Shown here: in pieces, positions 1 to 64,000 of the stretch
How positions within the stretch are numbered: position 1 is the stretch's first letter
How the letters are laid out: every line of letters starts with the position of its first letter
Source: Rhodocyclales bacterium
Lineage (GTDB): Bacteria; Pseudomonadota; Gammaproteobacteria; Burkholderiales; Rhodocyclaceae
Assembly: GCA_026399475.1 (NCBI GenBank)
Contig: JAPLQY010000076.1
Coordinates: 1 to 64,000, forward strand
Length of the DNA: 64,000 nucleotides
Direction of reading: 5' to 3'
Notes under the pieces: generated by a model
Told to the model about the DNA's origin: nothing
What the model saw: the letters and a program-made list of their open reading frames with translations, nothing else
The model's database searches: none
Program-made: the position numbers and the translations under genes

Positions 1-1543
1 CCAGTTGGTGCACGCCGCCGACCATGCTCATCTTGAAGCCGTAGTAGGGCAGCACCTTGGTGAATTGGGCCTTGCAGATGGCGCAGATGGTGGCCATGAA
101 ATTGACGCCGTCGTGCTGGGCGATCCGGTTAAGGGCTTCCATGCGCGGCAGGGCGCCCTTGACCCGGAGGTCGAGCAGTTCGTCGGTCAGCAGGCCGCCG
201 CCGCCGCCGCAGCAGAAGGTTCTTTCGTGCGTGGTGTCGGGCGACATTTCGACGTAATGGTTGGCGACGGCCTTGATGATGTTGCGCGGAATATCGAACT
301 GGCCGCCGGCGTAATCGCCCATGCGCGAGCCGCGGGCGACGTTGCAGGAATCGTGGAAGGTGACGATGCGGTGATCGTTGGCTTCCTTGTTGAACTTGAG
401 GCGGCCGGCCTGGATCAGGTCCCAGGTCACTTCGCAGATGTGCGAGGGCTGCTTGTAGTTGGGGTCGAGCTGCTTCTGCAACTGGATCGCGAAGGGATCG
501 CTGGCGCCGGCACCGATGCCGGTCAGGGTGTTCCAGAAGGCATAGGCGACGCGCCAGGCATGGCCGCATTCGCCGACCACGATGCGCTTGACGCCGAGTT
601 CGAGCGCCGCTTCGCGCACACGCATGGCGATCTTCTTCATCTGGTCGTAGTTGCCGATGAACATGCCGAAGTTGCCGGCTTCCGAGGCCTTGCTGGACAG
701 CGTCCAGGAAATGCCGGCGGCGTGGAAGACCTTGCCATAGCCGATCAGGCTATCTACGTGCGGTTCGGCGAAGAAGTCGGCGGACGGCGTGACCAGCAGT
801 ACTTCGGCACCCTTGACATCGAGCGGGTACTTGACCGCAGCGCCGGTGTCTTCCAGCACATCCTCTTCGAGCCCTTCCAGCGTGTTTTCCAGCGCCGGGC
901 CGGGCAGGCCGAGGTTGTTGCCGATCTTGTGCACCTTGCCGATGATCTCGTTCACGTACTTGTGACCGACACCGATGCTGTGCATGATTTCCTTGGCCGC
1001 CATGGTGACTTCGGCGGTGTCGATGCCGTAGGGGCAGAACACGGAACAGCGGCGGCATTCGGAACACTGGTTGTAGTAGCGGAACCAGTCGTCGAGCACG
1101 TCCCTGGTCATGTCGCGGGCGCCGACCAGTTTGGGGAACAACTTGCCGGGCAGGGTGTAATAGCGGCGATACACCGAGCGCATCAGATCCTGGCGTGCTA
1201 CCGGCATGTTCTTCGGATTGCCGGTACCGATGAAATAGTGGCACTTGTCGGTGCAGGCGCCGCAATGCACGCAGGCATCCATGTACACCTTGAGCGAGCG
1301 GTACTTGCCGAGCAACTCGCCCATCTTGGCCACGGCCTTCTGCTCCCAGCCATCGACCAGCGTGCCGGGGAAGCCCATGGCCTCGTTGTGCGCGGCGGTG
1401 GCGGCATAGGGGTCGGGATCGATCATCGCGTCCGCGCGCAAGGCGGGGATGGTCGGATACTCGCGGAAGGCAGGGGCTTCGATCTTGACCTTGACGGTCG
1501 GCTTGGCCGCAGCGGCGGCAACGGGTGTGGTTGCGTCAGCCAT
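1..1543 (-). CDS. dsrK: DsrK, iron-sulfur subunit of the DsrMKJOP membrane complex (3' end cut by window)
   Basis: This is the cytoplasmic, HdrD-like catalytic subunit of the DsrMKJOP complex, which in this family exchanges electrons with the DsrC disulfide/trisulfide. I translated it directly from the minus strand. Two cubane Fe-S motifs are visible, CVHCGACTDKC near residues 91-101 and CSECRRCSVFC ending near residue 170. They are followed by the HdrD-type cysteine-rich motifs HDSC, CCGGGGG and CAIC near the C-terminus. About 514 residues are visible, so only the last few dozen residues should be missing. It starts one base after the dsrM stop, consistent with translational coupling. The remaining dsr genes (typically L, J, O, P, N) would lie beyond position 1. 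Confidence 0.95.
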   Translation of the reverse strand, partial: MADATTPVAAAAAKPTVKVKIEAPAFREYPTIPALRADAMIDPDPYAATAAHNEAMGFPGTLVDGWEQKAVAKMGELLGKYRSLKVYMDACVHCGACTDKCHYFIGTGNPKNMPVARQDLMRSVYRRYYTLPGKLFPKLVGARDMTRDVLDDWFRYYNQCSECRRCSVFCPYGIDTAEVTMAAKEIMHSIGVGHKYVNEIIGKVHKIGNNLGLPGPALENTLEGLEEDVLEDTGAAVKYPLDVKGAEVLLVTPSADFFAEPHVDSLIGYGKVFHAAGISWTLSSKASEAGNFGMFIGNYDQMKKIAMRVREAALELGVKRIVVGECGHAWRVAYAFWNTLTGIGAGASDPFAIQLQKQLDPNYKQPSHICEVTWDLIQAGRLKFNKEANDHRIVTFHDSCNVARGSRMGDYAGGQFDIPRNIIKAVANHYVEMSPDTTHERTFCCGGGGGLLTDELLDLRVKGALPRMEALNRIAQHDGVNFMATICAICKAQFTKVLPYYGFKMSMVGGVHQL

Positions 1544-1544
1544 G

Positions 1545-2270
1545 TCAGTTCTTCGCGTCCAGTGGTGCCGCCCAGGGCGCCAGATGGCGCGTCTCACGCG
1601 GGTTGTCGACCTGGTTGCGGGTCGGCGAGAAGAATACGCCGGGGGCATGCAGCAGCTTGCTGACGGGGAAGATGATCATCAGCAACGCCACCATCAGCAG
1701 GTGCAGGTAAAGGCCAGGGTGTGCCGGCAGCGGATTGATCTCGAATGCCATCAGGCCGAGGAAGAAGGTCTTCACGGCAACAATGTCGGTATGCATGACG
1801 AACTTCATCAGCAGGCCGGTGACGGCGATGCCGAGCAACAGGGCCAGCATCAGGTGATCGGAGGGGGTCGAGATGTAGCGAATGCGTTCGACCAGGAAGC
1901 GTCGCGCCCAGAGTCCGGCCAGGCCGGCGGCCATGGCGAAGCCGGCATACATGCCGAAGGGCTGGATGAAGGCAATGATGAAATTGACCGGCTCGGTGAA
2001 GTAGCGCAGATGGCGCAGCAGCACCAGCGCGAGTCCGACATGGAACAGCCAGCCCAGCGCCCAGATCCACAGGTTGGACTTGAACAGGCTTTCAAAGAAC
2101 ACCACCTCGCGGAACATGCGAAACGCCACCCCGCCGGCCGTGGTCGGTGCCGGCGTGGTGGGAATGCTGAGCGGCGCCGGGGTGCGCGTGTAGTCGTAGA
2201 TCTTGTATGCCACGCCGCCCACCAGAATCAGTGTGGCGGCGTAAAACAGGATGGCAAAGAAGAGACTCAT
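1545..2270 (-). CDS. dsrM: DsrM, NarI-like membrane cytochrome subunit
   Basis: A 241-residue integral membrane protein resembling the cytochrome b (NarI-like) subunit that anchors DsrK and exchanges electrons with the quinone pool. It starts MSLFFAILFYAATLILVGG, a first transmembrane helix, and further hydrophobic helices follow, with histidines that could bind heme (for example in WLFHVGLALVLLRHLRY and FVMHTD). It lies between dsrC and dsrK in the usual order and ends one base before the dsrK start. The family assignment is firm from context and sequence; heme ligands were not assigned individually. Confidence 0.93.
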   Translation of the reverse strand: MSLFFAILFYAATLILVGGVAYKIYDYTRTPAPLSIPTTPAPTTAGGVAFRMFREVVFFESLFKSNLWIWALGWLFHVGLALVLLRHLRYFTEPVNFIIAFIQPFGMYAGFAMAAGLAGLWARRFLVERIRYISTPSDHLMLALLLGIAVTGLLMKFVMHTDIVAVKTFFLGLMAFEINPLPAHPGLYLHLLMVALLMIIFPVSKLLHAPGVFFSPTRNQVDNPRETRHLAPWAAPLDAKN

Positions 2271-2315
2271 GGTCGCTCGCTATTGCGGCTTAGGAACAGG
2301 TATTCCGGACCGGAA

Positions 2316-2651
2316 TCAGACGCAGCCGGTGGGCTTGGGCAGTCCGGCGATTTTGCACGCCTGCTTGGCGGGACCGTAGGGGAACAGCTCATAGAGATAC
2401 TGGCTGGTGCCCTTTTCCGCACCAAGCTTCTTGCCGATGGCCTTGGTCAGGACGCGCACGGCCGGGGCGATCTGGAATTCGTTGTAGTAGTCGCGCAGGA
2501 AATTGATCACTTCCCAGTGCTGATCGGACATCTCGACGCTTTCCGTTTGCGCCAGATAGGTGCCGACGTCCTCGTTCCATTCGGCGAGGTTGATCAGATA
2601 GCCTTCTTCGTCTGTTTCGTAGGATTTGCCGCTTACTTCGATGGTAGCCAT
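2316..2651 (-). CDS. dsrC: DsrC, sulfur carrier with both redox cysteines
   Basis: DsrC carries sulfur to and from the DsrAB reductase as a trisulfide between two C-terminal cysteines. The 111-residue protein ends in CKIAGLPKPTGCV, so both conserved residues are present: Cys110 (penultimate) and Cys99, eleven residues upstream. That is the pattern of a true dissimilatory DsrC rather than a TusE-type paralogue. A good ribosome-binding site (AGGAG) precedes the ATG. It follows dsrH by 54 bases and precedes dsrM by 45 bases. A second family member lacking Cys110 is encoded at 7894-8232. Confidence 0.97.
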   Translation of the reverse strand: MATIEVSGKSYETDEEGYLINLAEWNEDVGTYLAQTESVEMSDQHWEVINFLRDYYNEFQIAPAVRVLTKAIGKKLGAEKGTSQYLYELFPYGPAKQACKIAGLPKPTGCV

Positions 2652-2705
2652 GATTGTCTCCTGGGTGATATACGGGGTATGAGTGCTTCGGTTACAGCGA
2701 ATGCA

Positions 2706-3005
2706 TTACAGCCACGATTGGCAGTTCTTGTGTTCTGCGACGAGGTCGACAAAGCCGCCGTAATCCACGGTGGTGACGCCTTCCATGACGCGCTCGTGCA
2801 TGCCGCGCGCTTCGAGGTCCGGCGCGAGTGCATAGACTTTGAAGCGCGAAAGGGCCTCGCGCAATTTGCTTTCCGCCTCATTGCCGCGGGTGGCGGCATA
2901 GACCGCATCCTCGATCAGCAGGATGGCGCCGCCTTCTTGCGCGACGCGCAGGCAGGACTCGAGCGTGGTGCGTTGCAGCGACGATTTATTGACGATGTGC
3001 AGCAT
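2706..3005 (-). CDS. dsrH: DsrH/TusB-like sulfur-relay subunit
   Basis: A 99-residue subunit of the cytoplasmic DsrEFH hexamer, which hands sulfur to DsrC in sulfur-oxidising bacteria. It begins MLHIVNKSSLQRTTLESCLR and ends in NCQSWL; Cys18 and Cys95 are its cysteines. Length and position right after dsrF match the family. DsrEFH is known from sulfur oxidisers and is absent from typical sulfate reducers, so this gene helps set the direction of the pathway. Confidence 0.93.
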   Translation of the reverse strand: MLHIVNKSSLQRTTLESCLRVAQEGGAILLIEDAVYAATRGNEAESKLREALSRFKVYALAPDLEARGMHERVMEGVTTVDYGGFVDLVAEHKNCQSWL

Positions 3006-3020
3006 GTTCTATTTCTCCCT

Positions 3021-3392
3021 TTAGAAGGTCAGGACCACGTCCTGCTCTTCCATGAGCTTGCCCAGTTCGGTGCGCGACATCACTGTGACATCGACCAGCA
3101 GGTCTTCTTCCGTCAGTCCGCGGGCGGCCAGTGCTTCCTCTTCGACGTAGAGCTTCTCGACATCGTAGCCATCGAGGGCGCGGTAAGTGGGCGAGAAATT
3201 CTTGTTCTCGATGCCCTTGGTCTGCTGTCCCTTCTTCAACTGGAACACGCCGTCGTCCATGAAGACCAGGCTGACGTCCTGGTCGAAGGCAGCCGTGATC
3301 AGCACCACTTCCAGGGACTCGAGCGCATAGATGGTGCCGTAGGGAGCCGTGCGATTGACGAACATGAATTTCTTGATGGTGCCTTCGCTCAT
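3021..3392 (-). CDS. dsrF: DsrF/TusC-like sulfur-relay subunit
   Basis: The second subunit of the DsrEFH complex, about 123 residues. I chose the ATG at 3392 (MSEGTIKKFMFVNRTAPYG), which begins one base after the dsrE stop; an upstream TTG-type start four codons earlier would overlap dsrE and looks unnecessary. The sequence has the Rossmann-like DsrE/F fold signature (VNRTAPYGTIYALESLEVVL). It contains no cysteine, consistent with DsrE supplying the acceptor cysteine. Confidence 0.93.
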   Translation of the reverse strand: MSEGTIKKFMFVNRTAPYGTIYALESLEVVLITAAFDQDVSLVFMDDGVFQLKKGQQTKGIENKNFSPTYRALDGYDVEKLYVEEEALAARGLTEEDLLVDVTVMSRTELGKLMEEQDVVLTF

Positions 3393-3393
3393 G

Positions 3394-3753
3394 TCAGTCT
3401 CCAAACGTTACGAGGCGGTCGGCCTCGATACCGGCTTCGACCAGCTGGCCGAGTCCCGAGATGCGGAACCCCGGGGCCAGATTCTCGTCGCGGATGCCGC
3501 GCCGCAGGGCGGCGGCAACACAGACCACGAGGTCGAGCTTGTGCTCTGCGGCAAGCTTGGACCAGCGGGTGACTATGTTGCGGTCATCCAGCGGCGGCTC
3601 GGTCAGGGACGAAGCGTTGTTCACGCCATCGTTATAGAAGAACACGCGACGAATCTCGTGGCCCTTCTCCAGCGCTGCCCGGCAGAACAGGTAAGCCGAG
3701 TCGCTCGCCTGATGCTGGTAGGGGCCTTCGTTGATGGTAACTGCAATTAGCAT
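3394..3753 (-). CDS. dsrE: DsrE, sulfur-accepting subunit of DsrEFH
   Basis: A 119-residue protein starting MLIAVTINEGPYQHQASDS. The sulfur-binding cysteine is at position 78 in LVVCVAAALRRG, the same position number I know for the active-site cysteine of Allochromatium vinosum DsrE. It should receive persulfide sulfur from upstream carriers such as TusA and pass it to DsrC. A longer open frame extends upstream through dsrB, but the ATG at 3753 gives the family length and sits 23 bases after dsrB. Confidence 0.95.
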   Translation of the reverse strand: MLIAVTINEGPYQHQASDSAYLFCRAALEKGHEIRRVFFYNDGVNNASSLTEPPLDDRNIVTRWSKLAAEHKLDLVVCVAAALRRGIRDENLAPGFRISGLGQLVEAGIEADRLVTFGD

Positions 3754-3776
3754 GAGCTGATTTTCCTGGAATGCGC

Positions 3777-4865
3777 TCAGAAGCGGATGTGGGTCGAGGC
3801 GTTGAGATTGGCACGCGAACCACGCCAGTCGTCGATCAGGTACTTGGTGAAGGGCAAGCCGGTCTTTTCGAAGAAACGCGGCCAGCCGATGCGGTCGATC
3901 CAGTCGGCGAGGCGTTCCCAGGGACGGGCATCGGCCTTGTAAGTGCGCAGGATGTTGCCGACTACGGCATTGACTTCGGGCCAGCGCGGGGCATTGTTGG
4001 GCAGGCCGGAGGCAACCATCTTCATGAAGGTGGGCTTGCCGCGCGCGTTGGAGTTCTTGCCGCCGACCCAGATCGCCAGCTTGGAATATTCCGGATCGTT
4101 GATCTGCATCGGCGGGCACGGGGGGTAGCAGGCGCCGCAGCAGATGCACTTCTTTTCGTCGACTTCGAGCGAGGGCTTGCCGTTGACAAGTGCAGGGCGA
4201 ATCGCGGCTACCGGGCAGCGGGCGACCACGGTGGGGCGCTCGCAAACGTTGGCAACCATGTCGTGATTGATCTTGGGCGGCTTGGTGTGCTGGATGATGA
4301 CCGCAATGTCGGCCTGGCCGCCGCAATTGATTTCGCAGCAGGAGGTGGACAGATGCACGCGGTTGGGCATCTCCTCGGTCCTGAACTCGTTGTAGAGCTC
4401 GTCCATCATCGACTTGACCACGCCCGAGGCGTCGGTGCCGGGGATGTCGCAGTGCAGCCAGCCCTGGGTGTGGGACACCATCGATACCGAATTGCCGGTG
4501 CCGCCGACGGGGAAGCCGGATTTCTCAAGTTCCGCGATCATCGGATCGACCTTGGACTGGTCGGCAACCATGAATTCGATGTTGGAGCGAATCGTGAAAC
4601 GAACAAAGCCTTCGGCAAACTTGTCGGCGATGTCGCACAGCTTGCGGATGGTCCACACGTCCATCTGGCGCTGGGTGCCGGCGCGTACCGTCCAGATTTG
4701 ATCGCCGGTGTGGGACACGTGGTGCAGTACGCCGGGACGGGGCCGGTCATGATATTTCCAGTTGCCGTAGTTCTTCAGCATGGTCGGATGCAGGTGCGGC
4801 TTGTTGTCCGGCACGCCGCATTCGTTGGCTTTGCGCAGCGGGGCGGCGGGGGTAGGTGCGTTCAT
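3777..4865 (-). CDS. dsrB: DsrB, dissimilatory sulfite reductase beta subunit
   Basis: The beta subunit of the siroheme-containing sulfite reductase; in oxidisers the enzyme works in the direction of DsrC-bound sulfur to sulfite. The 362-residue protein (ATG at 4865, eight bases after AGGAG) carries a ferredoxin cluster motif with cysteines 240, 243, 246 and 250 (CICCGACYPPC) and a CCEINC segment at 176-181 near the siroheme site. A TTG two codons upstream is too close to the ribosome-binding site to be the start. It follows dsrA by 11 bases. Confidence 0.97.
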   Translation of the reverse strand: MNAPTPAAPLRKANECGVPDNKPHLHPTMLKNYGNWKYHDRPRPGVLHHVSHTGDQIWTVRAGTQRQMDVWTIRKLCDIADKFAEGFVRFTIRSNIEFMVADQSKVDPMIAELEKSGFPVGGTGNSVSMVSHTQGWLHCDIPGTDASGVVKSMMDELYNEFRTEEMPNRVHLSTSCCEINCGGQADIAVIIQHTKPPKINHDMVANVCERPTVVARCPVAAIRPALVNGKPSLEVDEKKCICCGACYPPCPPMQINDPEYSKLAIWVGGKNSNARGKPTFMKMVASGLPNNAPRWPEVNAVVGNILRTYKADARPWERLADWIDRIGWPRFFEKTGLPFTKYLIDDWRGSRANLNASTHIRF

Positions 4866-4876
4866 GCTCAATCTCC

Positions 4877-6172
4877 TCAGGCAGCGGCTTTTTTGGCGTT
4901 GATGCGGGCGACTTCGTCGTCCCAGCCAATGGTATTGACATAGGGATTCATGCGCGGCGTTGAAACCATGTTGGCGTCGATTTCAACCTCGATGCCTTCC
5001 AGGAAATTGACCAGGCCGATGCGCTCGATCATTTCGCCGGTGCGCTCGTGTTCCAGCGCGTTTTCAGCGAAGAAGTCGATGATCTTCTGGCCCAGTTCGA
5101 CCAGCTTCTCGTAGTCCTCGTCCGTCTTTAGCGACATGAAGGGGATCACCACGGTACCCATCAGGTCACCGATCTTCAGTGTGCGCTTGCCGCCGACCAG
5201 GATCGTCGCGCCCTTGTCCGCGCCGGTCGCCAGCGCGCCGGTCATGACGTTGATGCAGTGCATGCAGCGCACGCAATCCTTGTTGTCGATTTCCAGGGCC
5301 TGGCTGTCGTTCAGGGCGACGCTGCTGATGTTGTCGGTCTTCCTGACGTCCTTGATTTCCTTGATCTGGATCGCCTTGGTCGGGCAGCGGGCGACGACGT
5401 CGTTGACCAGCTCGTTCATGCCGTGCTTGGCGAACCATTTCTTGGCCAGGGCCTCGTCGGTGCGGATGTTGTCACGCCAGGTGCCAATCACGGCCAGGTC
5501 CGAACGCTGGATCGAGTTCATGCAGTCGTTGGGGCAGCCGGAAAACTTGAACTTGAACTTGTAGGGCAGGGCCGGGCGGTGGATATCGTCGAGGAAGGTA
5601 TTGAGCACTTCGCGGTGCGCCTTGGCCTCGTCGTAGCAGGACTGCTCGCAGCGCGATGCGCCGACGCAGGACATCGAGGTGCGCACCGACGGACCGGCGC
5701 CACCCATGTCGAAGCCCATGTCGTTGAGCGCGTCAAAGGCGGGTTGCACGTTTTCCGTGGTAGCGCCCTGGAACATGATGTCGCCCGACTGGCCGTGGAA
5801 GGCAATCAGGCCGGAGCCGTGCTTTTCCCAGATGTCGCAGAACTGGCGCAGTGTCGATGTGTTGTAATGCATTCCTGGCGGCGGCATGATGCGCAAGGTA
5901 TGGAATTCGGCTGCATCCTTGAACACCGGTTGGCCGGTATCGTCCTTGATTTCGCTGAAGCGCGGAATAACCCCGCCGCCGTAGCCGCGGACGCCGACCG
6001 TACCACCCTTCCAGTAACCCTTGCGGGTCTGGTAGGAGTGCTCGAGGTGGCCGAGAATGTCGACCATGTAATCCTTGTCCTTGGCCAGTCGCTTGAGGCC
6101 GGTGACAAAACTGGGCCAGGGGCCGCTTTCCAGTTGATCCAGATTCGGTGTTGGGTGCATGGGCTTGGCCAT
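4877..6172 (-). CDS. dsrA: DsrA, dissimilatory sulfite reductase alpha subunit
   Basis: The alpha subunit, 431 residues, and the first gene of the operon. The siroheme-[4Fe-4S] motif is visible as Cys169-x5-Cys175 (SCVGASRC) and Cys213-x3-Cys217 (GCPNDC). A ferredoxin-type motif follows at Cys300, Cys303 and Cys306. The ATG at 6172 is preceded by GAGGAG. Together with DsrB, EFH, C and MK it forms a reverse-type sulfur oxidation system. A phylogenetic test against reductive and oxidative DsrA would be decisive; the gene order already argues for oxidation. Confidence 0.97.
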   Translation of the reverse strand: MAKPMHPTPNLDQLESGPWPSFVTGLKRLAKDKDYMVDILGHLEHSYQTRKGYWKGGTVGVRGYGGGVIPRFSEIKDDTGQPVFKDAAEFHTLRIMPPPGMHYNTSTLRQFCDIWEKHGSGLIAFHGQSGDIMFQGATTENVQPAFDALNDMGFDMGGAGPSVRTSMSCVGASRCEQSCYDEAKAHREVLNTFLDDIHRPALPYKFKFKFSGCPNDCMNSIQRSDLAVIGTWRDNIRTDEALAKKWFAKHGMNELVNDVVARCPTKAIQIKEIKDVRKTDNISSVALNDSQALEIDNKDCVRCMHCINVMTGALATGADKGATILVGGKRTLKIGDLMGTVVIPFMSLKTDEDYEKLVELGQKIIDFFAENALEHERTGEMIERIGLVNFLEGIEVEIDANMVSTPRMNPYVNTIGWDDEVARINAKKAAA

Positions 6173-6361
6173 GGTCTGTCTCCTCGTTGTCGGGGGGGTA
6201 ACTCGATAATGGAATCATAGGGTTGTGTGCGGTGCACAAACCATACTCCCGGAAGGTAATTGGACCTACCCGAAAGGGTTATATGCTTGCACTCCCATCC
6301 GGTGATGGTCCTATGGCAGTCGCTGGTGCCATAGTTCGCCCCCATAGAGATTGGATACCCA
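6173..6361. promoter_or_regulatory. Divergent control region between dsrA and the Cas6-like/TusA cluster
   Basis: The 189 bases between two divergent gene sets must hold both promoters. Two structures are visible. One is an inverted repeat with arms TTGTG (6223-6227) and CACAA (6235-6239), a possible operator for dsr. The other is a hairpin ACCC-GAAA-GGGT (6268-6279) with a GNRA-type loop. I found no convincing pair of -35 and -10 boxes on either strand, so the promoters may need an activator. The role of each element is inferred. Confidence 0.4.
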
Positions 6362-6601
6362 TTGGACTCCGTTACCTCGCTCGACAAATTTCGCGTACCG
6401 ATCGGCAATCAGGAGATCGAACTGCAGCAGTTCGTCTTCGAGGCCGGCGGCATGCCCTTGCTGCGCACGCGCATCCGCGAGGCCAGCCGCTTTACCATTT
6501 TTGACGTCGATCCTGTCACCGCGGCGCGTTGGGGCAAGGTGCTGTGCGCCTGGGCTGCGGCGCAGCCGGGCATGAATGACACGGAAGGAGATGCGGCTTG
6601 A
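6362..6601 (+). CDS. Small conserved-looking protein of unknown function
   Basis: A 79-residue protein read from a TTG (MDSVTSLDKFRVPIGNQEIE...). No ATG lies upstream in frame before the coding signal fades, so the exact start is uncertain. It has no cysteine, no signal peptide and no membrane helix. The sequence looks like a small alpha/beta protein (ELQQFVFEAGGMPLLRTRIRE). Its stop overlaps the start of the Cas6-like gene by four bases (TTGA), so the two are probably co-translated. I do not recognise the family with confidence. Confidence 0.6.
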   Translation: MDSVTSLDKFRVPIGNQEIELQQFVFEAGGMPLLRTRIREASRFTIFDVDPVTAARWGKVLCAWAAAQPGMNDTEGDAA

Positions 6602-7224
6602 GCTACTCGCCGGATGAGGCTTCAAGGGTAATGGTCGACGTGGTATTTTCGCTCGAAGAGGCGACCCTCAACGACGACCATGCCTGCGCCCTGTCTCGGG
6701 CGGTGCGGCGTGCCTTGCCCTGGTTCGATGAAGAGCCCGAAGCCGGCATCCTGCCGCTGTCGGGGTTGGCGCGCGGCAATGGCGTGCGTTTTGTCGGGCG
6801 CCGCAGCCGTCTTGCCTTGCGCCTGCCGATCCACCGCAGCCCCAGCGCCGACTCCCTGGTTGGTGTCCAGCTCGATCTGGATGGCGTGGTCCTGAAGGTG
6901 GGCGCGAGCAGTGTGCGCCCGCTGTATCCGGCGCGTGGTGTCGTCTATTCCCATTTGGTCAACGTCGGCGCCGAAGACGAAATCGAGTTTCTCGAGCGTT
7001 GCGCTTCCCTGCTGGCAGGGCGCGGCCTGAAGCCGCAGTTGATTACCGGCAAGGCGCATGAGTTGCGCACCGCCGACGGTCTGGTGCGCGGCTTCAGCCT
7101 GATGTTGCATGGTCTGGGTGCCGCCGATTCCCTGGCTGCGCAAGAAGCCGGTCTGGGCGAGCATCGCGCGCTCGGATGCGGCATTTTCATTCCCCATAAA
7201 TCGGTCGTCGCTGTCGGCGCCTGA
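6598..7224 (+). CDS. Cas6/Cmx6-like (RAMP-fold) protein in a sulfur-gene cluster
   Basis: A 208-residue protein with a TTG start, supported by AGGAG eight bases upstream and a four-base overlap with the preceding gene. The C-terminus (residues about 184-208) reads AGLGEHRALGCGIFIPHK, which matches the glycine-rich loop and end of the Cas6/Cmx6 family of CRISPR RNA endonucleases. The preceding segment (RGFSLMLHGL) also fits. No repeat array or other cas gene exists within 57 kb on the right or 6 kb on the left. The neighbours are dsr, TusA and DsrC genes, so its job is probably not CRISPR RNA processing. The similarity is from memory; a profile search should confirm it. Confidence 0.7.
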   Translation: MSYSPDEASRVMVDVVFSLEEATLNDDHACALSRAVRRALPWFDEEPEAGILPLSGLARGNGVRFVGRRSRLALRLPIHRSPSADSLVGVQLDLDGVVLKVGASSVRPLYPARGVVYSHLVNVGAEDEIEFLERCASLLAGRGLKPQLITGKAHELRTADGLVRGFSLMLHGLGAADSLAAQEAGLGEHRALGCGIFIPHKSVVAVGA

Positions 7225-7252
7225 CCAACACAACTGAACGAGGAGATGCCTC

Positions 7253-7735
7253 ATGTCTGAAGTCGCCACCGTAACGCTCGATGTAAGCGGCCTGCCCTGC
7301 CCGGCGCCGCTACTGGGAGCCAAGAAGCTTATCGACGACCTGCAACCGGGTCAGACCCTGCGCCTGATTTCGGATTGTCCGGGTACCGCGGACGATCTGT
7401 TCTCCTGGGCCAAAGTCACCGGAAATGTCGTGCTCGGCAGCCAGAAACAGCCCGATGGCAAGACTGCTTACCTGATCCAGCGAGCGGGCGGCGCGAACGC
7501 CACGCCGATCGCCCACGTGACGCTGGACATGCGCGGCGTGTCCTGCCCCGGCCCCATCGTGCAAGCCAAGAAGCTGCTGGATGGCATGAAGGCGGGTGAG
7601 GTGCTGCAACTGGTAAGCGACTGCCCCGGATCGGCCGACGACATTACCTCCTGGGCCAAGGCGGGCGCGGCCGAGCTGGTGTTTTCACATGAGTCCGGAC
7701 GCGGCGTACACGAGTTCTATTTGAAGAAGGCCTGA
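7253..7735 (+). CDS. Tandem TusA-domain sulfur carrier protein
   Basis: A 160-residue protein made of two TusA-like domains. Each has the sulfur-binding CPxP motif (Cys16 in LPCPAPL, Cys98 in VSCPGPI) and a second cysteine in a matching SDCPG segment (Cys42 and Cys124). TusA carries persulfide sulfur between enzymes; a single-domain TusA commonly supplies DsrEFH in sulfur oxidisers. Fusion of two complete domains suggests intramolecular or paired sulfur handover. It follows the Cas6-like gene by 28 bases with a clear GAGGAG ribosome-binding site. Confidence 0.9.
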   Translation: MSEVATVTLDVSGLPCPAPLLGAKKLIDDLQPGQTLRLISDCPGTADDLFSWAKVTGNVVLGSQKQPDGKTAYLIQRAGGANATPIAHVTLDMRGVSCPGPIVQAKKLLDGMKAGEVLQLVSDCPGSADDITSWAKAGAAELVFSHESGRGVHEFYLKKA

Positions 7736-7786
7736 CGGCCTGCTTCAAATCGATTTTTGATTGACCCATCCCCCAGCCCCGTTCCA

Positions 7787-7810
7787 CAGCCGGCACTGCA
7801 TTGCCGGCTG
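7787..7810. repeat. Perfect 9-bp inverted repeat after the TusA-TusA gene
   Basis: CAGCCGGCA (7787-7795) and TGCCGGCTG (7802-7810) form a perfect stem with a six-base loop. It lies about 50 bases after the TusA-TusA stop. There is no T-run after it, so a rho-independent terminator is not certain; RNA stabilisation or partial termination are alternatives. Confidence 0.6.
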
Positions 7811-7853
7811 GCTACGGTGGCGCAACGCAGTGCGTCGAGAAACCCCACCTTCG

Positions 7854-7873
7854 CCCCCTTGGGAAGGGGTGAC
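7854..7873. repeat. Probable degenerate copy of the G-rich palindromic element
   Basis: CCCCTT (7855-7860) and AAGGGG (7864-7869) pair around a three-base loop and are followed by TGAC. The preceding stretch (around 7765) reads CCCATCCCCCAGCCCC. Both flanks resemble those of the palindromes at 8294-8311 and 58696-58716, so this may be a decayed or variant member of the same genomic repeat. Confidence 0.45.
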
Positions 7874-7893
7874 TAATCAGAGAGGAGAATCCC

Positions 7894-8232
7894 ATGAGCT
7901 ACACCATCAACGGAGTTGAAAAGGAATTCGATGACTACGGCTACCTGCTGGAGCCGGATTTTAGCGAGGAAGCGGTGCACGTCATCGCCGCTGCCTGCGG
8001 CATCACCCTGACCGATCAGCACTGGAAGGTGGTCAACTTCCTGCGCAACAAGTTCAAGGAAGACGGCCACACGCCGAACATGCGCAACCTGATCAAAGGC
8101 CTGCAGGAAGAAGGCGACATGCCCGAGGCCGACAGCGCGTTGCTGTTCGAATTGTTCCCTGACGGCGGTGCCGCCAAGGAAGGCTGCAAAGTCGGAGGCC
8201 TGCCGCAGCCGAAAGGCAAAGGCGGCTATTAG
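7894..8232 (+). CDS. DsrC-family paralogue lacking the penultimate cysteine
   Basis: A 112-residue DsrC/TusE-family protein (LTDQHWKVVNFLRNKF and LFELFPDGGAAKEGCKVGGLPQP are typical). In the C-terminal arm, Cys98 matches Cys99 of the true DsrC at 2316-2651. The position of the penultimate cysteine is replaced by a GKGGY tail. The retained cysteine is therefore the upstream one, the opposite of what I recall for single-cysteine TusE. It cannot form the intramolecular DsrC trisulfide, so a regulatory or carrier role with a partner thiol is more likely. AGAGGAG precedes the ATG. Confidence 0.92.
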   Translation: MSYTINGVEKEFDDYGYLLEPDFSEEAVHVIAAACGITLTDQHWKVVNFLRNKFKEDGHTPNMRNLIKGLQEEGDMPEADSALLFELFPDGGAAKEGCKVGGLPQPKGKGGY

Positions 8233-8293
8233 CCACCTTTGCCTTTCGGCGTTGCCCTTCGGGCAAAGCCAATTAATCGCCCCTACCCCCCGG

Positions 8294-8311
8294 CCCCCGC
8301 CCGGGCGGGGG
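8294..8311. repeat. 18-bp perfect GC palindrome (REP-like element)
   Basis: CCCCCGCCC followed directly by its reverse complement GGGCGGGGG. The flanks (CCTACCCCCCGG before, GTGAC after) match those of the copy at 58696-58716 in opposite orientation. A separate small hairpin, TTGCCC-TTC-GGGCAA (8252-8266), lies just upstream in the same spacer. Confidence 0.75.
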
Positions 8312-8349
8312 GTGACCAGTCAGCTCGCTGCGCTCGAATAAGGTGAACG

Positions 8350-8955
8350 ATGGCCATTAGAATCCGCTCCAGTTTCCACGCCGGCGGCAAGCCGCGCTCG
8401 ATGGCGGAACTCGCCAGCGTCATTGCAATCCTGGGCTGGAAGCTGGCGATCGACTCGATCAAGCGCATGCGCGAGGCCGAGTACGATATCGATCTGGGCA
8501 GTGCCTATTTCGACTTCGTCTGCGAATTCATGGTGTTTCTAGCCCAGGCGGCTGATCGCGTTGCCTACCGGGAACTGGCGCCGGAGCAGCGCAGCGAGTT
8601 CACTACTGCACTGGCACAGCGCATGGCTGCCGCGATCGAGGACAATCGCGACATGCTGCTGTTCGACGTTGCGCCGGGCAAGTGCCAGCGGCACTTCCTC
8701 GATCTGTTCAACCGGCGTGGTGCGGAATATGCGGATCACGGCTATACCGAGGATGGTCCCGACTTCGGTTTTCGCCGCTGCTTTGCCGCTTGCATGAAAG
8801 AAGTCCTGCCGGAGAAGGATCGCCTGTGGGCCGTCGACCAGGTGATGGAAATCGAATCTCCCGAGGCCATCAAGGCCCTGGAGAAAACGCTGGCGGGGCT
8901 GTTTCATCCGGAGGCAAAAAGCCGGCGTTCGCAGCACGGTGTAGTGGAGCACTAG
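8350..8955 (+). CDS. Unknown, mostly helical cytoplasmic protein
   Basis: A 201-residue protein I cannot assign to a family. It looks mainly alpha-helical, with no signal peptide or membrane segment. Four cysteines are visible: one in DFVCEF, one in GKCQRHF and two in FRRCFAACMKE. The gene sits between the DsrC paralogue and a dioxygenase, on the same strand, with AAGG before the ATG and only four bases before the next gene. Co-transcription with the sulfur-relay genes is likely, so a role in sulfur metabolism or its regulation is a reasonable guess only. Confidence 0.7.
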   Translation: MAIRIRSSFHAGGKPRSMAELASVIAILGWKLAIDSIKRMREAEYDIDLGSAYFDFVCEFMVFLAQAADRVAYRELAPEQRSEFTTALAQRMAAAIEDNRDMLLFDVAPGKCQRHFLDLFNRRGAEYADHGYTEDGPDFGFRRCFAACMKEVLPEKDRLWAVDQVMEIESPEAIKALEKTLAGLFHPEAKSRRSQHGVVEH

Positions 8956-8959
8956 AGTC

Positions 8960-9862
8960 ATGCGCGGCCCCTTCGATCTCAATGACCTTGCCAGCTATCG
9001 CCAATGGCGCGAGCACAAGCTCGACAGCGCACCACGCCGCATCGAGGACATTCTGGTGCCTCTCGACGACCCGCGCGCGCTGACGGCAAGGGAGCTCGCC
9101 GCCCTGCTGGAACGCTGCGCCACTGCCAACATGGCCATCTACACCAGCAACACGGTTGGCGCCGAGGACAAGGAAATTCCGCGTCGGCTGGGCGCCCAGC
9201 TTGGCCTGCAGCACCTCGACAGCCACTGGCTGACCGACGACGACGCAATTTCGCCGATCTCGGTGCGTGGCGCGGAAGAACGCGGCGAGCGCAAGGAATT
9301 CATTCCCTACACAGACAAGCCGATCAGATGGCACACCGACGGCTACTACAACGTGCCGCAGCGAACGGTGCGCGGCCTTATCCTGCATTGCGTGCAAAGT
9401 GCGGCCGCCGGCGGTGACAACCAGCTGCTCGACCACGAGATCGCCTACATCCTGCTGCGCGACGAGAATCCCGACCACATCCGCGCCTTGTCACAGGCCG
9501 ATGCCATGACCATCCCGCCGCGCAGCGACGAGAATGGCGTCGCCCGCGCCGCCCAGCCGGGGCCGGTGTTCTCGATCGATGGCGAGGGCTTCCTGCACAT
9601 GCGTTACACCGCGCGCACCATCAGCATCGAATGGCGCAGCGATGCCGCCACGCAGGCGGCGGTCGCGGCATTGACCCGGATTCTCGCCGCACCTGTGCCC
9701 TGGACCTTGCACGGACGCCTGGAGCCGGGCATGGGGCTGGTGTGCAACAACGTGCTGCACGATCGCTCCGGCTTCACCGAGACGCCGCAACGGCGTCGCC
9801 TTCTCTACCGGGCGCGCTATCACGAGAGGGTTGCCGCCTTGCCGGCGACAGTTTCAGGCTGA
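8960..9862 (+). CDS. TauD/TfdA-type Fe(II)/2-oxoglutarate dioxygenase
   Basis: A 300-residue protein with the facial triad of Fe(II)/2-oxoglutarate oxygenases: His125-x-Asp127 (WHTDGYYN) and distal His267 (NNVLHDRSGF). An arginine-rich stretch near residues 276-281 could bind the 2-oxoglutarate carboxylate. TauD relatives release sulfite from organosulfonates, which would fit the sulfur context, but the substrate cannot be read from sequence. It starts four bases after the preceding gene and probably ends the cluster that begins at 6362. Confidence 0.8.
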   Translation: MRGPFDLNDLASYRQWREHKLDSAPRRIEDILVPLDDPRALTARELAALLERCATANMAIYTSNTVGAEDKEIPRRLGAQLGLQHLDSHWLTDDDAISPISVRGAEERGERKEFIPYTDKPIRWHTDGYYNVPQRTVRGLILHCVQSAAAGGDNQLLDHEIAYILLRDENPDHIRALSQADAMTIPPRSDENGVARAAQPGPVFSIDGEGFLHMRYTARTISIEWRSDAATQAAVAALTRILAAPVPWTLHGRLEPGMGLVCNNVLHDRSGFTETPQRRRLLYRARYHERVAALPATVSG

Positions 9863-9902
9863 ATCGGTCAGTATAATCGGCGGCTCTGATGAGGTCGTCG
9901 AA

Positions 9903-10772
9903 TTGAGCGCACTGACTCCTGAACTTGAACGCAAACTGGGCACGGCAGTCGAGCGCATGCCGGCGTTTCCGCGCAGCGTGCAAAAGATTCTCGAACTCAC
10001 GCGCAACATCAATTGCCTGCCCAAGGACGTGGTCGCCGTGATCGAAAAGGATCCGGTGATGACCATGAAGATTCTGAAGGTCATTAATTCGGCATACTAC
10101 AGCCTGCCTTCCAGGATCACCTCGGTCAGCCAGTCGGTGGTCTATCTCGGCATCAATACCATCAAGAACCTGTCGATAGGTTTCGCCGCCGTGGGCATGC
10201 TGCCGCGCATGAACGCCGCGGGTTTCGATGTTCAGCGCTATCTGCTGCATTCCCTGGTGGTAGCCGGCGCCGCCCGCCAGTTGGCGACCCAGTTTGCCAA
10301 GGGCGAAGTCGATCCCGGTGACTGCTACATCGCGGGTCTGCTGCACGATTTCGGCAAGGTGGTGTTCGCCCAGTTTCTGGCGGCGGAGTTTCGCGATGCG
10401 CTGATCCATTCAGTCGAGCATTCGGTGCCCCTGCACGAGGCCGAAAAAGCCGAGATCGGTGTCGATCACGGACTGGTAGGCGCCCTTCTGGCCAAGCGCT
10501 GGGCGTTTTCCGAGCATTTGATCGACTGCATCCGCGATCATCACAATCCCCTGGCCGAACCGTCGGCCATGATGGATTGCCTGCGCGCGGCGGATCAGCT
10601 GGTACGCTTCCGTGAAATCGGCGACAGCGGCAATCCCTGGCGCGCAACGGAGGCGCCGGCGGCTCCGCAGCGCTTCGGCGACGACCTTGAGGAGATAGCG
10701 GCGAAACTGGGTTCGCTGAACAGAATTGTCGAAGATGCCATGATGTTTGCCCAGTTTGCCAAAGATAGATGA
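9903..10772 (+). CDS. HDOD-domain signalling protein
   Basis: A 289-residue protein consisting of an HDOD domain, a non-catalytic HD relative used in bacterial signalling. The core is visible in VIEKDPVMTMKILKVINSAYY and IAGLLHDFGKVV. I chose the TTG at 9903, eight bases after GAGG; the frame continues upstream only by overlapping the previous gene. A TATAAT box (9872-9877) sits just upstream but lacks a clear -35. The partner pathway is unknown. Confidence 0.82.
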   Translation: MSALTPELERKLGTAVERMPAFPRSVQKILELTRNINCLPKDVVAVIEKDPVMTMKILKVINSAYYSLPSRITSVSQSVVYLGINTIKNLSIGFAAVGMLPRMNAAGFDVQRYLLHSLVVAGAARQLATQFAKGEVDPGDCYIAGLLHDFGKVVFAQFLAAEFRDALIHSVEHSVPLHEAEKAEIGVDHGLVGALLAKRWAFSEHLIDCIRDHHNPLAEPSAMMDCLRAADQLVRFREIGDSGNPWRATEAPAAPQRFGDDLEEIAAKLGSLNRIVEDAMMFAQFAKDR

Positions 10773-10782
10773 GCGAGAATTC

Positions 10783-11679
10783 ATGAAAGTGCGTTTCTGG
10801 GGCGTGCGTGGTTCGATTCCTTCGCCGGGCCCCAACACCTTCCGCTATGGCGGCAACACGACCTGCATCGAAGTGCGCAGCGACGACAACTCACTCATCA
10901 TTCTCGATGCCGGTACCGGAATATTTCCGCTGGCGCAGGAGCTGCTGAAGCAACTGCCGGTGCAGGCCAATGTTTTCATGACCCACACGCATTGGGATCA
11001 CATCCAGGGCTTGCCGTTCTTTACCCCGCTTTATATTCCAGGCAATTCGGTGCGCATTCACGGCGGCTATGACGTAATTGCCGGACGCGGCATCGACCAC
11101 ATCATGGACGTGCAATTGCAGTACAGCTATTTTCCTGTGCGTGAAGCGGAGATGCGGGCGAACATCGACTACGCGACACTGACCATCGGCGAGCCGGTAC
11201 GCGTGGGTGATGCGACGGTCACGCCCCACTTGCTCAATCACCCGGTGGTCAATTTCGGTTACCGCATTGATTGCAACGGCAAGTCGGTATTTTTTACCGG
11301 CGACCACGAGCCCTGGTCCAATATGTACTCCCCGGAGGATGAGGGCTACGAAGAGTTTCAGCAGATGGTCGAGGTGCAGCAAGGGCAACTCGACAAGGCC
11401 CTGACCGGGCTGGATGTGCTGATCGCCGACAGTTCCTACACGGCCGCCGAATACTCGACCAAGATTGGCTGGGGGCATGGAACGCTGGAGGGCAACATCG
11501 CCTGGGCGCGCAGGCTCGGGGTGAAGAAACTGGTTTGTACTCACCACGAACCGACGCGCTCGGATGATGATCTGGAGCGCGCCTTTGCAAGCGCGCTTGC
11601 GGCGGCGGGTAATGCGCCGGGAGGCTCGGGCACGCCCGAGATTCTTCTCTCCCGCGAGGGGCTGGAACTGGTGCTGTAG
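10783..11679 (+). CDS. MBL-fold metallohydrolase
   Basis: A 298-residue metallo-beta-lactamase-fold hydrolase. The metal-binding motif HTHWDHIQG is near residues 68-76. Further ligands are visible in NHPVVNFGY and FTGDHEPW. The start is the ATG giving MKVRFWGVRGSIPSPG, a typical beginning for this subfamily; the region upstream belongs to the HDOD gene. It starts ten bases after the HDOD stop, so the two may act together in signalling. The substrate is unknown; cyclic nucleotide or phosphodiester hydrolysis is a possibility for this subfamily. Confidence 0.85.
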   Translation: MKVRFWGVRGSIPSPGPNTFRYGGNTTCIEVRSDDNSLIILDAGTGIFPLAQELLKQLPVQANVFMTHTHWDHIQGLPFFTPLYIPGNSVRIHGGYDVIAGRGIDHIMDVQLQYSYFPVREAEMRANIDYATLTIGEPVRVGDATVTPHLLNHPVVNFGYRIDCNGKSVFFTGDHEPWSNMYSPEDEGYEEFQQMVEVQQGQLDKALTGLDVLIADSSYTAAEYSTKIGWGHGTLEGNIAWARRLGVKKLVCTHHEPTRSDDDLERAFASALAAAGNAPGGSGTPEILLSREGLELVL

Positions 11680-11707
11680 CTTGTCAGTGGTGACGCGGCC
11701 GGCGCGG

Positions 11708-13030
11708 TCAGCCTCGCGCGGCAGCCAACAGGTCTTCAATGCGAGCCAGCTTCTCGCGCGGGCGTCCCTGCCCCGCGGCCACCTCCGCTGCATTGATTTT
11801 CTGCCAGCCGGCGAAGTCGACCGGCCGCACGCCGTGTTCGGCGAACAAGGAGTCGATCAGCGCGCCTCCTGGCTTGCCGCCTGTTTGATGAATGGCAAGA
11901 TCGGCCAGGATCAGATCGGCGACCGCCAGGGAGTCGGCCCGGTTGGCTGGCACCACGCCCTGCGGACCGCGCTTGCACCAGCCCACTGTATAGACGCCGG
12001 CTTCGACGCGACCCTGGTCATTGGCAACAATGCCGCGCACCTCGTCGAAGGGCAGGCCGGAGAAGGGCGTGCTGCGATAGCCGATGGCTGAAATGATGGT
12101 GTCGGCCGGGATGGTGAAGGTTTCGCCGCCGGGGATCGCCCGGCCGTGTTCGATGCGGGTCTTTTCGAGTACGAGTTCGCGCGCGCGGCCTTCGCCCAGA
12201 ATGGCCACCGGCGCCGCATGGAACATGAAGTGGATACGCACGGGGCGGTTGTGCTGCTCTTCGTGCGCGGCGTAGGTCCGCAGCACCTCGAGATTCTTCT
12301 CTGCCAGTTTTCTCTGTTCTTCCGGCAGACCCTCGGGCAGGATTTGCGGCAATTGGGCCGGGTCTACCTGGATTGCCACGCGCGAGAGCTCGCCAAATTC
12401 GGCGAGTTCGGCGGTGGTGAAGCTCGCCTCCGCCGGACCGCGGCGACCGATCAGCCAGATGTCTTCGATGCGGGCGGCTTCGAACGCGGTGCGGGCGTGC
12501 GCGCACAAATCCGAACTCGCCAGTTCGTCGGGTGTCTTGCCCAGCAGTCGGGCAATGTCGAGTGCCACATTGCCGTTGCCGATGATGGCGAGCGACTTTC
12601 CGTCGAGCTTCGGCTCAAGTTCGCGACCATCGGGAATGCCGTTGTACCAGCCGACGAATTGCCCCGAGCCATACACGCCGTCCAGCGTCTCGCCGGGAAT
12701 GCCGAGGCGGCGATCTTCGAGCGCCCCGATAGTGATGATCAGCACGTCGTAGGCGGCCTTGAGCTCCTCATAGGAGAGGTCGCGACCGATGGCGATGTTG
12801 CCAAGAAAGCGCACGCCGTCCTTGCCCAGCGTGCGTTCGAATTGCCGCGCAATGTTCTTGGTGCCCTGATGGTCGGGCGCGACGCCGCCGCGCACCAGGC
12901 CGAAAGGGGTTGGCAGGCGGTCGAAAATGTCGATGCGGGCGCCGGGCAGCTTGCGCCCCAGGGCATCGGCCACATAGCAACCCGAGGGACCGGCACCGAC
13001 AATTCCGATGTGGAGCTCGGCCGGGTTCAT
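11708..13030 (-). CDS. Ferredoxin-NADP+ reductase, adrenodoxin reductase type
   Basis: A 440-residue flavoprotein resembling FprA/adrenodoxin reductase. It has an N-terminal FAD motif (GIVGAGPSGCYVADAL), the segment PFGLVRGGVAPDH, a second nucleotide-binding motif (IIGNGNVALDIARLL) and the terminal GWCKRGPQGVVPANRADS. It moves electrons between NADPH and ferredoxin. Its ATG overlaps the stop of the PaaX-like regulator by four bases, so the two form one operon. It may feed the diiron oxygenase encoded divergently at 14318. Confidence 0.9.
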   Translation of the reverse strand: MNPAELHIGIVGAGPSGCYVADALGRKLPGARIDIFDRLPTPFGLVRGGVAPDHQGTKNIARQFERTLGKDGVRFLGNIAIGRDLSYEELKAAYDVLIITIGALEDRRLGIPGETLDGVYGSGQFVGWYNGIPDGRELEPKLDGKSLAIIGNGNVALDIARLLGKTPDELASSDLCAHARTAFEAARIEDIWLIGRRGPAEASFTTAELAEFGELSRVAIQVDPAQLPQILPEGLPEEQRKLAEKNLEVLRTYAAHEEQHNRPVRIHFMFHAAPVAILGEGRARELVLEKTRIEHGRAIPGGETFTIPADTIISAIGYRSTPFSGLPFDEVRGIVANDQGRVEAGVYTVGWCKRGPQGVVPANRADSLAVADLILADLAIHQTGGKPGGALIDSLFAEHGVRPVDFAGWQKINAAEVAAGQGRPREKLARIEDLLAAARG

Positions 13031-13977
13031 GTCGCGTCCTTGGTGGCGTCGACCATCGAGTCGCGGAAGCGCAGCTGAAAATAGGGCTCAGCCTCGGGGA
13101 GCCGCCCATCGGCGGTTTCCAGGACGTTGGTCAGGTGGTGCTCGGCCTGCTGGCGGGTCAGCATGTACAACTCGCTGCAGATCTGGCGGGCGATATCGCC
13201 CGGCCAGTCGTTGGGCAGCAACTGTTTGGGCAACTGCGGATCGCGCAACTGAACGCGACGGAATTCGTGGATCAGCAGGGTGCGCACGCAGAAGGCCTGC
13301 TCCGGGTCGAGTTCGCGGGCGGCCTTGATTGCGCGCGCCACGGGGCGGAAGCAGTCGCTGAACCGTTTGTAGTCCTCGGCGATGGCATCGAGATTCCAGC
13401 ATTCCCGCACCAGTTCCTGCAGGGGACGGCTGGAGAGGGCGCCCAGCGTGCGGCCCTGTATCACTACTACTTTGTCGTGAGTGCCGGTGCCCTGCAGGAT
13501 GTCGAGCACTGACTCGTGGTTGGCGTAGGGGTGTGCCAACACGCCCGGCGCGATGACGCCAAAGCCCTCCCACATCAGTTCCCGGCGCAGGGCATCGCGC
13601 TGCGCCGGAGACAGTATGCTGCCGCCGGTGATTACTACTTGCCAGTCGCCGTCCCATTGCTGGCGCGGATCATCGTAGATGCGCCGGTAGGCGTGTTCGA
13701 ATCGTCGGCGGCCGGTGGCGGTAAGGCTGTAGTAGCTCTTGCGCCCGATCTGTTCCGAGACCAGCCATTTTTCCCTGGAGAGACGGAACACGCTGGTTCG
13801 CACCATGCGCGGGTTCAGCCCCAGCGCCTCGACCAGCTTGATGAAGCTGCCAAGCCATACGGTGCCGCCGTGCGGAGCAATGGCATCGCCATAAATGGTG
13901 ATGATCAGCGAGTTGGCACGCAAGGTGTGCGCGGCGAGAAACGCGTCCAGCCACTGCTGGATGAAACGGCTTTTCAT
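13027..13977 (-). CDS. PaaX-family transcriptional regulator
   Basis: A 316-residue regulator with the N-terminal winged-helix of PaaX (SLIITIYGDAIAPHGGTVWLGSFIKL, split here by residues about 24-50) and the PaaX central and C-terminal domains. PaaX proteins usually repress phenylacetate genes and are released by an aryl-CoA. I chose the ATG at 13977; a TTG eleven codons upstream is less likely. It is divergent from the PaaA-like oxygenase, and a matching split operator lies in the intergenic region. Confidence 0.9.
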   Translation of the reverse strand: MKSRFIQQWLDAFLAAHTLRANSLIITIYGDAIAPHGGTVWLGSFIKLVEALGLNPRMVRTSVFRLSREKWLVSEQIGRKSYYSLTATGRRRFEHAYRRIYDDPRQQWDGDWQVVITGGSILSPAQRDALRRELMWEGFGVIAPGVLAHPYANHESVLDILQGTGTHDKVVVIQGRTLGALSSRPLQELVRECWNLDAIAEDYKRFSDCFRPVARAIKAARELDPEQAFCVRTLLIHEFRRVQLRDPQLPKQLLPNDWPGDIARQICSELYMLTRQQAEHHLTNVLETADGRLPEAEPYFQLRFRDSMVDATKDAT

Positions 13978-14160
13978 GCTCGGAACGCGCTCCCTCGATA
14001 GAGGCTTCAAATGATACCACTGCCACCGTGGATATGTAACACGTTTTCCAAATGCGTGGCTGGTCCGCTATACCAGCGAAGCGAGCATGCGTTGCAATGG
14101 ATAATAAAATCAATATAAAACAATGTCTAGCAACTTATTTGTTTAGATATGAAAAATAAT

Positions 14161-14189
14161 TTGACAGTCATTAAATGATACACTATTAT
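14161..14189 (+). promoter_or_regulatory. Sigma-70 promoter of the PaaA-like oxygenase gene
   Basis: A consensus -35 box TTGACA (14161-14166), a 17-base spacer and TATTAT (14184-14189, one mismatch to the -10 consensus). Transcription would start near 14196, leaving a leader of roughly 120 bases before the ATG at 14318. It is the best promoter visible in the window. Confidence 0.85.
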
Positions 14190-14215
14190 ACGAAATAAAC
14201 AATATTATTGTATCG
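14176..14215. promoter_or_regulatory. Candidate PaaX-type split operator
   Basis: Half-sites TGATAC (14176-14181) and GTATCG (14210-14215) are inverted, with one mismatch, across 28 bases. The E. coli PaaX operator, as I remember it, is TGATTC-N27-GAATCA, so both spacing and half-site agree. The first half-site overlaps the promoter spacer and the second lies just after the expected start of transcription, a good layout for repression. Confidence 0.65.
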
Positions 14216-14231
14216 CGATTACTCATAATAT

Positions 14232-14245
14232 GACCCGATCGGGTC
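14232..14245. repeat. 14-bp perfect palindrome in the oxygenase leader
   Basis: GACCCGATCGGGTC reads the same on both strands. It lies about 35 bases after the predicted transcription start, so it could be a second operator or a hairpin in the mRNA leader. Confidence 0.6.
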
Positions 14246-14317
14246 TTGCAATCATTTTGAGCGAATCTGCGGGATCATCCGTCATTTGTTTGCGCTGGCG
14301 CCATCTGGAGATCTGAA

Positions 14318-15124
14318 ATGAGGACGTTCAAGACTTACGACAAGGGCGATGTTCTGCCCGACGACTACAAGAAGGCTCTGATCAACCTGATGTGCTTCCA
14401 GGCTGATTCGGAATATGCCGGTGGCCAGCGCGTGGCCGAGAATCATCGCTACGCCACGCGTCCGGAAGAAGCCTATCGCCTGTCCAAGAAAGTGTTCGAG
14501 GAGATGGGCCATGCTTTTTATGTGTGGAACCTGCTTCAGGAACTGGGCGTGGACGTCGATGCTCGCCTCTATGAGCTTTCCCACAATCCGGACAATCCCG
14601 ATCCGAAGAGGGTGAACGTGATAAACGGCTTCCGCAAGGAGAACTGGTCCAAGTTCTTCGAGTGTTGGGAGGATGTCGCGCTGTTCTCGACCGTGGTCAC
14701 GCCGGCCGCCGTGGCTTTCCTCGGGCAGTATCGCGAGTGCTCCTACCTGCCCTGGGCGCGCGTCAATGTGCGCATCCACAAGGAGGAATACGGCCACCTT
14801 GCCTTTGGCGTCTGGGCGTCGAAGCGCTGCATCGAGTTCGGCGGCGAGAAAACGCGCGAATTCATGCAACAGCGCATTCCCAAGTTCATGCAGATGGGCC
14901 TGGGCTTTTACGGTCGCCCGTCAGCCGGCGACAAGAAGTCGGAGATGTTCGACATCTATTACGAGTATGGCATCAAGGTGAAAAAGCCGGAGGAGCTGCA
15001 GACCGAATATCTGGAACTGCTTGATTCGCGGCTCAAGGAAGTCGGCCTGATCATGCCCTCGGGCGTCGAAGCCGACTACGACATGCGCATGGGTTACGAA
15101 GCCGAAGATCCGGTTGCTGTCTGA
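14318..15124 (+). CDS. PaaA-like diiron oxygenase subunit (stand-alone)
   Basis: A 268-residue protein of the PaaA/PaaC diiron family, which in phenylacetate degradation epoxidises the ring of phenylacetyl-CoA. Two ExxH iron-binding motifs are visible: Glu62-His65 (EEMGH) and Glu157-His160 (EEYGH). It is shorter than PaaA (about 310 residues) and the other Paa subunits (B, C, D, E) are not nearby. A PaaX-type regulator and a ferredoxin reductase are divergent, so an aromatic or other CoA-thioester oxygenation is likely, but the substrate is unknown. GGAGA precedes the ATG. Confidence 0.82.
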   Translation: MRTFKTYDKGDVLPDDYKKALINLMCFQADSEYAGGQRVAENHRYATRPEEAYRLSKKVFEEMGHAFYVWNLLQELGVDVDARLYELSHNPDNPDPKRVNVINGFRKENWSKFFECWEDVALFSTVVTPAAVAFLGQYRECSYLPWARVNVRIHKEEYGHLAFGVWASKRCIEFGGEKTREFMQQRIPKFMQMGLGFYGRPSAGDKKSEMFDIYYEYGIKVKKPEELQTEYLELLDSRLKEVGLIMPSGVEADYDMRMGYEAEDPVAV

Positions 15125-15128
15125 TTCC

Positions 15129-15539
15129 ATGTTTGCTTCTCCCCAGCACCTGATCGACGGCGAGATTGCCGAGCTGAAGCGCTTCGGCTACACGCCGCTC
15201 GGCGATGCGACGCCTGACTGGCCGGGCATGTGGCAACTCCTCCAGGGCGATTTCGCCACGCTGCAGCGCGTGCATGTGCCGGCCTATGCCGAGATGAGCC
15301 CGTGGCCGCAGGAGGGCGCGCGCATCTACATGCGCCGCCGCCTGCTGGCGGATCGCCTGTTCGAGGAATGCCAGGCGCTTTACCATCGACTCCATGCCGA
15401 GGGCATCAATACCGAGCTGGTGGAAGCCTACACGCTGGCGCGGGATGCCTACGAGGAAGCCGTCCTCGACTTCGGCAAGGCCCGCGAAATGCTGGAAGAC
15501 GTGTTCACCAGGACGGTCGACCTTGCTGCCGTGAGCTAG
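15129..15539 (+). CDS. Small unknown protein co-transcribed with the PaaA-like oxygenase
   Basis: A 136-residue protein with no family I recognise. It is rich in aromatic and charged residues (WPGMWQLLQGDFATLQRVHV, YMRRRLLADRLFEECQALYH) and looks helical, with no cysteine motif or signal peptide. The ATG at 15129 lies four bases after the oxygenase stop; a TTG start at 15114 overlapping that gene is an alternative. Its position suggests an accessory or structural subunit of the oxygenase, perhaps in the place of PaaC. Confidence 0.7.
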   Translation: MFASPQHLIDGEIAELKRFGYTPLGDATPDWPGMWQLLQGDFATLQRVHVPAYAEMSPWPQEGARIYMRRRLLADRLFEECQALYHRLHAEGINTELVEAYTLARDAYEEAVLDFGKAREMLEDVFTRTVDLAAVS

Positions 15540-15604
15540 CGGCGCATCCTCTATCCGGGTGGATACCGTCCCCGGCGCAGGCGCCAAGGGACATATAATT
15601 GCGC

Positions 15605-17065
15605 ATGAATACTGCCCTGCCTGCCACTGCCAAAGACGCGCCTGCCACCGAGCGCGCAGACGCCGACCCCGCTTCCAGCCTTTCCTTCGACCAGTTGCCG
15701 CTGGCCCCCGCCACGCTGGCGAACCTGCAGCAATTGGGTTACCGGCAGATGACGCCGATCCAGGCCGCCAGCCTGCCGCCGGCACTGGCTGGCCATGACC
15801 TGATCGCGCAGGCCAAGACCGGCAGCGGCAAGACCGCAGCCTTTGCGCTGTGCCTGCTGGCCAAGCTGAACCCGCGCCGTTTCGCGGTTCAGGCGCTGGT
15901 GCTGTGTCCGACGCGGGAACTGGCCGACCAGGTGGCCCAGGAAATTCGCCGCCTGGCCCGCGGTGCAGACAACATCAAAGTGCTGACCCTGTGTGGCGGC
16001 AGCACCATGCGGCCGCAGATGTCCAGCCTGGAACACGGCGCCCACGTCGTGGTCGGCACACCGGGTCGCATCATGGATCACCTGCAGCGCGGCAGCCTCG
16101 ATCTGGCAGCGCTCGATACGCTGGTTCTGGACGAAGCCGACCGCATGCTCGACATGGGCTTCTTCGACGATATCGTTACGGTGGCGAAGGCTTGTCCCAG
16201 GGAGCGGCAGACGCTGCTGTTCTCGGCCACCTATCCCGAAGGCATTGCCAGCCTGAGCCGGGCTTTCCTGCGCCAGCCGCAGCAGATCACGCTGCTCGAA
16301 CAGCACGAGCCGGCCAAGATACGCCAGCGCTTCTACGAGGTCACATCCGACCAGCGTCTGGCAGCCGTCGCGCTGCTGCTGAAGCACTATCGACCGGTCA
16401 GCACCCTGGCATTTTGCAATACGCGGCAGCAATGCCGCGACCTGCTGGAAGTATTGCGTGCCGAAGGTTTCGTCGCCCTGGCCCTCCATGGCGAACTGGA
16501 GCAGCGCGAGCGCGACCAGGTGCTGGTGCAATTTGCCAACCGCAGCTGTTCGGTGCTGGTGGCCACCGATGTTGCCGCACGCGGCCTGGACATCGACCAG
16601 CTGGAAGCGGTGATCAACGTCGATGTCACGCCGGACACCGAAGTCCATGTCCATCGCATCGGCCGCACCGGACGCGTCGATCAGGCCGGATGGGCTTTCA
16701 GCCTGGTCAGCGGCAACCAGATGGCGCGCGTCGACAACATCGAGAAGGCCCTGGGCCATGAGATCGAGTGGCATTGCCTGAGCGAACTGCAGACAGCCCC
16801 CGGCAAACCGCTGGCGCCGCCGATGGTCACGCTGCTGATTCTCGGCGGCCGCAAGGAAAAAATTCGTCCCGGCGACGTGCTCGGCGCGCTGACCGGGGAG
16901 GCCGGCTTCAGCAAGGAGCAGGTCGGCAAGATCAACGTCACGGACTCCACCACCTATGTCGCCGTCGCGCGCGGCATTGCGCGCGAGGCGCTGCGCAAGC
17001 TGTCGGCCGGCACGCTCAAGGGCAAGAAGGTGAAAGTGCATTTGCTGCAGGACAAGGCAGGCTGA
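15605..17065 (+). CDS. dbpA: DbpA-type DEAD-box RNA helicase
   Basis: A helicase of about 486 residues involved in 50S ribosome assembly. Motifs are visible in order: Q-motif region (GYRQMTPIQAASLP), motif I AKTGSGKT, Ia PTRELADQ, II DEAD (LVLDEADRMLDMGFF), III SAT and VI HRIGRTGRVDQ. The C-terminal 75 residues carry the DbpA RNA-binding domain that recognises 23S rRNA. I prefer the ATG at 15605; a TTG at 15599 is better spaced from GGGA and cannot be excluded. Confidence 0.93.
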   Translation: MNTALPATAKDAPATERADADPASSLSFDQLPLAPATLANLQQLGYRQMTPIQAASLPPALAGHDLIAQAKTGSGKTAAFALCLLAKLNPRRFAVQALVLCPTRELADQVAQEIRRLARGADNIKVLTLCGGSTMRPQMSSLEHGAHVVVGTPGRIMDHLQRGSLDLAALDTLVLDEADRMLDMGFFDDIVTVAKACPRERQTLLFSATYPEGIASLSRAFLRQPQQITLLEQHEPAKIRQRFYEVTSDQRLAAVALLLKHYRPVSTLAFCNTRQQCRDLLEVLRAEGFVALALHGELEQRERDQVLVQFANRSCSVLVATDVAARGLDIDQLEAVINVDVTPDTEVHVHRIGRTGRVDQAGWAFSLVSGNQMARVDNIEKALGHEIEWHCLSELQTAPGKPLAPPMVTLLILGGRKEKIRPGDVLGALTGEAGFSKEQVGKINVTDSTTYVAVARGIAREALRKLSAGTLKGKKVKVHLLQDKAG

Positions 17066-17075
17066 GGCTGTACCC

Positions 17076-17918
17076 ATGAAAACTCCCAAAAGACTCCAGC
17101 CGCTGGTTGCCGAGGGCCTGGTCGACGAGGTCATCCGCCAGTTGATGAGCGGCAAGGAGGCCACCGTGTATATGGTCCGCTGCGGCGAAGAGATTCGCTG
17201 CGCGAAGGTCTACAAGGACGCCAAACAGCGCAGTTTTCGCAAGAGCGCGTCCTACCAGGAAGGCCGCAAGACCAAGAACAGCCGGCAGGCGCGGGCCATG
17301 GCGAAGGGCTCGCGCTACGGTCGGGAAATGCAGGAAGAGGCCTGGCAAAGCGCCGAGGTCGATGCCCTGTATCGCCTTGCCGCGGCCGGGGTGCGCGTAC
17401 CGCAACCCTACATCTGCCACGAGGGCGTGCTGCTGATGGACCTGGTGACCGATGCCGACGGCCATCCGGCGCCGCGCCTCAACGATATCGATCTGTCGGC
17501 CGAGCAGGCGCTGGAGTTCCATGCCGGTTTGCTCAACCAGGTGGTCCGCATGTTGTGCGTGGGGATCATTCACGGCGATCTTTCCGAATACAACATTCTG
17601 GTCGGCAGTGACGGGCCGGTCATCATCGACTTGCCGCAAGCGGTCGATGCCGCCGGCAACAGCAACGCCGGGCCGATGCTGGAGCGAGACGTGGCCAATC
17701 TGGCGAGCTACTTTGGCCGTTTTGCTCCCGAGTTGGGCACCAGCGAATACGGCAAGGAAATCTGGCGCCTCTACCAGGCCGGCCGCCTGGGTCCTGACAC
17801 GGAACTCACGGGTCGCATCGAAATTGACCATCGCATCGCCGATGTCGGGGCGGTGCTGGAAGAGGTCAAGCTGGCGCTGCAGGCTGAAGAGCGCCGGCGC
17901 CTGTATCAGGCTGGCTGA
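17076..17918 (+). CDS. RIO-family protein kinase
   Basis: A 280-residue atypical serine kinase of the RIO family. The ATP loop (SGKEATVY), the lysine of AKVYK, the catalytic loop HGDLSEYNILV and the metal-binding IIDLPQAVD are all intact. In archaea and eukaryotes RIO kinases act in ribosome maturation; the bacterial role is poorly known. It starts ten bases after the ribosome-assembly helicase DbpA, which makes a ribosome-related role attractive but unproven. Confidence 0.9.
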   Translation: MKTPKRLQPLVAEGLVDEVIRQLMSGKEATVYMVRCGEEIRCAKVYKDAKQRSFRKSASYQEGRKTKNSRQARAMAKGSRYGREMQEEAWQSAEVDALYRLAAAGVRVPQPYICHEGVLLMDLVTDADGHPAPRLNDIDLSAEQALEFHAGLLNQVVRMLCVGIIHGDLSEYNILVGSDGPVIIDLPQAVDAAGNSNAGPMLERDVANLASYFGRFAPELGTSEYGKEIWRLYQAGRLGPDTELTGRIEIDHRIADVGAVLEEVKLALQAEERRRLYQAG

Positions 17919-17953
17919 CGTGTCCCGCTGGATATTGCCGCGCATGGTTTCCC

Positions 17954-18523
17954 ATGCCTGACGCACGCCACGCAGAAATCATTGCCGCCACCCGCAAGTG
18001 GCTGGAGCGCGCGGTGATCGGCTTGAATCTCTGCCCCTTCGCCAAGGGTGTGCACGTCAAGGGCCAGATTCGTTACATCGTCAGCGCGGCGCAGAATGAC
18101 AATGCCCTGCTCGACGATCTCGAACGCGAACTGAAGGTCCTTGCCGAAGTTGCAGCCGAGGAAGTCGACACCACGCTGCTCATCACGCCCGATGTCCTGA
18201 CCGATTTTGCCGATTTCACGGATTTCCTCGATCTGGCTGAAGTCGTCCTGCGCACCCACGGTCTCGTCGGTGTCCTCCAGGTGGCGAGCTTTCATCCGGA
18301 TTACGTGTTTGCCGACGCGGATGCCGACGACATCGCCAACTACACCAACCGTGCGCCCTATCCGACACTGCACCTGATTCGCGAAGCAAGCCTCGCCAGG
18401 GCCACAGCGGCCTTCCCCGATGCTGCTGACATTTACGAGCGCAACATTGAAACCCTCCACGCGCTGGGGCTCGAGGGGTGGCGGGCACTCGAGGTGGATG
18501 CGCCGGCGAAGCCGAAGCCATAG
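17954..18523 (+). CDS. DUF1415 family protein
   Basis: A 189-residue protein of the DUF1415 family, recognised by GLNLCPFAKGV near residue 23, SFHPDYVFAD and TNRAPYPTLHLIRE. The function is unknown. It is cytoplasmic by appearance and lies 35 bases after the RIO kinase gene. Nine bases separate it from the ArfB gene, suggesting a small operon. Confidence 0.88.
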   Translation: MPDARHAEIIAATRKWLERAVIGLNLCPFAKGVHVKGQIRYIVSAAQNDNALLDDLERELKVLAEVAAEEVDTTLLITPDVLTDFADFTDFLDLAEVVLRTHGLVGVLQVASFHPDYVFADADADDIANYTNRAPYPTLHLIREASLARATAAFPDAADIYERNIETLHALGLEGWRALEVDAPAKPKP

Positions 18524-18531
18524 GCCGGGCC

Positions 18532-18948
18532 ATGGATGCCGCCGAAGCCGGATTCCTGCTGCGCGAAGACGAGGTCGAACTCACGGCCATTCGCGCTCAG
18601 GGCGCGGGAGGCCAGAACGTCAACAAGGTTTCCAACGCCGTTCATCTGCGTTTCGACATCCGGGCATCTTCCCTGCCCGACGAGATCAAGGCGCGTCTGC
18701 TGCAAGTCAAGGACCAGCGCATCAGCGCCGAGGGCGTCGTGGTGATCAAGGCGCAGCAATACCGCAGCCTTGAGCGCAACAGCTTCGCCGCTCTGGAGCG
18801 ACTGCGCGACCTGATCGCCGGGGCGGCCTTCATTCCCCGCCCGCGTCGTGCCACCAAGCCCACGCGCAATTCGCAGAAGCGCCGGGTCGATAGCAAAATC
18901 CTGCGCGGAAAAGTGAAATCCCTGCGTGGCCGCGTCAGCGATTCCTGA
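18532..18948 (+). CDS. arfB: ArfB-type peptidyl-tRNA hydrolase (ribosome rescue)
   Basis: A 138-residue protein with the release-factor GGQ motif (GAGGQNVNKVSNAVHLRFD) and the basic C-terminal tail (KRRVDSKILRGKVKSLRGR) that enters the empty mRNA channel. ArfB frees ribosomes stalled on mRNAs lacking a stop codon. I chose the ATG at 18532 (MDAAEAGFLLRE); the frame upstream overlaps DUF1415. Confidence 0.93.
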   Translation: MDAAEAGFLLREDEVELTAIRAQGAGGQNVNKVSNAVHLRFDIRASSLPDEIKARLLQVKDQRISAEGVVVIKAQQYRSLERNSFAALERLRDLIAGAAFIPRPRRATKPTRNSQKRRVDSKILRGKVKSLRGRVSDS

Positions 18949-18992
18949 TTGTTCGACCCGGATCCGTTAGCGGCTATCGCAGGAGAGTGTCA

Positions 18993-19595
18993 TCAGGGAA
19001 CACTCTGCACTTGTAATGCAGATGTATTTCGCACCACCACCTTGCTGCCAAACGTAAGCAAAAACTTCTCGGAAATGTTGTTGGGATTGGAGGCCTTGAC
19101 CGGGCGGGTCGGCACAAAGCCCATACCGCGCAGCAATCGTTTCATTTGAACGGCCCTGGGCAAACACTCGGCTTCGACGGTGCTTTCGTCTTCCATTTTT
19201 GCCAGCACCGTTTGCAGCAAGTGCCTCCCGAATCCTTGTCCGCGATATTGGGGGTCGACGGCGCACATGAAAATTTCCTGGTCTTTTCCCCCGGCTGACA
19301 GATGACGTAGCAGTGCGAACCCCACAAACCGGCCATCATGGTGAATCACATGCAGATCCGCCCGGCGCCAGGACCCGGAGGGCAGGCGAAGTTTTCCAAG
19401 CAGCAATACGCAGAACAGCTGTATCCCCAAGCCCGCTTGATAGCGTGGCAGCAAGTAGAGGTTGTTGAAACTGCCATGCGCACTACCTTCCTGTATCAGG
19501 TTGAACACAGGAGCAATATCCAGAAGCCTGGCGTTGCCAACCGTTACCTGCTGTTGGCTGGTGGTACTTTCAGGTGGACATGAAGATGTCGTCAT
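18993..19595 (-). CDS. GNAT-family N-acetyltransferase
   Basis: An acetyltransferase of about 200 residues. The acetyl-CoA-binding motif is visible in MCAVDPQYRGQGFGRHLLQTVL. The start is uncertain: the ATG at 19595 (MTTSSCPPEST) gives a normal length, but the open frame continues upstream to 19709. No substrate can be inferred. It is convergent with arfB, with a 44-base gap. Confidence 0.75.
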   Translation of the reverse strand: MTTSSCPPESTTSQQQVTVGNARLLDIAPVFNLIQEGSAHGSFNNLYLLPRYQAGLGIQLFCVLLLGKLRLPSGSWRRADLHVIHHDGRFVGFALLRHLSAGGKDQEIFMCAVDPQYRGQGFGRHLLQTVLAKMEDESTVEAECLPRAVQMKRLLRGMGFVPTRPVKASNPNNISEKFLLTFGSKVVVRNTSALQVQSVP

Positions 19596-19770
19596 TTGAC
19601 ACGGACCGTCTTGAAATCTGGCACAATACGAAGGATATTGCAATGGCATGGCTGTGCTGCGCCTGACCATGCACAGACTAACATTATCTCTTTGTGGACG
19701 CTCTTTCAACCATCCTGCGGCAAGGGCGAATTGCCCAGAATTATTCCGGTCTGCAGGAGTGCCTGTTGAC

Positions 19771-21504
19771 TCAGATCTCCGGGTGCCGCAGCTTGGAGTA
19801 GGCCGCCAGCAGTCGCTGGTGCAGGTCGCAGCCCTTGAGACTCATGCCCGGCGTCTCGATGCCGAAGAAGCGTTGCTTCTGCTGCAGCATGGCCTCGGCG
19901 CTGGCCACGGTGGCGCTGCCGTAGAGATGCTCCAGCGCGCTGCGGTGTCCCTCGGCGCTGCCCAGGTCGAGCAGGGTCTCGATGCAGCGATAAACGCGGC
20001 GTCGGTCGGGGTCTATCTGTTCGAAGTGGCGCACCCATTCGCAAGCTTCGCGAATCGCCTCCTCATCGCCGATGGCCAGGGCCAGCAGGGCTTTCAACTC
20101 GCCCACGCGCAGGTCGCTCCACAAGGAACTTTCATCGGCGGCCAGTCCGATCAGTGCGGCAACCGGGCGCTGGTCCTGCAAGTCGAGTTCGTTCAGCGTA
20201 TCCAGCAGGTCGGCGCATTCCTCGTCGTCGAGTTCCGGCAGGTGCAGGATGGCCTCGCGGATCGCGTTGCCGACGCTGTTGTTCTCCCATTCCAGATCGT
20301 CCAGCGGGTAGATTTCCGACATGCCCGGCACCAGAATGCGACAGGCATAGACGCCGAGGTGGGTGAAATCTGCGACGTAGATGTCATGGCCGCAGCGATG
20401 AATCCGATCCACCAGCCACTGATAGTCCTCGGCGGTCGAGTTTGCGTCCGGGTTGCTGAAGTTCCAGTCGCAGAATTCGAAATCCGGCGTATCGCCGAGG
20501 AAGTTCCAGCTGATGATGCCGCTGGAATCGACGAAGTGGATCTCGATATTGGGCGAGGCGGCGATTTCGTCAAGATCGAAGCCGGGCGCGGGAAAGCCGG
20601 CCAGCGCATCGAGGCCGCGGCCCTGCAGCAGTTCGGTGAGGGCGCGCTCGAGTGCGATCTCGAAGCGCGGATGGGCGCCGAAGCTGGAGAAGCAGCCCTG
20701 GTCCTCGGGGTGCAGCAGGGTGACGTTCATCACCGGGTACTCGCCACCGAGCGAAGCATCCTTGACCAGGATGCCGAAGCCGGCTTCGCGCAGGCCGCGG
20801 ATGCCGGCCGCGATGCGCGGATAGCGGGCAATGACCTGCTCCGGCACATCCGGCAGGCAGAGGCCTTCGCTGATGATGCGGAACTTGATATGGCGCTCGA
20901 AAATTTCCGACAGGGCCTGGGTGCGCGCCTCCATTTCCGTATTGCCGGCCGACATGCCGTTGCTGACATACAGGTTGCCGATGATATTGACCGGGAACCA
21001 CACAGTGGCGCCGTCGCGCTGGCGGACATAAGGCAGGGCGCAGATGCCGCGCCCGGCGTCGCCGGAATTGAGGTCGATCAGGGCACTGGCGTCGATCGAG
21101 CCGTCCGGGTTGTAGAGCTGCCTCAATTCGGGGGTCAGCAGTTGCTCCGGCCATTCGCCGTTTTCGCCGGGCTGAAACCATTTCTCGCGCGGGTAATGGG
21201 CAAAACTGCGATTGGCAAACTGATCCCCGAGGTAGTAATGCGTCCAGAAGTAGTTGCAGGAAAGACGCTCGAAGAACTCGCCCAGCGCACTCGCCAGGGC
21301 GGCCAGCCGGGAGCCTCCCTTGCCGTTGGTGAAAAGCAGCGCACAGTCCCGGTCGCGCACATGCACCGACCAGACCCCATCCACTGGATTCAGCCAGGAG
21401 CGCTCCTCGACGTGGAAGCCGAGATTCTCCAGCTTGCCCTGCATGGTGGCGATGGATGACTCGAGGGAGGCATCCTTGCCTGGAATGAAGCTTTCTGTTT
21501 GCAT
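19771..21504 (-). CDS. ycaO: YcaO-domain protein, E. coli YcaO type
   Basis: A 577-residue protein of the long YcaO family found in E. coli, which is linked genetically to beta-methylthiolation of ribosomal protein S12; other YcaO proteins make azolines or thioamides by ATP-dependent backbone activation. The core motifs GNTEMEARTQALSEIFERH and ERALTELLQGRG supply likely ATP and Mg ligands. The C-terminal part is helical and repeat-like. No peptide precursor gene is nearby, so this is not a natural-product cluster. Confidence 0.9.
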   Translation of the reverse strand: MQTESFIPGKDASLESSIATMQGKLENLGFHVEERSWLNPVDGVWSVHVRDRDCALLFTNGKGGSRLAALASALGEFFERLSCNYFWTHYYLGDQFANRSFAHYPREKWFQPGENGEWPEQLLTPELRQLYNPDGSIDASALIDLNSGDAGRGICALPYVRQRDGATVWFPVNIIGNLYVSNGMSAGNTEMEARTQALSEIFERHIKFRIISEGLCLPDVPEQVIARYPRIAAGIRGLREAGFGILVKDASLGGEYPVMNVTLLHPEDQGCFSSFGAHPRFEIALERALTELLQGRGLDALAGFPAPGFDLDEIAASPNIEIHFVDSSGIISWNFLGDTPDFEFCDWNFSNPDANSTAEDYQWLVDRIHRCGHDIYVADFTHLGVYACRILVPGMSEIYPLDDLEWENNSVGNAIREAILHLPELDDEECADLLDTLNELDLQDQRPVAALIGLAADESSLWSDLRVGELKALLALAIGDEEAIREACEWVRHFEQIDPDRRRVYRCIETLLDLGSAEGHRSALEHLYGSATVASAEAMLQQKQRFFGIETPGMSLKGCDLHQRLLAAYSKLRHPEI

Positions 21505-21516
21505 GGGAATGTCCTT

Positions 21517-22386
21517 TCAGCGGTCCTGCGACATTTCTGTGAAATCGCGCATCAGTTCACCCAGCTTGTGCTCGGCATGGGCCCGCTGCGCCGGCGAAGC
21601 CATGGCGTGGATGGCTACGGCGAGTTCGGCCGAAGCACGACGCAGAGCGCGCGCCTGGACCAGTCGCGCGGGATCGCCGGGCAGATCGAAACGTGCTGCG
21701 TAGTCGCGCAGCAACCGGATCACCTGTTCACGCGGCGGTTGCTCGCGCTGCACCAGGCGCACCAGGATCAGCCAGTCGCGCTGGCGTCGCAGTCGTTCCT
21801 CATACCAGAACTGGCTGCCGGCGCTCTGCGCATCGATCATTTGTCGCAGGGCCGCCTTCTGCGCGTCGCTGAAGTCGTCGAACCAGTATTCGGCGCGCTC
21901 CAAGAGGCGCTTGTAGCGCGCCTGGCGCTGCCCGTTTTCGCCATCGGCGAGTTGCGCCTCCCTGGCGTACTCGGCATTTTTCTCCGCCAGGCGTCCGGCC
22001 ATGCGCTCTATCTGAGCGGGGCCTAAGGTCGACAGGAGCTCGGCGATATCCGGAGTCGCCTGCTCGGCCAGCGTGCGGCCGCGACGGATCATGCCGTCGC
22101 CCAGCGTCAGGGCATCGGCGACCGTGGGCTGGCCGGTGACAAAACTCTGGCCCTGGCGCAGCAATGCAAGGTAGTCCGGCAGTTGGGTCCTGCGGTGCCA
22201 GGCGTGAAAGCGGGCGAGGCGCTCGCGAGTCAGCGCATCCTGCTCCGGCGACAGGTCGAGGTACTGGTCGACCCACCAGCGGGTAAGGCTGTCCGCATTG
22301 GCATAGCCGAGGCGCACGCCGCTGCAACCCTGAACGAGCGGGCCGGCGACGAGGAGGAGAATCAGGTGACGGAGGAGGCGGCGCAT
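21517..22386 (-). CDS. DUF6279-like lipoprotein
   Basis: A 289-residue predicted lipoprotein. The start at 22386 gives a short basic N-terminus, a hydrophobic stretch (HLILLLVAGPLV) and the lipobox VQGC. The rest is helical and rich in Arg and Gln, typical of the DUF6279 family as I remember it. The function is unknown. It lies 12 bases upstream of ycaO on the same strand. Confidence 0.75.
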   Translation of the reverse strand: MRRLLRHLILLLVAGPLVQGCSGVRLGYANADSLTRWWVDQYLDLSPEQDALTRERLARFHAWHRRTQLPDYLALLRQGQSFVTGQPTVADALTLGDGMIRRGRTLAEQATPDIAELLSTLGPAQIERMAGRLAEKNAEYAREAQLADGENGQRQARYKRLLERAEYWFDDFSDAQKAALRQMIDAQSAGSQFWYEERLRRQRDWLILVRLVQREQPPREQVIRLLRDYAARFDLPGDPARLVQARALRRASAELAVAIHAMASPAQRAHAEHKLGELMRDFTEMSQDR

Positions 22387-22618
22387 GAAGGGCGGGAAAC
22401 TAAGGGGCACCGCCAAGAGTATCACCGACTCCGGCCAGCCGCAGTCAATAACCGACCGGCCGCCAGTCGGCCTGCAATGGCAGGCAGTCACATGGCATCG
22501 AGCATTTCAGTGAAGCAAGGTCCCCGGAAAATGCTACAGTTGTTCCAGTGCCGCTTGCAGGCACCTGCAGCCCGGTTGCCCGCCAAGCTTTCAGCAATTC
22601 GACTCCTCAACTGAACGG

Positions 22619-24871
22619 ATGCTACTGATGTCGATACGCAAACTCGTCGTCGCCAACGGAATTTTCTTTGTCGAGATTCCGGCGGCCGGGCTGTATCTGC
22701 TTTGCGGCGCACCGGCCGACAGCGTCAAGCATCTGTTCCGGCGGGGAATAATCCAGACTACCGAACGCAACGGGGTGACCTTCGAGAACGGTCCCAATGC
22801 CATTCTGCTATCGGATTCGATGATCCAGAACGGACACCTGTGCAATCTGGCCGAGTTTCCCATCCTGCAGATGCTCTATCGGCAGGGCATGCTGCTGCCG
22901 AACCATCCCAGCAATACCGGCAGGAAGCCAAAGCTGATCGGCACTCCCGAACAACTTGCGGCGCAACTTCGCTACATCCATCGCGGCAACTACGGCTTGA
23001 TCTCGGCCGAAGAAATGATGAAGGCAGGGATCGATGCGGCAGAGGCCGACGAACTCATGCGCATCAAGCTCAAGTTTGCCTTCGGCCGGATTACCGGGCC
23101 CGATGCGTTTGTCGAGTGCCTGCCTCTGACCACTGATGCCATCGACATCGGGGATGGCGTCAGTATCGGGCGTCTCGCGCACAACGTGTTTGAAATTCGC
23201 CACGGTGACGACGCGGTCGAGGTAGACCTCAACCTCGGCGGGCGCGAAACCTACCCCTGCCCGTATCCTCTGAGCCATGTCGCCATCGACCGCCATTATT
23301 TTGCCGTGGTTCATACGGGCGACGGGGATGGCTGGGACTATAACCGCCCGGCGATGGGCAGCGTCGTCATCCACCAGGGCAGGGTGTTCCTGATCGATGC
23401 CGGGCCGAACATCCACTACAGTCTCGACGCTCTGGGAATCGGCAAGAAAGAGGTGGCGGGGATCTTTCATACGCATTGTCATGACGATCATTTCGCCGGG
23501 CTCACCACGCTGCTCCAGTGCGATCAGCCGCTGCAGTATTTCGCCACCCCGCTGGTGCGTGCGTCGGTGACCCGGAAATTCTGTGCGCTCCTGTCGATAC
23601 CCGAAAGCGAGTTCGCCAGGTACTTCGATATCCGCGATCTGGAAGTCGGGAAGTGGAACGACATCATGGGGCTGGAAGTCCGGCCGACCGTTTCGCCGCA
23701 TCCGGTGGAGACCACTATTTTCAATTTCCGCGTGCTGTGGGAAGGCGGCTATCGAACCTACACCCACCTCGCCGATATCTGTTCGTTCGGCGTGCTCGAC
23801 GCCATGACCAACTCCGACACGGCGTCGCCCGGACTGAGTCCTGAGGGCGCAAAGGCCATCAAGGCGGTCTATCTGGAACCCGCAGACCTCAAGAAAATCG
23901 ATATTGGCGGCGGCATGATCCACGGCTGTGCCGCTGACTTCGCGACCGATGGCTCCACCAGGTTGCTGCTTGCGCATACGGCGAGGGATCTGACCGACGC
24001 CGAGCGGCGAATTGGCTCGGGGGCGCCCTTCGGCACGCTGGACGTGATGATTCCGGGAGAGCAGAACTTCCTGCTGCGTGACGCCAGCGAGTTCCTCAAG
24101 AGCTACTTTCCCACCGTGCCGGTGGAGCGACTGCACATGCTCCTGAACAACCGCATTGTCACGTTCAATCCGGAAACCATCATTGCACCCGCAGGGAAAA
24201 TCCCTCTCGAGATTTACCTCCTGCTTGCCGGCAAGGTCGAGATGCTGACGCAGGATCCGGACAATTCGCATTTTCTTTTCAGCGGATCGCTGCTGGCCGA
24301 GTCCGCAGCCCTCTATAACCGCCCCAGCGAGGAGACTTACCGTTCCGTAGGCTTCGTCCAGGCCTTGCGCCTCCCTTCCGACCTCTACCGAAACTTTATC
24401 GAGCGCTTCTTCTCGAGTATCGAACTGATCGAGGTACGCAAAGTCGAGGAACGGCTGCGGCGCACCCATCTCTTCAGCGATGCCGTTACGAGCACGATCC
24501 TGTTTTCGCTGGCCAAGAACTGCAGGATTACCCGGGTGCAAGCCGGGGAGGACTTTGTCGGCGCCCCGGAGCAACTGCATTTGATCGGCAAGGGACGGCT
24601 TTCCGCGGGCGAGGGCGAAGACCGGCAGGTGCTCGGCAAGGGTGAATTCTGGGGTGCGGACAGCCTGTTTGCCGATATGTCGGATAAATCAGCGGATCGG
24701 CAAACCAGTGCAGAGCCCCCGCACGCGCTGATCGCCCTGGATAGCTGCGAAATCTACTCTGTGCCCCTGAGCCTTGTTTCGAGGATTCCGGTTGTGCGCT
24801 GGAAGCTCTTCGAAGCGTTCCGCAACACTCACCCTTACGCAGCCCCCCGCTATCGAGGAACAGCCAGGTAG
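22619..24871 (+). CDS. MBL-fold hydrolase fused to cyclic nucleotide-binding region
   Basis: A 750-residue multidomain protein. A leading segment of about 200 residues has no family I recognise. It is followed by an MBL hydrolase with metal motif HTHCHDDHF near residues 284-292. The last 250 residues (PAGKIPLEIYLLLAGKVEML; VQAGEDFVGAPEQLHLIGKG) look like one or two cyclic nucleotide-binding domains. Such a layout would let cAMP or c-di-GMP-like signals control a hydrolase. A second in-frame ATG is at 22628. Confidence 0.82.
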   Translation: MLLMSIRKLVVANGIFFVEIPAAGLYLLCGAPADSVKHLFRRGIIQTTERNGVTFENGPNAILLSDSMIQNGHLCNLAEFPILQMLYRQGMLLPNHPSNTGRKPKLIGTPEQLAAQLRYIHRGNYGLISAEEMMKAGIDAAEADELMRIKLKFAFGRITGPDAFVECLPLTTDAIDIGDGVSIGRLAHNVFEIRHGDDAVEVDLNLGGRETYPCPYPLSHVAIDRHYFAVVHTGDGDGWDYNRPAMGSVVIHQGRVFLIDAGPNIHYSLDALGIGKKEVAGIFHTHCHDDHFAGLTTLLQCDQPLQYFATPLVRASVTRKFCALLSIPESEFARYFDIRDLEVGKWNDIMGLEVRPTVSPHPVETTIFNFRVLWEGGYRTYTHLADICSFGVLDAMTNSDTASPGLSPEGAKAIKAVYLEPADLKKIDIGGGMIHGCAADFATDGSTRLLLAHTARDLTDAERRIGSGAPFGTLDVMIPGEQNFLLRDASEFLKSYFPTVPVERLHMLLNNRIVTFNPETIIAPAGKIPLEIYLLLAGKVEMLTQDPDNSHFLFSGSLLAESAALYNRPSEETYRSVGFVQALRLPSDLYRNFIERFFSSIELIEVRKVEERLRRTHLFSDAVTSTILFSLAKNCRITRVQAGEDFVGAPEQLHLIGKGRLSAGEGEDRQVLGKGEFWGADSLFADMSDKSADRQTSAEPPHALIALDSCEIYSVPLSLVSRIPVVRWKLFEAFRNTHPYAAPRYRGTAR

Positions 24872-24948
24872 GGGTAGGTGGCCGCCCCCGCCGTCGTGGT
24901 GCTCACCCGGAGCGGGGCCGTAGAGCTCGCCACACAAGGAGATGAAAA

Positions 24949-25716
24949 ATGATTGGCTTCGATTTCAACTGGATGGGCGGCGGATTTGTTCTGGTGGTTC
25001 TGGCGGTGGTATTCCTCGCCAATGCCATCCGCATCTTCCGCGAGTACGAGCGCGGCGTGGTGTTCACCCTCGGGCGCTTCTGGCAGGTCAAGGGTCCGGG
25101 GCTGGTGATCATCATCCCGATTATTCAGCAGGCGGTACGGGTGGACCTGCGCACCGTGGTGCTCGAGGTGCCGACCCAGGACGTGATCTCGCGCGACAAC
25201 GTATCGGTGAAAGTCAGCGCCGTCGTCTACTTGCGCGTCATCGATCCGCAAAAGGCCATCATCCAGGTCGTCGATTACCTCAACGCTACCAGCCAGCTGG
25301 CGCAGACCATGCTGCGTTCCGTGCTGGGCAAGCACCAGCTCGACGACATGCTCGCCGAGCGCGAGAAGCTGAACACCGACATCCAGCAGGCGCTCGATGC
25401 GCAGACCGACTCGTGGGGGATCAAGGTCGCCAACGTCGAGATCAAGCAGGTCGACCTGACCGAATCCATGATCCGCGCGATCGCCCGCCAGGCCGAAGCG
25501 GAACGCGAGCGGCGTGCCAAGGTGATCCATGCCGAGGGCGAACTGCAGGCCGCCGAAAAACTGTTCCAGGCGGCGAAGATACTCGCGCAGGAGCCGCAGG
25601 CGATCCAGTTGCGTTATCTGGAAACCCTGACCGTGATCGGCGCCGACAAGAATACGACCATCATCTTCCCGCTGCCGATGGATATGCTGACGCCTTTCCT
25701 GGAAAGACAGAAATAG
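24949..25716 (+). CDS. Slipin (SPFH/stomatin-family membrane protein)
   Basis: A 255-residue protein with an N-terminal membrane helix ([18 protein letters not shown]) and an SPFH domain ([20 protein letters not shown]). A charged helical region rich in Ala and Glu follows ([20 protein letters not shown]). Slipins organise membrane microdomains and often pair with an NfeD protease, which is not present here. AAGGAG precedes the ATG. Confidence 0.92.
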
Positions 25717-25994
25717 GATTCGCATAGTCGGTCTCCTGATTTCACCTGGCTCAGCCCAGGCTCCTGAATCCTGGCGTAGCAATCGCCGAGTCCGCCTGAT
25801 GGCGACGAGCGGTGAACGTGGATTGGCCCGACCCATCTTCAAAAATCGCCATGCCCGCATACGCAGTGGTACATAGGTGATGGCACAGGAGTATATTAGC
25901 GCATTCTTATTAGCCAGGACGTTTCGATATGTGCGACCTAAAGAAATCGACACCGCTGCAATTATTGAAAACGTTTTTTTGAAAGGACGCAACA

Positions 25995-26531
25995 ATGAAA
26001 CATAGGCTATTTGCTGCCACCGCAGCGGTTCTACTCGTCAGTTCCGCACAGGTCCTGGCGCAGGATCAAGGTGCGATGAGGATGATGTCGACTGGCATGA
26101 TGAAGATGGGGGCGCCGGCCATTGACGTCCCGGTGGAGCTAAAGAAAGCTAACGTCGTGTTCCGCATTGACCGCGTCGCCGCAAATGGTGACAACAGCTT
26201 TGCCCTGCAGCAGATCGGCGTCCTTTCAGACAAGTTCAAGCAGGTAGGAACCGAAGCCAATCTTGTTGCGGTCTTCAACGGCGATGGCGGGTTCATGCTG
26301 CTCAACGACATGGCGTATAACCAGGCTCGCAAAACAGAGGGGGGGAATCCCTACAAACCAATGATCGCTAACTTGATTAACAAAGGTGTCGAGGTTGAGG
26401 AATGCGGCATGACCATGATGCGGGAGGGATGGGTCAATAAGCAATTGCTGCCGGGGGTCAAGGTGAACACCGGTGCGAATCTGCGCATTATCGATCTCGC
26501 ACAAAAGGGTTATGTAGTGCTGAACCCTTAA
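25995..26531 (+). CDS. Exported DsrE-family protein
   Basis: A 178-residue protein with a clear signal peptide (MKHRLFAATAAVLLVSSAQVLA, about 22 residues) followed by a DsrE/F-like domain. The conserved region VVFRIDRVAANGDNSFALQQ leads to a single cysteine, Cys137 (VEECGMTM). It would act in the periplasm and could bind sulfur there, unlike the cytoplasmic DsrE at 3394. It is 20 kb from the dsr genes and stands alone. AAAGGA precedes the ATG. Confidence 0.85.
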   Translation: MKHRLFAATAAVLLVSSAQVLAQDQGAMRMMSTGMMKMGAPAIDVPVELKKANVVFRIDRVAANGDNSFALQQIGVLSDKFKQVGTEANLVAVFNGDGGFMLLNDMAYNQARKTEGGNPYKPMIANLINKGVEVEECGMTMMREGWVNKQLLPGVKVNTGANLRIIDLAQKGYVVLNP

Positions 26532-26679
26532 CAAATGCGCTAGCTCGTAATCCCCGAAAGCCGCAGTTCCCAAGTGCCGAAACGCCGTCGGCATCAACGG
26601 CCGCATTGGATCATTGCCGGTGCCGGGTTCGATCTTTATGCATGGGTCGTTTGAGCCGGCACGCATTTCCGCATCGCGT

Positions 26680-27498
26680 TCATTTGCCGTCGCGCGCCGC
26701 AGGGCCGCGCCAGCCCAACTGGCGCGAGATGGTCTGTGCTGCGGCGCGAATCGCTTTCGCCGCCGGGCCATTCCAGTTGGGCGGGAGGAGGCCGGCGGGG
26801 CCGAGGCCGGTGATGGCCAGGGCCATCTGGCCGTCGTGATTGAACACCGGGGCGCAGAAGGCGTTGATGCCTGGAATCAGCGCTCCAACTACGCGTGACA
26901 TGCCGTGTTCTCGGGCTTCCGCCGTCAGCGCGTCGAGCTGGTCGCGCGTCATCGGCGCCCGTGGGTCCTCGCCGCGCGCGTTGATCTCCAGGTCTTCCTC
27001 GATTCGGCGCTGCAGCAGTGGCGAGTCGAAAAAAGCGACGAAGCACAGGCCGATTGCGGAATGCAGCAGCGGCATCACCGCGCCGGTGCGCAGATTGACG
27101 GTGATCGGCCGCTTCGAGTCGACCCAGCGCACGATGGTCGGGCCCATGTTGCCCCACACGGCCAAGGCCACGGTTTCCCCGATTTCGTCGCCGAGGGCGT
27201 CGAGCACCGGGGTCGCCACACGCACTGCGTCGAGCCGGGCGAGGCTGGCCAGGCCCAGGTCCAGCGCAAAATGGCCGAGGTCGTAGCGGCCCGAGTTCGG
27301 GTCCTGCGTGACCAGTCCGGTACGCACGAAGCTGACCAGGTAGCGGTGCGCCTTGGCGGCGGGCATGCCGGCCTCCCGGGCGAGGTCGCGCAGCATCATC
27401 GGCGCGCCGTGATCGGCCAGCACCCGCAAGAGCGGCACCCCGACCTCGATCGACTGAATGCCCTGGCGGCTGTCTTCGTCTTTTTCTTCACCTGACAT
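26680..27498 (-). CDS. IclR-family transcriptional regulator
   Basis: A 272-residue regulator with an N-terminal helix-turn-helix (MMLRDLAREAGMPAAKAHRYL) and the C-terminal IclR effector domain (GYDLGHFALDLGLASLARL-like region and VNLRTGAVMPLLHSAIGLCF). Start chosen at the ATG 27498. It is divergent from the exonuclease gene at 27567. The target and effector are unknown. Confidence 0.9.
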   Translation of the reverse strand: MSGEEKDEDSRQGIQSIEVGVPLLRVLADHGAPMMLRDLAREAGMPAAKAHRYLVSFVRTGLVTQDPNSGRYDLGHFALDLGLASLARLDAVRVATPVLDALGDEIGETVALAVWGNMGPTIVRWVDSKRPITVNLRTGAVMPLLHSAIGLCFVAFFDSPLLQRRIEEDLEINARGEDPRAPMTRDQLDALTAEAREHGMSRVVGALIPGINAFCAPVFNHDGQMALAITGLGPAGLLPPNWNGPAAKAIRAAAQTISRQLGWRGPAARDGK

Positions 27499-27566
27499 GA
27501 GCGTGATTATAGAATCGCCGCATTGCCCGCGCCGACTTATCACGTTTCTCCAACGGAACCCAAGCC

Positions 27567-28364
27567 ATGACTCCCGTTCTCGTCTTCGACATCGAGACCA
27601 TCCCGGACATCGCCGGCCTGCGTACGCTGCACGAGCTGCCGGCGACACTGTCGGATGCAGAGGTGGCAGAGTTTGCCTTCCAGCGCCAGCGGGCGAAGAA
27701 CGGCAGCGATTTCCTGCCGCTGCATTTGCAGCGCGTGGTGGTGATTTCCTGTGCCTTGCGCGGCGACGATGGCTTTCGCGTCTGGTCGCTGGCCGAGCCG
27801 AAGTCGGGCGAGGGCGAAATCATCCAGCGCTTTTTCGATGGCGTCGAAAAGTTCACGCCGCAAATCGTGTCCTGGAATGGCGGCGGCTTCGACCTGCCGG
27901 TGCTGCACTATCGCGGCCTGATCCATCGCGTTACCGCACCGCGCTACTGGGACATGGGCGAGGGCGACTATCGAGACTCGCGCGACTTCAAGTGGAACAA
28001 CTACATCAGCCGCTACCACATGCGGCATACGGACCTGATGGACCTGCTGGCGATGTACCAGCCGCGCGGCAGTGCGCCGCTCGATCAACTGGCACGCCTG
28101 ATGGGCCTGCCGGGCAAGCTCGGCATGGATGGCTCTGCGGTCTGGGGCGCCTGGCTGGAAGGGCGCATCGACGAGATTCGCGACTACTGCGAAACCGACG
28201 TGGTCAATACCTGGCTGGTCTTCCTGCGCTTCCAGTTGATGCGCGGCCTGCTGACGCCCAGCGAACACGACGGTGAACTGGAACTGGTCAAGACCACGCT
28301 GGCGGCCACCGGTCTGCCGCACTGGAAGGAATTTATCGCTGCATGGGAGGCATCATCATGCTGA
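27567..28364 (+). CDS. 3'-5' exonuclease, PolB-like DEDDy family
   Basis: A 265-residue predicted exonuclease related to the proofreading domain of DNA polymerase II. The three metal-binding motifs are clear: FDIETIPD (Exo I), SWNGGGFDLPVL (Exo II) and YCETDVVNTW (Exo III). It overlaps the following gene by a few bases. A role in DNA repair or RNA processing is inferred. Confidence 0.9.
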   Translation: MTPVLVFDIETIPDIAGLRTLHELPATLSDAEVAEFAFQRQRAKNGSDFLPLHLQRVVVISCALRGDDGFRVWSLAEPKSGEGEIIQRFFDGVEKFTPQIVSWNGGGFDLPVLHYRGLIHRVTAPRYWDMGEGDYRDSRDFKWNNYISRYHMRHTDLMDLLAMYQPRGSAPLDQLARLMGLPGKLGMDGSAVWGAWLEGRIDEIRDYCETDVVNTWLVFLRFQLMRGLLTPSEHDGELELVKTTLAATGLPHWKEFIAAWEASSC

Positions 28365-28900
28365 TCGACGCACGTAACTCCACCCTGCTGGTGGTGGATG
28401 TACAGGGCAAACTGGTGCCGGCCGTCGCCGGTTGGCAGAGCCTGCTGGATCACGTCATCTGGTTGATACGCGTCGCACGCCGGCTGGAGGTTCCCGTACT
28501 GGCCTGCGAGCAGTATCCGCAAGGGCTGGGCCCGACCCATCCCGCGGTGGCGGTTGAACTGCCACCCGGTTGCATTGCGAGCAAGCTGCACTTCTCGGCC
28601 GTGGCGGGCGCCTGCCATGGCTTCGAGCGGGCTGCAGGCAAGGCGCAAATCGTCGTTTGCGGGATGGAGACGCATGTTTGCGTGCTGCAGACGGTGATGG
28701 AGTTGCTCGAAAGCGGCAAGCGGGTCTTCGTCGTTGAGGAAGCCGTCGGGTCCAGGCGGGATTCCGACAAGGCCCTGGCTTTGGCCCGCATGCGTGAAGC
28801 CGGCGCCAGCATCGTCAGCCGTGAAATGGTGGCCTTCGAATGGCTGCGGCGCGCAGACTCGGACGTGTTCCGCGACGTGAGCAAGACTTTTCTGCGCTGA
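28358..28900 (+). CDS. Isochorismatase-family hydrolase
   Basis: A 180-residue cysteine hydrolase of the isochorismatase family, near the YcaC-like branch. The catalytic set Asp (LLVVDVQGKL), Lys (SKLHFSA) and Cys (CGMETHVCVLQT) is visible. I chose the ATG at 28358 (MLIDARNS), eight bases after GGGAGG, rather than the one at 28343. The substrate is unknown. Confidence 0.9.
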   Translation: MLIDARNSTLLVVDVQGKLVPAVAGWQSLLDHVIWLIRVARRLEVPVLACEQYPQGLGPTHPAVAVELPPGCIASKLHFSAVAGACHGFERAAGKAQIVVCGMETHVCVLQTVMELLESGKRVFVVEEAVGSRRDSDKALALARMREAGASIVSREMVAFEWLRRADSDVFRDVSKTFLR

Positions 28901-29045
28901 AGGCCGCGCCAATCCGTGACGTTCCCGAATTAGAGCCGCCCGACTACACGCGGCAAACAAACTACGCTATTATTAAAACGTTTGTTTGAAACGGTCGTTC
29001 GCTTCGGTGCGGCCGACGCCAGCCAATACGACACAGGAGGACTCC

Positions 29046-30836
29046 ATGGGCCAATACAACGCCCCGCTGCGTGACATGCAATTCGTGCTGCACGAATTGC
29101 TCGACGTGACCACCGAACTCAAGGCCTTGCCGGCACATGCCGACATCGACGCCGACACCGTCAATCACATACTGGAAGAGGGCGCCAAGTTCACCTCCAA
29201 GGTGCTGTTTCCGCTCAATCAGGTCGGCGACGTCGAGGGCTGCACGCTCGACCCCGCCACGCATGAGGTGAAGACGCCAACCGGCTTCAAGGAGGCCTAC
29301 CGCCAGTTCGTCGAGGCCGGCTGGCCGGCGCTGACCTGCGACCCCGAGTACGGCGGCCAGGGCTTGCCCATCGTCGTGTACAACCCTTTGTCGGAGATGC
29401 TCAACTCGTCCAACCAGGCCTGGTACATGTATCCCGGCCTCTCGCATGGCGCCTACGAATGCGTGCACGAGCATGGCACACCGGAACAGAAGGCGCTCTA
29501 CCTGCCCAGGCTGGTTTCGGGGCAATGGACCGGCACCATGTGCCTGACCGAGCCGCATTGCGGCACCGACCTCGGCTTGTTGCGCTCCAAGGCACAGCCA
29601 CAGGCGGATGGTTCCTGCAAGATTACCGGCAGCAAGATTTTCATTTCTGCCGGCGAGCACGACATGGCGGAGAACATCGTGCATCTCGTGCTGGCCCGCC
29701 TGCCAGATGCGCCTGCCGGCACCAAGGGCATTTCGCTGTTCATCGTGCCGAAGTTCATCCCCAATGCCGATGGCACGCTGGGCGCGCGCAACGGCATCAC
29801 CTGCGGCGCGCTTGAGGAAAAGATGGGCATTCACGGCAATGCAACATGCCAGATGGATCTTGACGACGCCAGCGGCTGGCTGATTGGTCAGCCGCACAAG
29901 GGGTTGAACGCCATGTTCGTCATGATGAATGCGGCGCGCCTTGGCGTCGGCATGCAAGGCCTCGGCTTGACTGAAGTGGCATTCCAGAACGCGCTGGCCT
30001 ACGCCAAAGAGCGCCTGCAGATGCGCAGTCTGTCGGGCATCAAGGCGCCGGATCAGCCGGCCGATCCGATCATCGTGCATCCCGATGTGCGGCGCATGTT
30101 GCTTACGGCCAAGGCCTACGCGGAAGGAGGTCGTGCCTTTTCGTCCTTCGTCGCGTTGCAGATCGATCGCGAACTGAACCATCCGGACGAAGCCGTGCGC
30201 AAGGACGCTGCCGATCTGGTGACCTTGCTGACACCGATCATCAAGGCCTTCATGACCGACAACGGCTGGATCGCCGCTTCCGAAGCGATGCAGGTTCATG
30301 GCGGGTCCGGCTTCATCACCGGAACAGGCGTCGAGCAGTATGTGCGTGACGCGCGCATCAACATGATCTACGAGGGCACCAACACCATTCAGTCGCTCGA
30401 CCTGCTGGGGCGCAAGATCCTGATGGACAACGGCGCCAAGCTGAAGAAGTTCGGCGCGCTGGTGCAGGCCTTCGTCGAAGAAAACGGCACCGACGAAGCC
30501 ATGAGCGAGTTCGTCACGCCACTGGCTGATCTCGGCGACAAGGTCACCAAGCTGACCATGGAAATCGGCATGAAGGCCTTCCAGAACCAGGACGAAGTCG
30601 GCGCCGCCGCGGTCCCCTACCTGCGGGTAGTCGGCCATCTGGTGTACAGTTACTTCTTCGCCCGCATGGCGAAGATCGCGCTGGCCAGGCTCGATTCTGG
30701 TGACAATTTCTACAAGGCCAAGCTTGCCACCGCACGTTTCTACTTTGCCCGCCTGCTGCCGGAGACGGCCATGCTGATACGCCAGGCGCGTTCCGGTGCA
30801 AAGCCGCTGCTCGATCTCGAAGCCGAGTTGTTTTAA
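29046..30836 (+). CDS. Acyl-CoA dehydrogenase, DmdC/FadE-like (first copy)
   Basis: A 596-residue FAD-dependent acyl-CoA dehydrogenase with the long C-terminal domain seen in DmdC-type enzymes. It starts MGQYNAPLRDMQFVLHELL. The catalytic glutamate is probably in IYEGTNTIQ, after MQVHGGSGF. It catalyses the first oxidation of beta-oxidation and gives electrons to ETF. A strong AGGAGG precedes the ATG. It heads an operon with FadB-like and thiolase genes. A paralogue lies at 37670-39460. Confidence 0.93.
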   Translation: MGQYNAPLRDMQFVLHELLDVTTELKALPAHADIDADTVNHILEEGAKFTSKVLFPLNQVGDVEGCTLDPATHEVKTPTGFKEAYRQFVEAGWPALTCDPEYGGQGLPIVVYNPLSEMLNSSNQAWYMYPGLSHGAYECVHEHGTPEQKALYLPRLVSGQWTGTMCLTEPHCGTDLGLLRSKAQPQADGSCKITGSKIFISAGEHDMAENIVHLVLARLPDAPAGTKGISLFIVPKFIPNADGTLGARNGITCGALEEKMGIHGNATCQMDLDDASGWLIGQPHKGLNAMFVMMNAARLGVGMQGLGLTEVAFQNALAYAKERLQMRSLSGIKAPDQPADPIIVHPDVRRMLLTAKAYAEGGRAFSSFVALQIDRELNHPDEAVRKDAADLVTLLTPIIKAFMTDNGWIAASEAMQVHGGSGFITGTGVEQYVRDARINMIYEGTNTIQSLDLLGRKILMDNGAKLKKFGALVQAFVEENGTDEAMSEFVTPLADLGDKVTKLTMEIGMKAFQNQDEVGAAAVPYLRVVGHLVYSYFFARMAKIALARLDSGDNFYKAKLATARFYFARLLPETAMLIRQARSGAKPLLDLEAELF

Positions 30837-30838
30837 TC

Positions 30839-30912
30839 GTGAAACGTGAAATGTGAAAGGTGAAATGTAAACGCACTACGACGCCCGTCACGTTTCACTT
30901 TTCACGTTTCAC
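30839..30912. repeat. Long GTGAAA-type inverted repeat between acyl-CoA dehydrogenase and FadB-like genes
   Basis: The left arm (30839-30862) matches the reverse complement of the right arm (30889-30912) at 22 of 24 positions, separated by 26 bases. Both arms are built of the motif GTGAAACGTGAAA. It could fold into a long mRNA hairpin within the operon, or be a mobile palindromic repeat. Confidence 0.8.
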
Positions 30913-30932
30913 ATCTTTAGGGGAATCAGTCA

Positions 30933-33320
<2,388 letters not shown>

Positions 33321-33331
33321 GGAGAATCGAA

Positions 33332-34528
<1,197 letters not shown>

Positions 34529-34573
34529 TCGCCTGAAATGCGGGCTGTTGCAAACCCGGCCAGTCGGTCGCAT

Positions 34574-35149
34574 TTACCTCGCAATGCGATCGGCGATCCA
34601 GGCTTTCAGCGATGTCATGTCGACGGCGAAGCTGCCGCAGCGCATCAGGGCGGCACCGAAGACGTAGGCGTAGAGCATGACGCTGCGTGCCTGGGCCTCT
34701 TCGGGATCCAGCCCGCGAGCCAGAAACAACCGGCAGGCGCAGGCCAGGCGTTCGGTGTCGACCTCTTCCACGACGGCTGCGGCTTGCGCATCGCGTCGCG
34801 CCCAGTCGCGTACCGCCGCCTCGATGGAAATGCCCTTGCGGTTGCGTGCCGAGGAATAGACCTCGATGGTGTGGAGCAGGGCGGCGACTTCACCGCCGGG
34901 CTCGGCCTGCGTCTGCTTGCGGATATCGCGGATGCGGCCTTCCTTCCAGAATTCCAGCACCGCATCCAGCAGATCACGGCGATCCTTGAAGTGCCAGTAG
35001 AAGCTGCCTTTTGTCACGCCCAGCCGCTTGGCCAGGACCTCGACGCGCAGGCGCTCGGCGCCATGCTCGGCAAGAATGGCAATTGCTCCCTTGATCCATG
35101 CGTCACGATCCAGGGCTGTACGAACTGGTTTGGCGGCTTTGGCTTCCAT
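34574..35149 (-). CDS. TetR-family transcriptional regulator
   Basis: A 191-residue regulator. The helix-turn-helix is RVEVLAKRLGVTKGSFYWHFKDRRDLLDA, split over residues about 35-65. It is convergent with the thiolase gene and divergent from etfB. A palindromic operator lies in between. It most likely represses the ETF/acyl-CoA dehydrogenase genes until an acyl-CoA binds. Start at ATG 35149; the open frame extends upstream to 35194. Confidence 0.9.
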   Translation of the reverse strand: MEAKAAKPVRTALDRDAWIKGAIAILAEHGAERLRVEVLAKRLGVTKGSFYWHFKDRRDLLDAVLEFWKEGRIRDIRKQTQAEPGGEVAALLHTIEVYSSARNRKGISIEAAVRDWARRDAQAAAVVEEVDTERLACACRLFLARGLDPEEAQARSVMLYAYVFGAALMRCGSFAVDMTSLKAWIADRIAR

Positions 35150-35197
35150 ACGGTAGGGTATTGAAATTTGATTCGGTCTGCGGTAGTATCTCACAAA

Positions 35198-35215
35198 CCA
35201 TACGTAACCGTATGG
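35198..35215. promoter_or_regulatory. Palindromic operator for the TetR regulator
   Basis: CCATACG (35198-35204) and CGTATGG (35209-35215) are a perfect 7-bp inverted repeat with a 4-base centre, a typical TetR operator layout. It sits between tetR and etfB, so the regulator probably controls both itself and the ETF operon. A related half, CATACGG, occurs at the start of the tetR coding region. Confidence 0.75.
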
Positions 35216-35279
35216 GCGCGTTGTTCTGATTAGTCGCTAGAATGTTTCCGTTGAATCCGCCACACTTAAGGAGAGCCGC

Positions 35280-36029
35280 TTGAAAATCCTCGTTCCGGTC
35301 AAACGCGTGATTGACTACAACGTCAAGGTTCGCGTCAAGGCAGACGGCACTGGTGTCGATCTGGCGAATGTGAAGATGTCGATGAACCCCTTCGATGAAA
35401 TTGCGGTGGAAGAAGCCATCCGCCTGAGGGAGGCCGGGGTCGCCACGGAAGTCATCGCCGTATCCTGCGGCGTCACGGCCTGCCAGGAAACCCTGCGCAC
35501 CGCCATGGCCATCGGGGCCGATCGTTCCATCCTGCTCGAAACCGATGTCGAACTGCAGCCGTTGGCTGTAGCAAAATTGCTCGCTGCGGTGGCGAAGAAG
35601 GAAACGCCGCAGATCATCATCCTTGGCAAGCAGGCGATCGACGACGACGCTAACCAGACCGGACAGATGCTCGCGGCCCTGCTGGGCTGGTCGCAAGCCA
35701 CCTTCGCTTCCAAGGTTGTCGTTGCCGACGGCAAGGCGACCGTGACCCGCGAAGTCGATGGCGGCCTCGAAACCATCGAAGTCAGCCTGCCCGCGATCAT
35801 CACCACCGACCTGCGCCTGAACGAGCCTCGCTACGCGACGCTGCCCAACATCATGAAGGCGAAGAAGAAGCCGATGGAAGTCGTCAAGCCGGCCGACCTC
35901 GGCGTCGATGTGGCGCCGCGCCTGGCCACCGTCACGGTCACCGAGCCGCCCAAGCGCAGCGCCGGCATCAAGGTTGCGGATGTCGCGCAACTGATCGACA
36001 AACTCAAGAACGAAGCCAAGGTGATCTGA
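35280..36029 (+). CDS. etfB: Electron transfer flavoprotein beta subunit
   Basis: A 249-residue EtfB starting at a TTG codon with AAGGAGA in good position. Typical features are [15 protein letters not shown] at the start and the AMP-binding region [23 protein letters not shown] collects electrons from acyl-CoA dehydrogenases (two are in this window) and delivers them to ETF-quinone oxidoreductase (41966-43597). Confidence 0.96.
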
Positions 36030-36031
36030 TC

Positions 36032-36964
36032 ATGAGTATTCTCGTCATCGCAGAACACGACAACGCCAGCCTCAAGGCCGCGACCCTCAATGCCGTCACC
36101 GCCGCCGTGAAGATCGGTGGCGAGGTTCACCTACTGGTTGCCGGTGCCGGCTGCGGCGCAGTCGCCGAGCAGGCGTCCAAGGTTGTCGGCGTGGCCAAGG
36201 TCAAGCTTGCCGACGCCGCCCATTACGGTGACCAGACCGGCGAGAACCTCGCCGCGCTGATCGTCGCCAATGCCGGGGGCTACAGCCACATCCTCGCGGC
36301 GGCCACCAGCATCGGCAAGAACACCTTGCCGCGCGTGGCGGCGCTGCTTGACGTGGCGCAGATCTCGGAAATCATCGCCGTCGTCGATGCCGACACCTTC
36401 GTCCGCCCGATCTACGCCGGCAATGCGCTGGCCACGGTGAAGTCGGCCGATGCGACCAAGGTCATCACGGTGCGCACCACGGGCTTCGATGCTGCCGCCG
36501 CGACTGGCGGCAGCGCTGTGGTCGAGAGCATCGCGGCGGGCGCCGACCTGGGCCAGTCGAAGCTGATCAGCCGCGAGCTGACCAAGTCGGCGCGACCGGA
36601 ACTCGCGGCGGCCAAGATCATCGTCTCGGGCGGTCGCGGCATGGGCAGCGGCGAGAACTACCACAAGGTGCTGGAACCGCTGGCCGACAAGCTCGGTGCC
36701 GCCATGGGCGCGTCGCGTGCCGCGGTCGATGCCGGCTTCGTGCCCAACGACTACCAGGTTGGGCAGACCGGCAAGATCGTCGCCCCGCAACTCTACATTG
36801 CGATCGGCATTTCCGGTGCGATCCAGCATCTGGCGGGCATGAAGGATTCGAAGGTGATCGTGGCGATCAACAAGGATCCGGATGCACCGATATTCCAGGT
36901 CGCCGACTACGGCCTCGTCGCCGATCTGTTCACGGCCGTACCGGAACTGACCGCGGCACTGTAA
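36032..36964 (+). CDS. etfA: Electron transfer flavoprotein alpha subunit
   Basis: A 310-residue EtfA. The C-terminal FAD-binding domain is clear ([40 protein letters not shown], and [19 protein letters not shown]). It begins two bases after the etfB stop, so the heterodimer is coupled at translation. Confidence 0.96.
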
Positions 36965-36976
36965 GACGCAAGGCGC

Positions 36977-37654
36977 ATGAATTTCCCCGACGCCCTGTTT
37001 CCGCAAGCCTGGGCGCTCGGGGCCTTCGTGCCCTTGCTGGGAATATGGGCGTGGTGCTTCAGGACCGCGCCGTGGAAGCGCCTGACGGATTCCGCGCAGC
37101 TGAACGTATGGCTCGGAACCGTGGTGTTGCTGGTGCTGGTGTGGAGCATGAAGGCAGGCGTCAAGCCGGGACTCAACCTGCACCTGCTCGGCGCGACGAT
37201 GGTCGCGTTGATGTTCGGCCGCCAACTGGCAATTATCGGCCTGTCGCTGGTGCTGGCCGGGGTGACGCTCAACGGAGCATTGCAGGGACACGAAGCCTGG
37301 CTCGCCTTTGGCCTCAATGCGCTGGTGCTGGCAGTATTCCCGGTGCTGCTGGCCGATGCCATCCGCCGCGCGGTGGAGCGACTGCTGCCGCAAAACTTTT
37401 TCATTTATGTTTTTGTCACCGGCTTTTTCGGCGCTGCGGTGACGGTCATGGCAACCGGGCTTCTGGCCAGCCTGCTGCTTGGGGTGGCGGCGGTCTACCC
37501 GGCAGCAGCGCTGCTCGACGATTACCTGCCGTATTATTTTCTGCTTGGATTTGCCGAAGCCTGGCTCAATGGCGCCATGTTGACCCTGATGGTGGTCTAT
37601 GTGCCGCACTGGGTCGGCAGCTTCGACGACCGGCGCTACCTTCTGAACAAATGA
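36977..37654 (+). CDS. CbiM-like membrane protein (energy-coupling factor permease family)
   Basis: A 225-residue integral membrane protein with about six helices, such as LGTVVLLVLVWSMKAG and GLLASLLLGVAAVYPAAALL. It resembles the CbiM family of metal (Ni/Co) uptake components. The usual partners CbiN, CbiQ and CbiO are not nearby. It sits in the middle of an ETF/acyl-CoA dehydrogenase operon, 12 bases after etfA, where no metal transporter would be expected. Confidence 0.72.
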   Translation: MNFPDALFPQAWALGAFVPLLGIWAWCFRTAPWKRLTDSAQLNVWLGTVVLLVLVWSMKAGVKPGLNLHLLGATMVALMFGRQLAIIGLSLVLAGVTLNGALQGHEAWLAFGLNALVLAVFPVLLADAIRRAVERLLPQNFFIYVFVTGFFGAAVTVMATGLLASLLLGVAAVYPAAALLDDYLPYYFLLGFAEAWLNGAMLTLMVVYVPHWVGSFDDRRYLLNK

Positions 37655-39414
37655 TAATGGAGTAACGAGATGAGCACCTATGCCGCCCCGCTGAAGGATA
37701 TGCAATTCGTTCTGACCGAACTGGCAGGCCTCGACAAGGTCGCCGCCCTGCCCGGTTGCGAGGAAGCCACCGCTGACGTGGTCGAGGCGATCCTCGGCGA
37801 GTCGGCCAAGTTCACCGAGGGCATTCTGGCGCCGCTCAACTGGAGCGGTGACCGCGAAGGCGTGCGCTGGGCCGACAAGGCAGTGACCATGCCCAAGGGC
37901 TTCAAGGAGGCTTACGCTCAGTTCGTCGACAACGGCTGGAATGCGCTTTCGGGCAATCCGGACCACGGCGGGCAGGGCCTGCCCAAGGTCGTCTCGGCGG
38001 CCGTGCAGGAAATGTGGAAGTCGTCCAACATGGCCTTCTCGCTGTGTCCGCTACTCACCCTGGGCGCCATCGAAGCACTGGAACTGGCCGGCACCGACGA
38101 GCAAAAGGCGATGTACCTGCCCAACATGATTTCGGGCAAATGGACCGGCACCATGAACATCACCGAGCCGCAGGCCGGTTCGGATCTCGCGGCCATCCGC
38201 TCGCGCGCCGTGCCCCACGGTGACGGCACCTACCGTATTTTCGGCAACAAGATTTTCATTACCTACGGCGATCACGACATGGCGGAGAACACCATCCATC
38301 TCGTGCTCGCCCGCACGCCGGATGCACCCGAGGGCGTCAAGGGCATTTCGCTGTTCGTCGTGCCCAAGTTCATGGTCAATGCTGATGGTTCGCTGGGCGC
38401 GCGCAATGATGCGTATTGCGTTTCTGTCGAGCACAAACTCGGCATCCACGCCAGCCCGACCTGCGTCATGGCGCTGGGCGACAGCGGCGGCGCCATCGGC
38501 ACCATGGTGGGCAAGGAGAACCAGGGCCTCAAGTACATGTTCGTCATGATGAACGCGGCGCGCTTCGCAGTCGGACTCGAAGGCCTGGCGATCGGCGAAC
38601 GCGCCTATCAGCACGCCGTGGCCTACGCCCGCGACCGGGTGCAGGGCCGCGCCATCGAGGGCTCGGCGGCCGGCGTGGCCATCATCCGCCATCCGGACAT
38701 CCGCCGCATGCTGATGCTGATGCGCTCGCAGGTGGAAGCCATGCGCGCACTGGCCTATTCCGTGGCCGCCGCCCACGATGCCGCCGCTCGCCATCCCGAT
38801 GCCGCCGAGCGTGCGCAGAACCAGGCTTATGTCGATCTGATGATTCCGGTGGTCAAGGGCTGGAGCACGGAGACCGGCAACGAGCTGGCTTATCTTGGCG
38901 TCCAGGTCCATGGCGGCATGGGATTCATCGAGGAAACCGGCGCGGCTCAGTTCATGCGCGATGCCCGCATCACGACGATCTACGAAGGCACTACCGGGAT
39001 TCAGGCCAATGACCTGATGGGCCGCAAGATTGCCCGCGAAGGTGGCGCCACGATCAAGGTCGTGATCGGCGCCATGCAGCAGACACGGACCGAGTTGGCG
39101 CCGCTGGCGGGGCCGGAATTTGCTGCCATCGCCGCAGCGCTGGGCCGCGGCATCGAGGCGCTGCAGCAGGCGACCGACTATATCGTTGCCAATTACGGCA
39201 GCGATGTGCGCGCGGTAGCGGCCGGTGCCGTGCCTTTCCTGCGGCTGATGGGCATCGTTTCCGGCGGTTGGATGATGGCGCGTGCCGCAGTTGTGGCGCA
39301 GGGCAAGATCACTGCTGGTGACGCCGATCCTTTCTTCCCGGCGAAAATCGCCACCGCGTGCTTCTATGCCGATCACGTCATGGCGGCTGCGGGCGGTTTG
39401 GCGCAGGAAGTGGT

Positions 39415-41727
<2,313 letters not shown>

Positions 41728-41965
41728 TGGCGGTCAATGGGGCAGCGGGAAAGGGCCTCGAAACGTGGCTGGAAAGCGACGGGCAAGGGCAGCTCGAAGA
41801 TGGGTTTCGCCAAGTGACGCAACGGGATTCTAGCCCACTGCCGCTTGCATCGATCGATGCCGGTCAAGGATACCGTAATGAGGGCGCGGCGCGAGCGGCG
41901 GCCGCCGGTTTTTGCTTTGCATTCGTCCCTTCGGGCCCGGGACAATCCCCGCAAGAGGGAAAGCG

Positions 41966-43597
41966 CTACATCTGCGTGTAAATCGGGCCCTCGCCGCCCT
42001 GTGGCACCACCCAGTTGATGTTCTGCGTCGGATCCTTGATGTCGCAGGTCTTGCAGTGCACGCAGTTCTGGGCATTGATCTGCAGGCGCGGATTGCTGCC
42101 ATCATCATCACGCAGGATCTCGTACACGCCGGCCGGGCAGTAGCGCTGCTCGGGGGCATCGTAAATTGCGAGATTGGTGCTGATCGGCACATCCGCATTT
42201 TTCAGCTGCAGGTGGCAGGGCTGATCTTCTTCGTGGTTGGTATTCGAAAGGAAGACGGAGGAAAGCCGGTCGAAGGTCAACACGCCATCGGGTTTGTCGT
42301 AATTGATCGGCTTGCATTCGGCGGCGGGCTTGAGCTTCAGGTGATCCGCCGAGTTGTGCAGGGTCCACGGCGCCTTGCCGCGTAACAGCACCTGGTCGAT
42401 GCCGAACATCACGGAACCGGTCCACAGCCCTTTGGCCATCCACGGCTTGAAGTTGCGCGCGGTGTGGAGTTCTTCGTAAAGCCATGAATCGCGGAAGGCT
42501 TCGGGGTATTCCGTCAACGCGTCGTTGGCGCGCCCGGTGGCGAGCGCTCCGGCGGCGGCTTCGGCGGCCAGCATGCCGCTCTTGATCGCGGCGTGGCTAC
42601 CCTTGATGCGCGACGCGACCAGCATGCCGGCGTCATCACCGATCAGCGCGCCGCCCGGGAAGTCGAGCTTGGGCATGGACTGCAGGCCTCCGGCGGCCAG
42701 GGCGCGTGCGCCGTAGGCCAGGCGCTTGGCGCCCTTGAACAGGGGCGCAATCTGCGGATGGGTCTTCATGCGCTGCATTTCCTCGAAGGGCGAGAGGAAG
42801 GGATTCTTGTAACCGAGGCCGACCACCAGACCTGCCGAGACGAGGTTCTCGCCGAAGTGGTAGAGGAAACCGCCGCCGTAGGTGTCGGATTTCATCGGCC
42901 AGCCGAAGGTGTGCACCACCAGACCCTTCTCGAATTGTTCGGGGTCGATCTCCCACAGTTCCTTGATGCCAAGGGCGTAGGTTTGCGGATCGGATGCGGC
43001 GCGCAGATCGAACTTCTGTTCGACCTGCTTGCCCAGGTGGCCGCGGCAGCCTTCGGCAAACAGGGTGTATTTGGCCAGCAGTTCCATGCCCGGCTGATGG
43101 TTGGCCGTGGGCTGGCCATCATGGCCCACGCCCATGTCGCCGGTGGCGACTCCGCGCACGGCGCCCTTGTCGTCATAAAGCACTTCTGCACCGGCGAAGC
43201 CGGGGTAGATCTCGACGCCCAGCGCCTCGGCCTGCGCGCCCAGCCAGCGGCACAACTGGCCCAGGCTGATGACATAGTTGCCGTGGTTCTGGAAGCAGCC
43301 CGGCAGGAGCAGGGTGGGCAGATCGACGAAGCCGTGCTGCGTCAGGAAGGCGAAACGGTCGCGGGTGACGGCGGTATCCATCGGGGCGCCCTGCGTCTGC
43401 CAGTCCGGGATCAGCTCGCTCAGCGCGCGCGGGTCCATGACTGCGCCGGAGAGAATGTGGGCGCCGATTTCGGAACCCTTTTCGATCAGGCAGACGTTGA
43501 TTTCCGCATTGATCTGCTTGAGGCGGATCGCAGCGGAAAGCCCGGCCGGGCCGCCGCCCACGATCACGACGTCGAATTCCATGGCTTCGCGTTGCAT
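41966..43597 (-). CDS. Electron transfer flavoprotein-ubiquinone oxidoreductase
   Basis: A 543-residue membrane-associated flavoprotein that takes electrons from ETF to ubiquinone. The FAD motif VVIVGGGPAGLSAAIRL starts near residue 10. A C-terminal ferredoxin-like region carries a [4Fe-4S] motif (INAQNCVHCKTCDIKDPTQ). I chose the ATG at 43597, which has GAGG five bases upstream. It completes the electron route from the two acyl-CoA dehydrogenases and EtfAB. Confidence 0.95.
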   Translation of the reverse strand: MQREAMEFDVVIVGGGPAGLSAAIRLKQINAEINVCLIEKGSEIGAHILSGAVMDPRALSELIPDWQTQGAPMDTAVTRDRFAFLTQHGFVDLPTLLLPGCFQNHGNYVISLGQLCRWLGAQAEALGVEIYPGFAGAEVLYDDKGAVRGVATGDMGVGHDGQPTANHQPGMELLAKYTLFAEGCRGHLGKQVEQKFDLRAASDPQTYALGIKELWEIDPEQFEKGLVVHTFGWPMKSDTYGGGFLYHFGENLVSAGLVVGLGYKNPFLSPFEEMQRMKTHPQIAPLFKGAKRLAYGARALAAGGLQSMPKLDFPGGALIGDDAGMLVASRIKGSHAAIKSGMLAAEAAAGALATGRANDALTEYPEAFRDSWLYEELHTARNFKPWMAKGLWTGSVMFGIDQVLLRGKAPWTLHNSADHLKLKPAAECKPINYDKPDGVLTFDRLSSVFLSNTNHEEDQPCHLQLKNADVPISTNLAIYDAPEQRYCPAGVYEILRDDDGSNPRLQINAQNCVHCKTCDIKDPTQNINWVVPQGGEGPIYTQM

Positions 43598-43662
43598 GCT
43601 GACCTCAATGAATTGGTTTGATCGCACGATTATAATCTTGATTCACCTTTGACCCTTCTCGC

Positions 43663-44079
43663 ATGTTGCCCATGGAACATCACCGCAAGCTCGTCTACAG
43701 CAATCAGATGCCCATCCGCTGGGGCGATCAGGACGCCATGGGCCACGTCAATAACACAGTCTACTTTCGCTACATGGAACAGACCCGCATCGAATGGCTG
43801 GAGAGCTTCGGTTTCGGTACATCGTGGGCGCAGACCGAAGGTCCGGTGATCGTCAACGCCAGTTGTACTTTCCTGATTCCCTTTACCTATCCCGGCGTCA
43901 TCGACTGCCGCATGTTTTGCGGGATGCCTGGGCGCAGCAGCGTGCCGACCTTTTACGAAATGCGTCTGGTAGGCGAAGATCGCATCTACTCGGAGGGCGC
44001 GGCCAAGCTGGTGTGGATCAATCCATCGACCGGTAAATCCATTCCGCTGCCCGAGGCCATGCGCGCAAGCTGTCTGTAG
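43663..44079 (+). CDS. Acyl-CoA thioesterase, hotdog (4HBT) fold
   Basis: A 138-residue hotdog-fold thioesterase. The catalytic motif is [19 protein letters not shown], with the likely nucleophilic Asp near residue 22. It hydrolyses acyl- or hydroxybenzoyl-CoA type substrates. A second start is three codons in. A palindromic GATTATAATC (43628-43637) just upstream gives TATAAT on both strands and may serve both divergent genes. Confidence 0.85.
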
Positions 44080-44104
44080 ATCTTCCGAGAACAGGAAACC
44101 CATC

Positions 44105-46108
<2,004 letters not shown>

Positions 46109-46120
46109 GGGGCCGGGGGC

Positions 46121-46993
46121 TCAGTCCTTTTTCGCGCCCTGCTCGAACTGGTCGATGGTCCAGTTCGCGCCTTCGTCCAGGGCCAGCGCGGTGGCGAGGA
46201 AGGGCAGGCATTCTTCCAGCGTTGCCGCCAGCTTCCATGGCGGGTTGATGACGAACATGCCGCTGCCATGCATGCCGCGGCCCCTGGTGGCCGGTGCGCG
46301 CACGCTGAGCGTGGCGTGCAGCCAGTGGCTGGCGCCGGCCTTCTTCAGCTTGTCCGGCAACTGGTTGGCCTCGATGGTCGGCAGCATCGGATGCCAGACC
46401 AGGTAGGTACCGGTGGCGAAGCGTTTCAGCGCATCCTTGACGGCGGCAGCGACCTTCATGTAGTCGCTCTTGATTTCGTAGGACGGATCGATCAGCACCA
46501 TCCCGCGGCGTGACGGCGGGGGCAGTGCCGCCTTGAGCACTTCGAAGCCGTCAGCCTGTTCCACGCTGACGCGACGGCCCGCATCCTTGAACTGGCGACG
46601 CAGCAGCGCAAAGTCCGTCGAGTGCAGTTCGCACAGTCGCAGCGTGTCGCGTACCTGGGCGGTGTCCCGCATCAGGTTTGCGGCAATGCGGGGCGAGCCC
46701 GGATAGCGGCGCAGCGTGGCGCTGCCGTTCAGCGCGCGCACCACGGCCACATACTCGGCCAGCGGCGCGGGCAGGTCCTTGCGCTCCCACAGGCGTCCGA
46801 TGCCGCCGATATACTCGCCCGTGCGTTTTGCGTGTTCCGCATCGAGCGCGTAGAAACCCGCGCCGGCGTGGGTATCGACCAGCAGATAGGGCTTGTCCTT
46901 GCTGTTCATGTGCTCGATGCAGAGCATGAGGACGAGGTGCTTGAGGACATCGGCGTGGTTGCCGGCGTGATAGGCGTGGCGATAGCTGAGCAT
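46121..46993 (-). CDS. rlmJ: 23S rRNA (adenine-2030-N6)-methyltransferase
   Basis: A 290-residue RlmJ. The family signature is [17 protein letters not shown] at the N-terminus. The SAM-binding and catalytic region includes [12 protein letters not shown] and the N6-adenine motif DPSYE ([14 protein letters not shown]). Start at the ATG 46993; the long frame upstream is antisense to rluF. It is divergent from the pseudouridine synthase gene. Confidence 0.93.
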
Positions 46994-47017
46994 GGGGGCG
47001 GGATAGAATGCGCAACC

Positions 47018-47752
47018 ATGAATGATACGCAGGGTATCCGGGTTTCCAAACTTCTCGCCGAGCGCGGCCTGTGCTCGCGGCGCGAGGCCGACGCCTACAT
47101 CGAGCGCGGGTTGGTGTTTGTCGACGGCCAGCGCGTGACGCAACTGGGTACGCGGGCGGCGGCCGACGCGGTGATTACCCTGGCGCCCGAAGCGCGCGCT
47201 ACCCAGGCGCGGCAGGCGACGATCCTGCTGCACAAGCCGATGGGCTATGTGTCCGCCCAGGCCGAGGACGGCCACCAGCCGGCGGTGAGCCTGATCTCGC
47301 CGAAAACCCAGATGGCCGGCGATCATCAGCGCTTTCAGCTCTCGCATTTGAAAGGCCTGGCGCCGGCAGGGCGGCTCGACATCGATTCCACCGGACTGCT
47401 GGTGCTGACCCAGGACGGTCGCGTCGCGCGCCAGTTGATTGGCGATGACTCGAAAGTGGAGAAGGAATACCTGGTGCGGGTCGAAGGGGTGCTGGACCCG
47501 CGCAGTCTGGCGCTGCTCAATCACGGTCTGGAACTGGATGGCAGGCAGCTGCGCCCGGCCCGGGTGGCCTGGGCGAATGCCGAACAACTCAGCTTTGTCC
47601 TGACCGAGGGCCGCAAGCGGCAGATTCGGCGCATGTGCGAACTGGTCGGGCTGCGGGTTACCGGCCTGAAACGGGTGCGCATCGGTCGCGTGCGCCTGGG
47701 CGATTTGCCGCTGGGTCAGTGGCGCTTCCTGCGCGACGGCGAGGTATTTTGA
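47018..47752 (+). CDS. RluF/RsuA-family 23S rRNA pseudouridine synthase
   Basis: A 244-residue enzyme with an N-terminal S4 RNA-binding domain ([20 protein letters not shown]) and the RsuA/RluF catalytic motif ([19 protein letters not shown], with the nucleophilic Asp). The end ([19 protein letters not shown]) is closest to RluF in my reading. Start at ATG 47018. Confidence 0.88.
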
Positions 47753-47793
47753 GCGTACTTGACTCGGGAGGCCAGCTTGCGCAGGATGTTGCC

Positions 47794-47973
47794 ATGGATG
47801 CCGCCAATCAGTTGCCGCAGACTCCCGAGCCGTCGGCCGCGGCCTCGCGGGCGTGGCGCTGGCTGCAGGTTTTCGGCCTGCTGGCGGCCGGCGCCGTCCT
47901 TGGTCTGGCCTTCGCCGCCTACGGCGGAGCGAACCTGCTGCTCGAATTCACGAACCTGCGCTACTGCGGCTAG
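47794..47973 (+). CDS. Small single-helix membrane protein
   Basis: A 59-residue protein (MDAANQLPQTPEPSAAASRAW...) with one strong transmembrane helix (VFGLLAAGAVLGLAFAAYGG) near the C-terminus. A weak AGGA precedes the ATG; a TTG overlapping the rluF stop could give a longer form. No function can be assigned. It could be a chance open frame, but the hydrophobic segment and the tight spacing favour a real gene. Confidence 0.45.
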   Translation: MDAANQLPQTPEPSAAASRAWRWLQVFGLLAAGAVLGLAFAAYGGANLLLEFTNLRYCG

Positions 47974-47996
47974 GCGCGCCAAGCCCCGGATTTAGC

Positions 47997-48025
47997 TTGC
48001 TTCCGGCCGCCTGGCTTCGTATAAT
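47997..48025 (+). promoter_or_regulatory. Sigma-70 promoter of the rpsF-priB-rpsR-rplI operon
   Basis: TTGCTT (47997-48002), a 17-base spacer and consensus TATAAT (48020-48025). The start of transcription would be near 48032, about 60 bases before rpsF. Confidence 0.75.
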
Positions 48026-48093
48026 TGCCGGCTTCCCTTGCTCCACCCGTTACGCATGCGGGGGGGCTGAACATCCAACCACAAGGAGATTGC

Positions 48094-48486
48094 ATGCGCC
48101 ATTATGAAGTTGTATTTATCGTCCACCCGGACCAGTCGGAGCAGGTTCCGGCGATGATCGAGCGTTACAAGACGCTGGTCACCGCCCGCAACGGCGCCAT
48201 CCATCGCCTCGAAGACTGGGGCCGCCGCCAGATGGCCTATCCGATCCAGAAGGTGCACAAGGCCCACTACGTGCTCATGAATATCGAGTGCGACGGCGAA
48301 ACGCTGGCCGAGCTCGAGCACGCGTTCAAGTTCAACGATGCCGTGTTGCGCCACCTGACGATGAAAACCCGCAAGGCGGTGGTGACCCCTTCCCCGATGA
48401 TGAAGGAAGAGAAGTCGCGGTCGCTGACGCAGGGCGATGCCAAGGTGGAGGCTCCCGCTGCTGCCCCCGCTGCCGCTGCCGCCTGA
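48094..48486 (+). CDS. rpsF: 30S ribosomal protein S6
   Basis: A 130-residue S6, starting [19 protein letters not shown]. It has the usual [13 protein letters not shown] core and an Ala/Pro-rich C-terminal tail. AAGGAG precedes the ATG. It is the first gene of the classical rpsF-priB-rpsR-rplI operon. Confidence 0.97.
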
Positions 48487-48511
48487 GGATAAGCCGAGTA
48501 ACCTGACGCAG

Positions 48512-48814
48512 TTGTCGGGTCGCTTGCTTGAGCGCGGCGCATTGCGCCGCACCCCCGCCGGGATACCGGTTCTCGAGTTTCTCCTCGCGCATGTCTCGAC
48601 CCAGGTCGAAGCCGACGTTGAGCGCAAAGTGGAATGCGAGATGGCCTGTGTAGCAATGGGCCGGCCGGCACAAGTGCTGCTGGCAGCCAAGCCGGGAGAC
48701 GGGATCAGGGTGGCAGGCTTTTTAGCCGCCCGCAGCCTCAAGCGACGCAGCCCGATACTGCATGTGAATACAGTCGAATTCGTGGAAGGAACACAAAATG
48801 GCATTCAAGCCTAA
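48512..48814 (+). CDS. priB: Primosomal replication protein N (PriB)
   Basis: An OB-fold single-strand DNA-binding protein of about 100 residues used in replication restart. The match is in [20 protein letters not shown] and in the position between rpsF and rpsR. The start is unclear: no ATG is close to the family start. I give the TTG at 48512; a CTG at 48503 or the ATG at 48437 (overlapping rpsF) are alternatives. Confidence 0.82.
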
Positions 48815-49076
48815 GAGCAAGACCGGTGTAAAGCGCAAGGACGACAAGGGCCGCAGCCTGTTCAAGCGTCGCAAGTTCTGCCGCTTTACGGCCGAGAAGA
48901 TCGAAGAGATCGATTACAAGGACGTCGAAATCCTCAAGGATTTCATTGCCGAAAACGCCAAGATCATGCCGGCGCGCATCACCGGCACCAAGACCGGCTA
49001 TCAGCGGCAACTGTCGGCTGCCATCAAGCGCGCGCGTTTCCTGGCGCTGCTGCCCTACACCGATCTGCACCAGTAA
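48798..49076 (+). CDS. rpsR: 30S ribosomal protein S18
   Basis: A 92-residue S18. The conserved [19 protein letters not shown] and [20 protein letters not shown] are clear. The start overlaps the end of priB. GGAA precedes the ATG. Confidence 0.97.
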
Positions 49077-49090
49077 GCGAGGACGAGACC

Positions 49091-49540
49091 ATGCAAATTA
49101 TTCTGATGGAAAAGGTGGTCAACCTGGGTGGCCTTGGTGATGTGGTCAAGGTCAAGGATGGCTATGCCCGCAATTTCCTGATTCCGCAAGGCAAGGCCAA
49201 GCGTGCGACCGAAGCCAACCGCAAGATATTCGAGGAAAAGCGCGTCGAACTGGAACGCGCACAGGCCGAAGCGGTTGCCACTGCCCAGGCCCAGGTCGAG
49301 AAGCTGGAAGGCCTGATGCTGCAAATCACGCGCAAGACCGGCGTCGACGGCCGTCTGTTCGGTTCCGTGTCGGCGCACGACATCGCCGAGGCGCTGGCTG
49401 CCCAGGGCTTCCAGGTCGAGAAGTCGGCGATCCGACTGCCGGAAGGTCCGCTTAAGGCCGTTGGCGACACGCCGGTCCAGATCGCGCTGCACACCGATGT
49501 GGTGGCCACGGTTACCGTGTCCGTGCTCGGCGAACACTAA
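49091..49540 (+). CDS. rplI: 50S ribosomal protein L9
   Basis: A 149-residue L9 starting [19 protein letters not shown] with the long connecting helix and the [17 protein letters not shown]-terminal domain. Fourteen bases separate it from rpsR. Confidence 0.97.
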
Positions 49541-49562
49541 GCCGCGCCGTACGTCAAAAAAG

Positions 49563-49592
49563 ACGGGCCGCTGATGAATTTCGGCGGCCCGT
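49563..49592 (+). terminator. Hairpin terminator after rplI
   Basis: ACGGGCCGC (49563-49571) pairs perfectly with GCGGCCCGT (49584-49592) around a 12-base loop. It begins 23 bases after the rplI stop. Only a weak T-containing tail follows (TCTGCATT), so termination may be partial. Confidence 0.65.
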
Positions 49593-49613
49593 TCTGCATT
49601 GTGGTGCATGAAT

Positions 49614-49657
49614 TTTCTCCACTGCATTTACACAGTTTCTCCACAGCATTTCCACAG
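49614..49657. repeat. Two tandem 22-bp repeats before dnaB
   Basis: Copies at 49614-49635 and 49636-49657 are adjacent and differ at two positions. Each includes TTCTCCAC followed by a second CACAG, resembling partial DnaA boxes (TTATCCACA); the best match, TTCTCCACA, has one mismatch. They lie about 60 bases before dnaB and may control it. Confidence 0.7.
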
Positions 49658-49719
49658 CTTGTTCACTTACCATTCGCTGTCGTGCGGGGTAGACTCTGCG
49701 CTTAATTTCGGAGACAGCG

Positions 49720-51123
49720 ATGGCCCAGGTCCGTGCCTTTAATCCCCCGCAGCCCGTCGATTCACAGGTCGCCGCGCTCAAGCTTCCCCCGCATGCCATC
49801 GAGGCCGAGCAATCGCTGATTGGTGGCTTGTTGATCGACAACGCAGCGTGGGACCGCATTGGCGATGTGGTGCGCGAAACGGACTTCTATCGTGATGACC
49901 ACCGCCGGATTTTCCGCCACATCGGCAAGCTGATCCAGCTGGGTCGGCCGGCCGACGTGGTGACCGTGTATGAATCCATAGAGCAGTCGAACGAAGTCGA
50001 TCAGACCGGCGGCCTCGGCTATCTCGGTGAAATCGCCAATGCCACGCCCTCGGCGGCGAACATTCGCCGCTATGCCGAAATCGTGCGCGAACGTGCGATC
50101 CTGCGCCAGCTGGTTACGGTTGGTGACGAAATCGCCGGCAATGCGCTGAATCCAGCGGGGCGCGATGTCAAACAGCTGCTCGACGATGCCGAGCAGCGAA
50201 TTTTCCAGATCGCCGAAGCCGGCAATCGCAGCAACAACGGTTTCGTTGCGATCCAGCCCCTGCTGGGTGAAGTCGTCGAGCGCATGGAAACCCTGCTGGC
50301 CAGGGATAGCCAGTCCGACATTACCGGCGTGGCCACGGGGTTTGCCGATCTCGACCGCATGACGTCGGGCCTGCAGCCGGGCGACATGGTGGTCGTCGCC
50401 GGCCGCCCCTCGATGGGCAAGACCGCGTTTGCGCTCAACATCGCCGAGCATGTCGGCGTTGAACTGAGGCTGCCGGTGGCGATCTTCAGTCTGGAAATGT
50501 CCGGTCCGCAACTCGCCACGCGCTTCCTTTCATCGGTCGGCCGCATCGAATCGAGCAAACTGCGCACCGGTCGCCTGACCGATGACGAATGGGATCGCAT
50601 GACAGTGGCGCTCGGAAAGCTGCACGAGGCGCCGATCCACATCGACGAGACCGGCGCCATCAACTCGACCGACCTGCGCGCCCGCGCCCGGCGGCTGCAC
50701 CGGCAGTTCGGCAAGCTCGGCCTGATCATCATCGACTACCTGCAACTGATGAGTTCCAACCGCGACGGTGAAAACCGCGCCACCGAAATTTCAGAGATAT
50801 CGCGCTCGATCAAGGCCCTGGCCAAGGAATTGCAGGTGCCGATCATTGCGCTATCGCAGCTCTCGCGCAAGGTAGAGGAACGCAACGACAAGCGCCCGTT
50901 GATGAGCGACTTGCGCGAGTCCGGCGCCATCGAGCAGGATGCCGACATCATCATGATGATGTATCGCGAGGAATACTACAAGCCCGACACGCAGGACAAA
51001 GGCATGGCAGAGGTTATCATCACCAAGCATCGCAACGGTCCCACCGACACGGTGCGGCTGACCTTCCTTGGCGAATACACCAAGTTTGAGAACTTCGCTT
51101 CAGGCTCGTCGTACAGAGGCTGA
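49720..51123 (+). CDS. dnaB: Replicative DNA helicase DnaB
   Basis: A 467-residue hexameric helicase. The N-terminal domain begins with PPHAIEAEQSLIGGLLID. The ATPase domain shows Walker A GRPSMGKTAFALN, Walker B LIIIDYLQLM and the arginine-finger region RESGAIEQDADIIMMMYR. No intein is present. Confidence 0.97.
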   Translation: MAQVRAFNPPQPVDSQVAALKLPPHAIEAEQSLIGGLLIDNAAWDRIGDVVRETDFYRDDHRRIFRHIGKLIQLGRPADVVTVYESIEQSNEVDQTGGLGYLGEIANATPSAANIRRYAEIVRERAILRQLVTVGDEIAGNALNPAGRDVKQLLDDAEQRIFQIAEAGNRSNNGFVAIQPLLGEVVERMETLLARDSQSDITGVATGFADLDRMTSGLQPGDMVVVAGRPSMGKTAFALNIAEHVGVELRLPVAIFSLEMSGPQLATRFLSSVGRIESSKLRTGRLTDDEWDRMTVALGKLHEAPIHIDETGAINSTDLRARARRLHRQFGKLGLIIIDYLQLMSSNRDGENRATEISEISRSIKALAKELQVPIIALSQLSRKVEERNDKRPLMSDLRESGAIEQDADIIMMMYREEYYKPDTQDKGMAEVIITKHRNGPTDTVRLTFLGEYTKFENFASGSSYRG

Positions 51124-51147
51124 AGCGTAATTTCAGTGCCCGGCCGC

Positions 51148-51217
51148 ATCGCGAGCAAGCTCGCTCCTGCGGTAGGGCGGTTTAGTTGGCAGTTGTAGGA
51201 GCGAGCTTGCTGGCGAT
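51148..51217. repeat. REP-like inverted repeat between dnaB and phoH
   Basis: ATCGCGAGCAAGCTCGCTCC (from 51148) and its near-complement around 51195-51217 (GTAGGAGCGAGCTTGCTGGC) form a long inverted pair between two convergent genes. Each half also contains its own short palindrome, as in REP elements. It probably acts as a bidirectional terminator or is a domesticated repeat. Confidence 0.8.
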
Positions 51218-51222
51218 ATTCG

Positions 51223-52674
51223 TTACAGAACTTCCGCCGCGTGATCGGCGAGCCGCGAGCGTTCGCCGCGTTGCAATGTAACGTGGCCCGAATGGGCCCA
51301 GCCCTTGAATCGATCCACCACGTAGGTCAGGCCTGAACTGCCTTCCGTGAGGTAGGGCGTGTCGATCTGCGCGATGTTGCCCAGGCAGACGACCTTGGTG
51401 CCCGGGCCGGCGCGGGTGATCAGGGTTTTCATCTGCTTCGGCGTCAGGTTCTGCGCCTCGTCGATGATCAGGAACTTGTTCATGAAGGTGCGGCCGCGCA
51501 TGAAGTTGAGCGACTTGATCTTGATCCGGCTGCGGATCAGGTCCATGGTGGCGGCGCGTCCCCAATCACCGCCATAGTTTCCGCCACTTGCGCCGGGCGC
51601 GCCGGCGGGCGTTTCGGCCGGCTTGTTGAGCACGTCCAGGTTGTCTTCCAGCGCGCCCATCCAGGGCGTCATTTTTTCCTCTTCGGTGCCGGGCAGGAAG
51701 CCGATGTCCTCGCCGACGGGGACCGTGACGCGGGTAATGATGATTTCGGCGAAGAGCTTGGTCTCCAGCGTCTGCGTCAGGGCCGCAGCCAGCGTCAGCA
51801 GCGTTTTGCCGGTGCCGGCCTGGCCGAGCAGGGTGACGAAGTCGATGTCGGGGTTCATCAGCAGGTTGAGCGCGAAGTTCTGTTCGCGGTTTCTTGCGGT
51901 AATGCCCCAGACAGCGTTCTTGGTGTGGCTGAAGTCGACCAGGGTCTCGAGTTCCGCGATCTTGCCGCTGCCAACTCTTACCCATGCCTGCAGGGGTTGC
52001 GGACCTTCCTGCCAGACGAATTCATTCACCAGCAGTTCGGGGCAGAGCGGGCCTTTGATGCGGTAATAGGTGCGGCTGTCCTTTTTCCAGGATTCCAGGC
52101 CCTTGCCGTGGCTGTCCCAGAAATCCGGCGGCAGTTCGCGGGTGCCGGTGTAGAGGAGATCGGTATCCTCCAGCACCTTGTCGTTGAAATAGTCCTGTGC
52201 TTCGAGGCCCAGCGCGCGGGCCTTGATGCGCATGTTGATGTCTTTGGTGACCAGGATCACCGGCCGCTTGGGGAACTTCTGGCCGAGATACATGACCACG
52301 CCGATGATCTGGTTGTCGGCCTTGGCGGTCGGCAGCGAACTCGGCAGGATGCCGTTGATGGCTTCGGTCTGCAGGAACAGGTGGCCGGTGGCCAGTTCAC
52401 GCGAGGGACCGGTGAGGTCGATGCCGTGCGCCATGTTGTGCTCGGCGCCGGTGACGATTTCGTCGAGCAGACGGCTGGTCTGGCGTGCATTGCGGGCGAC
52501 TTCCGACATGCCCTTCTTGTTGGCGTCGAGTTCCTCCAGCGTCATCATCGGCACGTAAATGTCGTGCTCTTCGAAACGAAAGAGGCTCAAGGGATCGTGC
52601 ATCAGCACATTGGTGTCGAGCACGAACAGTTTGGTGGCGGAACTCTTCGCAGTCTTGGCGCGCTTGGCGTTCAT
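51223..52674 (-). CDS. PIN-PhoH fusion ATPase (PhoH2 type)
   Basis: A 483-residue protein with an N-terminal PIN nuclease domain (LFVLDTNVLMHDP, acidic residues; VTKDINMRIKARALG) fused to a PhoH ATPase (Walker A GQAGTGKTLL, Walker B FLIIDEAQNL). Similar proteins unwind and cleave RNA. It is probably last in the arn-bcp transcript, 106 bases after bcp. Confidence 0.92.
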   Translation of the reverse strand: MNAKRAKTAKSSATKLFVLDTNVLMHDPLSLFRFEEHDIYVPMMTLEELDANKKGMSEVARNARQTSRLLDEIVTGAEHNMAHGIDLTGPSRELATGHLFLQTEAINGILPSSLPTAKADNQIIGVVMYLGQKFPKRPVILVTKDINMRIKARALGLEAQDYFNDKVLEDTDLLYTGTRELPPDFWDSHGKGLESWKKDSRTYYRIKGPLCPELLVNEFVWQEGPQPLQAWVRVGSGKIAELETLVDFSHTKNAVWGITARNREQNFALNLLMNPDIDFVTLLGQAGTGKTLLTLAAALTQTLETKLFAEIIITRVTVPVGEDIGFLPGTEEEKMTPWMGALEDNLDVLNKPAETPAGAPGASGGNYGGDWGRAATMDLIRSRIKIKSLNFMRGRTFMNKFLIIDEAQNLTPKQMKTLITRAGPGTKVVCLGNIAQIDTPYLTEGSSGLTYVVDRFKGWAHSGHVTLQRGERSRLADHAAEVL

Positions 52675-52780
52675 GAAAGCCTCAAGGCAGGGGTGGGCGA
52701 GATTGGATTGTGCTCACGATAGCCAGCCGACCCATTGGGGAAGACCGAAGGAAAGGCCCGAATCCGGGCCCTGTTCCGGA

Positions 52781-53272
52781 TTACAGCTCGCGCACGGCTT
52801 CGAGGACTGCGGCGGCGTTGCCGTCGGCCTTGGTCGAGCGCCATTCCCGACGCAGCATGCCGTTGGCGTCGATCAGGAAGGTGCTGCGCTCGATGCCGAG
52901 TACTTTCTTGCCGTACAGCATCTTGTTCTTCACCACGTCGAACATGCGGCAGAGCACGCCTTCGATGTCGGAAATCAGTTCGAAGGGCAGCCCGAGCTTG
53001 GCCTTGAAGCTTTCGTGCGACTTCAGTGCGTCGCGCGAGATGCCGACCACCACGCAGCCGGCCTTGACGAATTCGGCATGCAGGTCACGGAATTGCTGTG
53101 CCTGCGTGGTGCAACCGGGCGTGTTGTCCTTCGGGTAAAAATACAGCACCAAAGGCTTGCCGCGATGTGCGGCAAGCGTGAACTCGCCGCCCGTGGCGGG
53201 TACGATGAAATCGGGAACACGCAGTCCGATCGCAGAGGGGGCGGCGGGGTTGGATTTGAAAGTTTCGGTCAT
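52781..53272 (-). CDS. bcp: Thioredoxin-dependent peroxiredoxin (BCP/PrxQ)
   Basis: A 163-residue peroxiredoxin with the peroxidatic cysteine in NTPGCTTQA. The fold motif KPLVLYFYPKD precedes it. It reduces hydroperoxides. Its ATG overlaps the arnD stop by four bases, so it belongs to the arn transcript. Confidence 0.93.
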   Translation of the reverse strand: MTETFKSNPAAPSAIGLRVPDFIVPATGGEFTLAAHRGKPLVLYFYPKDNTPGCTTQAQQFRDLHAEFVKAGCVVVGISRDALKSHESFKAKLGLPFELISDIEGVLCRMFDVVKNKMLYGKKVLGIERSTFLIDANGMLRREWRSTKADGNAAAVLEAVREL

Positions 53273-54207
53273 GCAGCTTCCTTCCAGGTTGACAGAAATT
53301 CCTCGCCCTGCAGCATCAGGCGGCCTGCACGGCCGGGGATTTCGCCCCGGACCATTTCGTGGCGAGGCAGCAGCGCCGGGTCGAGCGCGTCGCGCATCCT
53401 GCCCAGCGATACCATTTCGTAGCCCTGTTCGCGCCAGCCTGTCAGCAGGCGCTCGAGGGTATCGCCGAACTTGAGACCTTCAAGTTCGGCATGCAGGGTA
53501 AATACGTGGTCGCAATTATGCGATCCAGTCGCAGTCTGCGCCGTGAGGCGCAGCAAGTGCAGGTGTACGTTGTCCGCCGTCAGGTCTCCCGTGCCGATCA
53601 GTTCGTCCAGTGTCGGCAGGGTCGTCGGCAGTTGCGGGCAGGAAACTATTTCCCCGTTCCAGACCGGAACGAAGGGATGTGTGCCGCGGCAGTCGGAACC
53701 CCAGCGGTAGCCCAGTCGCTGCGTCAGGCGCAGCGCATGCGCGTTCATCTGCCAGCCGGCAGCGCCGTGGCCGGGTGACTCGCTGCCGAAGATTTCGACA
53801 TAGCGCTCGTGAGCCCGCCGCATTTCGATTTCGGTCCAGGTGGCACCGGCTTTTTCGACGCCGTCCTGCCACTTGACGTGATCCCAGCAGTGGATCGCCG
53901 TTTCGAAGCCGGCCTCGCGCGTGGCGCGCATGATGCCGGCGCCGCGGCGACCGATGTCCGGGCCGGGCAGCAGGGTGCCATACATAAGGGTCTTGATGCC
54001 GTAGTGGGAAACCACCGAGGTGCGCTGCACCTTTTTCATGAATCCGGGGCGAAAGGCACGCTTGATGGCGCGGCCCGTGTGATCGGGGCCGAGCGAGAAG
54101 AGAAAACTCGCATCGGCGCGCTGGCGACGCAGAATCTCCACCAGCCGTGGCACGCCTTGCAGCGTGCCGCGCCAGGTATCGACATCGATTTTCAGGGCGA
54201 GCTTCAC
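53269..54207 (-). CDS. arnD: ArnD-like deformylase (polysaccharide deacetylase fold)
   Basis: A 312-residue deacetylase-fold protein that removes the formyl group from undecaprenyl-phosphate formyl-aminoarabinose. Metal-binding and catalytic parts are visible in LKIDVDTWRG, CWDHVKWQDG and GSHNCDHVFTLHAE. Its position, just after the ArnA decarboxylase gene, supports the assignment. Confidence 0.9.
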   Translation of the reverse strand: MKLALKIDVDTWRGTLQGVPRLVEILRRQRADASFLFSLGPDHTGRAIKRAFRPGFMKKVQRTSVVSHYGIKTLMYGTLLPGPDIGRRGAGIMRATREAGFETAIHCWDHVKWQDGVEKAGATWTEIEMRRAHERYVEIFGSESPGHGAAGWQMNAHALRLTQRLGYRWGSDCRGTHPFVPVWNGEIVSCPQLPTTLPTLDELIGTGDLTADNVHLHLLRLTAQTATGSHNCDHVFTLHAELEGLKFGDTLERLLTGWREQGYEMVSLGRMRDALDPALLPRHEMVRGEIPGRAGRLMLQGEEFLSTWKEAA

Positions 54208-54214
54208 GGGAAGC

Positions 54215-55258
54215 TCAGTCCATCAGCTTGCGAGCTTCAGCCACGTCATTGCGATAGGCCTCGAAAATGCCGCGCAGCGCGTCTTCAAAAACAACCTGCG
54301 GAGCCCAGTCGAGCTCACTCATGGTGTTGGTGATCTTGGGTACCCGGTGCTGCGTGTCCTGGTAGCCTTTGCCGTAATACTCGCCGGAGGTGGTTTCGAG
54401 AACCTTCACCTTGGCCACGCTCTCGGCGTACTCGGGGTACTGTTTGGCCAGGTCCAGCATCAGCGTGGCGAGTTCGCGGATCGAGTAGTTGTTCTTCGGG
54501 TTGCCGATGTTGTAGATCTTGCCGTCGGCGATGCCGTCCTTGTTCTCGATGATTTTCATCAGTGCATCGATGCCGTCGGAGACATAGGTGAAGGACCGTT
54601 TCTGGGCGCCGCCGTCGACCAGCTTGATCGGTTCGCCGCGCACGATGTGGCCGAGGAACTGGGTGATTACGCGGGAACTGCCTTCCTTCGGGGTATGGAT
54701 CGAATCGAGGCCCGGGCCGATCCAGTTGAAGGGGCGGAACAGCGTGTATTGCAGGCCTTCCTGCTGGCCATAGGCGTGGATCACGCGATCCATCATCTGC
54801 TTGGCGCAGGAATAGATCCAGCGCGGCTTGTTGATCGGACCCAGCACCAGATTCGAATTTTCCGGATCGAACTCCGGGTCCTGGCTCATGCCATAGACCT
54901 CGGAGGTCGATGGGAAGATCACGCGCTTCTTGTACTTGACCGCCTGGCGGATGATCGGCAGGTTGGCTTCGAAGTCGAGTTCGAAGACGCGCAGCGGCTC
55001 CTTGACATAGGTGGCCGGCGTGGCGATGGCGACCAATGGCAGGATCACGTCGCACTTCTTGACGTGGTACTCGATCCACTCCTTGTTGATCATGATGTCG
55101 CCTTCGAAGAAGTGAAAGCGCGGGTTCTGCATCAACTCGGTGACACGCTCGGAGTTCATGTCCATGCCATAAACCTCCCAGTCGGTAGTGTTCATGATGC
55201 GCTGGGAGAGGTGGTGGCCGATGAAGCCATTGACGCCGAGGATGAGTATCTTTTTCAT
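54215..55258 (-). CDS. arnA: UDP-glucuronate decarboxylase, stand-alone ArnA C-terminal domain
   Basis: A 347-residue SDR enzyme equal to the C-terminal half of E. coli ArnA, which oxidatively decarboxylates UDP-glucuronate. The NAD motif GVNGFIGHHL, the STSEVYGM segment and Tyr-x3-Lys (YSCAKQMMD) are present. A distal arginine lies in DTQHRVPKI. The ATG overlaps the formyltransferase stop by four bases. In enterobacteria both halves are one protein; here they are split. Confidence 0.9.
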   Translation of the reverse strand: MKKILILGVNGFIGHHLSQRIMNTTDWEVYGMDMNSERVTELMQNPRFHFFEGDIMINKEWIEYHVKKCDVILPLVAIATPATYVKEPLRVFELDFEANLPIIRQAVKYKKRVIFPSTSEVYGMSQDPEFDPENSNLVLGPINKPRWIYSCAKQMMDRVIHAYGQQEGLQYTLFRPFNWIGPGLDSIHTPKEGSSRVITQFLGHIVRGEPIKLVDGGAQKRSFTYVSDGIDALMKIIENKDGIADGKIYNIGNPKNNYSIRELATLMLDLAKQYPEYAESVAKVKVLETTSGEYYGKGYQDTQHRVPKITNTMSELDWAPQVVFEDALRGIFEAYRNDVAEARKLMD

Positions 55259-56193
55259 GACAGGGAGAGTGCCGAGGTTCCAAAAATTGCGTTGATCTGA
55301 TCGCTTGCTGATGTTGCAGGCAGCGGTAAACCCTCCAATTCTACCGCGAGCAGGCGCAAAAGCCTGCCGTCGCCGCATTCGGCATGGAGATGCCCGTTGC
55401 GTACGAACAGGGTGGGGTGACCGCCGTAGGGGCCGGTTTCATTCGTCGGATGCAGCGAGCGCAGCACTTTGAGGCGGCCTTTGGCTGTATCGGAAAAGGC
55501 CCCGGGGTAGGGGGGAGCCACGGCGCGAATCAGGTTATGCACGACCGCGGCGGGCCGAGTCCAGTCGATGCGACCGTCTTCGGCTTTGCGTCCGCCAAAG
55601 TAGCTGCCGGCGGCGAGGTCCTGCTGTCTTTCCAGCGCGCGGCCGGCCATCAAATCCGGGAGCACGTGGTCGAGCGCCATTTCGGCTGCCAGGGTGACCT
55701 TGCCGAACACCTCGAAGGCAGTGTCGTCCGGCAGGATCGGCACCGCCTGCTGCGCAACGATGCCCCCGGCGTCGGGCTTTTCCAGCATCCGGTGCAGGCT
55801 GGCCCCGGTTTCCCGCTCGCCGTTGATGACCGCCCAATTCACCGGCACGCGGCCGCGATACCGGGGCAGCAGCGAGCCGTGCATGTTCCAGGCGCCCTGT
55901 TTCGGCAGGGCCAGCAGCGGCGCTTTGAGCATCAGCCGGTAGTAGAAGGAGAACAGGAAGTCCGGTACCAGCGCGGCCAGTTCGGCGACCAGCGCAGGGT
56001 CGTTGGGGTCCTCCGGGGTGATGACAGATATATCGTGGCGCGCCGCAAGTTCGGCGACGCTGTCGAACCAGATGGTTTCCGTTGGACTATCCTTGTGCGT
56101 CACCACTCGCACCACATCCACCCCATGCGCCAGCAGTACGGACAGGCAGCGCACGCCTACGTTGTGGTAGGCAAAAACGATGGCCTTGCTCAC
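55255..56193 (-). CDS. arnA: UDP-aminoarabinose formyltransferase, stand-alone ArnA N-terminal domain
   Basis: A 312-residue formyltransferase matching the N-terminal half of E. coli ArnA. The catalytic Asn-x-His motif (AWNMHGSLLPRYRGR) and the Asp in MLEKPDAGG are visible. It formylates UDP-aminoarabinose using formyl-tetrahydrofolate. The start is a GTG whose GTGA overlaps the arnC stop by four bases. Confidence 0.9.
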   Translation of the reverse strand: MSKAIVFAYHNVGVRCLSVLLAHGVDVVRVVTHKDSPTETIWFDSVAELAARHDISVITPEDPNDPALVAELAALVPDFLFSFYYRLMLKAPLLALPKQGAWNMHGSLLPRYRGRVPVNWAVINGERETGASLHRMLEKPDAGGIVAQQAVPILPDDTAFEVFGKVTLAAEMALDHVLPDLMAGRALERQQDLAAGSYFGGRKAEDGRIDWTRPAAVVHNLIRAVAPPYPGAFSDTAKGRLKVLRSLHPTNETGPYGGHPTLFVRNGHLHAECGDGRLLRLLAVELEGLPLPATSASDQINAIFGTSALSLS

Positions 56194-57128
56194 TGCGTTT
56201 TTTCCAGAATCGCTTCGATCAGATAGCGCGGCCGGTGACGCACCTGGAGATAGATGCGGCCGATGTATTCGCCCAGCAGGCCAATGCCGAACAGTGCCAG
56301 GCCGATCAGGAAGAACATCAGTGCGAACAGGGTGAACAGGCCTTCGGCTTCCGGTCCGAGAATCAGGCGGCGCGCGATCAGCAGCACGAACAGCGCGGCC
56401 GAGCCGAGCGAAACGAGAATGCCGAGCATCGAGAACCACTGCAGCGGCACCAGCGAAAATCCGGTCATCAGGTCGAAGTTGAGGCGTATCAGGCTGTAGA
56501 GCGAGTACTTCGATTCTCCGGCAGCGCGTTCTTCATGTTCAACGACCACTTCGGCCGGGCTGCGGGCGAAGGTATAGGCCAGCGCCGGAATGAAGGTGGC
56601 GACTTCCTTGCAACTGTTGATGGCACTCACCACGCCGCGCGAATAGGCGCGCAGCATGTTGCCCTGGTCGGTGATCTTGATGCGGGTGATCTTCTCGCGC
56701 AGCCGGTTCATCGCCTTCGAGGCCCAGGTTCGGAACAGGCTGTCCTGCCGTTTGCGGCGGATGCTGCCGACATAGTCGTGGCCTTCGTGCATCTTGGCGA
56801 CCAGCTTGCCGATTTCCTCGGGCGGGTTCTGCAGGTCGGCATCCAGCGTGATGACGATCTCGCCGCGGCAGTGCTCGAAGCCGGCCATGATCGCCATGTG
56901 CTGGCCTGCGTTGGCAGAAAACAGGATGACGCGGGTGACGTCGGGCCTCGCCTCGAACTGCTGGCGCAGGATCGCCGCCGAGCGGTCTCGGCTGCCGTCG
57001 TTGACAAAGACGACTTCGTAAGTCTCGCCCAGCGCGTCGAGCGCCGGATAGAGGCGGGCGAAAAGCGCGGCGAGAGTGGCTTCCTCGTTATAGACAGGAA
57101 TGACAATGGACAGGTTCGGTGTACTCAT
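56190..57128 (-). CDS. arnC: ArnC-like undecaprenyl-phosphate glycosyltransferase
   Basis: A 312-residue family 2 glycosyltransferase that moves formyl-aminoarabinose to undecaprenyl phosphate. The N-terminal part holds LSIVIPVYNEEATL and the metal-binding DADLQNPPEEI. Two C-terminal transmembrane helices follow (MLGILVSLGSAALFVLLI; FFLIGLALFGIGLLGEYIGR). The ATG overlaps the arnB stop. Confidence 0.92.
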   Translation of the reverse strand: MSTPNLSIVIPVYNEEATLAALFARLYPALDALGETYEVVFVNDGSRDRSAAILRQQFEARPDVTRVILFSANAGQHMAIMAGFEHCRGEIVITLDADLQNPPEEIGKLVAKMHEGHDYVGSIRRKRQDSLFRTWASKAMNRLREKITRIKITDQGNMLRAYSRGVVSAINSCKEVATFIPALAYTFARSPAEVVVEHEERAAGESKYSLYSLIRLNFDLMTGFSLVPLQWFSMLGILVSLGSAALFVLLIARRLILGPEAEGLFTLFALMFFLIGLALFGIGLLGEYIGRIYLQVRHRPRYLIEAILEKTQ

Positions 57129-58243
57129 GCGATCTCCGACAGGCTTGCTTTCAGCGCTGTGCATACGCGGTCAGTGTCGCCATCCAGCATGGCGGGAAAC
57201 AGCGGCAGTGTCACGGTCGCCGCGCCGATGCGCTCGGCATGGGGGAAGTCGCCTTCCCTGAAACCCAGCGCGCGATAGAGTGAGAACAGGTGCAGCGCCG
57301 GGTAATGCACGCCGACGCCGATGCCTTTTTCCTTCATCGCTGCGATGAATCGGCCGCGATCTGTGCCGGCCGGCAGCAGGACCTGGAACATGTGCCAGTT
57401 GCTGTTGGCAAAATCCGCGACCGGCAATTCAAGTCCGAGCGCCGGATCGATGCGTGCGAAATAACCCCGCGCGAGTTCGCGACGGCGGGCGGTGAAGGTT
57501 TCGATGTGCTTCATCTGGCCGAGGCCGATGGTGGCCGCGATGTCGGTCAGGTTGAATTTGCCGCCCAGTACATCGACATCCATGCCGCCGTCGGGAAAGC
57601 GCCGCACTCCCTGCAGGCGCAGGCGTTCGCATAAACCGGGATCGATGTCGGCCGGCAGCACCAGGGCGCCGCCTTCGGAAGTAGTCAGGTTCTTGTTGGC
57701 GTGGAAGCTGAAGGAGACGAAATCCCCTGTGCTGCCGATGCGGTTGCCCTGCCACGAGGCACCGAACGCCTGCGCGGCATCTTCGATCACGCGCAGACCG
57801 TGCTTGTGGGCGATGGCATAAAGCCGGTCGCGATCCACTGGGAGGCCCGCGAGGTCAACCGGGATGACGGCTTTGGTCTGCGGCGTGATGGCGGCTTCCA
57901 TCTGGTCAAGATCGAAATTGCGCGTGACGGGATCGACGTCGACCAGAACCGGCCTTGCACCGACCTCCAGAATCACATTGGCAGTAGCGACCCAGGTCAG
58001 CGGCGTTGTAATCACCGTATCGCCGGCGCTGACTCCTGCCAGGCGCAGCGCGACTTCCAGAGTCGCGGTACCTGAATTGAAGGCGCGCACCGTGCGCCCG
58101 CCGCAATACTCGGACAGGGCCGCCTCGAAGGCCAGCACCTTGGGACCGCTGGTAATCCAGCCGGAACGCAGCACGTTGGCTACCTCGGCGATGGTCTCCT
58201 CGTCGATCGACGGACGGGTGAAGGGGAGGAACGGGGCAGTCAT
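57125..58243 (-). CDS. arnB: ArnB-like PLP aminotransferase
   Basis: A 372-residue DegT/DnrJ/EryC1-type aminotransferase. The PLP lysine is in FSFHANKNLTTSEGG. It makes UDP-aminoarabinose from the UDP-4-keto sugar. Start at ATG 58243, with GGGGAGGA-like purines upstream in the operon. The stop overlaps the arnC start (ATGA). Confidence 0.92.
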   Translation of the reverse strand: MTAPFLPFTRPSIDEETIAEVANVLRSGWITSGPKVLAFEAALSEYCGGRTVRAFNSGTATLEVALRLAGVSAGDTVITTPLTWVATANVILEVGARPVLVDVDPVTRNFDLDQMEAAITPQTKAVIPVDLAGLPVDRDRLYAIAHKHGLRVIEDAAQAFGASWQGNRIGSTGDFVSFSFHANKNLTTSEGGALVLPADIDPGLCERLRLQGVRRFPDGGMDVDVLGGKFNLTDIAATIGLGQMKHIETFTARRRELARGYFARIDPALGLELPVADFANSNWHMFQVLLPAGTDRGRFIAAMKEKGIGVGVHYPALHLFSLYRALGFREGDFPHAERIGAATVTLPLFPAMLDGDTDRVCTALKASLSEIA

Positions 58244-58611
58244 GACCTGGCGACGAGAAACACACCGACCACAATGAAGCCGATGCCCAGCAGCTTCTGT
58301 GCCGCCAGTGCTTCGCCGAACCATTGCCAGGCGACGAAGGCATTGATCACGTAGCCGATCGACAGCATCGGGTAGGCGATGGACACGGGAACGCGGGACA
58401 GCGCCATGATCCAGACCACCAGGCTCACTGCATAGCAGGCCATGCCGCCCATGATGAAAGGCTGGAAGGCCAGTTTGAGACCAATGGGCAGAATATTGTC
58501 GGCATGAAATTCGAAATGCCCGACCGCGTTGGTACCGGCTTTCAGGAACAGTTGCGCAGCGGCGTTCAGCAGCACACCGGTGAGGATCAGGGAAAAGCTG
58601 ATGGCGTTCAT
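58240..58611 (-). CDS. ArnE/ArnF-like small EamA-type flippase subunit
   Basis: A 123-residue four-helix membrane protein of the EamA/SMR type (LILTGVLLNAAAQLFLKAG; WQWFGEALAAQKLLGIGF). E. coli uses an ArnE-ArnF pair to flip the lipid-linked sugar; here only one such gene is seen, so it may act as a homodimer. It overlaps both neighbours by four bases. Confidence 0.82.
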   Translation of the reverse strand: MNAISFSLILTGVLLNAAAQLFLKAGTNAVGHFEFHADNILPIGLKLAFQPFIMGGMACYAVSLVVWIMALSRVPVSIAYPMLSIGYVINAFVAWQWFGEALAAQKLLGIGFIVVGVFLVARS

Positions 58612-60398
58612 GGCTTGGCTCTGGCGCAGGGCCGTCCCAAGCCGGGGCCGTTCTTCAACGCGGACGCCGCGCCAGGCGCGGTGGAACAATCGTCACCCCC
58701 GCCCTCGGGGCGGGGGCTGGGGGGTGGGCTTTTGCGGACAATGACGCGGCGTGTGTCGCGGACGACTTCGGTCATGGGCAATCCTTTCTTGTTCAGTTCC
58801 TGCCAGGTGGTCGGTGACATCAGCGCCCAGGCGACGGGTACCGCGTTCCAGGTCTGCTCGAAGCCGGCGAGGTCCGGGATGAACTTCTGCGGCTCCTGAT
58901 CGATGCCGAAGCCCAGTTCGTCACGATAGGCAACCATGGTGGTGGTGCGCTTCAAGTAGAACTGCAGGCTCTGATCGTAGGTATCCACGCTGAAAAATGG
59001 CGCGTCTTGCGGCACTTGCGAGCGAATTGCCGCGGCCACGTCGTGTGCCGAATTGACCGAGCCCAGACTGTCGTGACCCAGCAGGAAGCCCTGACCGAAG
59101 GCGAAGCCGCCGAAGGCAAGCGCGAAAATGGCCGCCACGCTGCGCCCCTGTCGTCCCAGCCAGAAGGCCGCAAGGCCGCCGAGCAGCAAGGCAGCGGATC
59201 CTGCATACAGCCAGGGTTGATACGCCTCATAGAGCGCGGCCGGAACCTTTTCGCTGGCAAGGCCGGTGACATAAGGCACGAGGATCAGGCCGGCGCCGCC
59301 GATGACGACGGCAGGCAGGGCATGCCATTCGATGCGGCGGGAAGTGGCATAGCCTGCCAGATGCAGGCCGGTCAGCGCGGCGAGCGCCGGAAAAATCGGC
59401 AGGATGTAAGAGGCCAGCTTGGAACCGGAGGCAGAAAAGAAGATGAAGACCAGCACAGCCCAGATCAGCAGGAAGCGCTGCGGCTGGAAACGGCGGCCCG
59501 CTTCGCGCCGGAAGCCGGCCGCAAGGCCTGGCAGCAGGCTGCTGAGCCACGGCAGCATGCCGAGCAGCAGAATGGGTATGAAATACCACATCGGCTGGTA
59601 GCGGCCGTGGGCCTTGGTCAGGAATCGCTGGAAATGCTCGTGGATGAAAAAGAAATGGGCGAACTCCGGATTCGCCAGCGATACCGCAATGAACCAGGGT
59701 GCGGTGATGGCCAGCAGGATCAGCAGGCCGCGCAGCGGGCGGATGCGCAGAATGAAGGTCCAGTCTCGCTGCCACAGGGCGTACACGACGACAGTGGCCG
59801 CCGGCAGCACCAGCCCGATCAGGCCCTTGGAGAGTATCGCAAACGCCAGCAGCACCCAGGCGGCGTCCGTCCAGCGCCGGCTTTCATGCGAATCGTCACG
59901 CAAGCTCGCGCCGTCGCGTTGTCCCAGGCAAATGGCGAACACGGCGCTGGCCAGAAAGAAGCTGACGCCCATGTCCAGCGTATTGACGTGGCCGATCACG
60001 TTCCACAGCACGCTGCCGGCCAGTACTGCGCCGGCGATCAATCCGGCCTGCAATCCAAACAGCCTTGCCGTGGCGAATGCCGTGGCGAGCACGCCGACAA
60101 ATCCGGTCAGCGCCGGCCAGAGTCGCGCGGTCCAGTGATGCTCGCCAAACACTGTGAAAGCGGTGGCCGTGGCCCAGTATTGCAGCGCCGGTTTTTCGAA
60201 ATACTTGATGCCGTTCAGGCGCGGTGTCAGCCAATCGCCCGTGACCACCATCTCGCGCGGGATTTCTGCATAGCGGCCTTCGTCGGGGTTGATCAGGCGC
60301 CGCTGCTCCAGCGTGCCGAACCAGGCCAGGGCGAAGATCAGCAGCAGCGCGAGCAATGGTCCGCGACGCAGTTCGCGCAGTTCTCTCACATCGCGCAT
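58608..60398 (-). CDS. arnT: ArnT-like lipid A aminoarabinose transferase
   Basis: A 596-residue GT83-type membrane glycosyltransferase with about twelve helices. The N-terminal catalytic loop NPDEGRYAEIPREMV and the FEKPALQYW motif are typical of ArnT. It transfers aminoarabinose to lipid A on the periplasmic face, which lowers the negative charge and gives polymyxin resistance. The last 45 residues are a low-complexity tail encoded partly by an inserted palindromic repeat. Confidence 0.88.
   Translation of the reverse strand: MRDVRELRELRRGPLLALLLIFALAWFGTLEQRRLINPDEGRYAEIPREMVVTGDWLTPRLNGIKYFEKPALQYWATATAFTVFGEHHWTARLWPALTGFVGVLATAFATARLFGLQAGLIAGAVLAGSVLWNVIGHVNTLDMGVSFFLASAVFAICLGQRDGASLRDDSHESRRWTDAAWVLLAFAILSKGLIGLVLPAATVVVYALWQRDWTFILRIRPLRGLLILLAITAPWFIAVSLANPEFAHFFFIHEHFQRFLTKAHGRYQPMWYFIPILLLGMLPWLSSLLPGLAAGFRREAGRRFQPQRFLLIWAVLVFIFFSASGSKLASYILPIFPALAALTGLHLAGYATSRRIEWHALPAVVIGGAGLILVPYVTGLASEKVPAALYEAYQPWLYAGSAALLLGGLAAFWLGRQGRSVAAIFALAFGGFAFGQGFLLGHDSLGSVNSAHDVAAAIRSQVPQDAPFFSVDTYDQSLQFYLKRTTTMVAYRDELGFGIDQEPQKFIPDLAGFEQTWNAVPVAWALMSPTTWQELNKKGLPMTEVVRDTRRVIVRKSPPPSPRPEGGGDDCSTAPGAASALKNGPGLGRPCARAKP
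58696..58716. repeat. GC palindromic element inside the 3' end of arnT
   Basis: CCCCCGCCC (58696-58704) and GGGCGGGGG (58708-58716) form a perfect stem with a three-base loop. Flanks match the copy at 8294-8311 in reversed orientation. It encodes the Pro/Gly-rich tail PPPSPRPEGGG of ArnT. Confidence 0.8.
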
Positions 60399-60766
60399 TC
60401 GATGATCAGTGCGGCCGCCACATCACGTCCTTCGGCCATGAGGACGTTGTAGGTGCGGCAGGCGGCATGGCTGTCCATTACTTCGACGCCGATGCGTCGT
60501 TCGATCAGTGGCCGTAACAGGGCAGGGGCCGGGAAACGCTGGCGCGGCCCGGTGCCGAGCAGGACAATGGGGCAGTTGAGGGCGGCAATCGCCTGCAGGT
60601 CGGATTCAGTCAGATCACCGACCGAAGCCGGGGGCCAGTCTTCGATCAGGCGCTGCGGAGTCAGGAGGAAGCTTTTCGTCAGGCGGCGACCATTCACGGC
60701 GATGTGCTCGGCATCGTAGGCGGTGATCGCAAGCAAACCGGCGGTGACAGGGGAATGCAGCTTCAT
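60386..60766 (-). CDS. Mth938-like domain protein (DUF498)
   Basis: A 126-residue Mth938/NDUFAF3-like protein, recognised by the motif LLGTGPRQRFP and EVMDSHAACRTYNVLMAEGR. The bacterial function is unknown. It overlaps the arnT start by 13 bases and heads the arn transcript, which may only reflect a shared promoter. Confidence 0.85.
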   Translation of the reverse strand: MKLHSPVTAGLLAITAYDAEHIAVNGRRLTKSFLLTPQRLIEDWPPASVGDLTESDLQAIAALNCPIVLLGTGPRQRFPAPALLRPLIERRIGVEVMDSHAACRTYNVLMAEGRDVAAALIIECAM

Positions 60767-61071
60767 TCGAGGTGGTCAGGGAGGGGCTGGGTTGGCGGCT
60801 GGGTTGGTATCGAGCTTGGCAAAGGGCGAGCGGGGGCAGGAGTGGCTGAAAGCCGCATCAAATCTGGATTTGCGGTGCAGCATGGGCTTGAGTAACATTA
60901 TACCTTTTAGTTCCGGCGTAACTTCCGCTGACGCGGATGTTAGCCTTCTCTGAAACCAGCGGTTTTAGTTCCGGCATAAGGTCCGCTTGGGCGAACGTTA
61001 GCCTTCTCTGAAACTTCGTTTTACCGACGCTGCCCGACCCGGTCGGCATCATGCAGAAAGGACGGTTGCTT
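60767..61071. other. Intergenic region with two structured direct repeats
   Basis: 305 bases between divergent genes. The first half (60767-60900) has no gene or clear site. The second half carries the two 52-base repeats listed below. Promoters for both directions must lie here, but I found no convincing pair of boxes. Confidence 0.55.
60905..61014. repeat. Two direct 52-bp repeats, each with an internal hairpin
   Basis: Copy 1 is 60905-60956 and copy 2 is 60963-61014, a 58-base period. Both begin TTTTAGTTCCGGC and end TTAGCCTTCTCTGAAAC. The middles differ but each can fold: TCCGC-TGAC-GCGGA in copy 1, and GTCCGC-TTGG-GCGAAC with one mismatch in copy 2. That the hairpin is kept while the bases change suggests the structure matters. 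Confidence 0.85.
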
Positions 61072-62298
61072 ATGCAGCCCGTAACCAAATCCGCCAAGCT
61101 CAACAACGTCTGCTATGACATTCGCGGGCCCGTGCTCGCCCGTGCCCGGCAGATGGAAGAAGAAGGCCACAAGATCATCAAGCTGAACATCGGCAATCTC
61201 GCCGCCTTCGGCTTCGATTCCCCCGAAGAGATCCAGCAGGACATGATCCGCAACCTGCCGGGGGCTGCCGGCTACGTCGATTCGAAGGGCATTTTCTCCG
61301 CGCGCAAGGCAGTCATGCATTACACGCAGCAGAAGCACATCAAGGGCGTGACGATCGAGGATATCTACATCGGTAACGGCGTGTCGGAACTGATCGTGAT
61401 GGCGATGAATGCCCTGCTCGATACCGGTGACGAAGTCCTCGTGCCGGCACCCGACTATCCGCTATGGACGGCCGCAGTGAGCCTTTCCGGCGGCACGCCG
61501 CGCCATTACCTGTGCGATGAAGGCGCCGGCTGGCTGCCGGATCTGGCCGACATCCGGGCCAAGATCACGCCCCAGACCCGTGCCATCGTCATCATCAATC
61601 CCAACAATCCAACAGGCGCCGTGTACCCCGACGAGATGCTGAAGGAAATCATCGAAATTGCCCGGCAGAACGATTTGATCATCTATGCCGACGAGGTCTA
61701 TGACAAGGTGCTCTACGACGGAGTGAGTCACACCTCGATCGCGGCCCTGTCGGAGGACGTGCTGACCATTACCTTCAACGGACTATCAAAAAATTATCGT
61801 TCCTGTGGCTATCGAGCGGGCTGGATGATAGTTTCCGGCGAAAAGAAACATGCGCGCGATTACATTGACGGCCTCGACATGCTGGCTTCGATGCGTCTGT
61901 GCGCCAATGTGCCGGGCCAGTGGGGCATCCAGACTGCGCTGGGCGGTTATCAGAGCATTGATGATCTGGTAGCGCCGGGCGGGCGCATGTGCCGCCAGCG
62001 CGACGTCGCCCACGAACTGATCAATGCCATTCCCGGCGTCAGCTGCGTCAAGCCCAAGGCGACTCTTTACATGTTTCCCCGCCTCGATCCGAAGATGTAC
62101 CCGATCACCGATGACCAGGACTTCATCGCCGAACTGCTGGTAGCGGAAAAGGTGCTTCTGGTACAGGGCACGGGATTCAACTGGCCGCGTCCCGATCACT
62201 TCCGTCTGGTCTTCCTGCCGCATGAGGACGACCTGCGTGAGGCCATCGGTCGCATCGCACGTTTTCTTGACGGCTATCGCAAGCGCTATGGCACCTGA
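61072..62298 (+). CDS. alaA: AlaA-like alanine aminotransferase
   Basis: A 408-residue class I PLP aminotransferase. The PLP lysine is in FNGLSKNYRSCGYRAGW. The N-terminus (KLNNVCYDIRGPVLARA) and the sequence IINPNNPTGAVYP are typical of AlaA, which makes alanine from pyruvate and glutamate. I chose the ATG at 61072, which has AAAGGA upstream; one at 61051 is possible. Confidence 0.92.
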   Translation: MQPVTKSAKLNNVCYDIRGPVLARARQMEEEGHKIIKLNIGNLAAFGFDSPEEIQQDMIRNLPGAAGYVDSKGIFSARKAVMHYTQQKHIKGVTIEDIYIGNGVSELIVMAMNALLDTGDEVLVPAPDYPLWTAAVSLSGGTPRHYLCDEGAGWLPDLADIRAKITPQTRAIVIINPNNPTGAVYPDEMLKEIIEIARQNDLIIYADEVYDKVLYDGVSHTSIAALSEDVLTITFNGLSKNYRSCGYRAGWMIVSGEKKHARDYIDGLDMLASMRLCANVPGQWGIQTALGGYQSIDDLVAPGGRMCRQRDVAHELINAIPGVSCVKPKATLYMFPRLDPKMYPITDDQDFIAELLVAEKVLLVQGTGFNWPRPDHFRLVFLPHEDDLREAIGRIARFLDGYRKRYGT

Positions 62299-62740
62299 GT
62301 TTCTGGTTGTTGATGTGACGGGCAGCGATGGCAGCGTGGTCGAGTCGAAATGGCTCGCCCGGGCAGAGCCGGTTCACCGCCAGTTGCGCACCGGCTTGCC
62401 GGCCGACTATGCCGGACGCCTGCGCGCCGTGTTCGGCAACGGCGCCCGCATGAGCGTGGCGACCGAAGAGTCGGCCGTGCGTGGCGTGGCGCTGTGGCGC
62501 GTGATCGAGAATACCTACGAGGGACGTCGGCTTTACGTGGATGATCTGGTGACCGATGAGGCACATCGCTCGCGGGGCATCGGCCGGACCTTGCTGCAGC
62601 ATCTGGAACGACATGCGCGGGAATTGCAATGCGATGTGCTGGCGCTCGACTCGGGAACCCAGCGTACCGACGCGCATCGTTTCTACTTTCGGGAAGGCCT
62701 GGTGATTCCCGCTTTCAGCTTTAGGAAAATCTTGAAATGA
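62288..62740 (+). CDS. GNAT-family N-acetyltransferase
   Basis: A 150-residue acetyltransferase. The acetyl-CoA loop is in DDLVTDEAHRSRGIGRTLLQ. Its start overlaps the alaA stop by eleven bases and its stop overlaps the hom start (ATGA), so it sits inside an amino acid operon. The substrate is unknown. Confidence 0.88.
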   Translation: MAPEFLVVDVTGSDGSVVESKWLARAEPVHRQLRTGLPADYAGRLRAVFGNGARMSVATEESAVRGVALWRVIENTYEGRRLYVDDLVTDEAHRSRGIGRTLLQHLERHARELQCDVLALDSGTQRTDAHRFYFREGLVIPAFSFRKILK

Positions 62741-64000
62741 AACCCATCAACGTAGGACTGCTAGGCATTGGCACCGTCGGCGGCGGCACCTTTAACGTTC
62801 TTTCGCGCAACGAAGCCGAGATAACCCGGCGTGCGGGGCGTCCGATACGCATTACCAAGGTCGCAGACAAGAATCTCGAACTGGCGCGACAGGTCACTGC
62901 CGGTCGGGCGCAGGTGACCGACGATGCTTTCGAGGTGGTTACCGATCCCGACATCGACATCGTCGTTGAACTGATCGGCGGCTGCGGTATCGCGAAAGAA
63001 CTGGTGCTGAAGGCCATCGCCAACGGCAAGCATGTGGTGACGGCGAACAAGGCATTGCTCGCTGTGCATGGCAACGAGATATTCGCCGCCGCGCACGAGA
63101 AGGGCGTGATGGTCGCCTTCGAGGCGGCGGTGGCGGGCGGCATTCCGATTATCAAGGCGCTGCGCGAGGGCCTCACCGCCAACCGCATCCAGTGGATCGC
63201 CGGCATCATCAATGGCACCACCAACTTCATTTTGTCCGAGATGCGCGACAAGGGCCTACCCTTCGATGTCGTGCTGAAGGAGGCGCAGCGCCTGGGCTAC
63301 GCCGAGGCCGATCCGACCTTCGACATCGAAGGTGTGGACGCCGCGCACAAGATCACCATTCTTTCCGCGCTGGCCTTCGGCATTCCGATGCAGTTCGACA
63401 AGGCGCACATCGAGGGCATCAGCCAGCTCGATGCCGACGACATCAAGTACGCCGAGCAGCTGGGTTACCGCATCAAGCTGCTGGGCATTACCCGCCGCCG
63501 CGAATTGGACGGAAAAGCGGGCGTGGAACTGCGCGTGCATCCGACACTGATTCCGACCAGGCGCCTGATCGCCAATGTCGAAGGCGCGATGAATGCCGTG
63601 CTGGTGCAGGGCGATGCCGTCGGTGCCACGCTCTACTATGGCAAGGGCGCCGGCGCCGAACCGACCGCATCGGCGGTGATCGCCGACCTGGTCGATGTCA
63701 CCCGCATGCATACGGCCGACCCGGAACATCGCGTGCCGCACCTGGCTTTCCAGCCCGGCGCGGTCGAGGACACGCCGATCCTGCCCCTTTCCGAAGTGGA
63801 AACCAGCTATTACCTGCGACTGCGGGTGGAGGACAAGCCGGGCGTGCTGGCCGACATCACGCGCATCCTCGCCGACCAGCAGATTTCCATCGACGCCATG
63901 ATCCAGCGCGAGCCGGGCGAGGGCGAAGACCAGACCGACATCATCATGCTGACCCACATCACGCGCGAGAAGAATGTCGATGCGGCAATCGCTAAAATCG
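62737..64000 (+). CDS. hom: Homoserine dehydrogenase (3' end cut by window)
   Basis: The enzyme that reduces aspartate semialdehyde to homoserine on the way to threonine and methionine. The N-terminus MKPINVGLLGIGTVGGGT is the NAD(P) motif. HVVTANKALLAVHG holds the catalytic lysine. The C-terminal ACT domain begins near YYLRLRVEDKPGVLADITRI. About 421 residues are visible, so only the last few are missing. Confidence 0.95.
   Translation, partial: MKPINVGLLGIGTVGGGTFNVLSRNEAEITRRAGRPIRITKVADKNLELARQVTAGRAQVTDDAFEVVTDPDIDIVVELIGGCGIAKELVLKAIANGKHVVTANKALLAVHGNEIFAAAHEKGVMVAFEAAVAGGIPIIKALREGLTANRIQWIAGIINGTTNFILSEMRDKGLPFDVVLKEAQRLGYAEADPTFDIEGVDAAHKITILSALAFGIPMQFDKAHIEGISQLDADDIKYAEQLGYRIKLLGITRRRELDGKAGVELRVHPTLIPTRRLIANVEGAMNAVLVQGDAVGATLYYGKGAGAEPTASAVIADLVDVTRMHTADPEHRVPHLAFQPGAVEDTPILPLSEVETSYYLRLRVEDKPGVLADITRILADQQISIDAMIQREPGEGEDQTDIIMLTHITREKNVDAAIAKI

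Follow-up and report, generated by a model that had tools for sequence, protein, structure and literature searches.

Genes at the locus

The window analysed here, a stretch of 64,000 nucleotides from a Rhodocyclales bacterium, carries a Cas6-like gene among genes of the dsr sulfur pathway. This gene (6598–7224, plus strand) opens with a TTG start codon and encodes a Cas6/Cmx6-family protein of 208 amino acids, a member of a dsr-linked clade, with the C-terminal end GLGEHRALGCGIFIPHKSVVAVGA. The gene before it (6362–6601, plus strand) encodes a DUF6967 protein of 79 amino acids (PF22295) and overlaps the TTG start by four bases. Four genes follow on the same strand. The first (7253–7735) encodes a tandem TusA protein with two PF01206 stretches, each carrying the CPxP motif expected of a TusA domain (CPAP and CPGP in the translation). 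The second (7894–8232) encodes a DsrC paralogue that matches the DsrC family, ends in KGGY and lacks the penultimate cysteine (CysA). The remaining two encode a conserved helical protein with no Pfam match (8350–8955) and a TauD/TfdA-type dioxygenase (PF02668; 8960–9862), which is a frequent neighbour.

The gene dsrA (4877–6172, minus strand; TIGR02064, 4.8e-155) and the remaining dsr genes are transcribed divergently from this operon. They include dsrB (3777–4871, minus strand), named by its position and a weak match to the DsrA model, and a canonical dsrC with the tail KPTGCV (2316–2651, minus strand), named by sequence. From position, we take the surrounding minus-strand stretch (1545–3404) to be the dsrM, dsrH and dsrF region. 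An intergenic region with inverted repeats (6173–6361), conserved in the genus, separates dsrA from the Cas6-like operon.

The helical protein encoded at 8350–8955 has an alpha-helical predicted model (pLDDT 86.3), for which a search of solved structures returned no match at E 0.001, the best being 0.29. Its invariant residues include R4, F54, D69, R70, D157, W160, D163 and Q164.

The initial annotation of this DNA, made from the sequence alone, had placed the Cas6-like gene among dsrAB, a double TusA protein and a DsrC paralogue, and not among cas genes. These neighbours are borne out for dsrA by TIGR02064, for the protein with two TusA domains and for the DsrC-family protein. Of the nine proteins from the first 14 kb or so of the window that were compared with Pfam, none apart from the 6598–7224 product matched a Cas family over the cut-off. 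An HDOD protein (9831–10772) gave sub-cut-off matches to Cas3 HD models, as is expected for any HD domain. A direct-repeat search of the whole window (repeats of at least 20 bases, at most 120 apart) returned a single pair and no array. Two 52-base direct repeats, 85% alike and 58 bases apart, lie at 60905–61014.

A full-length Cas6 homologue

The protein encoded at 6598–7224 is a full-length Cas6/Cmx6 homologue by sequence and fold. It matches the Pfam Cas6 profile PF09559 over all of its positions (1–191 of 191; 4.9e-49), scores 124.3 bits against the NCBIfam model TIGR02807 (cas6_cmx6; cut-off 98.85), and is recognised by six PADLOC Cas6 models. It has the tandem ferredoxin-like (RAMP) fold and, at residues 185–201, the C-terminal glycine-rich loop that characterise Cas6 proteins. 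The closest solved structure is the Cas6 of a type I-B CRISPR-associated transposon Cascade (PDB 8fcj, chain B), on which the predicted model superposes with a TM score of 0.86, an rmsd of 1.9–2.0 and 25–27% identity; the corresponding profile match is 5.6e-32. The Cas6 identity proposed initially is therefore upheld both by profile searches (PF09559, TIGR02807 and PADLOC) and by structure comparison.

However, neither its context nor its presumed active site nor its charge is that of a CRISPR Cas6. It shares with the CRISPR Cas6/Cmx6 of type I-MYXAN (TIGR02807/PF09559) a full-length match, the tandem ferredoxin-like fold and a glycine-rich loop with GxG and GCGxF, but it has dsr rather than cas neighbours and no histidine at alignment column 44. 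The dsr-linked clade also differs from these proteins in being near-neutral, in having near-invariant residues of its own and in lying on a separate side of the tree. Similarly, 8fcj chain B sits in a Cascade complex and has a histidine (in PPLHE) where the window protein, which has no cas neighbours, has an aspartate.

Linkage to dsrA

Linkage was surveyed across 110 close loci, comprising 80 (of 201 relatives) and 30 from whole genomes, partly on the same contigs, and containing 94 distinct Cas6-like sequences. This survey of neighbours found dsrA beside the Cas6-like gene in 109 of the 110 loci (79 of 80 in the subset not drawn from whole genomes), always divergent from it. In the one exception (L067), the sequence stops 571 bases upstream of the Cas6-like match. 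Here and throughout, dsrA was scored with TIGR02064, a model that makes no distinction between oxidative and reductive types.

Other members of the operon are conserved to differing degrees. The DsrC paralogue occurs in 108 of the 110 loci, DUF6967 in 104 (and in 18 of 19 longer betaproteobacterial loci), and the helical protein in 98, as well as in some gammaproteobacterial loci. TauD was found in 65, many loci being too short to reach it, and tandem TusA in 51, mostly of Sulfuritalea type. No tandem TusA was found in the Thiobacillus denitrificans locus (L102), where the gene after the DsrC paralogue (L102:9029–9919) is presumably a rhodanese.

The association extends beyond the close relatives. 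A divergent dsrA is present in all 19 longer loci from betaproteobacterial genomes and in 16 of 20 gammaproteobacterial loci of 14 kb, with no dsrA nearby in the other four. The usual gammaproteobacterial order is TauD, Cas6-like gene and DsrC paralogue, with TauD upstream of the Cas6-like gene. The KGGY paralogue lies downstream in 42 of the 49 loci behind this order, several of which are the same place counted twice, and additionally in L171.

Co-occurrence across genomes gives the same picture. Among 150 relatives, the Cas6-like protein was found in 49, dsrA in 51 and both in 48. The sole carrier without a dsrA match has a dsrA fragment at a contig end (L002). Three relatives have dsrA without the Cas6-like protein (G009, G014 and G033): in G009 the KGGY DsrC runs off the contig end at the expected position of the Cas6-like gene, and in G014 only dsrB is visible, at a contig start. 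Among 369 genomes sampled at class level, 118 carry the family, 119 carry dsrA and 111 carry both, leaving seven carriers without a dsrA match and eight genomes with dsrA but no Cas6-like protein; of these 15 assemblies, 11 consist of at least 200 contigs. One in-frame stop interrupts the match in three of the 118 carriers (G854, G867 and G762). A phylum-wide draw of 398 genomes yielded five PF09559 carriers, all five with dsrA beside the gene.

Departures from adjacency also occur. In two single-contig genomes of 1.4–1.5 Mb (G636 and G843), the Cas6-like gene lies away from dsr and about 8 kb from a KGGY DsrC. At the locus in the 1.4 Mb genome G636 (L173), the Cas6-like gene is divergent from what we take to be an RNase III-like gene, followed by presumed era-like and recO-like genes. 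G608 and G730 have a KGGY DsrC without an adjacent Cas6-like gene, and that of G734 is at a contig start.

CRISPR in the assembly and in related genomes

The Cas6-like gene does not follow CRISPR. The initial claim that there was no CRISPR is true of the gene's surroundings only. Elsewhere in the assembly, contig C42 contains a type I-E locus (C42:67001–86000; L121) with Cas1, a CT1975/CasC-type protein, its own Cas6e (PF08798, TIGR01907) and, from about L121:11806, an array of roughly 80 repeats (81 copies counted at 61-base spacing, with one 160-base step). Since contamination of the assembly is given as 9.08%, C42 could belong to another organism. The initial annotation had also stated that a CRISPR array and cas operon clearly served by this gene would overturn its reading. 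Such an operon does exist, but it is of type I-E and has its own Cas6e; the window protein is neither encoded with cas genes, among the nine window proteins compared with Pfam, nor matched to an array that lacks another Cas6.

These observations bear directly on the idea that the protein is an ordinary CRISPR Cas6 acting in trans with the CRISPR system of the genome. The TIGR02807 equivalog annotation and the existence of a type I-E locus and array in the assembly speak for it, as does a slight excess of cas1, the one gene by which the CRISPR status of carriers was scored. Among relatives, 28 of the 49 carriers had a cas1 match, compared with 38 of the 101 non-carriers (p 0.035); outside the genus the figures were 14 of 24 and 38 of 95, respectively (p 0.11). 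These Fisher tests ignore kinship. On the other hand, the I-E locus encodes a Cas6e of its own, the presumed catalytic histidine is absent from the window protein, and no cas1 match was found in 21 of the 49 related carriers, nor in 14 of 22 carriers hand-picked for completeness and small size. Eight of those 14 genomes are single-contig, and five are of 1.0–1.1 Mb; the latter, judged by their size, resemble reduced symbiont genomes. An active CRISPR Cas6 in trans is accordingly rejected on the grounds of the Cas6e and the carriers without cas1, and we consider ordinary CRISPR function extremely improbable.

Presumed active site, private residues and charge

Residues were compared in an alignment of 156 dsr-linked proteins, eight Cmx6 proteins from cyanobacterial plasmids and 11 relatives from viral contigs. 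Seven of the eight plasmid loci have annotated cas neighbours. The eighth (L118, Gloeobacter plasmid, 9974–12172) has none annotated: its Cmx6-type Cas6 lies beside hypothetical proteins and a gene of the phosphoadenosine phosphosulfate reductase family, and may belong to an unusual CRISPR type.

From the alignment to 8fcj chain B and the place in the fold, we infer that column 44 is the catalytic column. The window protein has an aspartate there, and so lacks the presumed N-terminal catalytic histidine of a crRNA-processing Cas6. A histidine occupies this column in none of the 156 dsr-linked proteins. It is present in five of the seven plasmid Cmx6 proteins that cover the column (four of the six with cas neighbours) and absent from the other two; among the viral-contig relatives it is present in five of 11 and absent from six.

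The dsr-linked group also has a set of private residues. W42, R69, E128, H200 and K201 are each near-invariant within it (149–155 of 156), and are rare or absent in the plasmid and viral-contig relatives (0–2 of 15–19). R75 is kept in all 156 dsr-linked proteins, R69 in 155 and K201 in 153. Because several of these invariant residues are basic, nucleic-acid binding is still conceivable. Taken as whole-protein charge, however, the basic character of Cas6 proteins has gone: the core of the window protein has a pI of 6.71, and the median pI of the dsr-linked proteins is 6.78 in the beta group and 6.98 in the gamma group, versus 9.48 and 9.12 in comparison Cas6 proteins.

Loss of the histidine alone is no proof that cleavage has been lost, because a crenarchaeal Cas6 without it is still active. 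The Cas6 of Sulfolobus solfataricus (Sso1437) is reported to generate crRNA without the canonical histidine, several residues being involved in catalysis (PMC3652601). Sso1437 and the window protein share the missing histidine, but Sso1437 makes crRNA, whereas the window protein is tied to sulfur genes. Judged from the aligned residues and the charge, the dsr-linked proteins likely no longer cut RNA.

The divergent leader and the search for an RNA partner

Across the genus, the 189-base leader that separates dsrA from the Cas6-like operon shows strong conservation. Within it (6173–6361) lie an almost invariant dyad, TGTGCGGTGCACA, and an inverted repeat, CTATGGCA/TGCCATAG. Both are candidate operator sites.

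The same leader was screened for RNA structure. When 26 leaders from the genus were folded with RNAalifold and compared with column shuffles, the z scores were 0.29 on the operon strand and -1.71 on the dsrA strand, indicating no conserved structure, and a search of window positions 1–20000 against Rfam gave no match at gathering level. The initial suggestion that the protein perhaps binds or processes an RNA thus finds no support, given the missing histidine in all 156 proteins, the lost basic charge and a leader without conserved structure.

Two RNA-based readings were weighed against these results. A still-active Cas6-type RNase acting on cellular RNA would need a rebuilt active site, for which H28, or H200 with K201, might serve. 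H28 is kept in 120 of the 156 dsr-linked proteins, H200 and K201 are near-invariant, specific to the clade and placed beside the glycine-rich loop, and the histidine-less crenarchaeal enzyme is active (PMC3652601). Yet in the beta group H28 can be replaced by N, Y or S, the near-neutral charge tells against such an enzyme, and neither the leader structure test nor the Rfam search of window positions 1–20000 turned up a candidate substrate RNA. Continued RNase activity is consequently regarded as improbable.

Somewhat better placed is the reading that the protein binds RNA without cleaving it and regulates dsr transcripts or its own operon, for instance by gripping a hairpin within the divergent leader. 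It would account for the retention of the Cas6 fold and glycine-rich loop, the conservation of R75, R69 and K201 at the frequencies given above, and the strong conservation of the leader within the genus. It is nevertheless rather unlikely, as the leader is no more structured than its column shuffles on either strand, Rfam offers no match in the first 20,000 bases of the window, and the net positive charge has been lost.

The DsrC paralogue beside the Cas6-like gene

A DsrC paralogue was found beside the Cas6-like gene in 110 of 119 loci, and in all 110 it ends in KGGY or KAGY. The canonical DsrC proteins in the same loci, by comparison, end in GCI or GCV in 94 of 94 cases. The paralogue tails counted numbered 113, of which three, belonging to second DsrC-like frames ending in RTKGEH, were left out of the 110; these extra frames lie beside the KGGY paralogue in L048, L049 and L138. 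Among the nine loci in which no KGGY paralogue was scored, L134 does have an adjacent one (seen as L218), and in L128 one lies on the same contig, about 10 kb away.

The paralogue in the window (7894–8232; tail GKGGY) thus differs from a sulfur-carrying DsrC in having no CysA. It keeps C98, the equivalent of CysB, a cysteine that most of the paralogue tails listed have lost as well. Because the terminal cysteine is missing, the KGGY paralogue cannot carry sulfur at that position. DsrC-family proteins without the terminal cysteine are, we believe, named RspA in the literature, and the 7894–8232 product would be one of them, being a DsrC match with a KGGY tail; use of that name for DsrC-type proteins was not found in the open-access papers searched. 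What sets it apart from such proteins is its pairing with a Cas6-fold protein, of which the open-access papers searched likewise yielded no description.

The neighbourhood raises the possibility that the Cas6-like protein positions tRNA for a sulfur relay of the TusA/DsrC(TusE) type, and so takes part in tRNA thiolation. In the window, a tandem TusA and a protein of the DsrC/TusE family do adjoin the gene. However, the penultimate cysteine is missing from all 110 DsrC paralogues, tandem TusA is present in only 51 of the 110 close loci, and the Cas6-like family tracks dsrA instead. Almost all of these genomes, with or without the Cas6-like gene, would be expected to thiolate tRNA, which also counts against this role. 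A part in tRNA thiolation is therefore very improbable.

Since two adjacent genes each encode a protein without its known active residue, the Cas6-like protein and the KGGY DsrC suggest a putative binding or regulatory pair. A regulatory role for the DsrC fold fits a report on Allochromatium vinosum, in which DsrC is described as binding DNA upstream of dsr (PMC5944118).

Evolution of the dsr-linked family

In a tree of 89 sequences, all plasmid and viral sequences fall on one side of a single branch (SH-aLRT 99). The tree included 31 of 111 beta sequences, all 45 gamma sequences, seven of eight plasmid Cmx6 proteins and six of 11 viral ones; one truncated plasmid sequence, viral near-copies and one odd viral sequence were omitted. 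When viral contigs were searched for members of the dsr-linked family, 36 candidate stretches emerged, none of which was confirmed.

Across 101 loci, distances between Cas6-like proteins correlate with those of dsrA (r 0.777) and dsrB (r 0.727), the two dsr genes correlating with each other at 0.902. The median dN/dS is 0.177 (range 0.094–0.277; 55 pairs from 11 genus loci). Because distances follow dsrA and dsrB and dN/dS is low, the data fit long co-inheritance of the Cas6-like gene with dsr under purifying selection. The possibility that it is a decaying leftover gene is rejected on the basis of the dN/dS of 0.177.

Proposed role

The Cas6-like protein has probably taken on a new function in sulfur metabolism, since its link to dsr holds whether or not CRISPR is present and the residue that normally performs cutting is absent. 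There is strong support for the initial proposal that sulfur metabolism recruited a Cas6 fold: linkage to dsrA is seen in most of the dsrA-bearing beta- and gammaproteobacterial genomes sampled, independently of CRISPR.

As an explanation of the whole, we lean towards a Cas6-fold protein that left CRISPR and is now a fixed, non-catalytic binding or regulatory part of the reverse-Dsr sulfur-oxidation locus. Such a protein would no longer cut RNA and would act as a binding or regulatory subunit. Its most likely partner would be the KGGY-ending DsrC paralogue, joined by DUF6967 where present, and the pair could serve as a sensor or adaptor that controls how the divergently transcribed dsrAB pathway is expressed or assembled. 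The glycine-rich loop, together with R69, R75, E128, H200 and K201, may then form a new ligand or partner site. The bolder form of this proposal holds that an RNase-dead Cas6 is a core, overlooked component of reverse-Dsr in beta- and gammaproteobacteria, even in genomes of 1 Mb, and forms a two-protein sensor or regulator with the cysteine-less DsrC; we rate this as plausible, although at somewhat less than an even chance.

Implications for sulfur oxidation and annotation

No report of a linkage between Cas6-like genes and dsr was found in the open-access papers searched, although it may be published elsewhere. If the protein does function in reverse-Dsr oxidation, then the pathway of Thiobacillus, Sulfuritalea and many gammaproteobacterial lineages has an extra component, and a CRISPR processing protein that serves metabolism gains a clear example. 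Should the two-protein sensor or regulator prove true, a protein of RNA defence would have become a component of metabolic control.

Cas6 is generally taken to indicate a CRISPR system, and the NCBI equivalog model labels the sulfur-operon protein a ‘type I-MYXAN CRISPR-associated protein’. Sulfur-operon proteins receive CRISPR names because this model, TIGR02807, gives a dsr-linked Thiobacillus protein a higher score (220.9 bits) than a plasmid protein linked to CRISPR (206.1 bits). Consequently, automated tallies of cas6 in sulfur bacteria are probably too high.
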